DNA of 64,000 nt, taken from contig NC_084801.1 in NCBI RefSeq assembly GCF_963169125.1, forward strand, positions 77,627,696 through 77,691,695. The letters are read 5' to 3'. Of the stretch, positions 1 through 64,000 are shown in pieces (the first letter of the stretch is position 1; every line of letters begins with the position of its first letter). This stretch comes from Humulus lupulus (taxonomy: Eukaryota; Streptophyta; Magnoliopsida; Rosales; Cannabaceae). A model generated the notes under the pieces. It searched no databases. It was not told where the DNA came from and saw only the letters and a list, made by a program, of their open reading frames with translations. The position numbers and the translations under genes are program-made.

Positions 1-2459
1 GGCTTCCACCACGAGGGGATCGTTGTGGGGGAAGTGCACATGTCGGGCGTCGTCCTCCGTGAAGGTGATGGGAAGCTCCATCATTCGGGGACGTTGAGCA
101 GGTGATTGAACCAAGGCGCACATCTCCCCGGTGTGTTCTAACTCCCTCAAGTACCTTTTCTGGGAGTTGCGCGTGCTTCCGGCAAGGTGCGGTCCTCCGG
201 AGATGGTGGCTACGTGTCCCTCAACGGGTGGCGGAGCAAGGCCGGGCGGATATGGGTTGTCAGGTCCTGGAGCCAACAAGGAAATGGGTGCCGGAGCGGT
301 TGGAGCAGGAAGCGCTGGGAACTGAGACCCAGGAGCTTGTGGGTGACCGGCTCCAGGAGCGCTAGCGGTCCCCCTCTGTCCCAGGGAATATGCAGCTCCG
401 TGAACTACTCCCTGTCCGGGATAGATTATGGGTATCCTCACCCATTGACCGAGGTGCCCCGCTCTTGCCAGGGACTCGATCTCATCCTTCAGCTGAAGGC
501 ATTCGTTTGTGGTGTGCCCCACGTCTCCGTGGAACTCACACCTCTTATTGGAGTCTCGCAGACGCCTTCCTCCGTGAGACACTTTCGGGGGTTTCCTGTA
601 GTTGACCATATTACAGGTCGCCCGATTGACATTCTCTCACGAGTCTATCAAACTGGTGTACTCCGTGAACTTGGGCTCGTAATTCTTCCGGGGTTTCTTT
701 GAATGGTCCCCCCGGTTGGAGTTTCTTCCGCCTCGTTTGTTCCGCGATTGGCTCAGATTTTGTTCTGGGCCTTCCGCTTGCGGTTGTGACGGTCCGGGAG
801 CGATACTACACCCGGTTTGTACAGCTCCGTACCCAGAGAAATGGGTTTGACTTGGCGTCTGAGAAGACGCGGAAGGCCCATACACGCTTGGAGTGAACTG
901 GGCTCCTGGAAGCGTGAGGGCTGGTGCGGGAGCTTGCGAAGCAAAGCTCGGCGCAGTCACGGAAGGCGTCGGAGCGGGGGGAACTCCAAAGGCCTGCTGG
1001 TAGGCATCCTCAAGGTTGATGATTCCCTGAGCTTTTGACAAGAATTCGGACAGCGTTTCTGCCCGTCTCCTTTGCATTTCCCCCCACAGCAGGGAGCCGA
1101 CAGTAAGGCCCGATTGAAGGGCGATCAGCTTCATGTCATCGCTGACCTTGGTCTTTGCAGCAGCTTCCATCATTCTCTAAATGAAAGCTTTGAGGTTCTC
1201 ATGGGGTAGCTGTTTGATGTTGGTTAAGGAGCCAACCTCCATGTCGTGGTCTCGGGCAGCAATGAACTGCCTTCTGAATGCAGACTGTAGCTCCTTCCAA
1301 CTGTGGATGGATCCGGGAGCTAATCTTTTCCACCAGTCCTCCGCAGACTTGGTAAGGGTGAGTGAGAAGCACATGCATTTGGTGTCCTCACTGACGCGCG
1401 CCACTTGCATCATTTTGTTGTATTTAGCTAGATGGGTGCGCGGGTCTGTCCTCCCCTCATATAATTCTATGTGAGGCATTTTGAAGTTATCCGGGAGGGA
1501 CGTTTCCGCGATCCTACGAATACATGGTTCCGGGTCTTCCTCCTCAGAGTCTGACAGGGCCCCACTTTGCTTCCGGACCAGCTTGGTCAAGGCAGCAATC
1601 TGTTCCTCGAGCCTCTTTGTATCACTCTCTGGGAGGTCACGTCCCCGGAGCTTGTCATTAAGATGATTTCGGAGGTCATCTCCGCGAGGCCGGGCCTTTT
1701 CTCCTTTGGCCTTTTCATACTTGGCCTCCAACCTTCTTCTTAGGTCCACCGTGGACCAGCTATCTTCGGAGTGCGTGTCCGCTACCCGACCGTCCTGGTT
1801 GACGGAATCACTGGGGCGGTTGTTCCTTCCCCTAGGCCTGGGTGCCTTAGCACCGGGCCCTTTAGGCACAGAGTGCCCCCTTGGGGCTGAAGGACGTCTG
1901 GGCTTAGGAGCGCCAGAGACCTTCTGCGCGCGAGGGGGGGGGGGCAGTCGGCCTGGTGATTCACGCCTTTAGGAGGTGCAGGGGCGTCAGTGCGCACAGG
2001 CTCCCCGACTTTTTCTTTGCCCTTGTTAGGGGCGGCTTTGGATGGTTCAGCAGCGGCTGGATCCGGCATGGGGGTATCAGCACCACCTAGAACAGAGGCA
2101 TCCTCGTCCGAGTCGCCTAGATCTCCGAACTTGCTTTGGAGGCGCTCCATCATGCGTTGCATTTTTTCGGAGACGCGCTCCTGCTCAGCAAGCTTGGCCT
2201 TAGTGACCATCAGTTCTTCGGCTACTGGGACCAGTTCTGGATCCTTCTCATAGTAGCAGCCGTCCTTGTAATAACCGTCTTGGACATACTCTTCTTCATC
2301 TTCTAAGTATGTCGTATCTTCAGTACTGACCCGATCCTGGCGGGATGTCGGGTCTTCACCTTGGTAGTCCAAGGGTTCATTTTGTACCGCATCTTCCATC
2401 ATAGTATCGGGGTTGACCCTAGCATTTTCGTCAACCGCGGATTTTCTCGTAGTCACCAT
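1..2459 (-). pseudogene. Tat/Retand-like Ty3/gypsy gag and start of pol (element Tat-I, 5' part)
   Basis: Minus-strand gag running off the left edge into pol. Translation would start at 2459 with MVTTR, the same start as the Tat gag at 37386. In order it shows an acidic, charged N-terminus, a coiled region near 2200, a capsid-like core around 1200-1430 ([27 protein letters not shown]), a proline-rich linker, and a CEFHGDVGHTTNEC-type knuckle near 500-550. The ISGGPHLAGS motif and the start of the protease region lie at 1-200. It is broken by a frameshift at the G run near 1930-1942, a stop near 1174 and a stop at 637, but is otherwise well preserved. The long gag and the CxFH...GHTT..C knuckle fit the Tat lineage; the lineage call is by recalled family features, not a search. 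Confidence 0.85.
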
Positions 2460-2546
2460 CTTTTTAGCACGGAGTGAATACAAAAAACGTACACAGAAAA
2501 AGAGCTGACTAACAACTTCCTACAGCTCTCAATGAAAGCACCAAAA

Positions 2547-3412
2547 TGTTTACCGAGTTTTTCGGAAACGAATACAAACAGAATAATAAAAAGATAAGAA
2601 CTGTAGAAGTGCAGGAATATAATTAGACAAACAGGTTTTTTACGTGGTTCAGGCGTTAACGAGCCCTAGTCCACGAGTCGATGTTATTATACTTGTAGAG
2701 AATTACAGTAAGATGGCTGGTGTACAAGAACTTCACACACTCACAGTGTTTCTCTCGGGTTCTCTTGAAGAAGATGAAGCTAGAGAGATTTTAGTAGAGT
2801 TCTTGCTATGTAATTTGTTGGCCGTCCCCTCCATCGTAAAATGAGGGGGTTTTTATAGCTAGGGTTTTTTATTAGGGTTTTACTCTGTCCCATTAGTCTT
2901 AATTACACCAGCCACAAATAGGGGATACAATTACTGTAGTAGCATGGCTACAAGACTCTATGTGGGTATATTTACGTGAAAGTATGGGGAATACACAAAG
3001 TCAGCCGTCTTTTCCAAGTTGTCAGCGGAACAGTAGGCGAAAAGGTACCCTTAAGCGTGCTGGGATGTGTGCGGCCTTGACCTGTCGGGCGTGTCAGGGG
3101 GGATCCTGTGTCAGGTGGATATCATTCCAAATATGCCTCCTCCATGACTCGACCGCTTGGTCTTGCTCCGTGCGTGGCACGGAACTGTTTCCGCGAAGGC
3201 AACCTGAAGAGCTTCTCCTGGAAGGAGCTTCCCCGAAGGATATCCCTTCAGGAGTCCGGGAGAGTTGACGAGCTTCCGTGTCGCGTTTGCTTGAAAGAGT
3301 AAGCCGGACACTAAACGGGAGAGGCGAAGCCTTTCTGTCCATCCGTGATCTCTGGTCACTTTCCATGAAAGACTTTGATAATTCTGCTTCCCCGAGGATA
3401 TCCATCTAAACA
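2547..3412 (-). mobile_element. 5' LTR of Tat-I, 866 bp, inverted
   Basis: On the minus strand this LTR precedes the gag start by about 90 bp. Its ends are TGTTTA...TAAACA. The sequence just inside the element (2528-2546) matches the segment just inside the 5' LTR of the Tat element at 37331 (TGGTGCTTTCATTGAGAG), which fixes the LTR-internal boundary. The partner LTR lies outside the window, so neither the TSD nor the outer end can be confirmed; the outer end at 3412 rests on the TG/CA termini alone. Confidence 0.7.
2851..2857 (-). promoter_or_regulatory. TATA box of the Tat-I 5' LTR
   Basis: TATAAAA on the minus strand, about 395 bp upstream of the gag ATG and inside the LTR, where the U3/R boundary is expected. 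A consensus match only. Confidence 0.45.
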
Positions 3413-4548
3413 CTATCCGGAAATATGGATAACAGTTATCAAGATTACTTTGAATAAATCTAGAGTTTTGAGTGTGTGCACCAAACTTGAACCTTCTTAC
3501 CGGAAACCATAGCACATAAAACTTTTGAATTATGCCAAGTAAAAGTCTCAACTCCATTAACCTCTCATGTAATTGAAAATATTTAAAGTTTAAGGTTTCA
3601 CTCATGGAGTTGGAAAAGAAGTAAGCACTCATCAAATGGGTATATATTTAGGACAAACTCATAAATAATTATTGAAACGAAGATAGGAAATAAACTATTT
3701 GGACAACCACCATAAAGAGTACCACAAAACCAGTTTTTTGGGATTTTAAGTTAAATAGACAATCTTTACATTTATTCTAAGAGCCATAAAATAAAACATG
3801 AAATTAATAAACACACTTTTTATATATATATATATATTTTTTCTTTTCTCTTTTCTTCTTCTTCTTCTTCTTTTTTTTTTCATGAACAACATAATAAAAG
3901 GCTCTCTAATAAGATTTGTCTATAGAAAATATTATCCCTAAAACATCATCCATTCATACCACAATACATTGTCCAAATAATTATAACCATCTCTAAGAAT
4001 CAATAAAAATTTAAAAGTTGTTTTCTCAAGTCTCACTTCTCACACAAAAGAATGAATTACTTAAACATGGCAAATTTCTAAGCAAATATGTGCTAACAAC
4101 CATCTTACCACAACAATTGGCATGTGCATTAGGTAGCTCTAGAGAAATTCTTAGTAATACATATAACAAAAATTGACTCAAAAGTAACATTTTGCAAAAA
4201 TAAATAAGTAATTTTTAAAAAATTTGACCGTGAAAATATTAATATGACAAAAATCAACATGAACGTGCATGAATATGCTCACCACCCCCAACGAAAATCT
4301 GACAGTGTCCTCAATGTCTCAAAAGATAATAAATGTAAAAGAGCAGGGAAAGAGAACACCTGGATAGCGAGCATCGAGTGATAGAGCAAATATTGATTCT
4401 CTAAAACATAAAAAACTGAAAACACAAAATGATAACAAATAAAATAAAATGACAAAAGGGAAATAAACAGAAAACAAACCTATGTATAAACAATTTGGAA
4501 CACTACTCAGACTTGGTAAACTGGTTTCACGAGAGTGACTTCTTCAGG
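3413..4548. other. Non-coding AT-rich spacer, probably the 3' untranslated part of the Athila element
   Basis: No supportable gene. It holds a short TA run and CTT/T-rich low-complexity tract near 3818-3882. Around 4280-4320 the text resembles the spacer often found behind Athila pol (CAGTGTCCTCAATGTCTC). It lies between the Tat-I LTR and the end of the Athila integrase. Confidence 0.5.
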
Positions 4549-6522
4549 CTAGGTCACCCTCTCTATGTAGTGTTTCAGTTGTTGGCCATTTACTTTGAAT
4601 TCTCTCCCATCAGTTAGGTCTATGATCTCAACAGCACCGTTGGGAAAGATGGTTTTCACAACATATGGGCCAGTCCACCTTGATCTCAGCTTGCTAGGGT
4701 GGATATGCAGACGAGAGTCATAAAGATGCACTCGTTGGTTTGGCTCAAATTCTTTTCTTAGGATCTGCTTGTCATGGGTCGCTTTCATTTTAGCCTTGTA
4801 AATCCTAGAGTTGTCATAAGCATCGTTCCTTAACTCTTCAATTTCTGACAACTGAAGCTTATGATTGAGTCCTGCCGCCTTGAGATCAAAATTTAGGCTT
4901 TTAACTTCCCAATAAGCTTTGTGTTCCAGCTCAACAGGAAGGTGGCAGGCTTTACCATAGACTAGCCTATAAGGAGACATACCGAGTTGAGTTTTGTAAG
5001 CAGTGCGGTATGCTCAGAGAGCATCGAGAAGTCATGAGGACCAAAATTTGCGGTCAGGATTAACCGTCTTTTCTAAAATTTGCTTAATTTCTCGATTGGC
5101 TAACTCAGCTTGGCCATTTGTCTGTGGGTGATAAGGCAATGCAACCTTATGAATTACACCATATTTTTGCATTATGGTCTCAAAAGAATAGTTGCAAAAA
5201 TGGGTGCCTTGATCACTTATGATAGCCCGAGGTGTGCCAAACCTAGATAACACATTTTCCTTTAAGAATTTCACAACAGTTGTGTCATCATTATTTCGAC
5301 AAGGCACAACTTCCATCCATTTTGAGACATAGTCTATGGCGAGAAGAATGTAAAGGTAGCTAGAAGAAGGTGGAAATGGTCCCATAAAGTCTATCCCCCA
5401 ACAATCGAATATTTCTATTACAAGAATTGGGTTTAATGGCATCATATGTCGTCAGGACAGGGCACCTAATTTCTGACACCTTTCACATGATCGGCAGAAA
5501 TTGTTAGTGTCTTTGAACAAAGTGGGCAAATAAAGACCACACTGTAAGATTTTTGCAGCAATCTTTTTCATAGAAAAATGACCACCACAAGCTTCATTAT
5601 GACAAAAGTTCAGAACACTAAAAATTTCATCATCTGGAATGCAACGTCTCATAATTTGGTCAGGGCAATACTTGAAAAGATATGGGTCGTCCCAATAGAA
5701 GTTACGAACCTCGACCAAAAATTTACGTTTATCTTGTGCACTCCATGTAGTTGGAAGTTCGCCAGTCACTAAGTAATTGACGATATGAGCGTACCATGGC
5801 AACTTAGTGACCGCGAAGAGATGTTCATCAGGGAAGTCATCTCGAATGGCTAGGCCATCAGCGGAATCAGAAAATTCAAGACGAGATAAGTGGTCTGCTA
5901 CCACGTTTTCAACTCCTTTCTTGTCTTTTATGGTCAGATCAAATTCCTGTAACAGAAGGATCCACCTAATTAAACGCGCCTTAGCATCCTTTTTGGAAAG
6001 GAGGTATTTTAAGGCGGAATGGTCTGTAAAGACTGTGATAGGTGAACCAATCAGGTAGGAACGAAACTTGTCAAGTGCAAATACTACAGCAAGTAACTAT
6101 TTTTCAGTAGTAGAATAGTTCATCTGAGCACTGTTAAGAGTTCTACTTGCATAATAAACAACGAAGGACTTCCCTTCCCTTCTTTGACCTAAGACGACCC
6201 CTATAGCATAATTGCTAGCATCACACATGATTTCGAATGGTAAGTTCCAATCTGGTGGCTGAATGATAGAGGCGGAAGTGAGTTTTGCAACGAGCGTTTG
6301 AAAAGATTCCTCACACTCAGGTGTCCAACTGAACACAACATCTTTTGCTAGGAGGTTTGACAAAGGGCGAGCAATTGTCGAAATTTTTTGTATGAACCTC
6401 CTATAGAATCCTGCATGCCCAAGAAAAGATCGAATGTCTTTAACAGTCTTGGGGGTAGGTAGCTTTGATATGAGTTCAATCTTTGATTGATCAACCTCAA
6501 TTCCTCGTTCTGACACGATATG

Positions 6523-8814
6523 TGTAACGCCCTACTACCTTAGAGCCGTTACTAAGTGAGTTTAAAATAGAAATCGTGCTTTTGACTGACTCTAAGTGGG
6601 TTTCTAAAACCAAAAGTGTGGATAAATCAGAATTTAAGGCTGTACTCTTTTAAAATGTTTAACTTCATTGAAAATGTAAGTATAAAACATCTGGGATCCC
6701 AAAATAAGGTTTACAAAATATTTACAACTCAAAAATAGATTTACACCAGGTTAACTATCAAAAGAATGGATTAATACAGCCATTTACAAAATGCCCCCAA
6801 CCAATGCAGTCGGGCAGGCCGAACATGTACGCGCCGCCCCCACGCTCTCCATACTCATGGCCGGTTGACTGACTCCTTGCTTTTACCTGCCACACGGAGC
6901 ACCCATGAGCCGAAGCCCAGCAAGAAAACCCAAATAGTACATAACATATGCAAATAATATAGCTGGCATAATTCACTGATAAATAGGAAAACCATCATAT
7001 TAAACAAGTACGGCCATGCCGCCCCAGAGGCCTTACCAAAGCCTGGGGTTTCGGTTCTCACCGCGAGGATAACTCATGTATCCCTTGGGTCCCACCCTGG
7101 CTATAGCATCCCATGTGCCGAGTGTTACTTCCGGCCCCACTGCCGTACCCGGCCTTCGCCGCTCTCGTCCTTGCCGTTCATTCCATTATAATCACACACA
7201 TATAATACATTATGAAATAACCATTCAAACATACAATAGTTCATCTAAGATTACACATTTGCACACAATACAATCTAGGGTCGTGCCCTGAAATCACACC
7301 GTGGGCCCATGCCCTATTCTCGGGTGTTACGGTTTTCTTACCTTTAGATTCGGTAGCCTTGATCACCTGACTCCTTGAGCACGATCCGATCCTCGAGCCC
7401 TAGCTTAACACCTAGTCACAACCATGAAGAAAGACACCATTAACAACCTTAAATGAGCTTCCAGGCCAAGTTCTAGTACTCGGAACGTTGAACTTCACCA
7501 AACATGGTAAAAGACTCAACCCCGAGCACCCTAGGTTAAATTCCCAAGCCTAAAATCTCAAAATCCCAAAATCCCTTAAGCGCCGCGGCATAGGCCACCC
7601 ATGCCGCGGCATGGCCCCCAAACAGAACCCCAAAAGGCTCAAAAACAGGTAAGGGCCGCGGCATTGCTTGGGCCATGCCGCGGCCCGCCCTTCTCCTTCA
7701 GCATGCAACTTCTTCGAAGGGCCGCGGCTCACCAAGAACCATGCCGCGGCCCGACCCTTCGAACCCAGAAAAAAAACCACCTTTTTACTCTCTAAACCTC
7801 ACCTTAAACCATCCCAAACACATATCTCAACCCCAAAACTAAATTCCAAACTTCATATGAACAATCTAACAACCTATAGACACTAGAATCAAGATCAAAA
7901 CATCAACACACCCAAGATCCACACCTTTGATCTTAAATTTCAGCAACCCAAACCAAAACCTTGAAAAGCTTAACTCAAGCATTAAATTCCTCAAATCAAC
8001 ACAGAAACCAAACTTAAGTGTGTATAAAATCCATACCTTAAGTGAAGAATCCACTCAACAAGCTTCCTTGAACTCCTCCTAAGCTCCCACTTCAGCCTTT
8101 CTACCCTTCTTCTTCTTTTCTTTTTGCTTGCCCTATCTCTTCTTTCTCCTTCTCTTTCTTCTCTTCAATTTCTATCAAAGCCTCAAGTGACCCCAAATGC
8201 CCAAACCGTACCCCCTAAATCCCAGCTGAAAGTTTCATAATTCCCTTGCCAAAAGACCAATTTTCCCCTTCCTAATAATCCTTCCCAACTAAACCTTCAA
8301 GGGCACTTAAGTCTTTACAATTCTATTTCAATTCTATCACTTTCTATCTTAAAACTTGTTACCCACAGCAGTTACAAACAGTTACCCAGGTTACCCAATA
8401 ACTATCCACTCATTCTCAACTCAACTTATAAGATTCCCGAAGTACCCCTAGGCTCCTCCCGAGCCGGGTACAACATCCCGTTGTGACTTTTAGACTAATT
8501 GGCTCACTAGGACCGTCTCGATGCGTGCATCCTGATAATAACATCACACACACATGGCACAATTCACATAGTACAATTATCACAATTATGCCCTAACATG
8601 GCCAGATTACAATCATGCTCATTCTAAGACAATCAGGTCTACATGCATACTAATTCACATAGTCATGCATCTCAAATAATCAAATAGTCATATAACGTGC
8701 AATAAATCGTAATCATGCATTAAACTCAATAAAGACACACACCAAATCCCATCATGCCCTCCAGGCACACTACTCCAGGCCCTTAAGCCTAATAGTGAAA
8801 TTGGGGTCGTTACA
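6523..8814 (-). mobile_element. Solo LTR of a Tekay-like element, 2,292 bp, inverted
   Basis: It begins TGTAACGCCC and ends GGGTCGTTACA, the reverse complement of this family's LTR ends. It is flanked by a perfect TSD ATATG at 6518-6522 and 8815-8819. Removing it plus one TSD rejoins the Athila RT reading frame across the site, so it is a clean insertion followed by LTR-LTR recombination. It contains a GC-rich palindrome array at 7582-7750 and a decayed CGGCAAGGGCCGGGAA minisatellite near 7130-7180. No internal domain remains. Confidence 0.93.
7582..7750. repeat. Array of six GCCGCGGC palindromes in three doublets
   Basis: Exact 8-bp palindromes start at 7582, 7603, 7655, 7677, 7721 and 7743. 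Spacing within doublets is 21, 22 and 22 bp; doublets start 73 and 66 bp apart. Two doublets extend to perfect inverted repeats: 10-bp arms at 7582-7591/7601-7610 and 12-bp arms at 7653-7664/7675-7686. All lie inside the solo LTR in otherwise AT-rich DNA. Confidence 0.9.
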
Positions 8815-9606
8815 ATATGCTCCAAGACTATGCCTGATGGCACCATGAAATGACACTTTTCCCAGTTGAGTACCAAGCCTTTCTTTTTGCAACGTTTAAG
8901 CACAGACTCTAAATTGAGAAGGCTTGATTCAAAGGAATCTCCAAAGACTGTCAACTCATCCATGAATACTTCCATACATTTCTCAATCATATCACTAAAT
9001 ATGCTCATCATGCATCGCTGGAAAGTGGCTGGAGCATTGCACAGGCCAAATGACATGCACCGAAAGGCAAAAGTACCAAAAGGACAAGTGAATGTGGTCT
9101 TATCCTGATCTTCTAAGGCAATCTCGATTTGGTAATACCGTGAATAACCATCGAGAAAACTATAGAAAGGATGACCTGCCACACGTTCCAATATTTGATC
9201 GATGAATGGAAGTGGAAAATGGTCTTTGCGGGTGGCTGCATTTAACTTTCTATAATCAATGCACATGCGCCACCCAGTTGTGACCTTGGTAGGAACAAGT
9301 TCCCCTTTTTCATTTTGTACCACTGTTACCCTAGATTTATTGGGAACAACCTGAGTTGGGCTGACCCATTTATTGTCAGCAACAGGATAAATTATGCCAG
9401 AATCCAAAAGTTTCAAGACTTCAGCCTTTACTACTTCCTTCATCATTGGGTTCAATCTTCTTTGAGGGTCACGACGCGATATAACCCCGTCTTCCAATTG
9501 AATGTGATGGGAGAAAATTAAAGGACTAATACCTTTGATGTCAGCTATCGTTCATCCTAATGCATCTCTTTGTTCTTGCAACACATTGATGAGTTGGTGT
9601 TCTTGT

Positions 9607-10500
9607 CAGACATGTGGCAGGTGTGGCAGCGTCAGGTGGCAGGTGTCAGACGGAGTCAGGGGCACCTGGCGGCTGGGCTGGTGGCTGGCGGCTGGCTGCT
9701 TGGCTGGTGTGGCTTGGCTGGCCAAATGGCGGGCTGCCAAGTGGCAGCATGGGGGAGCAGCCATTGCTTGGGTTTGGGCTCCATTTTGGGCCTAGTTTTG
9801 GGCCATTTCATCTTCAAAAATGCAATTTTCTTCATGATTTCTTCAATTTTAATTCTTTCTTTCTCCTTTATTTTTCTTTGTGTCAAAAATATATTTTATT
9901 TCCTGAAAATTAAACACAAATTAAATTAAAATTAATATTTTCAAATATAAAATATATGACAATAAATCTATGAAAATATTAATTAAAACTTAATTAATTT
10001 TACACTTTAAGATTAATAAAATTATATTTTTGAACACTAATCACCCAACTATGTAACTTTCTATGATTTCATTGAATGTTCAAATTTTATAATTAATATT
10101 GTTAAACGAATTTTATTTTAATTGAGTCACACTTTTAACTTGAAACCTTGATTAGCGAGCAAATGGCACATTTTTAACTGACATGGTAACGACTCTAAGG
10201 AAGTAGGGTGTTACAACTTGCTATCAAAGCGTGCCAAAGTTTATGATTCCTGGAGAACGACCGAACATGTACGCTCGCTGCCAATGACAAGCTCGACTCA
10301 AGGTTGGTTGGTTGTTAATGGATTATATAGTTAATTGCTTATTTAAGTGCCCTGTTTTCCTGAATATATAGATATAGCATGATGAAATTGTTATTATATG
10401 CATGATATTGGGGCATGACTCTCGATTGTTTTATGTTGTGTGTGACTTGTGGACTTACATGATATTGTTTTATGCATGATATTTGCATGTTTTCGACACA
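9607..10500 (+). mobile_element. Truncated Tekay-like 5' LTR end, primer-binding site and leader
   Basis: The LTR ends at 10215 with GTAGGGTGTTACA. It is followed by a decayed tRNA-Met primer-binding site (ACTTGCTATCAAAGC, 10216-10230) and a leader alignable with the Tekay element at 31090-31290 (CGAACATGTACGCTCGCTG). Only the last 0.6 kb of the LTR remains, and it abuts the Athila pol without a recognisable TG start. It carries no gag or pol. The right limit is approximate. Confidence 0.75.
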
Positions 10501-11313
10501 CTTACATATTCTGAAATGATCCGCCGATTTTAAAAAGCTTCATAGTCGCAAGGATGAAGAGCATCAGAGTTTGTTTATGCCGGAAAATGTGAATGCCACG
10601 ACCACGACCAATTGCTTCCATGGCTGACAAGTTGCAGGCAGAGAACGACGATCCGTACCTCTGTAATTTCCATTAACAACGAGTTCATGGTTACATATGA
10701 AAGAAAGATGAAGAATGTTACTGATGCATATAGGAGTGCTCCCATTTTTGTCTTCTCCGCACAAAAAATTCTGACACTATTTTTTCACAATGATTCGGGC
10801 ACCTTAGTGACCTTCATTTTTTACTTTCCGTGTTGATGAAGGTGTACATATGTGTATAAGAGGATGATGGTGAGTGAGTGTGGGTCCAAGGTTTCTTTTC
10901 TTCTTTTTTTCAAAAAATTAAATAAATAAATATCATTAGTAGTCATTTTTTGTGATTATAATTTGTGGCTACTAGAAATAACACCACGTGGTTTCTGAAG
11001 AGTTCACCGAAAAAGGAAGGGAATTTTTGTATAAAAAATGATACCAGTGTTAAGCACGTGCACAACTTTTTTGCCGGAAACACCACATATCACTTGTTAT
11101 ATATATATATAATCGTATATATAATGTTGACATCATGTAGCTTAAAAAAGAACATAACTACTGAGCATGTATAACTACTGAACATGTATATATGGTGTGA
11201 ATCCATAAAAAAGAATATAACTACCAAAAATATATCTCTCTCTCCGCTGACCATGTTGTGATGCACCTTTCAAACCTTTAGTCAATGTGTGTCTTGAAAC
11301 ATAGCAAAAGAAT

Positions 11314-11365
<52 letters not shown>

Positions 11366-12799
11366 AACAAACATTTATAGAAAACCTTGTTCTCATTTAC
11401 TTAAAACTTTGTTCTCATTTACTTGAGAAAACAAAAAGTTTCAATTTATTTTGTATTTAGTTGATATGTTTTTTTATTTGGGCTATTTTTTTGCAAAAAA
11501 AATAGAAATAGTTGTTGTGTCAATTTTAGTTGAGGTTGAGCATTTCCTAAATTTCCTAGTTTATGTGTTTGATGATTTGGTTTATTTATTGCAAAAATTT
11601 AGAACGAATTGTTAATTCAAGTTTGGTTAATGTTAATGATAAGTTTGTTTTTTTAGTTGTTGTGTGTGTTGTTTTTTAATTTATTTTGACTATATGTTTA
11701 GTTTTCTTAGTATATTCTATACTGATATTTAGTTTTTATTTTTTAATTTTTGAGTTTATTTTGGGCATTGGGTGGTTGCTTTGAGGAATATTTTTAAGTA
11801 TCTTTTTGGCACATTTTAATATGTAATAGATCCAAGTTTTTTTAAAGTATAATTTTAGTATACTTCTTATATAATTTAATTATGTGTTGGGTTGATTTTA
11901 ATTTTTTTTCAAGTTTAATTAAACTATATGTGTGTTTCTTTTTATGATTTTTAGCGGTTGATTTTTAGCTATTTTAGGTATATGTTTTTTTTAGAAATTT
12001 TTTAGGTATATGTTTATTTAGTTGTTCTGATGAATATTTTGGGTTGATTATTAGTTGATAATATTTTTTGTTTAATTTTTTATTGTAGGTATACTTTGGG
12101 TTTATGTATATATTTTGAAAAGTAATTTGTGTTTAATAGTAATGTTTTTCAAGTTATTTTTTTTAGTTTATTTTTGGTATATGTTTAATTGTTTTGAAAT
12201 ATATTTTAAATTTATTTTTTACACAGTTTAAAATGCAGTGATAAATCTTTTATGTTGCTTTTTAATTTATTTTTTGTTGATGCAATGAATTGATGTATAA
12301 TTGATTTATAATTGCTTTTTCAAAACTGTATTGTCATTTTATGTTGCTTGTCACACTATTTGTTGTGGGATTGATGTCTAGTTGAAACCGTATTTTTGTA
12401 ATTATGAAACTTTAAAATGATATTTTTTAAAATTTGAGTTAGTAAAATTGAAAAAAAAAAATAGAGGTCGTACAAAAATAAAAAAAAACATAACAAATGT
12501 GTATTTATGAAAAAAACACCTAAAATTATCATTATAATGTTACATGGAACAAAGATTGAAACATTTTTGAATGAATATATTCGAACAAGTAAAATGTTGT
12601 TTTGATGAATTGCAGGTGTAATAAAAACAAAAATCCTTCAAAACCTATCACAGGCACGAACAGTCAAAATTTACTATAGAGTTTTTGTTAGGCTTGCCTC
12701 TCATATATGCTTCATGCAGACTAATGAAGAACCTATCCACATTCACTTGGCTACTTTCTTCTCTTTCCCTACTTTGATAGATTAATCAAAACTCTCCTT
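10501..12799. other. Intergenic region downstream of DPH2, AT-rich, no gene seen
   Basis: No recognisable coding sequence; short open frames near 10564-10836 resemble nothing I know. From about 11400 to 12430 the plus strand is strikingly T-rich with many T and GTT runs and little C. The last ~200 bp presumably includes the DPH2 3'UTR. Confidence 0.5.
11321..11357. repeat. (AT)n microsatellite
   Basis: Uninterrupted AT dinucleotide run of about 37 bp. Confidence 0.95.
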
Positions 12800-15700
12800 C
12801 TAAGACTTCTCATCTTGGTACCCTGCTGCCCTCCCACTCCTTCCAACAATGTATCGTTCCGGCAATTCATTTTTATTGTGTATCTCTAAACCTTGATAAG
12901 ATCGACCTGCCAGAAACTCTGCACCAGATTTCACTGTTCGCTTGGCTAGAGAATTTGGATTATCACGCAATTGTAGAGCCTGCTCTGTCAAATGTGCTAA
13001 AGTAAGACCTCCTTCCTCGTCTTCTTCATTATTCTCTGTTTATGTAACAATTCAAATGAAGAATGGTATTGTTTTAAATTTGGAGAGTGACACAAATTGT
13101 ATCAAAAGAAGAAACATGGGTGAGTTATTGTAAAAATTTCTCCACGTCTTCAAGAGACACCATCACTTTCAATTAGTCACATCTTTTAGATACATTATAG
13201 GGACAAGAACCCCTCAGCACATCATCACAGGCATTAGAAGCGAAGAGGAGGGTCATTACCTTGTATATAAAAATCTTCTACATAACCACCTTGCAAAAAG
13301 GAAAAGCGTGCCTCTTTTGAGTGGTTCTGTGACTCTATAAGTGATGAATCGATCAAATCCTGGAATTGCATTACATATTCTCCTGTCCATTGTCCCCTGG
13401 TAGAAGCAACAGTGTGCTTCAATCAATTGAGAATTTCGAGAATATGAATACCTTTAATATTATCAAGGCTACTACAGATCATTTGCACTAAATTAATACC
13501 TGTTGAAAGCTAACATTGCTTCAAACGGAGTAATAACTGGAGCTAAATACTCTTTGCTATCCAAAAGAGCCGTTTGGGCACAAGAAACATAAACAAAGAC
13601 ATCGCACTGCAATGGGGTAATGGATGAAGCTTTGTTATTACTTATTATAAATTCCTCCCAAAAGAAAAGACTACACTTTACCAGTTTGTATATAGAAAAT
13701 AACCTCTGGAAAGTTGGCAAGTTTTGCAGGGTTTGGTTTTCCCATAACAAGCGTATAAGCTTTTTTCCCTGCTGCCGCAATCAAATCTTTCATCTGATTA
13801 ATCATGTGCAGGTAACCAGCTGCATCAACAGAGGCATTATTTGAAAGAAATCAGTACTTATTACAGAGCCCAATCAAACCATCATATTTTCTACCTTATC
13901 TGTATAAGACTCACAACCCATCAACCATAGGATATAATGATAAGATTGATATCAATAAACCAGTGAACAAAACTAGAGTCAACCCACTTCGGTTTCATAC
14001 TTTTGAAGCATTAAATTTTCTAAACCAAATACAAAATTTATTAAGCAAGCTAATCATGATAAAATCCACACAGCTAATTTTAAAAGATCAAGGTAGTGAA
14101 AAACATTTGAGAGAAAAAAGAACCCACTCTCATTAATTCCCAGAAGAGAAACTAAAAGGAGCACAAAATGAGAGCATACCAACACCAAGTGTGCCAACCA
14201 GAATGCCAACAATGTTAGCATCCTTTGCTTTCTCCACAAGGTAATATCTGCATGAGATTAACAATAGCGGTACATCATGCCACAACCAGGTCAGAAAAGT
14301 ATAGATAGGAGCATGTGCAAGGGAAGACAGAAGATCATATGGGTACAATACCTGCGCATAAGAATTCTTTTCTGTTGAGATAAGTCTGTCACCATGCAAT
14401 TTTCGGTTGCATCATATCTGACTACCAACATGACAAAATAAGATAACTAATCAACTTAGAGAAGGTTCACATAAGGAAAGTAAAACACACACCTAATTCA
14501 AGAAGTTTCATATATGATATAAAATGATATCTGGAATATAAAATTAACATAACAAACATAAATATATAAGAAAATACATGAAATACAAAGTAACTTATAT
14601 ACTTATTTCACAGCCATTATATGTAAGCACAACATTTGCAAATGCTGAATTGTCAGAACCAATCCAAAATAGCAAGTAGTCCTCCATTTTTTGTTCCGCA
14701 TGCAACTCCCAGTGCAAACCTCCGATTGCATATCTGTTACCTGCGACCATCCCAAAACTTTTATTATTAGTCAATAAGCCAGCTGGTAGCATTCCCCGAC
14801 TGCATACGTTCTGGTTATCAGATGCATTCATTTCTGAACACAAAATTTCTGCAAATTGGATTTCGAACTGGGATCTAGACCCACAAGCTTCTACCACTTC
14901 TTCTCTGATGTTCTGTATCGAATGTGCATATTCCAGCCCAAAAAGGACCTGCAATTTCAAGTAAAGACATTTTAAACACACAATTCTTCCAAAAGAACTA
15001 CAGCACCTCTCAATAACACAATCATGGTGGTATATCTAGCATATATAGAACATTCACATTACACACATGAAACAAGAGAAATCTCAAGCTAAATTCCTAA
15101 ATCAATAATCATACCAAAACAGGTTTGTCATTGGTCATAGCTTGATCTGTGAGATTTTTGACGCAATCAGACACATTCATAGGAGCTTTGCCAAAGACGA
15201 AAAAGGCTGGAAGCTTAGTGGTCCTGCCAAAAACATATAAGAAAACCAATTGTTGTTTTCTTTTTTTGGGTGAAATTGAATCCTTTCCAGAAACAGACGA
15301 TGTAGAGCGGTAATGGAGGTGAAAAAAGTTTCAATTATACCAATGCTATAGATTTTTCTTCCCTTTTGCTACAAGGTAGAATTTTCAGTCACTGTTTGGC
15401 AAGCAAACTAAGCTATTTGGCACTTTAAAGAAAAGAAACAGCATACAGTACCGAATACAAATAGTTAGCTTTGATATTTGAAATCTATAATTGGCATGAA
15501 AAGAAAAGGTCTGAATGAGCACTCACGGGCTGAGACACGCATGGCCGTAATGCACGACACAATCAGCTCCGACGTGCGAAGCTCCGACCTCGTCAACACA
15601 ACAGCTGCCGTACGCCGTGTCCGCCATGACGAAGATAGAAACATCTTTAACGTCGTTATTTCGTTCGGTTTCCGATTCTCTTAGCCAGTGAAGCTTGTCC

Positions 15701-15988
15701 TTTAAAGCCTTCGCAACTCTTACTGAGTCCTTCAAGAGCTCGTCTGGAAACTGAGAATTATTAAAATTTAGAATGAATTCATTATTCAATTCATGAACAA
15801 GATTAAACCCTCATTAAACTCTTGTTTGGCGGCTCTCGAGGAAATACAAAAACTGCCTTGCTTATTAAACACCAAAAAAGAGAAAAGATCAGAAACAGAA
15901 TAATGACCTGCAAAGCCGCTTTAATGAAGTTTCCACTGCGTATGAAGTCGACGGTACGGGAAATTTCGTATGTTGATTCGAACTCCAT
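12800..15988 (-). CDS. DPH2: DPH2, 2-(3-amino-3-carboxypropyl)histidine synthase subunit 2 (10 exons)
   Basis: Partner of DPH1 in the cytosolic Fe-S enzyme that moves the aminocarboxypropyl group of S-adenosylmethionine onto a histidine of elongation factor eEF2, the first step of diphthamide synthesis. Exons in transcript order: 15988-15908, 15750-15527, 15223-15115, 14948-14603, 14421-14352, 14247-14180, 13819-13704, 13606-13500, 13396-13260, 13035-12800. All introns are GT-AG; the sum is 1,494 nt, or 497 aa, in frame with a TAG stop. This is close to the length I recall for Arabidopsis DPH2. Landmarks: FPDELLKDS (28-36), [18 protein letters not shown] (69-86), HYGHACLSP (94-102), [11 protein letters not shown] in exon 4, [18 protein letters not shown] across exons 6-7, [22 protein letters not shown] (336-357), [11 protein letters not shown], and a C-terminal [12 protein letters not shown]. 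Candidate cluster cysteines are C77, C78, C99, C339 and C347. The splice joins exon 4/5 and exon 9/10 are inferred from protein continuity. Confidence 0.96.
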
Positions 15989-16300
15989 GGCGGAAGCTTA
16001 CGTCTCAGAAACCTCTGCTGTTCGACTCAGGGAGTGGAGGTAGATCTAAAATTGGGCCCAAAAGCTAGTGAGTGATTTAAGAGCAAGAAAGCAGCCCATT
16101 TATAAACGGCCCAATAAGGCGGTGAATATGGGCCTGAATATTGTGGTCTCCCAAAATACGAACGACTTGTTGTCTATTTAAGACTTTTTTTGTGCTTTCT
16201 CATAAGATATGTTGTTTCGTGTTCTCTTGTATAAATTTAAACCATAACAGTAATCAAGTCCGAACTCTCAACCACATAGAAAAGGATTTCAGTTCAGGAA
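15989..16300. promoter_or_regulatory. Shared divergent promoter of DPH2 and the trigger-factor-like gene
   Basis: Only 312 bp separate the two start codons. The segment holds four site II type elements (TGGGCC/TGGGCT in either orientation): 16053-16059, 16093-16098, 16108-16113 and 16129-16134. Such elements are known TCP-factor targets in promoters of ribosomal and other translation-related plant genes. A TTTATAAA-like sequence lies at 16099-16105. That both genes use this segment is inferred from the geometry. Confidence 0.75.
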
Positions 16301-18303
16301 ATGGCTATGGCATCCACAATAACGACAAGAACTGCTCTCTCACAGTTTCAACGGCTCCATATCCCCAAAGTAATAACATCCACTTTAGTATATGTAATGT
16401 ATTTTACATAACTTTATTATTGAGCAACTTTTATGGTCTTGATATTTTATAGAAGTTTTCCATTACAAGCTCCACTGGATGTGTTCATACTCGAGGAAAC
16501 ATCAACTTTGAAACTGCAAGGCGTTTCTTGTTAACCAGGTAAAAACCCATTTACTATCAGGCAATTGGAGAACATGGACATTGTATTTACATATTAATTC
16601 AACTTTCTTTGTTTTGGCGGGTCTTCTATTTGTTTTCCTGTAGTCCCCAAAGGAGAGAGTTTGGACTGAGGAAACTCATATGCGAAGCTGTTTCAGGTGA
16701 AGCTTCCTTGAGATTGCTTTCTCTTAACTTCTTTCAATATGGATTTTGGACCTTTGTTATTGTGTTAGTTGTTTTGAGTGATTTCTTGTGGATTTATTTG
16801 CTATATATAGGTGTTGAGGCATCAGTTTCAGAATCAGGGGATGATTTAGTTATTGTCAAGAACCATCAGATAGTTGTGGAATCTCAAGATAATGATAAGA
16901 TGCAAGTAAGCTTGCAAACTTACACTCGTAAATAACCCAATTTAGAGCTTTTTCTGCTTGAACTTGACATCTATTATTGAGTAACATGAAATTGAATGAC
17001 ATTTTGCACTTCTCATAATGCATACAATATTTTTACTATTCATAATTTGTGGTGTTTAAGTTTCCCTTTCGAACAAGGTAGGCATACTGAAGAGGAAAAT
17101 GTCATGTTCCAAGTTATGCAAGTATGAATTACTTATTTGGGTAACAAAAGTAAATATAGTTCCTGTAATGCTGAATGGCAGGCTAGAGTGGACTTGACTG
17201 GTGAGGAAACTGAAAGAGTGTTTGATCAGGTTTTAGTCAATCTGGCTCGAACAGCACCGCCAATTCCAGGATTTCGTAGAGAAAAGGGGGGTAATGCTTT
17301 CTGCTTTTATTTTGGTCAAAAATGGGCCTTTATCACCTGATATGAACTTGTTGTGTACTGCATACAACACAAGCTAATAGTGTCCTTATTTTTCCAATTT
17401 TATTCATAGAAGTTTGTCACTTCAGCATCTTATAAAAAATTTGTTTTGTTTGATTTTCATGTGCATTGGATCTCCAGGGAAAACATCAAAGGTCAGTGGT
17501 TTCTGGATTGGGGCTTTCTATTTAATTTATGCTGTTTGTCTTCTTTCTTTTGCCTATTAATTGCATTATTAGTTGGTTCTTATCATTGTTGGAGTCTTGG
17601 TTTAGTCATCGAACCCCAAACTTAAAAAAAAAATGCTTCATGTTAGTCCCTTTTAACAGTTACCTTAAAATTTGAACAATAAATGATTTGAGACAACTTT
17701 TTTCAATGTTCTGAACTCTAAAAGAAACTTTTGAAGGGATAGTTCTCTTCAAGATTTAATTTGGTGTAATTTACTGATTACTTTGGAAAGGGGAATAGTT
17801 ATGAAGTCATGATACGGATCTCAGTCCTTGCACTTTTTCTCACATACATGTTATTCAACTCCATATGGTTGATATTCTTTAAGGATGCTTGTGAAACTTT
17901 ATTAGGTTGTCTTAATTAGTCGATTTAGAATGGGAAATTATATAGACTGTGCTATTGTTCTTAGGTACCCAAAAGCTTCCTATTAGGGATGCTTGGTGAA
18001 GAACGTGTGACTAAGTTTGTGATACAAGAAATAGTCAGTTCAACCATGATTCAATACGCAAAGAAGGCAAGTTACCATATCACGTAATTACTTTGATCTA
18101 TCTCAATACCATGCAAGTATATTATTTTCTCACTTTGATGCCTCTACCAGGAAAATCTGAAGGTGAAGGACAACAAAATCAATACAATTCAGTCAGCCGA
18201 AGAACTCAAGGCATCATTTAAAGAAGGACGTGAATTCGGATTCAATGTCATTATTGAGTTTGAAAATTCAGAAGTTGAGGCACCCACAGTACAGCGGTTG
18301 TAA
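16301..18303 (+). CDS. Trigger-factor-like protein, ribosome-binding domain only (8 exons)
   Basis: Exons: 16301-16369, 16453-16538, 16644-16696, 16811-16905, 17182-17290, 17478-17491, 17965-18066, 18151-18303. The total is 681 nt, 226 aa, in frame. The N-terminus (MAMASTITTRTALSQF...) is Ser/Thr/Arg-rich without acidic residues, fitting a plastid transit peptide (inference). Residues about 102-200 match the bacterial trigger factor N-terminal domain: ARVDLTGEETERVFDQVL, then the ribosome-docking signature region PGFRREKGGKTSKVP (130-144), then a C-terminal EFGFNVIIEFENSE. The prolyl isomerase and chaperone domains of full trigger factor are absent. I recall a short plant family of this type (Arabidopsis At2g30695). 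Exon 6 has only 14 nt, and intron 7 begins with GC (AAG-GCAAGT), a standard GC-AG intron context. It is divergent from DPH2. Confidence 0.92.
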
Positions 18304-19436
18304 TGGACTCAGATTATAGAAGAAGACTTGCAGTGACCACTATTGTTATTCGATGGAAGGTTCGGAAAATGGGGGGTCAAATTAGAGGAGATCTCGGTCT
18401 TGGTTGATGATTTTCAGTTTCATCTTCTGCCCCCTGTTCAACAACAGAGCAAAATTGGTCATCTTGACATTAAGCTAAGACCAATGACATGTGAAAATAT
18501 GATTTATATTCACTCTTTACCTTTACTTTCCACATTAGTTAGTTGTTGATTCCAAAAGGATCCTAACATTATCATCTTGAGATTCTTGAGTAAAGCAGCC
18601 ATCTAAAACTTCAGTGGCAACATTAGGAAAAACATCTTCTTCCTTCAAATACCTCTGGACCTTATAAATATGCATCCAAAATTACACATTGAGAGATTCA
18701 CACAAGATGAGAACAAGCAAATAAAATAATTAATTGTAATTTTGGTAAAAGAGCAAAATTTCTAAACACTTGTAGGACCATTTGGTACAAGGAGTAAAAA
18801 ATCTTCCAACTAATGAGAATGTCATTCGATTGTGATATGATCAACTTGCAAACGGATACACTAATAAGAGGCTTATCTGTGTGTGTTTTAAGAATATGTA
18901 TTATATGTAGCCCTATCGAGGCCTAGGATGATGGTCCAAAAGTTTAGTCATTTCAACGAAATAACACAGGCAATTCTCTTATTAAGTTTTATTTAATTTT
19001 CTTGTGCATTTGTTGCTGATAACACTCCATTTTTGTTAATTAAGAAATTTTTTTCTCTAAGGGATTAAAGGGGAAATGAGAGAATATGGAACAATTGATG
19101 AAAATGAGAGAGGGAAAGACCTCTCTTGTATCTTTTTTATTACCTGGCCCTTGTACGGGAACATTCGCCCCTTTTATAATGTGGGAGTTAGTTTATTTAC
19201 ATCCATGTTGTTAGGATGGGTTAAATGTAGAACCTAAGGTGATGTTTGCTTCAATGAATCAAATTGAATGGAATGGGAATTGGAATAGAAATAGGAATTG
19301 AAATGGAAAAGAATCATGATTATTTTGTTTGGTTAAAACTTTTAAATGGAAGTTGGAATGAGGATTATTATATATATATATATTTAATAAAAGTAATAAC
19401 AATTATAACCCTATCATGAAATAATATTCCCTATCA
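18304..19436. other. 3' flank and intergenic sequence, no gene seen
   Basis: The first ~300 bp probably contains the 3'UTR of the preceding gene. The remainder is AT-rich, with purine-rich GGAATGGAAATGG-like text near 19255-19350 and a TA run near 19366-19383. I see no protein signature before the Tat pol fragment. Confidence 0.5.
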
Positions 19437-20109
19437 GAGAAGCGTTGTTGAGCTTTCTCAAGGAAAACCAGGACGTCTTTACTTGGTCCACTTTGACATG
19501 ATGGGCATTGACCCGAACATCGTATGTCACGCCTTGAATATCGACCCAAATATTGCCCCGATGCAACCAAAGCGGAGGACAATTGACCCGACCCGTGCAG
19601 AGGCCTTAAAGGCAGAAGTCGACAAGCTTATTGCGAATGGCTACATCTGAGACGCTTATACCCTAAGTGGTTGCCGAACCAAGTCTTGATGCCTAAGCCG
19701 AACGACACCAAGAGGACGTGTATAGACTTCTCCGGCCTTAACAAGGCATGCCCAAAGGATTGCTTTCTTTTGCCGAAGATTGATCAGATGGTCGACGCTA
19801 CATTCGAGTATGATCTCCTGTCCTTCATGGACGCATACTCCAGATACAATGAAATCTCCATGCATGTCGCAGATTAGGAACACACTAGCTTCCGAACAAA
19901 CAAAGGGGTCTACTGCTACAAGGTGATGCCTTTTGGTCTCAAGAATGTCGGTGCCATTTATCAAAGATTAGTACACCGAATGTTCAAAAAAAAGTTGGTC
20001 GGAACATGGAGGTTTATGTAGACAACATGTTGGTAAAATCGATAACAGCCCACGACCACATGAAAGATTTGGCAGAAGCCTTTTCAGTCCTTTGCAGGTT
20101 TGAGATGAA
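19437..20109 (+). pseudogene. Fossil Tat-type pol fragment (RT, left part)
   Basis: Conceptual translation shows FLKENQDVFTW and MGIDPN before the RT, then RTCIDFSGLNKACPKDCF and GVYCYKVMPFGLKN. Several stops and frameshifts are present, including one at 19876. It is cut at 20114 by the copia element, and the RT resumes at 54506. It is similar in type to the pol at 39672. Confidence 0.85.
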
Positions 20110-20114
20110 GTTAA

Positions 20115-21903
20115 TGTTGGGTTTTATGCCCTTATAAAACCATGTCAGACATGTAGCACGGTTTCATATTATCAATAAAAATAGTAGAAATTATTTAGTT
20201 TGATAACCATTTTGCTTGCTTGTTTTATTACATGATTATTGAAATAATATAAACATTTATAAAATAACAAACATATGGATAGTTACAATTATAGTGACAA
20301 GGTCATAGTGGATTATAGTTGTAATTATATGTTCAAAAGAATTAGTCCTAAGATTAGATCAGTGCATTGGATTTTCACTGATCAAGCAATCTACGATATG
20401 ATCTACTTACACATTTGGTGTGTGATGTCTTATCCAAGGCATTGACCAAGTAGAAAAGATCAGATGTATTTAGTTACATCGAACTAGGACCAATATTGAT
20501 TATTGATTGATAAATAAGTATCGTTGTTATCGAATCTAATCAATGTCACAACGTTGATCATATGTTAATTCGATATTAATGATGAGTGATAATATTCTGC
20601 TAATTATATTATTTAAATCTTTTGACTTGTTCGTTACCAGCTTACCCTACGGTCTAGCCCATACTTACATCTTGGAGATTTAGTAGTGTAATTGAGTGGG
20701 AGTATTATTCATAGATATGAAATCTATAACTTCTGTATGAAAAGGAAAAAGATGATTTCCTTAATTGCTTTGTTCAAAATGTTAAATGATTGAGATCTCA
20801 TTTCTGTGATTAAGTTCACAAAAATATCATTTATAATGAACTTAGTGGGAGTTAAGGATAAAATACTGATGAGGGGTAAAACTGTAATTTGCACCCATCT
20901 CGTTAGTAAGTCATCGATAGAGGATTGACTGACTGTAATGATTATAACAATGGATAACGTATTTATGGTTTTGAAAATACGTTCTATGAATTCAAGAGTT
21001 CAATTCCGAGTCTATAGTGGAGTCACGAGAATTAATAAGGTAGTGAAATTATATGTAAATAAATTCACAGGTACTTGTTGGAGCTTGATTTCATGGATCC
21101 ATGGTCCCCGCATCACCTTTGAGTAAATCATCTAGATTGTCTCAATTAGTTGATTTAATTATCAATTAGAATTTTTAAAGTTGACTAGGTCAATTTTAGA
21201 AAATTTACAGAGATATGAAATTTAGAGAATAAAATAATTTCTTTGGCTAAATTTATTAATATTGATAAATTGGTGTCAATATAAATAAATAATATTAAAT
21301 CAAGTATCAAAATATAATTAGTTAATTTGAATAAGGATTTAATTAATTAATTAGAAATAAATAAATAAATAAAAGGTTTTGAATTTAGGCCCAAATTGAG
21401 ATATAAATTCAAAACAAAGAGATTGGGCCCAAGTCCATTTATGGCAGCCCAAGGCTTTTATTTTTGTTTATTATTTTTCATTAATTTAAATGTAAATAAA
21501 GCCTATTAAGTTTCCTATATAATGAATATGATATCTAAGATTTTCATAAGGAAATGAGTTTTAGATGATCGGTAAGTGAAAACCTAGATAGTCTAACCTT
21601 TCTTGGCCACTCTCTCTTCTTCTCCTCCTTAAGATCTCTATCTCATGTGTTGAGAACCAACCCACACTAGTTCTAGGTTGATCAAATGCTTGGCGAGGAA
21701 GATTGTGTTGCTGATCTTGTTCAATCTCTTGATAATACTATGCTACAGAAAGGAATCAAGGGTTAGAAGAGATTGAAGGATGGAGTTGTTCCAGTTCCGC
21801 TGCGTAATGTAAGTTATTACTTTACTCTGTATTTGTATCAATATAATAGGAGCATGTGTTTAGGAATTTGCATGTGTTGTTTAATAATATGTATTTCCAA
21901 CAA
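20115..21903 (+). mobile_element. 5' LTR of a Ty1/copia element, 1,789 bp
   Basis: Begins TGTTGGGTTTTATGCC and ends TATTTCCAACA. The matching 3' LTR is at 52681-54500 (1,820 bp). The element is flanked by TSD GTTAA at 20110-20114 and 54501-54505, both within Tat RT codons. The LTR is followed by a tRNA-Met-like primer-binding site (ATTGGCCTCGGAGC, 21904-21917) that differs from the usual TGGTATCAGAGC. Confidence 0.95.
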
Positions 21904-21917
21904 TTGGCCTCGGAGCA

Positions 21918-23990
21918 ATAGGTTGCTAGTTTATTTTCATGAATGAACATGTATGAAATTGATTGATATGTTAGGTATTAATTGGATGGTACATGTTATT
22001 GGTGCATGTGTTATGTTTTCTTATGTAAATTTAGCAATAATTTGGTTGTTTTTGGCTTGTTTTGGATTAAAAAACTGCATAGTTTTTATTTTATTTTTTT
22101 TGGACTGATTTTGCAGTGTGCGTGCTGGCATGGAGCCGCTGTCGGGACCCGGGTGTATAGACGTCTGTACGGCGTCGGGTCCGGAACCCGCATTGGCATT
22201 TTTTCACAAAATTTTTTTATTTTTTATTTTTTTAAATTAGATATTTTGTGCAGTTGGGTTTAAAATTGATTATCTAATTATTTAGATATTTTAGCTTTTT
22301 AAAATATTTTGAATTGGTTGTTTGATAATCACGATATTTTAAGATTTTTTTGTTATACATAAAATATTAAAATTAGTTATCTGATTATTCAAGATATTTT
22401 TATTGTTTAAAATATTTATAATTAGTTATCAGATAATTCTAGATATTTTGATATTTTAAAATTGGTTAAAATATTTAAAAATAAAACATCTTATCATTCC
22501 TAACAACTTAACAGCCTTGGTTAAATTAATTATTTGAAATTGAATTTTGTTTGATAAATTCTATTTTAATTAATTTAATATTTTGTAACATGTTTAATTA
22601 ATTATATTGATTTTTGTCTGATAAATTCTGTGTTAATTAATTATTGTATTTTGCAAAATAGTATATTGTTGTGGTGTATTTGCATAATTTAATAATACAT
22701 GTTTATAGAGTAACATGTTAGGCCCATCCAATTATTAACATATCAAACAACACTATTAAGTTAATTTTTGTATTTGGGCTTTAAATATAAATATAATGAT
22801 TGCCAAATTTTTGTGTTTAAAAATGTGGGAAAACTCAAATAAAACTTTTATAAAATGTTAGGTTTTATTTGAGCCTAATTGAACATGTAAAGTTTAAATT
22901 CCTTTCTTGTGGGTGGTCCCACTTGTGAATGCCCATTTGCTTTGCATTACTAGAATGAGCCTACTCAATTTCATAACAATTAATAAAACAAAGGTTCAAA
23001 TTCCTGTCTTTTTGGGCTTTGTGTGGAAGTTAGAGAGCCTTAGTAGTGAGTTCGACATATTGAACTTAGCTCTCCTCCATACAAGCTTGAATTGTTAAGG
23101 TCCATTTACCTAAGTTGGACTTAATTGTATTAGGTTATTCTTTTTAGTTGGACCTAATAATTGATTAGAAACAAATTAATTCTATTTTTTGGATTAATTT
23201 TCAATGGTAATTTTAGAATTAATGGAAAAATTATAAACTATGGTTTATTAATTATTTTATTAACTTGGCAAACCTAAGTTGGTTTATTGATTATTTTTAT
23301 AATTTGGCAAACCTAAGTTGGTTTATTGATTATTTTTATAATTTGGCAAACCTAAGTTGGTTTATTAATTATTTTAATAATTTGGAAAACCAAAATTGAT
23401 ATTTTTCAAAAAGAATAAAATACTAAAATATTTAATACTGAGTTTGAAAATTTTGAATTCAATCTTCACCGTTAGTTTAACAAGGTTAGAGTTCAGTGGG
23501 GCCTCATGGTGCTTTGATTTCGTCTCCCTACGGAAGGTGTTCACTGGACTTCTTAACATGGTTAAATTTCTTAGGATAAATGGTTATAGATAGACATTCT
23601 ATAAACTCATCCCTACGGTGACTATAGGAATTAAGTCTATAATAATCGAAATCGTGGGTCAAACTCATAAAGTAAGAAATATTTGTGACACTGGCCTACC
23701 GGAACACATGAGTTTTCGTTACTTTGATCGGATGGAATAGGTAGTTAATAAAAGTCTATGATGTTTTATTAATTGAGATGTTTCTCTATTTAACTAAGTG
23801 AATATTTGTGACTCTCGCCTACCGGAACACATGGGTTCATGGCTAGTTAAAGTACCTAAGAAATAAAAGATAAGTGTTTTAGTATTTTTCTTATCTCAAA
23901 ACATTTTGTATGTTATGCTATTTCGAAAAATTTTAATGAATAAATCTTTGTCAACCAATGCGTTGATTTCTACTTAGTTGATAATCGTAG
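21918..23990 (+). other. Long non-coding leader of the copia element
   Basis: About 2 kb of very AT-rich sequence without a recognisable gene, between primer-binding site and gag. It contains a GC-rich island at 22121-22195 (with GGACCC/GGGTCC arms), a 39-bp tandem repeat at 23245-23395, and a motif CCTACCGGAACACATG occurring twice (about 23696 and 23818) with similar preceding text. Confidence 0.6.
23245..23395. repeat. 39-bp tandem repeat, about 3.5 copies
   Basis: The TTGGCAAACCTAAGTTGG unit core starts at 23265, 23304 and 23343, with a diverged copy at 23382; the period is exactly 39 bp. It lies in the copia leader. Confidence 0.9.
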
Positions 23991-25305
23991 CTCTAGGCTT
24001 TCCACCTCATACTCTCTCTAATCTCTAAAAGGTTACTCTATGGTGAGAACCTCACGAAATGTTTGTCCAAGACCAACATGGTGTTGATTATGGACAACAT
24101 CAAGTTCGTGATAATCAAAGATATTCCTATTTTCCTATGCAACGATCACCAAATCCTTCAAAAGATGATTGTTGATGGTGGTTCAAGCTAAGGAAAGAAT
24201 GCTAATACTACTAAACAAGCTCAAGGAGAAGCTGCTTTAAGCTTCTTCTTCGAAGAGCAATAGAGGAAGAAATTCATACAAAAAGAACAAAAAGTCCACT
24301 GGCAAGGCACCAAATGCTGCAAAGCATCTTGGAGCAAGGCTTGATTATAAGTTCACAAAAAAGTGAGTGTTTCCAACTGCAAGGAGATTGAGAATTGGAA
24401 TAAGATGCCCAACATTCAAGGCATATGAAACCCAAAATAATTAAATTTGTCTTGGATGCATGTGATCTTAGAGGATGAGACTTCAGTTTTGGATCGCTGA
24501 ATCAAAATCTACTAAACATGCATGTACCTTTTTAAACCTTTTTTGCATTGGGAAAGCCATGAAGGATAAAAAGTCACAGCTTGGAATCCATCAAGGGTTG
24601 TTCGCATCAAACAAGGCAAAAGGATATGCTTGAATGAATTTTGGAAATAAATATATTGTGTTAAGACAATGTTTATTTTATTCCGATTTTCAATGGAAAT
24701 TTTAATTTTAGTTTTTCTTATTACATCAACAACAATTTGTAGTTACTTTCACAAGTAATAAAATCCTCTTTCTTTAAATGGATGTGAATTGTGGGGTGGA
24801 TGTATGAAAAACGGGCTATACCTATTGCAACTAAACGAACCCTATGCTCTAAATAATGAGTTGTTTAAGATAGCTAATTCTAGGACCGTTAAAGGACAAA
24901 ATGTCAATAACGTTAGAAATGACGTACCTTTGGCATTTTTGCTTTGGTCATATTTTCTATGATAGGATTCAAAGACTAACAAAGGCTGGGCCTTTGAGGG
25001 AACTCACCTAGGGTGACCTACCTGTTTGTGAATCTAGTCTCGAGGGCAGAATGACAAAGCGTCCATTCTCTGTGATAGGAGAAAGGGCCAAAGAACCACT
25101 AGGTCTAATATGTTCAAATGTCTGGGGACATATAAATGTTCAAGCGAGGGGTGGTTATGAGTATTTCGTCACCTTCATCAACGATTGCTCTAGGGACTCA
25201 TGTAAGTACCTAAAGCATAGGAATTCTGCGAATTTGTTAAGAAGTTCAAAGAATTCATTGCTATGGCCTTAAAACCATATTAGGCAAAACGTTAAAGATC
25301 TTGCA
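23991..25305 (+). pseudogene. Copia gag, protease and integrase start, decayed
   Basis: The gag and protease parts are badly eroded (about 24000-24780). From 24900 the GAG-pre-integrase and integrase are readable: GPLRELT, VCESSLEGRMTKRPFS, AKEPLGLICSNVWGHINVQARGGYEYFVTFINDCSR. The first catalytic aspartate of the integrase appears replaced by asparagine (CSNVWG where copia has xSDxxG). It is cut at 25310 by the Tekay element and resumes at 50414. Confidence 0.8.
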
Positions 25306-27133
25306 ATCTGTGTAACGACCCAAATTTGCTAATAAGACTTAGGGCCTTGATTAGTGTGCCTGGAGGGCAATAAGTGAATTATTGCTATAATATGTGAATT
25401 TATGTGAATACGTGATTAGAGATGATTGTTTAGCTGAATTAAATATGCATGTAGGACCTGTTTGGTTATTAGGGGAATGTTTGCAATTTTAGCCCGATGA
25501 GGGCATAAATGTGATAATTGTTATAATTGTGATATATCTGTGTAGCACGATCCGAGACAGTCCCTGGGAGCTGTTAGCCAGGAAGTCACAACGGGGTTGA
25601 GTGTCTGAATCGGGATGAGTCGAGGGGTATCTCGGGTATTAGATGTTTTATGGGGTTATCAGGTTATGGAAATATATATTTGAGGTTAGAATGTTTAGGA
25701 GGGAAAATTGGGGAAATGTACTATTTTGCCCCTGATGACGTTTTTGGCACCCCGAGCTTTGAGGTAACCTTAGAAGCTTAAGTTAAATAAAACAAAATTC
25801 AGGAAACACTTAGAAACTTGGAGAAACCGACCCAAGAATTTCCTCTTCTCTCTCTCTTTATTTTCTCTAAGTCATACCAAGGGAAATTTTGGTGGAAGCT
25901 AATCAAAACTAAGGAATTCAGCTGGGATTTTGGGAGCTTGAGGCTTGGAGCTTAGGGAACTGGTTTGGGGAATCACTTCAACTAAAGGTGAGCTTTAATC
26001 TTAGTAAATTGTTTTGAGTAGCTGCTGGCTTTCTTAGAGTTTGCATGTGTTTTGGTGATGGATCATTCTTGAGTTTGATGAGGCTTTGAACTTGAATTCT
26101 TGTTGGGTTTTGTAGTTGAATCCATAGTATAACCTTTGTGATGATTAGCTTGAGTTGTTGGGTGGATTTTGGGGTTAATTGTATGGGTTTCTGTGGAAAA
26201 AATGGAGGATTTTTCTAGGTTCGAAGGGTCGGGCCACGACATTGTTCTTGCTGATTCGCGGCCCTACGAAGCATTTTGGTGCCCTGGAAGAAGAGCGGGA
26301 CGCGGCATGCCCTAGCTAGGGCTGCGGCGCGTCTGCCCTGTTTTGGAGTGGCTCTCGGGTTTGGGTGGCCTCATGGGGCCACGACCCTTAGTGTATTTTC
26401 GGGCTTTAATGTAATGCCCTACTGCCTTAGAGCCGTTACTAAGTGATTTTGAAAACGTGCTTTCAACTCGCTAATTGAGGTTTTAGGTCAAATAGTGTAA
26501 TTAAGCCATAAACAGAGGAAAAACTTTAGAAATAACACCATAGCATTGAAAATCATAAAAGTTTGACACCTGGGATCCCAAAATACAGTTTAGAAATATT
26601 TACAACATAAAAATTGAACCAAGTCGACTAAGCGACAAAACCTAAGTTTATTTACAAGCAACTCCCAAAATCCTCTAGCTGTGGCAGCCAGGCTGGCCAA
26701 ACATGTACACGCCGCCTCACGCCTGCTACACTCATGGTTGGTTGACCTTCTCTTTACCCTTACCTGCACCACAGAGCATCTGTGAGCCAAAGCCCAGCAA
26801 GAAAACCCACAAACAGATAACATATGCAACACATAAATCAAGCATATAAACAGGCCACCAATGGGCTAAACACATACGACCTAACCGTCCCAGGCGTTTA
26901 CCAAGCCTTGGGTTCGCGGACCACGCCGTGAGGATATCTCAGGTATCCTTATAGGGACTCGCCCTGGCAACTCGCAATCCACGTGCTCAACGCTGCTCCC
27001 GGCCCCTTGCCGTTCTCAGCCTTGCACTCAGTGTGCCCTTCGCCGTTCCTGGCTCTTGCCGATCATTCACATAATAGCATTCATAGCATAACAAGAAAAT
27101 ACATAATTCTAGCTAATTCAATTAAAGGGCTAC

Positions 27134-28526
27134 TGTTGAGTCTAGTTTTTATCATGTTTTGGTGATGTTTTAGTAGTCTTTTATTTTGTTTTTCTATCAT
27201 TTAGTGCGGGTTTATGCTTTGTTTGTTTGTCTTTGTGAATATCAGGAAGAATTGAGCTCTTGGAAGAAAATGTCAAAGAAATGGAAGAAATAACTAAGTT
27301 TTTCATCATATTTCGAGGAAGAATGGTTCTCAACATAATTTGGAAGTGTTGGTGAATTTTTGGGATAAAAACTCGAAAAATTGAGAAATCCCTTAAGAGC
27401 CACGGCATGAGCAAAGTGGAGCCGCGGCTAGGTGGGAAACAGAACCAATGTTTTGAAGGAAATCCTAGGGCCGCGGCATGGCTAGAGAGGGCTGCGGCAT
27501 TGAAGAGCATCAACCCAGATTTCGTCGACACGGGCCGCGACATGGCTGACTAATGCCGCGACATGATGAGGACCTTTTGCCTAGGAAATTGGACATGGGC
27601 CGCGACATAGTGTATGTAGAGCCGCAGCCCGCCTCTTTAAAATTTGAAGTCCTAGGTTTTATTTTGGCGAAATAGAGGAGAAAATAGAGACGTACGGACG
27701 AGGGAGAAGTGCTGGTTTTGAAGGCTCAGGCTTAGAGTATTTTTTACATGTTTTTCTTCTTCTTCCTGATGTTATCTTTAATTTCTGTTGTGATTAGCAT
27801 TATGATCATGAACTAATTTTCTGTTTAGGATGTTTAATTGAATCACTTGAATTCCTGTTATGAACTAATGCAATTTTAATATTCTTCTTCTTCAATCTTC
27901 TTCAATTCCTTATAACCTGTTTTTATAGATTGATTATTGATTGGCCATCTATAGTCAAATACATATGTTTTTTAAGTCAAAATCTGAGAAGTGAGATTTA
28001 ATTCTGCTGTGGTTATATTGGACATAATTCTAATTTAGAACGAAAGTATCTGAATTAATTGTGTAACTGTTTATTAAGTTGTCGAGATAAATGCTACCTG
28101 TGTGGTTCAATTTACCATATAAATATAGGAAATTGTCACCTAGGTTGAGTTTATAATTCATAGTATGATTATAGGCTGCTGTATCAACTTGTTAATTGAA
28201 TTAGGTAAAAAGAAGAAGAATTCACACTTTGCATTAGGGAATAATAGGGAGGATAGTTGATGAGATTAAATATCCTAATTGTTTCTCAGTGATTAAATTA
28301 AAATTTTTTCTATTAGTTGTTATTCCATTCAATTTTCAATTATTGTTTCTGCACTTTATAGTTTCTTTTGCTGTATTTACAAAAATCAAGAATTTCAATT
28401 CATCAAATAGAACAAGAAATTAATTGACTGGTAATTGATAGATCAGTCCTCGAGGACGATACTTGGTTTTACCATTTTATTACGAATTGCAACTGTGTGC
28501 ACTTGCATAGCAAAAATATCGCAACA
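27134..28526 (+). mobile_element. Solo LTR, Athila-like, 1,393 bp
   Basis: Begins TGTTGAGTCTAG and ends TATCGCAACA, with perfect TSD GCTAC at 27129-27133 and 28527-28531. The 3' end text (GAGGACGATACTTGG, ACCATTTTATTACG) recalls Athila/Tat LTR ends; lineage assignment is by resemblance only. It has no coding content. It contains four GC palindrome doublets at 27399-27628. Confidence 0.8.
27399..27628. repeat. Four GC palindrome doublets in the Athila-like solo LTR
   Basis: GCCGCGGC or one- to two-base variants start at 27399/27421, 27470/27491, 27534/27555 and 27599/27621. Within-doublet spacing is 22, 21, 21 and 22 bp. Doublets start 71, 64 and 65 bp apart. Most variants are explained by C-to-T or G-to-A changes at CpG. 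Confidence 0.88.
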
Positions 28527-28885
28527 GCTACACCCAGCAGTTTAAATAGCTTGGGCTCAGCTCTACATACTAGTTCTATTCAAACACATTGGGCTCAGCC
28601 CTGCATACAAGCTCTATGGGAACGAGGGATTTCTTACCTGAGTCCCGAGCTTTCCGAGCACCGATGCCCCGAGCACAGTCCTCTAACTTGAGCTTCACCG
28701 AAACCCTAGTCATAACACATTAACAATATCCATCCATCAAGTTCTAATCCAGTAAATAACTTCGAGCCATAACCCTAACCTCCAGGACCTTGAATTCTAT
28801 CAATCCGGGTGATAAAATCCATCCCAAGCCTTACCCATTGAGTTCCCAAGCCTAAACACCCTTAACACTCAAACTGGCACTAAGG

Positions 28886-29059
28886 GCCCTGGCCCCACCC
28901 TCAAGAGCCGTGGCTAGCCTCAAAATAGAGGCTAGCACCTCACTGACCCCCACACCGGCCGCGACGCGTGCACCAAGCGCCGCGGCGCGCATGAACCTCT
29001 CGGCCACCCATGGCCGCGCGCGCACACGGGCCGCGGCGCCCCCCTCCTAGGGCCGCGGC
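28886..29059. repeat. Three GC palindrome doublets in the inverted solo LTR
   Basis: Starts at 28886/28907, 28958/28979 and 29030/29052, giving spacings of 21, 21 and 22 bp. Doublets start exactly 72 bp apart. Exact GCCGCGGC is present at 28979, 29030 and 29052. Confidence 0.87.
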
Positions 29060-31077
29060 CCTCACCTCCAAACCCAAAATTTTCCATCTTTCTCCTGCAT
29101 TTTCTTCAAACCAACTCAAGCTAACAGTTCCAGATATTCACCACCAATATTCTAGCCCAGTTTTAACACCATAACCCACCAAAATCTACTCCAAAACTCA
29201 ACTAAAACCCTCAAGAACACTCAGATTCTACCCACATGCATAGCTTAGAAACAAAACTTAAATTCAAGCAAAACTCCCATGGTAGAGCTTACCTTTTGCT
29301 GAATTAGACCTCTGAAGTTGAACCTTAATCCCCAAGCTCCTAGCTCCTTAACTTCAATAGCCCAAAGTCCTCAATTTCCTGACTAGTTCCACCCAAAGTT
29401 CTCCTATGATATGCCTTAGAGAAGAGAAGGTGGGATAGAGGGAGAGTAATAGAAAGTTATCCTCAGCTGAGAAGGAGAGTATAAGTCGTTTTCTCTAAGT
29501 TTCTAAACAATTTTCTCTTTTTGTTTTATTCACTTAAATCTATGTGGTTACCTCAAGGCTAGGGGTACCAAAACGTCCCCGAGGGCAAAATGGTAAATTT
29601 CCCCAGTATTCCCTCCTAGACATTCTATCCTCAAATATATCTCCAAATATTTATTTTCATGTCCCGATAACCCCATAACTCATCTAATACCCGAATTACC
29701 CCTCGACTCGCCCTGAGTCCGAATCTCATCCCTGTTGTGACTTTCAGGTTAACCGCTCCCCAAGACTGTCTCGGATCGTGCTGCACAGACATATCACATA
29801 TATATAACATTTATCACATTTATGCCCCTAATATCCAGACGGGGCCCACATGCACATTTAACTCAATTAAACATGCATCATTATCATATATTCACATAAA
29901 TCCACATGTAAGCATATTAAATCATTTATTGCCCTCCAGGCACACTAATCAAGGCCCTAAGCCCTATTAGCAAATTCGGGTTTACATTTAAAGTGTGTTT
30001 AGGCTTGGGAACTCAAAGGTGAAGGCTCAGAACGAATTTTATCACCCGGATTGATAGAATTCAAGGTCCCAGAGACTAGAATTGTGGCTTGAAGTCATTT
30101 AATGGATTAGAACTTGATGGATGAATATTGTTAATGCGTTGTGACTAGGGTTTCAGCAAGGCTCAGACTAGAGGACTGTGCTCGAGACATCGGTGCTTAG
30201 AAAGCTCAAGACACAGGTAAGGAAACTACTGTACCCATAGAGCTTGTGATGCATGGCACGACCCTATATGATTGTGTTGCAGGGCGTAGCCCTTTAATAG
30301 AGTTTATTAATGTGTTAAGTATTTGCTTTACTATGCTATGCGTGCATATGTGTGAATGATCGCCAAGAGCCGGGAACAGCGAGGGCCGGGAATGGTGAAG
30401 GCCAAGATTGGCCGGCAACGGCAAGGGGCCAGCAACGGAATTAAGCACGTGGAGTGCAAGGTCGAGTGCGGCAAGGGGTCAGGAGCAACGTTTAGCACGT
30501 GGAGTGTGAGTTGCCAGGGCGAGACCCTAAAGGATACCTAGGATATCCTCACGGTGTGGATCGCGAACCGAGGGCCTGGTAAAGCGCCTGGGATGGCATG
30601 GCCGTATGTGGTTAGCCTAATGATGGTTTATTTATATGCTAAGTGTTTGATATGCATATGTTATATGCTTGTGAGTGTTTTCTTACTAGGCTTAGGCTCA
30701 CGGGTGCTCTGTGGTGCAGGTAAGGGCAAGGGGAAAGTCGACCAACCATGAGTACGGAGAGCGTGAAGCGGCGCGTACATGTTTGGCCTTCCTGGCTGCC
30801 AAAGCCAGGGGTATTTTGGGAGATGATTGTACTAAACCTAGATTTTGTCGCTTAGCCGACTCTGATTATGTTTTTGAGTTGTAAATATTTCTACGCAGTA
30901 TTTTGGGATCCCAAATGTTTAAACGTTTTATGATTTTCAGTAAATGGGATTATTTTCAAAGTTTATGACTCTGTTTATGGTTTAATTACACTTTTTTCTT
31001 AAAACCTCGATTAGCGAGTTAAATGCACATTTTAAACTCACTTAGTAACGACTCTAAGGAAGTAGGGCGTTACAACT

Positions 31078-31089
31078 TGGTATCAGAGC
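31078..31089 (+). promoter_or_regulatory. Primer-binding site of the Tekay-like element
   Basis: TGGTATCAGAGC, complementary to the 3' end of initiator tRNA-Met, three bases after the LTR end at 31074. The leader up to the gag ATG at 31414 has no gene. Confidence 0.95.
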
Positions 31090-31413
31090 AAGCCAAGGTT
31101 TATGGTTTCTGGAGATGGACCGAACATGTACGCTCGCTGTCAGTGGCAAGCTCGATTGAGGGTTGGTTGGTAAAGATTGACTATTATGCTTGAATATGTG
31201 CTTAAATGCCATGTTTCCCTGCTTATTTCATATAGAGCATGATGTATGAGTTAACATATGCATGATGTCAGGGCATGGCCCGTTGTGTGTTATGTTCTAT
31301 CTGTATGTTATGTTGATTGTTGTTATGGTTGGCTGGTGTGATTGGGAGGCAGTTTTGGATATTGTTATCATGCCTAATGAGAGGCGTCGTTGATTGCAGG
31401 CATATTTATTGAG

Positions 31414-32980
31414 ATGCCTCAACAATATTCTAGACTCCGCGGCAGTAGAGCCGAGGATGACAACCAGGGTTAGGACCCTCCACCTGCCCCACAGAATTGG
31501 CAACAGATGTTTGCTGAAATGGAAGCAAGATAGCAATGAACAGAGGAAGAACTTCAACAGTTAAGGCAACATGCCCCTCCAAAGGTCGCTGGGTTGCCAG
31601 TTCAGCAGGTTGTAGTGCCATTGCTAGTTAAACCTGTTGTGGAGAACAGGTGGGAACCTTTATATGAGAGGTTCAGGAAACAGCATCCTCCCACCTTCGA
31701 GGGCGGATCAGACCCACTGCGGGCAGAGCAGTGGATGAATATGATTTCCTCTATTTTGGATTTTATGAGGATTGAGGGGAACGAGAAGGTAGCCTGTGCT
31801 AGGTACATGTTTAGAGAGTATACCCGCATCTGGTGGGATGCAGAAGTTTAGAGGAGGAATGTGGCAGTTATGACCTAGGAAGAGTTCAAAAACATCTTCA
31901 ACAAAAAATACTACAGTGTAGCAGTCCGAGATGCGAAGGTTAATGAGTTTATCAACTTGACTCAGAACCGGTTGTCAGTAACTGAGTATGCTTTGAGATT
32001 TGACCGATTGGAAAAGTTTGCACTAGATTTAGTGCCGACGGATGCGGCAAGAAGGGACAGATTTGTACGGAGATTGAACGTTATGATCGCCCGTGATGTG
32101 AAGATCGCTTTGGATCTAGAAACTACTACCTATGCTCAGGTTGTAGACAAGGCCCTTACAGCTGAGGGGGTCGAGGACCGAATTTGGAGAGAGAGCACTA
32201 TTAGGTGCGATGCCAGGAGGATGGTGCCTCCTTTTATTGGATCCAGTTGGGGTAGTGGCTCCAGTGAGCAGAAGAGAGAGGCCCTAGATTCTTTTGTTCC
32301 TCCTAGCTCGGATAGGAGGGCACGGGGTGCTTTTGGTGGCCCTCAGGGTGGAGGTGACAACTGGAGGAGCTTTCTAGTGTGTCCATGGTGCAGACGACGA
32401 CACCAGGGTGAGTGCAAGATTAGGGCCTGCTTTATCTATGGGAGTGCCAATCATCTGAAGAAGGACTGCCCACAAGCCAGGAAAGAGGAGCCGAAGCAGG
32501 GTGACAGTCTCGCTCTAGCCAGAGTGTTTACTTTGACTCAGACTGAGGTGGAGGCTAGCCCCTTAGTTGTGACAGGTCAGATTTCTAGTGCTGGTTCTTC
32601 TTATACTACATTGTTTGATTTAGGAGCTACTTATTCATTTGTGTCTGCTAGAGTGATAGATCAGCTGTGTTGTATGCTAGGGGTTTTCAGACTTTGTTGC
32701 CAACTGGGGAACTGGTAGTCTCTAGGAGATAGATTAGAGCTTTACCAGTAGAGGCAGATGGTAGGGAGTTGTTTACTGATCTGATTGAGCTTGCGATGGA
32801 TGACTTCGATATGATCCTAGGAATGGATTGGCTATCAAAGTATGGGGCGACGATTGACTGTAAGCGTAGGATGGTGACTTTTGAACCAGAAGGGGAGGTA
32901 CCCTTTGTATTTTTGGGGATATCTAGTGGACCGCGAGTACCTATGATTTCAGCACGGAAGGCTAGAGACCTGATGTAGGG
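31414..32980 (+). pseudogene. Tekay-like gag and protease
   Basis: Starts MPQQYSRLRG. A retrotransposon gag core lies at 31650-32180 (WEPLYERFRKQHPPTFEGG, AEQWMNMIS, ARYMFREYTRIWW, EYALRFDRLEKFA). A zinc knuckle near 32430 reads CFIYGSANHLKKDC, with the second cysteine and the glycine lost. The protease follows at about 32610 with FDLGATYSFVS, where the family has DSGA or DTGA. Stops occur at several points (for example 31849 and near 31530); the gene is dead but recognisable. Confidence 0.88.
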
Positions 32981-32999
32981 AGGTTGCAGAGGATTCCTA

Positions 33000-35930
33000 G
33001 CAAATGTTGTGGATACCTCTAGGGTTGTGACTGTTGGACCGGGGGAGACCAGATTGGTATGTGAGTTCCCAGATTTATTTCCAGCAGATCTGCCAGGGTT
33101 ACTGCTGTAGCGGGAGATTGATTTTGTCATAGAGCTGGTACTAGGGGCAGAGCCAGTATCTAGGACACCATATAGAATGGCTCCAACAGAATTAAAAGAG
33201 TTGAAGATTCAGTTGCAGGAGTTACTAGATTTGGGGTTCATCAGACCGAGTTCTCGCCATGGGGTGCTCCAGTATTGTTTGTCAAGAAGAAGGATGGATC
33301 TCTTAGGATGTGTATTGACTACAGGGAGCTGAATAAGTTGACCATTAAGAACAAGTATCCACTGCCTAGGATCGACGATTTATTTGATCAGTTACAAGGA
33401 AGGACAGTGTTTTCCAAGATTGATCTCCGCTTAGGTTACCATCAGTTAAGGACCTAGGAGGAGGACATACCAAAGACCGCTTTCCGAACGAGGTATGGAC
33501 ACTATGAATTCCTGGTTATGTCCTTTGGATTAACCAATGCCCCAACAACCTTTATGGATATGATGAATAGGATTTTCAAGGATTATCTAGATAAGTTTGT
33601 GATTGTGTTCATCGATGACATTCTGGTGTATTCTTAGTCAGAGATTGAGCATGAGCAGCATCTCCGGTTGGTATTGCAACAGTTGAGGGAACATAAGTTA
33701 TATGCTAAGTTTATCAAGTGCGAGTTCTGGTTACTGAAAGTTACATTTCTGGGCCATATCGTCAGTAAGGTGGGGATTCTTGTTGACCCAAGTAAGAGAG
33801 AGGTAGTGAGAGACTGGCCTAGACCGAGCAATGTTCCTGAAGTGAGGAGTTTTCTGGGTTTCGCAGGGTATTAACGGCGGTTTGTTGAGGGGTTCTCCAG
33901 GATAGCTACGTCGTTGAGAAAATTAACAAAGAAGAAGACAAAGTATGTTTGGATAGACAGATGTTAGAACAGTTTCAAAGAGTTGAAGCGGCGACTGATC
34001 ACCGCGCCAGTGTTGAGTTTGCCGATAGAGAATGAGAAGTTTGTGGTTTACTGTGATGCTTCCAGACAAGGTTTAGGTTGTGTGCTGATGCAAGCTAGTA
34101 AGGTGATAGCCTATGCATTGAGACAGTTAAAGGAGTATGAGCAGAGATATCCCACGCATGATTTGGAGTTGGCAGCAATGGTATTCGCACTTAAGATTTG
34201 GAGACATTATCTGTATGGAGAGATCTATGAGATATACACCGACCATAAGAGTTTGAAGTACTTCAAACTTAGAAGGGTCTGAATATGCGCTAGAGACAGT
34301 GGCTGGAGTTGGTTAAGGATTATGATTGTGATATCCTATACCATCCTGGGAAGGCCAATGTAGTGGCTGATGCATTGAGTCGGAAAGGCCAAGGACAGTT
34401 GTTCAGTTCGAGAAAGATATCTGAGAAGCTAGTTGAGGAGATGACTAGAGCGGGTATAGAGTTGGTGGTTGGCCGGTTAGCCAACATCACTCTTCAGTCT
34501 ACACTCCTTGAGAGGATCAAGGAGGCGCAAGGGAAGGATTCCCAGTTGAGAGATCGCATAGAGAACGTCTTAGTCAGAGTAGCTAAGGACTTTTCTATTT
34601 CAGAGATGGGGTTACTGAAGTACAAGGATCAGATCTGTGTTCCGATGGATTCTGATATTGGATGGGAGATCTTAGATGAACTGTATACCACTCTCTATTC
34701 CATACATCGAGGTACAACAAAGATGTACCAGGATCTGAGAGCTTTGTATTGGTGGTCGGGAATGAAGAGGGATGTGGTGGATTATGTGGCCAAGTTCTTA
34801 ACTTGTCAGTAGGTCAAGGCTGAACATCAGAGGCCAGCAGGGTTGCTGCAGCCTCTGGGGATTCCAGAGTGGAAGTGGGAAGATATCACCATGGACTTCG
34901 TGGTTGGTTTGCCGAAAACCGTGGGTCAGCATGACTCGGTGTGGGTTATTGTGGATAGGTATACCAAGTTCACCCACTTTTTACCTATCAGGATGACTTA
35001 TACTGTGGAGCAGTATACTGAGTTATAAGTGATGGAAATTGTTCGACTTCATGGGGCTTCGAGGTCGATAGTATCCGACAGGGACCCCACCTTCACCTCT
35101 AAGTTTTGGGAGAGTCCGTAGAAAGCTATGGGCACACAGTTACAGTTTAGTATCGCTTGTCATCCTCAGATGGATGGACAGTCTGAGAGGATGATTCAAA
35201 TACTGGAGGACATGTTGCGAGCCTGTGTGCTAGACTTTGGGGGATCTTGGAGTAAGTATCTCCCTTTGATTGAGTTCTCGTACAACAACAGTTATCAGGC
35301 GACTATCGAAGTGGCTTCATATGAGATGCTTTATGCGAGGAAGTGTAGATCACCTATCCATTGGGATGAGATAGGTGAGAGGAGTTATTTAGGTCCTGAG
35401 ATGGTTCAGAGGACCAATGAGGCGATTGAGAAGATTAGAGCTCAAATGCTCTCCTCCCAAAGTTGCTAGAAGAGTTACTCAGACTTTAGACGCAGAAGTG
35501 TAGAGTTTCAGGTCGATGACCATGTGTTTCTTAGGGTTTTAACTTTGAGGGGAGTGAAACGGTTTGGTGTTCTGGGAAAGCTGAGCCCTAGGTTTGTTGG
35601 CCCCTTCGAGATTCTGGAACGAGTTGGAGAGGTAGCTTACAGATTGGCAATGCCTCCAGCCTTATCAGGGGTTCATAATGTTTTTCACGTATCCATGCTC
35701 CAGAAGTATGTATCAGATTCGTCGCACATTTTGAGTTATGAGAATTTGGAGCTGGACTAGGATTTGTCTTATGAGGAGAAGCCGGTTTAGATTCTTGACC
35801 AGAAGGATAAAGTCTTGCGGAGCAAGACCATCGCCTTGGTGAAAGTGCTGTCGAGGAACAACAAGATTAAGGAGGCAATGTGGGAACTTGAGTGCGGGAG
35901 CGGTATCCCGAGTTGTTCACGTAATTTCGG
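33000..35930 (+). pseudogene. Tekay-like pol (RT, RNase H, integrase, chromodomain)
   Basis: RT at 33130-33880 includes [13 protein letters not shown] and the active site [10 protein letters not shown], which is intact, followed directly by a stop. RNase H at 33990-34280 shows [15 protein letters not shown] and [11 protein letters not shown]. Integrase at 34330-35460 has the zinc region (HRGTTKMYQDL, FLTC), then [16 protein letters not shown] and DGQSERMIQ with the catalytic D, D and E. The C-terminal part ends in a chromodomain-like segment at 35770-35900 (ILDQKDKVLRSKTIALVKV). The chromodomain and tRNA-Met primer site support the Tekay/Del chromovirus lineage. Scattered stops and frameshifts inactivate it. 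Confidence 0.9.
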
Positions 35931-36563
35931 GGATGAAATTTCTGTAAGGAGGGGATAGTTGTAATGACCAAAATTTGCTAATAAGGCCTAGGGCCTTGAT
36001 TAGCGTGCATGGAGGGCAATAAGTGAATTATTGCTATAATATGTGAATTTACGTGAATACGTGATTAGATATGCATGTTTAGCTGAATTAAATATGCATG
36101 TGGGCCCCGTTTGGTTATTAAGGGCATGTTTGCAATTTTAGCCCGATGAGGGCATAAATGTGATAATTGTTATAATTGTGATATATCTGTGTAGCACGAT
36201 CCGAGACAGTCCCTGGGAGCTGTTTGCGAGGAAGTCACAACGGGGTTGAGTATCTGACTCAGGACGAGACGAGGGGTATCTTGGGTATTAGATGTTTTAT
36301 GGGGTTATCGGGTTATGGAAATAAATATTTGGAGATATATTTGAGGTTAGAATGTTTAGGAGGGAAAATTGGGAAATTTACTATTTTGCCCCCGAGGACG
36401 TTTTTGGCACCCCGTGCTTTGAGGTAACCTTAGAAGCTTAAGTTAAATAAAACAGAATTTAGGAAACACTTAGAAACTTGGAGAAACTGACCGAAGCATT
36501 TCCTCTTCTCTCTCTCTTTATTTTCTCTAAGACATACCAAGGGAAATTTTGGTGGAAGCTAAT

Positions 36564-37330
36564 TGTACGCCCTGATTTTCCGACGGGCTGATTAACGAGC
36601 TGAGATACGGCCTAATCATGACTACCACGTGGACCTCCCTGAGACCGGAGCTACCATCGTAAGGTCCTACCTCCTTAGCTCGAGGTAACCCAAGGGTTCG
36701 CCAAGATCGCTTAACGACTAAGTTTGGACTCTGAGGGCCGCAGGTCGAGGCAAGCATCCAGCTTGTGGTACGAGTTGGAGGTGAGGGCTGTGACCTCTTA
36801 TAAAGTCAGCCACGCAAGGTAAACGTGCTTATATCAGACATCACGTGTCTAATATACCCCTGACTTCTCGGACATGCAGTAGGAACGTGCGTATTTAGAC
36901 ATCCACTACTGGTTTGGGCCATGCGGCCCATTATCCCCTTATCTATTGATTTGACCACACTTATGTGTCAGGTTTAGGAATTAATCATGAATGTCACAGA
37001 GTTGACATGATAGGTAAGAAGGTCACGGGATGACCTTCTTACCAACTCCCAGGTGCCTTCTCCTATAAATATGGAGACCTTGGGAGTTAATAGGGGTTTT
37101 TTTTTTGGTTGGATTCTTGATTGTAAGAAATACCCTGTAATCAAATACCCAGTATATAGCAATAATACTGACTAGTGGAGTAGAAGGATTTTAACCTTTG
37201 AACCACTTAAAAAACGTATTTTGAGCCACCCTTTCATTCCTAAGATCATTTATCTGTTTCGGTTCAACCTAAGCATTAATCCCTTTCTCTTCTTTTCTTA
37301 ATTACCTGTTGGCGAAGAACCGCGTCAACA
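36564..37330 (+). mobile_element. 5' LTR of Tat-II element, 767 bp
   Basis: TGTACGCCCT...GCGTCAACA. The element spans 36564-48856 (12,293 bp) with TSD CTAAT at 36559-36563 and 48857-48861; the empty site is visible in the 5' LTR copy at about 25910. Its two LTRs have the same length and differ at about two dozen positions by eye (about 97% identity). TATAAAT lies at 37074-37080. The sequence after the LTR (TTTGGTGCTTTCATTGAGAG) is shared with Tat-I. Confidence 0.97.
37013..37043. repeat. Perfect 13-bp inverted repeat upstream of the Tat-II TATA box
   Basis: Arms GGTAAGAAGGTCA and TGACCTTCTTACC with a 5-nt loop CGGGA, about 30 bp upstream of TATAAAT. The 3' LTR keeps it without change at 48539-48569 although the LTRs differ elsewhere. 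Confidence 0.92.
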
Positions 37331-37385
37331 GTTTGGTGCTTTCATTGAGAGCAAGTTCGATTAGTGCTATCGCAAACACCCAACT

Positions 37386-39608
37386 ATGGTGACTACTCGA
37401 TCCAGGCACGGTAATGAGACAGAACAGCATGATGGGCAAAAGGCTCATCATACTGCCATTCCTGGTGAACAAATTCCTGAAGTCCAGCAGCGGCTCGGTA
37501 AGCAGCCGGCGGGCCAAGACGACACCGGAAGTTCGGCGCCCCGGCCACCTAATCCGAACCCATGTTATTACACTGCGGTGGAGATGGAGAATACTCAGCT
37601 GAGGAGCCAGCTAGCAATAGCTAACCAGCAGATCAAGGATGTGCTGGCCCGACTACCTTCTCTCACAACCGACGCTAACGTCGGAGAGAGGCAAGGCGAT
37701 GCTCCTAAGTCTCGCCGGGGTAATCGGTCTAGGCATAGCCGCTTGGATAGACTTCCGACAGCCAACTCCACTCCCTCATCGCACCGACGAGAGGCAGACT
37801 TCAGAGGAATGCCTAGAGCCGAACAACAGCAGTACAGCCGTTCAGTCAGGACTTCAACTCCTAGCTCCCAACCAGCCTCGAGCACGCCCAGGGGAGCTCG
37901 AGGAAATTCCAGAAGGAGGTCCGGGGAGGGCTTACAGCGTCAGCCCATCCCCAATAGTCATCCTGTGCCTCCTCCAGACCGCCAGGCGCGGGACCCCCAG
38001 GTTGGCAGGGCCGAAAGGCCCCCACCTAATTTGATCCGTCCTGACGGAACTAGGATCGCGTCTTCAGTCAGGCATCCTCCGTCTCCAATCAGATATCCAT
38101 CTCCTTCTCGGCCCATCTGAGATATCCCGGCCTATGGAAGTATCAGGAGAAACCCGCCATCAGCCGGACCTTCCCGATGTAGCAGGGCGCCAAGGGAAAG
38201 CCCAGGTCCTCAGCACCAAAGGCGAGCTCCAAGCCTCTCTAGCAGGAGCTACTGGACCAGCAGTCGCCGGAGTGACCTTTCTGGTGGAGACCTTCATCAG
38301 CGTTTGAGCTCGGCACAAAGTCCACAAGCCACCTAGGGGGCGACCTGCGAGATCGCCTTAACTCTCATAGAGGGGAGCCAGCAGGAGGAGACAGCCATGC
38401 TCGCTCAGGGGGAGCCTTGTCCGAAGCATGTAACGGCGGGAATGCCCCAAATAACCTATCTCAAGATAGGAAGGGCAATAACCCACCAAATATGTACAAT
38501 GGATCCGGAGCTGTTGAACAGCCTCGGAATAACCAAGGACATCAGGACCAAACCCTCGAGTGCCTGGCCAGATGGAGGAGCTGATGAGGAAGCTCCTATC
38601 GGAGAAATAGAAAGATGAGTACGATTTGGGGGATGAGATGGAGCTCTTCGCCCCCAGCATAGCAGCAACGGCGTACCCACCTGGTTTCCGTATGCCGCAC
38701 CTGTCTAAGTTCAATGGAGACGGAGACCCGTCAGATCATCTGGGGATGTTCAACACCCTGATGATGGCTCACAACATTGTCCCCGAGCTGAGGTGTTTAA
38801 TCTTTCCTTCCACCCTGACTGGACCAGCCAGGCAGTGGTTCAAGCAAGGCAAAAGATAGTCAATCAACTCCTGGAAAACTTTCTCGGCTGATTTCAAAAG
38901 GGCATTCCGAGCCTCCCAGGTTGCCCGCGTTCAGGCCGACTCTCTGGCTAACGTGAGGCAGCAGCCCGGTGAAACTCTGAAGGCTTACCTGAGCAGATTT
39001 ACGAACGTCGCTGCTTGAGCCAGAGACGCGGATGATAGCTCCAAGATCATGACCATGAGAACTAGAATCCTCATCGGAGGGGATCTCTGGAAAGATATAC
39101 AAAGAAAGGGAGTCAGCTCGGTTAACGAGTTCCTCAACAGGGCCCAGGAATGGATCAACTTGGAGGAAGCCGAAGCCTCAGCTGCAGGAACTAGCCAGGT
39201 CCCTGATCAGCCCGCTGGAGTGGGGACGGAGTTCGTGACAGCGACCAAAACGTCACACAGAACAACTAGCTCGGTGGAGGCAAAAGAAAGGGGAATGGTG
39301 AAGGCAGCCAGCACGGCCAAAAGAAGAATAAGTCCGTGGACAAGTTCAAGCCCGTCTACGCGACTTATACAGAGCTCACGCAGTCTAGGGAGAATATCTT
39401 CCTAGCTAACTCTACTCGCCTCCCCTGGAAGAGGCCGGAGCCATTGAAGCACCAGAAGGGGAAGAGAGACACCTCCAAGTTTTGCCGTTTTCACAACGAT
39501 GTTGGCCACAATACTGATGATTGTAGGCATTTGAAGGATGAGATCGAGACTCTCATCCGAGCCGGCCCCTTGGCTCAGTACGCGGGGAATAGGGTCCGAG
39601 CAAGTTGA
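37386..39608 (+). pseudogene. Tat-II gag
   Basis: Starts MVTTRSRHGNETEQ at 37386. It has a disordered, Arg/Pro/Ser-rich N-terminus, a capsid-like core at about 38680-39130 (FRMPHLSKFNGDGDPSDHLGMFN, LTGPARQWFK, ETLKAYLSRF), and a knuckle CRFHNDVGHNTDDC at about 39480. Frame breaks occur between 38120 and 38626 and near 38857 and 39018. The final segment is in the same frame as pol, separated by one TGA at 39606-39608. Confidence 0.88.
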
Positions 39609-42600
39609 CCTGCTCCAGAAGTCCCGGCCAGTCAGCCTGGGTCTCGGGTAGATCAGGATGTCCCTCCTCCCGTGATAGGAGGGAAGATATCCACCATCTC
39701 TGGAGGTCTGCATATGGCTGGCACAAGTAGGGGTGCCCAGAAGAGGTACGTAAATGAAATTAAGGCGCACAATGGAGTAGAGTTCGTCCCGGAACAACGC
39801 CTGCCAAAGCAACAGCGATTGGAGAAGCAACCAATCATTTTTACAGAAGATGATGCGAGCCATGTCCAGTTCCCACACAATGACCCTCTGGTCGTAACAA
39901 TTCAGCTCGCTAATCGGAGGGTTAAGAGGGTGCTGATCGACAATGGGAGCTCGGTGAACCTCCTATTCTGGTCCACGTTAGAAAAGATGGGTTTGACTGT
40001 CGCCGAGCTGAAGGCGACCTCCATGATGCTGTATGGTTTTTTGGGAGAAGGATCGGCAGCCATAGGGATGATTGAGCTGGTGATCACCCTGGGAGAAGGA
40101 TCTCAGACAGTCTCCAAACTCCTCGAGTTCATGGTCATCGACTACTCCGCTGCGTACAACGCAATTTTGGGACGACCTACGCTCATAGCTTTTGAGGCCG
40201 TCACTTCCATTCTCCACCTCGCGATGAAATTCCCTACTTCCATGGGAATATGCGCTGTCCATGGCGATCAACTCGTTGCCAGGGAATGCTACAACATTTC
40301 CATGAAGGGAAAATCTAAACCCGGGCAGCTGGCAATGGCCATCCAAGGTGGTGAAGAGGAATCTCAGGAACCCTTAGCTGATCCTGAGATTGAAAAACCT
40401 CAAAGCGCCGAAGGGGAAAATATCGTCTTAAGTGAGGATATTGACCCTCGAATAGGCGAGGACAGATCCGAGCTCCAAGCTATTGAGGAGCTCGAGGAAG
40501 TAAACATTGATTCGCAGAATCCATCACGGATGGTCAAGCTCGGAAAAATCCTCTGCAGCGAGAGGAAGGTGGAGCTGGTCAGATTTCTGCGGGATAACCT
40601 GGATGTGTTTGCGTGGTCACACGAGGACATGGTGGGAATCAACCCGAGTGTCATCATGCACACACTTTATCTGGATAAAAGCGTTCCTACAAAGTCCAAG
40701 AAGCAGAGATGCCTAGGAACAACCCGGGCTGAAGCCTTGGAGGAGGAGGTGGCCCGGCTAAAAAAATGCGGCTTTATCAATGAAGCCAAGTTTCCAATAT
40801 GGGTCGCCAACCCCGTGCTGGTGCCGAAGCCCAACGGGAAATGGCGGACCTGCATCGACTTCTCCGACCTGAATAAAGCCTACCCCAAGGATTGTTTTCC
40901 ATTGCCAAGGATTGACCAGTTGGTGGATGCCACGGCGGGGCACGAGCTCATGTCCTTTATGGAAGTGTACTCAGGCTACAATCAGATCGCCATGAATCCA
41001 GCGGACCAGGAGCACACCAGTTTCATGACCCCGACTAAGGTTTATTGTTACAAGGTCATGCCCTTCGGGTTGAAGAACGCCAGAGCTACGTATCAAAGGT
41101 TGGTGAATAGAATGTTCGCAGACCAGATCGGAAAAAACATGGAAGTGTACGTTGATGACATGCTAGTCAAGTCAAAGACTGCCGATAACCATGTTTCTGA
41201 CCTGGAAGAATGCTTCAAGATCCTACGGGAGTATGGCATGAGGCTAAATCCACAGAAGTGCACTTTCGGAGTAACATCGGGAAAATTCCTGGGTTTCATC
41301 ATCAATACCCAAGGAATCGAGGCAAACCCGGACAAGATCAGATCGTTGCTCGAGCTTCCCTCACCCAGGTCACGCAAAGATGTCCAAGGCCTGATAGGAA
41401 GAGTAGCAGCTCTCAATCAGTTTATTTCCAAGTCCACCGATAAGTGTTTGCCATTCTACAACCTGCTCCAAGGAAATAAGAAGTTCGAATGGACAGAAGA
41501 ATGCAAAAGCGCTTTCCTCGACCTGAAGGCACATCTGCCCGAGCCACCCGTACTATCCAAACCAAAAGCAGGAGAGCCTCTTTTTCTCTACCTGGCTGTC
41601 ACAGAGGATGCAGCCAGTGCCGTGTTGGTCCGGGAAGAAGACCGGATTCAGAAGCCAGTCTACTACATCAGCAAGAGACTTCTCAGAGCTGAATCCCAGT
41701 ACCCGTTGATGGAGAAATTGGCGTTCTGCCTTATCACGGCCTCGCGAAAGCTCAGGCCGTACTTCCAGTCCCACTCAATACACGTCATGACCGACCAGCC
41801 TTTAAGGCAGGTTTTGTAAAAACCTGAAGCATCGGGATGCTTGTTAAAGTGGGCAATCGAACTCAGCCAGTTCGAAATTTTGTACACTCCGCGAACTGCT
41901 ATAAAGAGTCAGGCCCTGGCCGATTTTGTAGCAGAGTGCACAGGATTTCGGGAGGATCCTGTAGAAGGCCCACCCAAGGTCTCCTCGGCCCAGGCATCGT
42001 GGAGGATATTAGTGGATGGTTCATCCAACGAGAATAGCTGCGGAGCTAAAATCATTTTGATATCCCCTGAGCACATCGATTCCACTCGGTGCTGAGGTTC
42101 GGGTTCAAGGCCTCTAACAACGAGGCCGAATACGAAGCTTTGCTAGCCGGGCTAAGGATAGCTCAACAGCTGAAGGCGAGCTCCGTCCAGTGCTTCAGTG
42201 ACTCCCAGCTCGTGGTAAACTAGGTTATGGGCGAATATCAAGGACGGGGACATAAGATGGCTGCCTATCTAGCAAGGGTAAAGGTTGAGCTGTCAGCGTT
42301 CGGGCGGGGCTCGATCGAGTAGATACCTCGGGAGCAGAACACTAATGCAGACGCTCTTGCTAAGCTCGCCACCTCCGGGGAAATGGAGACCTTGGGGTTA
42401 GTGCCATTAGAATTCTTGGAGAAACCTAGTATGGAAGAAGACAGGGCGGAGGTCAAAATGATTGACGCCAGGCCGACCTGGATGACCCCCATACTTGAGT
42501 ATCTCATCGAGGGAAAGCTACCTGAAGGGCGTAATGATGCGCGACAAGTTCTATATCAAGCTCCCAGGTACGCTATAATAGATGGGGTGTTATACCGACG

Positions 42601-43275
42601 TGGGCACTCCCTACCTCTCCTACGATGTGTTCTTCCAGGTGAAGCAAAGGCCATCCTGCAGGAAGTGCATGAGGGTTTTTGCGGAGATCACACTGGGGGG
42701 CAAAGCTTGGCCTTAAAGGTCCTGAGGCAAGGTTATTACTGGCCAACTCTGTCCAAAGACTCAATCTCATATGTGAAGAAGTGCGAAAAATTCCAGAACA
42801 GCTCCCCCAGGTTCTCTGGGCATACCGGACCTCGCATCGGACTCCTACTGGTCATACTCCTTTCTCCCTGACCTTTGGGAGTGAAGCAGTCCTCCCTGTG
42901 GAAATAAAGGTACTTTCGCATAGGGTCCATTCATACGACCAGGATCGCAACCATGAGCTACTTCACAGTTCCTTAGACTTGATTGATGAAAGACGAGAAG
43001 ATTCGCAACTCCAGCTCGCCCATTATCAGCAGAAGATCACTCGCTATTTCAACTCAAAAGTAAAAAATCGCACCTTTAGCGTTGGCGACCTGGTCCTTAG
43101 GAGAGTTTTCTTGGCCAATAAGGACCCCAAAGATGGAGTCTTGGGACCGAACTGGGAAGGACCATATCAAGTCATCGAGGCCATTAAGGAGGGAACTTAT
43201 AAGTTTGCTCGGCTCGATGGAGGGGCAGTCCCACGGAACTGGAACGCCATCCATTTGAAGAGATACTATCAATGA
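39609..43275 (+). pseudogene. Tat-II pol: protease, RT, RNase H, second RNase H, integrase lacking its core
   Basis: A long open stretch at 39672-41819 holds protease (LIDNGSS, D90 counting from 39672), RT with YVDD at residues 493-496, and RNase H ending at a TAA at 41817. The frame continues after that stop into a second, archaeal-type RNase H (ILVDGSSNENSCGA, near 42005) known from the Tat lineage, with further breaks from 42093. Integrase restarts at 42383: the zinc-binding region is present (HEGFCGDHTGG...VKKCEK, 42665-42790), then the text jumps directly to IPEQLPQVLWAYRTSHRTPTG. The catalytic core carrying D, D and E is missing. The C-terminal part (43080-43275, GDLVLRRV, GPNWEGPYQV) is intact. 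Confidence 0.9.
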
Positions 43276-43417
43276 TTCACTTGTAAGGCCTGAAAGGCCA
43301 TTTTTTATGTATTAAGCAATGAGAATCAACTTTTTGTTTATATTTGTACATGTTTTCAAGTGTAATCTAAAGTAACCACGAAAGACCCTTTCCCAGTTAC
43401 TTGGGGAGCATATGGTA

Positions 43418-44250
43418 CCTGGATATAACCAGGCCGCCTTAATGACTTAGAAGTTGATTCGTATCGATTGATCGTTGTTTTTCTTAAAAAAAAAACGCGA
43501 GATATTGGTAAGAATTAACGCGAAATAAGTCCTATCCTGGATTTAACCAGGTCATAAAACTTAGAAGTTGATTTAAATCTATTGATTGTTGTTCTTCCTA
43601 AAGAGCTCGAGATATTGATAAAAATTAACACGAACTAAGTTTTCAAATTAAGTTCCTGGATATAACCAGGTCATAAAACTTAGAAGTTGATTTAAATCTA
43701 TTGATCGTTGTTCTTCCTAAAGAGCTCGAGATATTGATAAAAATTAACACGAACTAAGTTTTCAAATTAAGTTCCTGGATATAACCAGGTCATAAAACTT
43801 AGAAGTTTATTTAAATCTATTGATCGTTGTTCTTCCTAAAGAGCTCGAGATATTGATAAAAATTAACACGAACTAAGTTTTCAAATTAAGTTCCTGGATA
43901 TAACCAAGTCATAAAACTTAGAAGTTGATTTAAATCTATTGATCGTTGTTCTTCCTAAAGAGCTCGAGATATTGATAAAAATTAACACGAAATAAGTTTT
44001 CAAATTAATTTCTTGGATATAACCAGGTCATAAAACGTAGAAGTTGATTTAAATCTATTGGTCATTGTTCTTCCTAAAGAGCTTGAGATATTGATAAAAA
44101 TTAAACACGAACTATGTTTTCAAATTAAGTTCCTGGATATAACCAGGTCATAAAACTTAGAAGTTAATTTAAATCTATTGATCGTTGTTCTTCCTAAAGA
44201 GCTCGAGATATAGATAAAGATTAACGCGAACTAAGTTTTTCAAAATAGTA
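43418..44250. repeat. 119-bp tandem repeat array, about 7 copies, in Tat-II
   Basis: The unit mark CCTGGATATAACCAGG (itself a short palindrome) starts at 43418, 43536, 43655, 43774, 43893, 44012 and 44132, giving periods of 118, 119, 119, 119, 119 and 120 bp. Inner copies are nearly identical; the first is diverged. Arrays between pol and the 3' LTR are a known Tat trait. Confidence 0.95.
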
Positions 44251-44393
44251 ACTAAAATGCGTAGAGGCAAAGGGCAATAAATCAATTAAAAAAAATTTTG
44301 ATAGTTAAATTGTCTCGAGGTGTAAGCACCTCATGCAGAAGTTACACAGAAAAATTTAAAAATATTCAAGAAAAGGGCACAAAGAGGAAGGCC

Positions 44394-47079
44394 CTAAGCT
44401 CCGCCAGTTGGCCCCTTGGAGGTCGCCGTCTCGCCCTGCTCAGCTGCGCCGGAGCCTTCCCCAGCCTCGGAGGGCGTTTCTTTATCGAGGCGAGCTTTGA
44501 ACTTCTCCAGCAAGGGCTCCCAGACGGCCCCTGCTAGGAAAGAGAAGTCCGCGTCCTAGTTATAGGCCCAGTAATGGTAGAACATGTCTTCCATGGCGGC
44601 ATCTGAAGTTACCCGCTCGGCCGCTAGGGCGGCCTTGGCCTCCGCCTTCGCGGTATCTAGGTCTGCCCGCGCAGTGGCGAGGGCGGTCTCGAGCTCTTGA
44701 AGCTTCGGGCGAGTCTCTTCCAGCTCGGCCTGCGAGGCTGCAAAGGCATCCTTAGCCGTCTGCAGAGAAGTCTGGTGGGTGGCCACCACCGCTTGGTGCT
44801 CGCTCCTCATCTCCTCGAGCTGAGTCTTCATCCTGGCGATGCTTCGGTGAAGGGCAACGGCGCTCCGCGAAAGCGGAGAGGCAATTGCCTTAGGGAAAAG
44901 GAAGAAAGAAAGAAAAAACAGGGCAAGGTGTAATAATCAAAAACCATAAAAGGTTGAGGTTAGCTTACCATTAGGGCCATGCTCAGTGAAGACTCCAACA
45001 CGCCCACCGGGCTCCTGGTTTCGATGGCCCTAAGCTCCTTCTCGTTGAACTTGTATATGTGGCTAGCGGCGTAGTTCGTCGACTCATACACTGTTCCCCG
45101 GAAGGCCTCTGGAATCTTCTCCTGGTCCTGGGGATTGACTGGGATGCGTACCTCGGAGGGTACAATCGCCGAAGCCTCGGGCTCCGCCCTTGCGTTCCGG
45201 ATGGGGGCTGGAACTTGCGGAGGGGGTGGGGGCATGTTTCTCCCCCTTGCAGCTGGAGGAACAGTTCCCGCGACCTGGGCGGTTGGGGGCTGCTCTTTCT
45301 CCTTTACAGGAGACTTAGTAGGGGTTCCGGCGGCTTTTTTCGATGTCCGGAGCTTCTTCATTTTTGGCCCAGAGGCCCCGGCTGAGGGTTCCCCCCAGCG
45401 AACGCAGTTCGCAGACTCCCGTCAGGCTGAGACATCTCTTCTGTCAAAGCAAAGACATGGTTAGTACAAGAATTAACAACCATTCAAAAACAAAGGGGGA
45501 AACAGGAGAAATTCAAGTATGTACATATACTAAAAGGGATCCTACCCCCCGAGCTAGAAGAAGAACCTATGGTTATGACCATCAGCCCCAGAGCTCCTAC
45601 GGGAGAATCTAAGTCGATTATTTCCCGAGCTGGCGCAAGTTCTGGATCCGACTTTGGTTCCGGGCTAGATTCTTCTACATATTGCCTAAGCCCCGGAGCT
45701 ACGGCACCCCTCCGGAGTGATGGCCATGACCGAAGGTTGGTCCCGTACTCCTCAAATAAGATCGACCTAAAGGCTAGGGTGTTATCTACGACTACGGTAC
45801 CCCTAGGTCGGCTATCTTGGTAATCCAGCACGAGCTGGTCGACACAGTGGAGCAGGGTTGTATCCAGGTCCGGATCACTTCGATGACGTTGGACTAGCTG
45901 TCTGGGATTGAAACTAGCTAGCCGGGGGTCGGCAATGGCCCTATCTAAATTCCTAAACATGTAAGGGTTACCTTGGCCAGAAGGAACCGCGGCTGCTCCG
46001 GATCGGATCCTCTCCTCGTCCGTTCTCTGGGCGACCTCCAGCGCCCGCTTCCTATTCCTCACAAGGGGAACCTCGCCCTCCTCGTCCTCCTCCTCTTCTT
46101 CCCCCGCGGCCTCCTCCACGATGGTAGGTCTGGTATCGCGAGCTGGGGGAAGCCCCCGGGTCCTCCTTAGGTTCAGAGTCTGATTTGGGAAGATCAGTTT
46201 GCAGGCCACCATCGTCTTGTCTGTCACGAGCACGCGGTAATCCTTCTCACTAGGGGGCAAGCCCGCCAGTGTATCGTATTGGGCCCCGAGGGTCACAGAT
46301 TTCTATGTCCTCGCGAAGATAGCTGCAGGATTAATCTAAGTCAGAAAGGGATACAGGAGGAGCTAAATGACACTTAACTTACGAGCTAAGGTTGAAAAGC
46401 ACTTACGAGGACGATTGAAGTAGTGGAGCTCGCAGTTTCTGAACCCCGTCGACATAAAAAATTAATCTTTGAAGTCGTTGGGGTGGCTGGGCAGCTCGAT
46501 GACCGCAGCCGTGTTGGGGAATCATGTTAAGTAATAAAACCTGTCGCCTCGCCCCCGCTGCTCTGGGCTAGCCTTGAGGCAGAAAAAGTACAAAATGTCT
46601 GCAGGAGTAGGGACCTCCCACTCCTGTTTCAAGAATAAATATCTTAACCCCGCCAACAGCTGATAAGAGTTGGGGGGGAGCTGGAAGGGGGCCAACTTCA
46701 CGTAATTGAGGAAGTCAGCAAAATAATGATCCAACGGGAGGAAGGCCCCCTCCTTGAAATGCTCGTCGCTCCAGGCCGCGAATGCCTCGTCAAGTGGCTC
46801 GCAGCTCCGCTCGCCCTCTGCGGGAGGTCGGGCAATCACTGATGCTATCCCCAACCCGATGTTGTTGGAGAGGAATATTTTGTTGACCTTCGTCTGGTCG
46901 ATAATCTTTGAGACAATCCTCTCCGCTTCAAAGAACGCGTCAGGAGCCTCCTCGAGCTCCTGTTCCACCGCTGGCCCGAAGTGGGGGATTGGGGATTTGG
47001 CCATCACCGCCTTTCCTTTGTCTTGCTGGGAGGCCGAGCTGCCGGCGGTCCTTTTTGGGGCATTCTTCTTCGGTGCCAT
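44394..47079 (-). pseudogene. Antisense gene (aORF) of Tat-II, putative gypsy-type transposon protein
   Basis: Lies opposite to gag-pol, between the 119-bp array and the 3' LTR. It starts MAPKKNAPKR at 47079 (basic N-terminus, possible nuclear signal). Exon-like blocks: 47079-about 46410, about 46310-45550, 45430-44990 and 44895-44394. The first carries a globular domain (SNNIGLGIASV, FLPLDHYFADFLNYVKLAPFQLPPNSYQLL) of the kind annotated as putative gypsy-type transposon (Pfam PF04195 as I recall). An acidic stretch near 46110 and a coiled coil (44556-44831, ELEETRPKLQELETAL) follow. GTAAG-type donors follow the blocks near 46405 and 44970. Breaks: a stop near 46522, a frame break upstream of 45361, and TAG in place of a likely Trp codon at 44556-44558. 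Antisense genes at this place are known in Tat elements; function unknown. Confidence 0.8.
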
Positions 47080-47087
47080 CTGGTTGC

Positions 47088-47826
47088 CTAGCGAACAAAA
47101 GAAAAGAAGAAAAGGCGACCTGAGCATGAGGAAAAATCAAATGTTCTTTGCACGAGCTGAGGTAAGCCCAGCTCGTGGAGAGTGAGACCACGCGGTTCTA
47201 TGAACACGCGCCTGTGCTCCCAACAGATCCCCAATTACTCAGAATTCGTGTGTCAGGAGGGTTAGGTTAAAATTTTTCCTTGGAGGGAAAGTTCCAATAG
47301 GCAAGAAAGGCAAAACCGCCTGTGAAGCGTGTCCCCTAAGCTACCCGATTTTGCACCCAAAATACTGGATATTTTGAACTAATGTCTCAAAAATCCTACC
47401 CAGAAATTTTCCCCAGAAAATGCATCCTGTAAACCATGCTCCTAAACGGCTTCCTACTATAAACAATACCCTAACCTAAAAGGCTTTCACCCTTCATTCC
47501 CACAAAACCCAGCAAACCCTTGCATGCGGCTACAGTAAATATTTACCTAAGCTACAGTGAAAATAATTTCAAAACATGCATAGTCAGGAGACTTACAGAA
47601 TGTTTGGTTGGGAAGTGGATGAAGGAATCGCCTGGGTTGGAACTTTGTCGGAGTAGTTGGTCTCAAGGCTTCGAAGGAGTCCTTGCACCTGAGTTTCTGG
47701 AACGCCGAAGGTAGTAACTGGAAAGAGGAAAATGGGGGATTTTTGAGAGCACGAAGAAGAGAAAATTTTGGAAAATTTTGAATGAACGGGTGGCCCATGC
47801 GTAAGGTGGCCACCCCTTTTTATATG
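47088..47826 (-). promoter_or_regulatory. Promoter and 5'UTR intron of the Tat-II antisense gene
   Basis: On the minus strand a TATA box (CATATAAAAAGGGG, 47812-47825) is followed by a donor TCT-GTAAGTC (47596) and an acceptor CGCTAG (47088) nine bases before the ATG. The deduced intron is 509 bp. The second copy at 61615-62364 has the same order and spacing, which is why I accept it. Confidence 0.72.
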
Positions 47827-48089
47827 CGTGAAGGGTCACGTGAAGAGGGCCGTTGGATTTCCCAGATGTGGGATCCAAGGCCCTCCACTCGAAAGATGAA
47901 ACGACGGCTGGGCATAGGCTAGGCCATTTAATGCGGTTCTCGGAAGACGTACCGTCGCCAACCAGGATGTTCCACGTATTCGGCGCCTGCGTAGAATGTG
48001 GAATATGAAGAGTTCATGGGGAAGCCTAAAAGCCCCTACTGTGGGCCTACACGATGTCGTGTACCACGAGTAGAGGCTTGAGGGGCAGA

Positions 48090-48856
48090 TGTACGCCCTA
48101 ATTTTCCCACGGGCTGATTAACGAGCTGAGATACGGCCTAATCATGACTACCACGTGGACCTCCCCGAGACAAAAGCTACCATCGTAAGGTCCTACCTCC
48201 TTAGCTCGAGGTAACCCAAGGGTTCGCCAAGATCGCTTAACGACTGAGTCTGGACTCTGAGGGCCGCAGGTCGAGGCAAGCATCCAGTTCGTGGTACGAG
48301 CTGGAGGTGAGGGCTGTGACCTCTTATAAAGTCAGCCACGTAAGGTAAACGTGCATATATCAGACATCACGTGTCTGATATACCCCTGACTTCTCAGACA
48401 CGCAGTAGGAACGTGCGTATTCAGACATCCACAACTGGTTTGGGCCGTGCGGCCCATTATCCCCTTATCTATTGATTTGACCACACTTATGTGTCAGGTT
48501 TAGGAATTAATCATGAATGTCACAGAGTTGACATGATAGGTAAGAAGGTCACGGGATGACCTTCTTACCAACTCCCATGTGCCTTCTCCTATAAATATGG
48601 AGACCTTGGGAGTTAATAGGGGTTTTTTTTTTGGTTGGATTCTTGATTGTAAGAAATACCCTGTAATCAAATACCCAGTATATAGCAATAATACTGACTA
48701 GTGGAGTAGAAGGATTTTAACCTTTGAACCACTTAAAAAACGTATTTTGAGCCACCCTTTCATTCCTAAGATCATTTATCTGTTTCAGTTCAACCTAAGC
48801 ACTAATCCCTTTCTCTTCTTTTCTTAATTACCTGTTGGCGAAGAACTGCGTCAACA
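48090..48856 (+). mobile_element. 3' LTR of Tat-II, 767 bp
   Basis: Starts TGTACGCCCT right after a polypurine tract (GGCTTGAGGGGCAGA, 48075-48089) and ends GCGTCAACA before TSD CTAAT. See the 5' LTR for comparison. Confidence 0.97.
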
Positions 48857-49191
48857 CTAATCAAAACTAAGGAATTCAGCTGGGATTTTGGGAGCATGAG
48901 GCTTGGAGCTTAGGGAACTGGTTTAGGGAATCACTTCAGCTTAAGGTGAGCTTTAATCTCAGTAAATTGTTCTGAGTAGCTGCTGGTTTTCTTAGAGTTT
49001 GCATGTGTTTTGGGTGATGGATCATTCTTGAGTTTGATGAGGCTTTGAACTTGAATTCTTGTTGGGTTTTGTTGTTGAATCCATAGTATAACCTCTGTGA
49101 TAATTAGCATGAGTTGTTGGGTTGATTTTGGGGTTAATTGGATGAGTTTCTGTGGCGAAAATGGAGGATTTTTCTGGGTTCGAAGGGTTGG

Positions 49192-49337
49192 GCCACGACA
49201 TTGTTCTTGCTGAGCCGTGACCCTCCGAAGCATTTTCGTGCCTTGGAAGAAGGGCGGGTCGCGACATGACCTAGCTAGGGCCGCGGCGCCCCTACCCTAT
49301 TTTGGAGTGGCTCTCGGGTTTGGGGGCGGGTTGCGGC
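49192..49337. repeat. GC palindrome doublets in the Tekay 3' LTR
   Basis: Decayed palindromes start at 49192/49214 and 49258/49280 (exact GCCGCGGC at 49280), spacing 22 and 22 bp, doublets 66 bp apart. A lone member lies at 49330, 72 bp after 49258. The 5' LTR has the first doublet at 26233/26255. Confidence 0.85.
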
Positions 49338-49701
49338 CCTTAGTGCATTTTCGGGCTTTATATTGTGTTTAGGCTTGGGAACTCAAAGGTTAAGGTTCGG
49401 GATGGATTTTATCACCCGGATCGATTGAATTCAAGGTCCCGGAGACTATAATTGTGGCTTGAAGTCATTTAATGGATTAGAACTTAAAGGATGTATATTG
49501 TTAATGCGTTGTGACTAGGGTTTCAGCAAGGCTCAGACTAGAGGACTGTGCTCAGGACATCGGTGCTTAGAAAGCTTGGGACACAGGTAAGGAAACTGCT
49601 GTACCCATAGAGATTGTGATGCAGGGCATAGCCCTTTAATTGAGTTTATTCATGTTTAAGTATTTGCTTTACTATGCTATCCGTGCATATGTGTGAATGA
49701 T

Positions 49702-49780
49702 CGGCAAGAGCCGAGAACGGCAAGGGCCGGGAATGGCGAAGGCCGAGATCGGCAAGGCCGGGAACGGAAAGGGGCCAGAA
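49702..49780. repeat. 16-bp minisatellite in the Tekay LTR
   Basis: Units of the type CGGCAAGGGCCGGGAA start at 49702, 49718, 49734, 49750 and 49765, about five copies with substitutions. Counterparts occur at 30361-30438 and, inverted, near 27000-27065, 56730-56825 and 63436-63505 with different copy numbers. Confidence 0.85.
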
Positions 49781-50413
49781 ACAGAATTAAGCACGTGGAG
49801 TGCAAGGATGAGTGTGACAAGGGGTCAGGAACAGCGTTTAGCATGCGGAGTGCAAGTTGCCAGGGAGAGACCCTAAAGGATACCTGGGATATCCTCATGG
49901 TGTGGACCGCGAACCCAGGGCCTGGGACGACATGGCCGTATGTGGTTAGCCTGATGATGGTTTATTTATATGCTAAGTGTTTGATATGCATATGTTATCA
50001 GCTTGTGAAGGTTTTCTTGCTAGGCTTCGGCTCACGGGTGCTCTGTGGTGCAGGTAAGGGCAAGGGGAAAGTCGACCAACCATGAGTACGGAGAGCGTGA
50101 AGCAGCGCGTACATGTTTGGCCTTCCTGGCTGCCACGGCTAGGGGTATTTTGGGAGATGATTGTACTAAACCTAGATTTTTTCGCTTAGCCGACTCTGAT
50201 TATGTTTTTGAGTGGTAAATATTTCTAAACAGTATTTTTGGATCCCAAATGTTTAAACGCTTTATGATTTTCAGTAAATGAGATTATTTTAAAAGTTTAT
50301 GACTCTGTTGATGGTTTAATTACACTTTTGTCTTAAAACCTCGATTAGCGAGTTAAATGCACGTTTTAAACTCACTTAGTAACGACTCTAAGGAAGTAGG
50401 GCATTACAATCTG

Positions 50414-52595
50414 ATTGGGGTGGAGGATATTTGGATAATCAGAACCAAGATCATTTAATTGAACTTGGAGAATTGTCTAAAGCAACTTTCCCAAGGACTT
50501 CATAACAGAACAGTGTTGCTGAGCAGTGTGAATTGCACATTTATGAAAATGTGTGTTCTATGATAAGCTATTCAACTCTACCAACTTCTTACCCAGATCT
50601 AGACTGCATGTGACATTTTTTTTTAAATGTAGTGTCGTCTCAAAAGCTTTCTCCAAGACACCACTAGAATTATGAAATGGTCGTGAACCTGGTTTACGTC
50701 ATTATGGAATTTGGGGGTGTCCTGAGGAAAAAGGTAGGAAAGCTAGAACAACGAACTGAGGTTTGCTTGTTTGATGGCAATTCTAAAGGTACTCAAGGTA
50801 GTTTGTTTTATAGTCTAGTAGAAAAGAAAGTGCTTTGCTCTACAAATGCTACATTTTTAGATGACGACTATATAATGAATTTCAAGTCTCATTGCCAAAT
50901 AGTATTCAATGGAAAAACGATAAACTATTGTTCCATCCTCACCGACGCAAGTCAATGAAAATAAGGTAGATTTAGAAACCACTAATCCAAGTCAGAAAGT
51001 TACGATGCCTCGTCATAGTGGGAGGGTTTCTCGGAACCCTGTACCTATGATATGGATAGTGAAACCCACAAGTTGGTTGGGGACACAAGTAACAATGATT
51101 CATTGCCGTTTAAATAGGCAATGGATCTTTCACTCGAAGCCAAGTACCAGGAAATAAATTCTAAATACTCTTAATTTGTTTGAGATCTTGTAGATGTGCC
51201 ATTTGACTTTAGGCCCATGGGGTGTAAGTGGATCTATAAGAAGAAGAGAGAAGCTGATGGAAAGGTCGAGACATTAAAGGCTCGACTCGTGGTAGTGAGA
51301 GAAACTTGACTTAGAGAAAACATTTTCTCCAGTAGCTATGTTAAAATTCATTTATTATACTCTTATCCATTGCCACGACTCTTGATTAAGAGATAAGGAA
51401 AATGGACATCAAAAAAGCATTTTTAATGGCTATCTTGATGAGACTATAAACATGGATCAATCAGAAGGATTTAAAATAGTTGGACAAGAAAGTCGGCAAG
51501 CTGAGTAGGTCAATCTATGGACTTAAACAAGCTTCGCACTCCTAGAACTTAAGGTTAAATGAAAACATTAAGACCTGAGATTTTGAACAAAATGTAGTTG
51601 ACCCTTGTGTTTGACAACTTAGGGAAAAATATATTATGGTGTTCTTAATCCTTTATGTAGATGATATCTTATTCATTGGAAACAATGTCAAGAAATTACC
51701 AAACATAAAGAACTGGCTAGAAACAAAATTCTAGATTTTGTTGTAGCAAGTCGTGTTCTTGGTATCTAGAACATCAATGAAATAAATAATTGAATTTTAG
51801 CTCTAACTCAAGTGACCCACTTTAGTGAGGTGCTTGGTCGTTACTCTGTAACAAATTCCGAGAAAGGATGTTTAGCATCTTGACATGGAGTTTATTTTTC
51901 TAAGTAGCAGTCTCCACAAACTCCTCAAGAGAAAGAAAAGATGTAACAAATTCCTTATGCATTTGAAATTAGAAGTCTAATGCATACTATGTTGTGTGCC
52001 GTGACTGGAGATCTGCTATGTAGTGGGAGTGGTGAGCAAGTGTCAGTAAAACCTTGGAAATGAACAAAAGATGGAGGTCAGTATCTTTGATGGACTAGAG
52101 ATTATATGTTAGTCTTTTCAGGTGGATCTTTGAACCTGCTAGGCTACACAGATTCATATTTTAGACTGATGTTGATGACAAGAAGTCTACTTCTGAAAAA
52201 TGTGTTTACTCTTGGGGGTGGAGCTATGATTTGGAGAAGCGATAGCTTGTCTGCCATCTCAGTAGCTGTGATTTGGAGAAGCGTTAGGCTATCTGCCATT
52301 TCAGAATCCACCTTGGAGGCTGAGTACATAGCAGCGTCTATGGCGGCTAAGGAAATAGTCTGACTAAGGAAGTTCTATACAGATCTCGATGTTATTCCAG
52401 AAATGGATAAACCACTCATTTTTTCTAGTGACATGAATGAGGCAATAGCGAATTCGAAAGAACCTCGATGCTGCAAAAGAGCAAAGCATATAGAGAGAAA
52501 GTACCACATTATCGAGGATGTGTGGCGAAGGCGTGAAGTGAAGGTGGTGAAGATAGCATTGGAAGGCAATCTTTCATATCCCTTTACAAAGATAT
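50414..52595 (+). pseudogene. Copia integrase end, RT and RNase H, decayed
   Basis: Continues the copia pol after the Tekay insertion. An integrase remnant lies at 50414-50640. A connecting region follows (EVCLFDGNSKGTQGSLFYS, CSTNATFLDDDYI). RT at 51150-51800 has PMGCKWIYKKKREADGK and the active site LYVDDILFIGN with YVDD at 51654-51665. RNase H lies at 52085-52590 (TLEAEYIAASMAAKEIV). Many stops and frameshifts. A ~44-bp direct duplication (ATTTGGAGAAGCG, about 52230-52310) sits inside RNase H. Confidence 0.88.
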
Positions 52596-52680
52596 AAGTA
52601 GAGAGCATAATTGTGAAGCATGTAGAATACATGGTTTTGAGAAACATGTCCCATTTGTTTTAAAAGGGCAAGTGGGAGTT

Positions 52681-54500
52681 TGTTGGGTTTTATGCCGTTA
52701 TAAAACCGTGTCGGACATGTAGCACGATTTCATATTATCAATAAAAGTTGTTGAAATCATTTAGTTTGACAATCATGTTGCTTGCTTGTTTTATTACATG
52801 GTTATTGAAATAATACAAACATTTATAAAGTCCCAAGCATATGGATAGTTGTAATTATAGTGACTAAGTCACATTGGATTATAGTTGTAATTATATGTTC
52901 AAAAGAACGAGTCCTAAGATTTGATCAGTGCATTGGATTTTCATTGATTAGGCAATCTACAATATGATCTACTTACATATTCGGTGAGTAATGTCTTGTC
53001 CAAGGCATCGACCAAGTAGATAAGATCAGATGTATTTAGTTACATCGGACTAGGACCAATATTGATTATTGTTAGATAAATAAGTATCGTTGTTATTGAA
53101 TCTAATTAATGTCACAACGTTGATCATATGTTAAGTAAATCTTAATTCTGAGTGATAATATTCTGTTAATTATATTATTTAAATCTTTTGACTTGTTCGT
53201 TGCCAGCTTACCCTACGGTCTAGCCCATACTTACATCTTGGAGATTTAGTAGTGTAATTGAGTGGGAGTATTATTCATAGATATGAGATCTATAACTTCT
53301 GTATGAGAAGTGAAAATATGATTTCTTTAATTGCTTTGTTCAAAATGTTAAATGATTGAGATCTCATTTCTGTGATTAAGTTCACATAAATATCATTTAT
53401 AAGGAACTTAGTGGGAGTTAAGGATAAAATACTGATGAGGGGTAAAATGGTAATTTGCACCCATCTCGTTAGTAAGTTATTGATAGAGGATTGACTGACT
53501 GTAATGGTTATAACATTGGATAACGTATTTATGGTTTTGAAAATACGTTCTATGAATTCAAGAGTTCAATTCTGAGTCTATAGTGGAGTCACGAGGAATT
53601 AATAAGGTAGTGAAATTGTTCGTAAATAAATTCACGGTGACTTTTTGGAGCTTGATTTCATGCATCCATGGTCCCTGCATTACCTTTGAGTAAATCATCT
53701 AGAATGTCTCAATTAATTGATTTAATTATCAATTAGGATTTTTAAAGTTGGCTAGGTCAATTTTGGAAAATTTACAGAGATATGAGATTTAGAAAATAAA
53801 AGAGTTTCTTTGGCTAAATTTATTAATATTGACAAATTGGTGTCAATATAAATAAATAATATTAAATCAAGTTTCAAATTATAATTAGTTAATTTGAATA
53901 AGAATTTAATTAACTAATTCAAAAAAAATAAAATAAAAGGTTTTGAATTTTGGCCCAAATTGAGATTTAAATTCAAAAGAAAGAGATTGAGCCTAAGTCC
54001 ATTTATGGCAGCCCAAGGATTTTATTTTTGTTTATTATTTATAATTAATTTAAATTTAAATAAAGCCTATTAAGTTGCATATATAAGGAAGATGATATTT
54101 AGGATTTTCATAAGGAAGTGAGTTTCAGTTGATTGGTAAGTGAAAACCTAGACAGTCTAACCTTTCTTGGCCACTCTCTATTCTTCTTCTATTCAAGATC
54201 TCTTTCTCATGTGTTGAGAACCAGCCCACACTTGTTCTAGGTTGATCAAAGGCTTGGTGAGGAAGACTATGTTGTTGATCTTGTTCAATCTCTTGATAAT
54301 ACTCTGCTACAGAAAGGAATCAATTGTTAGAGAGATTGAAGGATGGAGTTGTTCCAGTTCCGTTGCGTAATGTAAGTTTTTACTTTACTCTGTATTTGTA
54401 TCAATTTCATAGGAGCATGTTCTAGGAATTTGCATGTTTGTTTGATAATTTGTAAATTGCATGAAAATAAATAAAGATCCTGCAATGTGTATTTCCAACA
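52681..54500 (+). mobile_element. 3' LTR of the copia element, 1,820 bp
   Basis: Starts TGTTGGGTTT after a polypurine tract (GGCAAGTGGGAGTT, 52667-52680), ends TATTTCCAACA, followed by TSD GTTAA. It has the same layout as 20115-21903 with scattered substitutions and small indels. Confidence 0.95.
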
Positions 54501-54505
54501 GTTAA

Positions 54506-54709
54506 ATCCCCAAAAATGCACTTTTTGAGTGTCCTTCGGGAAGTTCTTGAGATTCATTGTCAGCGCCCGAGGAATAAAGGCTAATCCTGAGAACATAATG
54601 ACCTTGAGAGAGATTCCATCCCCAAGGAAGTTGAGGATATGCAGAGCCTGACTGTTTGGATATCAACTTTGAATCGCTTTGTCTCGAAGGCAACTGACAA
54701 GTGCATTCC
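54506..54709 (+). pseudogene. Fossil Tat-type pol fragment (RT, right part)
   Basis: Resumes the RT cut at 20114: AAATCCCCAAAAATGCAC encodes the NPQKCTF motif, then GKFLRFIVSARGIKANP, then a remnant ending near the KATDKC motif. It is frameshifted and is cut off at 54710 by the next LTR. Confidence 0.82.
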
Positions 54710-55923
54710 TGTAACGTCCTAACTTCCCTAATATGGCTTAGTGCCTTGATTAGGGGGCCAGGAGGCAATACTTGAGTTAATTATGTGCTTATATGTTATG
54801 AGCATGTTATTATGTGAATTGTATTATGATATGATTATGCTTGCATGTTTAAGTGTATTAAATATGCATGTGAGCCCGTTTCTTATTAGAAGGGCATTTT
54901 CGTAATTTTCCCCGTTGAGGGTATTACTGTAAATATGTGTGATCTATAATTGCGACCACATTATTTTGTGGATATATTTGAACTACTCGACACAAGGAAA
55001 TCCTAGGGAGAAAGTTAGCGGAAAAGTCACAACAGGGTAAAATACTCAGCTCGGAGTGAGCTTAGGGGCATCTTGGTAATTTGGTAAATTACCAGAAATT
55101 ATTGAGTAGCGGGAATTAATTGATGAATATTTGGTTTGATAGACTTATTTGAGATTAGCGAGAATTATGCCAAATGATGATTTTTCCCTTGGGGGTAACC
55201 TATGAGGTTAAATGGGGCAAGGGGCATTGTGGTCATTTGACCACATGGGCTAGCAATTGGCCAATAGCTCAACACTTTGGCTCATACACGTTTTAGACAT
55301 TGCTATTGAGTTTTGGGATCATTTTTGGAAGAGCACACAAGGTACTCCAAAGTTAGGCTAAGCATTGGATTTTTGGTGAAGATTGAAGGAAATTCTTGTG
55401 AGAGAGCAGCTTTGGATTGGGATTAGAGGTTACTAGGATCATCTTCATCCCCAAGAAATTTGAAATTCAGAGGTAAGACCCCTCCTTTTGGTGTTCTTAA
55501 ATTTCTTTTGGTTTTGATTACTAGTTGAGATTCTATGGGTATTTTGGGATGAGTTCAGTATTTGGTTTTGTTGTCTAGGCCTAGTGATAAGTTTTGAGGT
55601 TGAAATTACGGTGGAAACAATGGTGTTTGTCAAATTTGGGGTATGATTTTGTAGGAAATTGCAGAGTTTGCAAATTGGGGAAGAACGTTTGTGTTTTGGG
55701 GCAGATTTTGGGTTTCTGGCGACCTAGCGCGACCGCACTAGGTTGTAGCGCGATCGCGCTAGCATCCTAGAAAGAGTGGAATTGAACTTCAATTTGGGTC
55801 TCAAGTTGAGGGGCGTGACCGTGCCAATGCCCTGGAAACCCAAAATTCCTTGGGGCGCGACCGCGCCAGGGGCCTCGAAATGCTGATTTGCAGAATTTAA
55901 AAGGCTAGGCCCAGGGGCTCAGG
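54710..55923 (+). mobile_element. Tekay-type LTR of a different subfamily, truncated
   Basis: Starts TGTAACGTCC within the Tat fragment and shares the general layout of the other Tekay-like LTRs (opening GCTTAGTGCCTTGATTAG, late GC-rich palindromes) but diverges in sequence. It breaks off at 55924, where an inverted LTR starts. Its palindromes are of another type: GCGCGACC at 55727, GCGCGATCGCGC at 55748, then 55813 and 55855. Confidence 0.75.
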
Positions 55924-56135
55924 TGTAATGCCCTACTACCCTATAATTGTAACCATGTAATTTTAAAAAGTTCCATTGTGATAGTCATAATCTCGTGATC
56001 CACAGGGGGGAAGACCGGGTAAAAGCTGTGCAATCCCACATCGCTTGGGGAAAAGTCAAGTGTGATTATTCTAAGACTATGTAGGTATGGGACTACACAT
56101 TTGAAGATGGCTTAAATGGATTGATTGGTACTATC

Positions 56136-58292
56136 TATAACACCCTACTTCCTTAGGGCCGTTACTAAGTGAGTTTAAAAAAACGTGCGTTCAACTCGCT
56201 AATCGAGGTTTTAGGTCAAATAGTGTATTTAAGCCGTAAACAGAAGAAAAACTTTAGAAATAATTCCATTTCAATGAAAATCATAAAAGTTTGACACCTG
56301 GGATCCTAAAATACAGTTTAGAAACATTTACAACATATAAATTGAATCAAGTCGACTAAACGAAAAAATCTAAGCTTATTTACAACCATCTCCCAAAATC
56401 CACTGGCTGTGGCAGCCAGGGTGGCGCAACATGTACACGCCGCCTCACGCCTGCTACACTCATGGTCGGTTGGCTTTCTCCTTACCCTTACCTGCACCAC
56501 AGAGCATTTGTAAGCCGAAGCCTAGCAAGAAAACCCACAAACAGATAACAAATGCAAAACATACACCAAGCATATAAACAGGCCACCAATGGGCTAAACA
56601 CATACGACCTAGCCGTCCCAGGTGCTTACCATGCCTTGGGTTCGCGGTCCACACTGTGAGGATATCCCAGGTATCCTTTTAGGGACTCGTCTTGGCAACT
56701 CGCACTCCACGTGCTCAACACTGCTCCTGGCCCCTTGCCGTACTCAGCTTTGCACTCGACGTGCCCAACGCTGTTCCCGGCCCCTGCCGATCACGGCCTA
56801 AACCGTTCCCGGCTCTTGCCGATCATTCACATAATTTTACTCATAGCATAATAAGCAAGTACAACATACTAGAAAATACAATCAAAGGGCTACACCCTAA
56901 AATTCAAACACATTGGGCTCAGCCCTGCATACAAGCTCCATGGGAACAAGGGTTTTCTTACCTGAGTCCCGAGCACACTCCTCTAACTTGAGCCTCGCCG
57001 AAAACCTAGTCACAACACATTAACAATATCCATCCATCAAGTTCTAATCCATTACATAACTTTGAGCCATAACTTTAACCTCCGGGACCTTGAATTCTAT
57101 CAATCCGGGTCATAAAATCCATCTCGAGCCTTAACCATTGAGTTCCCAAACCTAAACACCCTTAAAAACACAACCTGGCACTAAGAGCTGCGGCCCTACC
57201 CACAAGCACCGCGGCTAGCCTCGAAACAGAGGCTAGCACCCCACAGACACCCACACGGGTCGCGACGCGCATGCAACTTCTCGGTCTCCCATGGCCGCAT
57301 GCGCACGGGCTGTGGCGTGCCTATCCTAGGGCAGCGGCCCTCACCTCCAACCCAGAATTCTTCATCATCCTTCTACACTTTTCCTCAAGCTTATTCACAC
57401 AAAACTTAGCTAACAATCCTAGATAATCAACACAATCATTCTAGCTCAATATTAGCATCAAAAACCCATTAAAACCTGCTCCAAAACTCAGCTAAAGTAC
57501 CCAAGAACAGATCAAATTCTACCCACATGCATAACCCAAAAACACAACTGAAATTCAAACATAATCCCCATAGTTAGAGCTTACCTTTGCTGTGTTATGC
57601 TTCTGAACTGGTTCCTCAAATGCCTAGCCTCTAGCTCCTTAACTCCAACAGCCCAAAGTCCTCAATTCTTGACTAGTTCAACCAAAGTTCTCCTTGATAT
57701 GCCTTAGAGAAGAGAAGGTGAGAGAGAAAGAGTAATGAGAAGCTATCCTCAACTGAAAAGAAAGGTATAAGTCGGTTTCCCCAAGTTTCTAAATAATTCT
57801 TCCTTTTTGTTTTATTTAACTTAAGTCTATGTGGTTACCTCAAGGCTAGGGGTACCAAAACGTCCTCGAGAGCAAAATGGTAAATTTCCCCAATATTCCC
57901 TCCTAGACATTCTATCCTCAAATATATCTCCAAATATTTATTTCCTTAACTCGTTAACCCCGTAACACATCTAATACCCAAATTACCCCTCGACTCGCCC
58001 CGAGTCGGATTCTCAACCCCGTTGTGACTTTCTGGCTAACCGCTCCCCAGGACTGTCTCAGATCGTGCTGCACAGACATATCACACACACATATATATAT
58101 ATATATATAACATTTATCACATTTATGCCCCCCAATATCCAGACGGGGCCCACATGCACATTTAAGTCAACTAAACATGCATCATTATCATATATTCACA
58201 TAAATCCACATATTAACATATTAAATCATTTATTGCCCTCCAGGCACACTAATCAAGGCTCTAAGCCTTATTAGCAAATTTGGGTCGTTACA
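56136..58292 (-). mobile_element. Inverted solo Tekay-like LTR inside Cassandra LTR1, 2,157 bp
   Basis: Starts TATAACACCC (first G mutated) and ends GGGTCGTTACA. Perfect TSD CTATC at 56131-56135 and 58293-58297. LTR2 of Cassandra (TACTACCTATGCC at 58735) shows the uninterrupted site. Confidence 0.93.
57187..57338. repeat. GC palindrome doublets in the solo LTR
   Basis: Starts at 57187/57208 (21 bp), 57259 (72 bp after 57187; partner lost by deletion relative to 28979) and 57309/57331 (22 bp). Confidence 0.8.
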
Positions 58293-58329
58293 CTATCTAT
58301 GCCAACAAGATGCATCTTCTTTTTGGTAG

Positions 58330-58405
58330 CCCATCACTTGAGAACTCCAAAGTTAAGCATGCTTAACCTGGAGTAGTCTCATGATGGGTGACCTCCCAGG
58401 AAGTT
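58330..58405 (+). promoter_or_regulatory. 5S rRNA-derived internal promoter, Cassandra LTR1
   Basis: Reads CCCATCACTTGAGAACTCC, AGTTAAGCATGCTT, GAGTAGT, GATGGGTGACCTCCC in the order of plant 5S rRNA, including the A-box, intermediate and C-box regions for RNA polymerase III. The 5' third of 5S rRNA is missing, so this is not an rRNA gene. Confidence 0.9.
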
Positions 58406-58773
58406 TTCCCAAGAAGCATGCGAGTGAGGACAAAGCATGCTGGAAAGACTCATGTTGGTTTGCAGAGCTAGTTGTCATTCCAGAAAGGATCCATAGTGAC
58501 ATGGGGCATCACAAATGGTATCAGAGCCTTGACCCAGCCGGAAATGTGGCCGATGAGGACATCAGACCCCTAAGGGGAGTGATTGTGACTATCAGAATCC
58601 TGTGATCCACTGGGGGAAAGACCAGGTAAAAGCTATGCAATCCCACATCGCCTAGGGAAGGTCAAGTGTGATGATTCTAAGATTGTGTAGGTATGGGACT
58701 ACACATTTGAAGAAGGCTTAAATGGATTGATGGGTACTACCTATGCCAACAAGATGCTTCTTCTTTTCGGTAG

Positions 58774-58849
58774 CCCATCGCTTGAGAACTCCAATGTTAA
58801 GCGTGTTTGACCTTGAGTAATCTCATGATGGATGACCTCTTGGGAAGTT
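58774..58849 (+). promoter_or_regulatory. 5S rRNA-derived internal promoter, Cassandra LTR2
   Basis: Second copy of the 5S-like stretch, with several substitutions relative to LTR1 (GATGGATGACCTCTTGGG in the C-box region). Confidence 0.9.
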
Positions 58850-60630
58850 TTCCTAGGAAGCATGCGAGTGAGGATACAACACGCTGGAAAGACTCGTGTT
58901 GGTTTACAGGGCCAGTCGTCATTCCAGAAAGGAGCCATAGTGACGTGGGGCGTTACGGCCATTAGCTTGCTAATTGAGGTATTAGACCAAAAAGTGTGAT
59001 AAAATCAAAATAAATACTCCTTTAATGAAACTTAAGGTTGGATATTCATTTGAATCATAAAAAAGTGTTACATTGGGATCCCAAAATATTTTTTAAAAAT
59101 ATATTTACAACTCAAAAGTTATGGTACAATCGACCTAAGCGACAAAATTAAACGTTTGCACAGTGTTCCTCAAAACTACCCCAGCTGTGGTAACCAAGTA
59201 GGCCAAACATGTACGCCCCACTCCATGCCCTCCAACTCATGCTTGGTCAGCCTTTCCCTTGCCCTTACCTGCGTCATAGAGCACTCGTGAGCCAAGGCCG
59301 AGCAAGAAAACTCCACACACATAACATATAAAAATTCATTCTATTAAATGTATAACTTTAAACATATACAACAGACTAATTACATTGCGGCCTATGCCGA
59401 CCAAGGTGCATTACCAGGCATCGGGTTCGTGGTCTTCATCGATCGGATGAGTAAAACACCCTAGATGGCTATGCCATGGCGGCCTGCATTCAGCATACTT
59501 GTTATTGTTTTCGGCATTTGCCTAACCCGGCCTTCACCGATCCTGGCCTTCGCTGATCAGTCACAATCACAAAAATATGGCATAACAATTATAAACATTC
59601 ATACACAACACTAAACATATATAATTGGGCCAAGCCCTGCTCTATGGGCACAAACAATTTTCTTACCTGAGTCCTGACTTACGTGAGTCCCAAGTTGACC
59701 ATATAGTGTGATCCCAAGCAAGATCCCCTAAATTTGAGCCTTAGCATTAAATACCTAGTCACAACACAATAATAATAAATATCCATCAAACCCTAAACCA
59801 AATAAAAGCTTCAAAATACTATTTTAGACTTTGGGACCTTGATTCCTACTAAACTGGGTAGTAGAATCCTTCCTGAGCCCCTAAGTTTGAGTTCTTGAGC
59901 TTAAAACCCTATTTTGGTCATTTTCCCTAATTTGAGTCGTGACCCAGCCCCTAGGGCTGCAGCACGCTACAAGTTAGAGAGCCCCAAGGCTTTCTCCTGG
60001 GGGACACGGGCTGCGGCGCACCCTACCTGCGCCGTGAATCCTGGGCAACTTCAGAGTCCCTCCAGGGCCTTCTCGCGTACACGGGCCGCCGCGCCTGAAG
60101 AACAGGGTAGTGACTTGAGCTCCAAACCCAGAACTCCCTACGTTTTTCTCGAGCTAATTCCACTGAAATTTACCCATATCAACGCAACATAAGCAGTATA
60201 ACTACCCCAAATACTACTTCATAGACTCACCGAAACTCAAAATCAAACCAAGGTTTAAACCTAAACAAAAACCTTTAACTTACAGCTAAAAACTTAACAA
60301 ACATCAGAATAAAGCCTTACCTCAATCAGGGAATTTGACCCTCAGCTGCCTCAGACTTCCTCCTAGCTCGTTTTCCCCAAGTTACCAGCCTTAAATCCTC
60401 AATTGCCAACCCCAAATTCAGAGCTTTTCCTTCAAAATTTCCCAAAACCTTTCAAGTCACCAAGAGAGAGAGTGTGTCGAGGAGAGAGAGAAAATCAGGG
60501 GTTGAGTTCCTTATGCTCAGTTCTAGACTCCTAAGGTCTAAGTTATCCCCTTGCACCACAATGACTAAAATTGCCCCTAAATTAACTCCTAGCCATTTAA
60601 TACCACCAAGGGAAATTCCGTCATTCGTAC

Positions 60631-61350
60631 AGTTGATGTGGTTTTTTGCCAACAGTGTATTAAGAAATAATAAGGTAGATTAGTGCTTAGTAATAAACCA
60701 TAATGAAAAATGAAATGAATTCACAAGAAGACAAATATTTTACGTGGTTCAGTGGTTAAAATCCACCTAGTCTACGAGTCTATATTATTGATGTTTCTCT
60801 CTCTATTTTGGCAGAGTTTCAGTATTACAGAATAATGGTCCCCCTCCCTGTCCTACATTCCCAATATTTATAAGGGAATTCCATAGACAGGTTTGGGTAA
60901 CCGCGTGAGTCAATCACACATATACATATTTATTACATTTAATACATATATTTCTCATTTATAATGGGATATGATTTGATCATACAGTAAATGTTCTCCT
61001 AATATCTGGGACATTAAATATGATAGCCTAGTCATAAATAAATGCATAAAAGGACACGAGTCTCTGGGGATTTGCAGGTGTGCAATATATTCGAATTGCC
61101 ATGAGCTGAATATCTCCTCCAAGCTCGTATTTCGAGCGCTGTTTGAATATTATGAGCTCGCGTTTCACAACCTTCGTGTTTGTAGCTCGGGCTAAACCCA
61201 GGACGCCTAATACCACACGTGTCCACATGAAACTGGAGTTTTCTATGTGGATAAAGCAGATATCATTGCCTTGGTTATTTCTCCATATATTTATTTGCCA
61301 GCTGTACCCGAACTAAGTGAATGAACTCAGGCTAAAATTAGGGCACAACA
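60631..61350 (-). mobile_element. Inverted 3' LTR of a third Tat element (Tat-III), about 720 bp
   Basis: The left edge matches the reverse complement of the Tat-II LTR end (GGTTTTTTGCCAACAG against GGTTCTTCGCCAACAG). The right edge TTAGGGCACAACA corresponds to the reversed LTR start and is followed by CCCCCAAGCTCC, a reversed polypurine tract. It also shares TTTACGTGGTTCAG with the Tat-I LTR. The exact left base is uncertain because the terminal T seems mutated. Confidence 0.78.
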
Positions 61351-62364
61351 TTTTCCCCCAAGCTCCTGCTCGTGTATGACGTCATCACTTTCTGACCTAC
61401 ACAATAGGGGCTTTTAGACTTCTGTTACACAAAACCATGCCTACCCACTACTCAAGTACTAGACATGTGGTGTACTGCAATTGGCGCCTGTTTGGGTTTC
61501 AAGGACTGTAAAAATTATCTTGTCACCTTTTTGCCACCGTTTTGTCTATTTAACCTTGGCCCTTGGATCTTGAACTAACCCAATTGGATGGCCCAGATCA
61601 ATCTACACAGTTTACGTATAAAAGGGATGGCCAAGTTTCATACTTCACCACCTTTCATTTAAAAATTTTCCTCTTCTGCACTTCCGAATCTCTCTTCTTT
61701 TCTAGAAATCTCTAATAATTGTTTGCCGCACCCAGTCGCTTAGAAGTTTTATAGGAACTTCCCTTCACTAAGTCTACATATCACCGTAGAAGAACACACT
61801 GTAAGTGTCTCATTCTTTGGTTTTAAGAGTTTTTTTTAATGGAAATTTGTTCTTCACCATGTTCATCTGCAATATTCACTGTAGTCACTGTTAGACTACT
61901 TCTAAATGTTTTTTAGGGAATAGGTTTCGACTTAGGTTCAACGGGTGAGTCCAAAAATAGCTCTACAAATAAGACATTCATAAAACTGAGAAATTTAAAT
62001 CTTGGTAATTTTAATGGTGAATTAATTTAAAAAATACCCATTTGGGATAAAGGAAACGAAGGGTTTTTAGGTTTCAAACTAGACAGCTTAGAGGTTACAT
62101 TTCTTAGGTGGTTTTGTACTAAACCGCCGCCCAAGTTAAGGATTGGTCTGGCAGTCTGACATTTGGGTCCCTAAATATCAGGGGTCTGTTAGGAAACCAA
62201 GGCACATAACTTAGGGTATCACGTGGCATCATGCGATGGGGCTGAGGCTAACCTCAGCTCATATAATAAAAGTAAACCATTCCCCCTTTATATTCTCGTG
62301 TCATAGACATTAAATCCTCATAGGTCGCCTACTAACTAGGTCATTCAGCTCGTTAGGTGATCTG
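61351..62364 (+). promoter_or_regulatory. Tat-III 3' region with promoter and 5'UTR intron of its antisense gene
   Basis: Counterpart of 47080-48089 in reverse. Near the LTR it shares ATAGGGGCTTTTAG. A TATA box CGTATAAAAGGG lies at 61615-61626. A donor ACACACT-GTAAGTG lies at 61801 and an acceptor CGTTAG at 62355-62356, nine bases from the ATG. The deduced intron is 556 bp. The same order and spacing as in Tat-II supports both. Confidence 0.7.
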
Positions 62365-62520
62365 ATGGCTCCTCAAAAGAAAACTGCCTTAAAGAAGAAT
62401 GCATCATGCTCGTCCGCTTTGCAGAAGAATAAGGGGAAGTAGATCGCCCCAAAGTCTCTGCTGAACAAGGGGCTAGAAGTTTCAGAGATTATGTACTCCC
62501 AACTGTTACGAGAGTGCATT
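62365..62520 (+). pseudogene. Tat-III antisense gene, N-terminal fragment
   Basis: MAPQKKTALKKNASCS... aligns with the N-terminus of the Tat-II antisense product (MAPKKNAPKR). Codon 26 is TAG. Similarity ends near 62510-62520, where Athila gag sequence begins. Confidence 0.78.
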
Positions 62521-62522
62521 CA

Positions 62523-62835
62523 TACATCAGACACCCCATAGTTGTTGCTAACAATTTTGAGATCAAGTCAGAAATACTACAAATGGTCTAGTCCACCGTT
62601 CAATTTGGTGGATTACCTATGGAGGACCCAAACATGCACCTAACTAATTTCCTGGAGCTGTGTGAAACTTTCTAGATGAATGGGGTGAGTGACGATGCTA
62701 TCAGATTGAGGTTGTTCCCATTCTCACTAAGGGAAAGAGCCAAGAGTTGGTTAAACTATCTGCAAGCCAACAATATTAACACTTGGGAGGAGCTAGCACA
62801 TAAGTTTCTCACAAAGTTCTTTCCTCCATCAAAGG
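62523..62835 (+). pseudogene. Athila-type gag fragment
   Basis: Readable as [81 protein letters not shown], typical of Athila gag, with stops at two codons. It abuts the antisense-gene fragment on the left and is cut by an LTR at 62836. Confidence 0.85.
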
Positions 62836-64000
62836 TGTAATGCCCTAATACCTTAGAGCCGTTACTAAGGGAGTTTAAAATGTGCATTTAACTAGCTAAC
62901 CAAGCATTTAACTCGAAAGAGTAACTAAACAGTAACAAAATCACATAATTTTAAAATGTAAACATTCATTGACATGTGCGCATTGCCGTTACTAAGTGTC
63001 TTAACATTAGGGATCCCGAAAATTCCGTTTATAAATATTTACAACTCAAAATATGTTTTAGGTTGACTAAATGACAAAATAGGGTTCAGTACAAAGCATC
63101 TCCCAAAAATACCTCTGGCCGTGGCAGCCAGGTAGACCAGACATGTGCGCGTTGCCTCACGCTCTCCGTACTCATGGTTGGCCGATCTTCCCCTTGCCAT
63201 TACCTGCACCACAGAGCACCCGTGAGTTGAAGCCCAGCAAGAAAATTCCACACAAATAGATAACATATGCAAGTCAATCACTCAGCACATAACAAATCCG
63301 CCAACAGGCTAAACATATACAGTTGTGCCCTCCCAGGCGCTTTACCAGGCCCTGGGTTCGCGGTCTACACCATAAGGATATCCCATGTATCCTTTAGGGT
63401 CTTACCTTGGCAACTCGCACTCCGCGTGCTAAAGGCTGCTCCCGGCCCCTTGCCGTTCTCAGCCTTCGCCGTTCTTGGCCTTCACCGTTCCTGGCTCTTG
63501 CCGATCATTCACATATTTGCATACATAGCATAATTAATCAAACACTTAAACATGTATTAACATAATAAATGGGCTATGCCCTGCACATAATCATATAGGG
63601 CTGCGCCTTGCAACACAACTATGGGCCTCGCCCTGCTTTATGAGTACAATGGTTTTCTAACTTGTGTCCCGAGCTTCTTGAGCACCAAAATCCTGAGCAC
63701 GATCCTCTAACCCGAGCCTCGCTGATAACCTAGTCACAACACATACATAACACTCTCATTACTAACCAATTTATAATCATCTCCCGAAACCAATCCCGTG
63801 CTCTCAGGACCTCCCATTTCCCCCCACAAGGTAGCGGAAGCATCCCCCGAGCCCCCTGAGCCAAAACCCTACAAACCCATTTTTCCCCTGCCCAGAGATT
63901 GCCCTAGCGCTGCGGCACCACCATATAGGGGCCGCGATGCCCAGAATGGTGCCCTTCTCCTGATGCATCCTAGCGCTGCGACACAAAAGAACAGGGCCGC
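62836..64000 (-). mobile_element. Inverted Tekay-like LTR, runs off the window
   Basis: Starts TGTAATGCCC inside Athila gag. It contains the inverted minisatellite (63436-63505) and palindrome doublets at 63909/63931 (22 bp) and 63975/63996 (21 bp). No internal part is seen; whether it is solo cannot be decided. Confidence 0.85.
63909..64000. repeat. GC palindrome doublets in the last LTR
   Basis: GCTGCGGC 63909, GCCGCGAT 63931, GCTGCGAC 63975, GCCGC... 63996 (cut by the window end). Spacing 22 and 21 bp, doublets 66 bp apart. Confidence 0.82.

Follow-up and report, generated by a model that had tools for sequence, protein, structure and literature searches.

Given that a GC-rich palindrome recurs in doublets within long terminal repeats (LTRs) of different retrotransposon families, the question raised by this locus is whether the geometry of the boxes is real and, if so, what it would serve. 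The window, the whole 64,000-nucleotide stretch of Humulus lupulus DNA that was analyzed, contains 12 exact copies of the 8-bp self-complementary GC palindrome GCCGCGGC and 39 matches at up to one mismatch, which form 11 pairs at a lag of 21 or 22 bp (five and six pairs, respectively) and zero pairs at lags of 15–20 and 23–30 bp. Sixty dinucleotide shuffles of the whole window at the same tolerance gave a mean of 4.9 matches and no lag-21/22 pairs, in agreement with an earlier sequence-only reading, which had claimed doublets 21–22 bp apart. At up to two mismatches, 157 matches and 20 lag-21/22 pairs were found, against a shuffled mean of 0.13 and maximum of 1. When each array was shuffled locally (300 times per array), the observed pair count was never reached for the arrays starting at 7582, 27399, 49192 and 57187, was reached once each for those at 26233 and 28886, and five times for that at 63909. 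GCCGCGGC also tops all 256 self-complementary 8-mers in lag-21/22 pairs (11), followed by ATATATAT and TATATATA with 10 pairs each, out of 135 and 108 matches. The paired GC-palindrome observation is real.

The boxes and their spacing can be read directly from the DNA. Successive boxes are spaced 21/52/22/44/22 bp in the array at 7582–7750, 22/49/21/43/21/44/22 bp in that at 27399–27628, and 21/51/21/51/22 bp in that at 28886–29059, the last series leaving out two overlapping two-mismatch boxes at 29013 and 29033. Doublets accordingly recur every 73 and 66 bp, 71, 64 and 65 bp, and 72 and 72 bp, matching the 64–73 bp recurrence claimed earlier for the clearest arrays. Among the copies designated S0, S1, S3 and Athila-like below, the spacing within doublets is 21 or 22 bp in 12 of 12 cases and the gaps between doublets are 43–52 bp; the corresponding variances, 0.27 and 14.8, come from values entered by hand, from non-independent lineages and from doublets picked in part by their spacing. 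At up to two mismatches, S0 has six boxes and the Athila-like array eight, every one in a doublet, and S1 has eight, of which 29013 and 29033 lie outside doublets. A looser scan, for pairs 20–23 bp apart with a summed mismatch of at most five, returned no pair in the LTRs of the element E2 and weak pairs elsewhere, several of them inside E2, that were taken as background.

Retrotransposon copies carrying the arrays

Plant retrotransposons, nested in one another, make up the window. The Tekay-like element E1 (25311–50408, plus strand) is flanked by ATCTG duplications, and its 5′ LTR (25311–26409 and 29992–31074) and 3′ LTR (35960–36563 and 48857–50408), both on the plus strand, are each interrupted by a later insertion. 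The 5′ LTR array (26233–26385, plus strand) consists of doublets 26233/26255 and 26299/26321 and an eroded box at 26378, and the 3′ LTR array (49192–49337, plus strand) of doublets 49192/49214 and 49258/49280 and an eroded box at 49330. The solo Tekay-like LTR S1 (26410–29986, minus strand, TTTAA duplication) carries its array at 28886–29059 on the minus strand, with doublets 28886/28907, 28958/28979 and 29030/29052. Inserted in S1 is the Athila-like solo LTR (27134–28526, plus strand), bounded by GCTAC target duplications (27129–27133 and 28527–28531), whose plus-strand array at 27399–27628 comprises four doublets with boxes at 27399, 27421, 27470, 27491, 27534, 27555, 27599 and 27621. A solo or partial Tekay-like LTR, S0, spans 6523–8690, its low end being clear and its high end approximate; a search for its target duplication found none, and its minus sense was assigned by comparison with E1. 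The S0 array (7582–7750, minus strand) holds three doublets, with boxes at 7582, 7603, 7655, 7677, 7721 and 7743, all exact. The solo Tekay-like LTR S2 (56136–58292, minus strand, CTATC target duplications) has an eroded minus-strand array at 57187–57338, with doublets 57187/57208 and 57309/57331 and a single box at 57259. In the Tekay-like LTR S3 (low end 62836, minus sense), the minus-strand array at 63909–64000 is cut by the window end and retains doublet 63909/63931, a box at 63975 and the first five bases of a box at 63996.

The sequence-only reading had listed these arrays with the exception of the Tekay-like one in the E1 5′ LTR. Boxes do lie where it placed them, but the arrays at 49192–49337 and 57187–57338 are eroded and that at 63909–64000 is truncated, with only one or two clear doublets in each of the three at up to two mismatches per box. 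Whether the arrays share one LTR position had been posed as a check, and the array is directly seen to lie 1051–1107 bp from the LTR 3′ end in six of six Tekay-like copies (1059 bp in S0, 1078 in S1, 1051 in S2, 1073 in S3, and 1071 and 1107 in the E1 3′ and 5′ LTRs). CpG counts per 200 bp are 10–14 over the Athila-like array and 0–5 elsewhere in that LTR; over the S0 and S2 arrays they are 11–15, and other windows of these two LTRs reach 11 and 15. No TATA box could be placed in the Tekay-like LTRs, and the Athila-like LTR has only a weak, putative TATA-like match, TTTAAA (27636–27641, plus strand), 8 bp past its last box.

Family labels were assigned from domains and LTR-adjacent signals. 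In E1, reverse transcriptase pieces (33176–33637) precede integrase pieces (34294–35760), which is the Ty3 order, and a Tf2-1-type SH3 domain is present. The gag piece (E1 gag is at 31879) had 16 protein matches, the eight with an organism name all being from Humulus lupulus (49–81% identical), which points to hop or a relative as host. Beside the LTR, a primer site for initiator Met tRNA starts at 31077 on the plus strand as an exact match of the pattern that we take as a mark of Tekay chromoviruses. The piece at 35791–35958 resembles a chromodomain by eye, with neither Pfam (at 0.1) nor PDB yielding a match. The Tekay-like label of E1 is provisional, with the primer site in its favor. The copy at 27134–28526 is a solo LTR with no internal region, which we presume to be Athila-like, as in the sequence-only reading, and on the plus strand, from its 3′-end signature; the Athila primer pattern is absent from the window.

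Read from the window's self-comparison, the nesting has three levels, with the Athila-like solo LTR within S1 within E1 (25311–50408), and the LTR element E2 (36564–48856) lies within E1's other (3′) LTR. Further repeats in the window include a tandem array of about six copies of a 119-bp unit inside E2 (43415–44368), a 1.8-kb sequence present twice on the same strand at 92% identity (20115–21893 and 52681–54454), and 16-bp GC-rich tandem repeats in Tekay-like LTRs (49702–49772 and 63448–63495) that are separate from the box arrays.

Decay and conservation of the boxes

Across 34 boxes in 17 doublets, which are non-independent and leave out E1's eroded outermost doublet, the single middle box of S2 and the cut doublet of S3, 30 of the 272 positions carry a base other than that of GCCGCGGC, and 26 of these 30 substitutions are C>T or G>A. 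By hand count, 13 of these 26 fall at CpG, 11 at CHG positions and two at ends. Part of the box sequence variation is methylation-type decay. The variants had been attributed earlier to CpG decay, an attribution that does not extend to the commonest change, GCCGCGGC to GCCGCGAC, which makes up nine of the 30 substitutions and sits at a CHG position rather than at a CpG. GCCGCGAC is present at 27534, 27555, 27599 and 28958 and among the E1 boxes, and its asymmetry is unexpected under strand-symmetric decay of a palindrome. Because this G-to-A change of the seventh base occurs nine times versus two for the mirror change, GCCGCGAC may be an older box variant. The two LTRs of one element are identical at insertion, and those of E1 have since come to differ at 20 substituted positions within the array (153 bp) and at 19 across the remaining 350 bp or so of the segment compared.

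The observation that spacing is better kept than sequence had been taken to indicate selection on geometry. For the dead Tekay-like copies this argument is weakened, because CpG/CHG point decay gives the same picture of fixed spacing with changing sequence. P0018 is a predicted protein of 142 residues from an 818-bp contig in ENA; it reads, in antisense, through a relative of the Athila-like LTR, with 72 of 93 residues identical. The P0018 codons permit an exact box at six offsets, spaced 44, 21, 44, 21 and 49, with a one-mismatch box following after 22; for the same boxes the window spacings are 44, 21, 43, 21, 49 and 22, and the window's last box falls outside the protein. Shuffled P0018 sequences permit a box at a mean of 0.48 offsets, and the two pairs of the real protein were not equaled in any of 500 shuffles. 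Codon agreement between P0018 and the window, in hand-chosen frames and leaving out four codons at a frameshift, is 22/23 at the sites, 24/44 in the in-array linkers and 55/71 in the flank, so that boxes are directly seen to be better kept than linkers in this relative. CpG-rich boxes are expected to mutate fastest, and the order of sites over flank over linkers is therefore the best evidence for selection on the boxes. A second ENA record, P0001 (a predicted protein of 81 residues from a 693-bp contig), matches S0, and its codons permit an exact box at spacings of 22, 45, 22, 52 and 21 versus 22, 44, 22, 52 and 21 in S0; the within-doublet spacings (22, 22 and 21) are kept, and one between-doublet gap has gone from 44 to 45. 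Both are single short records compared as codons rather than as DNA. The P0018 codon pattern suggests selection on boxes and spacing, and the two records together favor the earlier proposal that the DNA carries an array of sites whose geometry is constrained.

Function and history of the arrays

Our best explanation, to which we give roughly an even chance, is that these are cis-regulatory site arrays in Tekay-like and Athila-like LTRs, bound by a dimeric host protein; protein binding, cooperativity and a transcriptional role are the parts of it that we infer. Each 8-bp palindrome would be recognized by a host DNA-binding protein with two-fold symmetry (a dimer), and sites two helical turns apart would place two dimers on the same DNA face. 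The doublet is predicted to be the cooperative unit, with two to four doublets per array, and the array would most likely drive or tune LTR transcription, in the manner of Sirevirus RM boxes, which are also palindromic. The gaps between doublets are not whole helical turns, and therefore the entire array would not lie on one DNA face. CAMTA (CGCG box), LBD and ERF proteins are, by motif resemblance, what we assume to be candidate binders; a literature search for a CAMTA connection yielded nothing usable.

The same arrays might instead be a neutral relic, a short GC-rich unit that underwent duplication in an ancestral LTR and was then disseminated by recombination, the spacing of which survives CpG/CHG decay of the substitution type. 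The excess of C>T and G>A changes in the boxes, the fast substitution in the E1 array pair and the common flanking letters of S0 doublets 2 and 3 would all fit such an origin. It is nevertheless unlikely, given that the P0018 boxes are better kept than linkers or flank, the reverse of neutral CpG decay, and that Tandem Repeats Finder gave only two two-copy fragments at the arrays (7582–7620 and 29028–29069), a result on which a simple minisatellite was also rejected. By analogy with the small RNAs of maize Sireviruses, an epigenetic role is the main functional rival, in which CpG/CHG-dense palindromes would draw methylation or make small RNAs, as has been reported for the palindrome-rich LTR regions of maize Sireviruses. 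The methylation-type decay at CpG (13/30) and CHG (11/30) positions is consistent with this role, and Sirevirus palindromes are small-RNA mapping hotspots according to the excerpts of PMC5311732. A methylation or small-RNA target, however, needs no spacing fixed to within 1 bp, and decay follows from methylation and says nothing on the array recruiting it; we regard this role as distinctly improbable.

An RNA structure, with doublets acting as stem-loops or palindromes as dimerization loops in the element RNA, is very improbable on the folding results. The S0 sense RNA does fold better than its shuffles (z −4.1, 0/200 as good), boxes 7582 and 7603 pair fully together in its minimum-energy fold, and palindromes could permit dimerization between RNAs. 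The Athila-like sense RNA, on the other hand, has z −0.7 with 47/200 shuffles as good, and box-to-box pairing within doublets is found in 0/4 Athila-like and 1/3 S0 doublets in the minimum-energy folds, 2/3 S0 doublets pairing across doublets. Pairing next to the boxes is at the permuted level, 22/60 versus 21.5 in 10 doublets of S0, S1 and the Athila-like array (outer 12/30 versus 11.6, inner 10/30 versus 9.9) and 38/102 versus 38.4 in 17 doublets (outer 24/51 versus 23.0, inner 14/51 versus 15.4). The RNA-hairpin option raised earlier is thus not supported as regards doublet stem-loops. Self-symmetry beyond the box, 24/60 versus 19.4, is not significant (P 0.12). Each box is itself palindromic, which is required of dimer sites and unneeded for stem arms. 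A known RNA family was rejected, as a scan of the window against Rfam at gathering thresholds gave nothing.

The history of the arrays was approached through their flanks and linkers. Aligned on the same window strand, the S0 and Athila-like arrays score 75, 100 linker shuffles averaging 29 and never exceeding 45. With no box included, the 60 bases that precede the first box give a score of 34 between the two, a value matched in 0/4908 background windows (best 31) and due to a 12-base run adjoining the first box; a 10-base run follows the first doublet at a nearly equal offset, the linker matching weakly (67/4926 as good). No match to the Athila-like LTR was found for the S0 downstream flank (2128/4908 as good), in two further linker tests (360 and 3810 of 4936), or for the upstream flanks of S1 (1967/4908), S2 (2163/4908), S3 (1964/4908) and the E1 3′ LTR (696/4908). 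Compared with one another, the flanks of S0 and E1 are clearly of related sequence (0/4908 as good). The E1 3′ array scores 55 against the Athila-like array on the opposite strand (100 shuffles, at most 48) and 26 on the same strand. An opposite orientation of the array in the two lineages was set aside as unsafe, the flank and strand comparisons being mixed. Common descent of the whole Tekay-like and Athila-like arrays was also rejected, since only the S0 upstream flank and, weakly, the first linker match.

The sequence comparison suggests, short of proof, that the first doublet and its flank in S0 and the Athila-like LTR have a common origin, a reading drawn from over a dozen comparisons with differing outcomes. 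That LTR had been described as unrelated-looking, a description weakened by the S0 5′ flank match, the other comparisons being negative or mixed. It is conceivable, if doubtful, that a two-turn palindrome doublet cassette is common to two deep Ty3/gypsy lineages, transferred or arisen twice for one host protein; in that case, unrelated retrotransposons would rely on one host factor that needs two dimers on one DNA face.

Comparison with known systems

Arrays of sites for host proteins occur in other retrotransposons. The Drosophila gypsy insulator is an array of Su(Hw) sites in the 5′ untranslated region of a Ty3/gypsy element; it is like the present arrays in being a host-protein site array on such an element, unlike them in motif and place and in having no palindrome doublets, and serves as an analogy only. 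Tnt1-type activator boxes are other motifs, partly symmetric, in two or three tandem copies for host factors; they are alike in being repeated host-factor sites in an LTR and unlike in motif and copy number.

Searches beyond the hop window were also made. The doublet pattern matched 90 stretches of viral contigs, of which 80 were listed and at least five lie below 50% GC; the matches were taken as chance. An 18-mer from the LTR end had no viral match and a single one among the collected genomes, in a Sulfurimonas bin, no plasmid matched 7400–7900, and 75 viral stretches matched a pattern from the E1 integrase piece, none confirmed. In the literature excerpts retrieved, no description of arrays of this type in Tekay or Athila was found, GCCGCGGC in a retrotransposon context led to one paper, on Neurospora telomeric silencing and judged unrelated, and the hop repeat papers made no mention of palindromes; the excerpts of PMC6911290 concern insertion sites, with arrays absent.

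The sequence-only reading knew of no named element of this type, but a precedent in kind exists in the RM boxes of Sireviruses (Bousios et al. 2010, PMC2829016), which the excerpted text describes, with no known binding protein, as GC palindromes containing CpG, clustered in the LTR in 8–32 copies, forming CpG islands and set in diverged flanks. The same source mentions the activator boxes arranged in tandem in Ty1/copia LTRs, Tnt1 among them. The likeness is in short CpG-bearing GC palindromes, present in many copies in one part of the LTR and kept against diverged flanks. RM boxes differ in their carrier, Sireviruses being Ty1/copia elements and E1 having the Ty3 order (the Athila-like copy, a solo LTR, falls outside this comparison), and in their core, CGG-CCG, where GCCGCGGC has CCG before CGG. 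They number at least eight and up to 32 per element, compared with eight in the Athila-like LTR and six in S0, and have a conserved TATA shortly downstream, compared with the weak TTTAAA here; 21–22 bp doublets are a feature of the present arrays, and none are named for RM boxes in the excerpts (PMC2829016). RM boxes are called Sirevirus-specific relative to classic Ty1/copia elements, and the excerpts contain no test of Ty3/gypsy elements. In maize Sireviruses, too, the regulatory region of the LTR holds fast-varying palindromes to which small RNAs map (PMC5311732, in excerpt); these are alike in kind and place to those described here and differ in being carried by Ty1/copia families.

The present arrays are not RM boxes, because two defining features, the Ty1/copia host and the CGG-CCG core, fail. 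By analogy they probably work like RM boxes, and if so, palindromic CpG box arrays would be a recurring solution of plant LTRs beyond Sireviruses, in which the rigid doublet spacing would offer a handle for finding a host protein that abundant Ty3/gypsy elements may need and would let one ask whether LTR lineages swap promoters.
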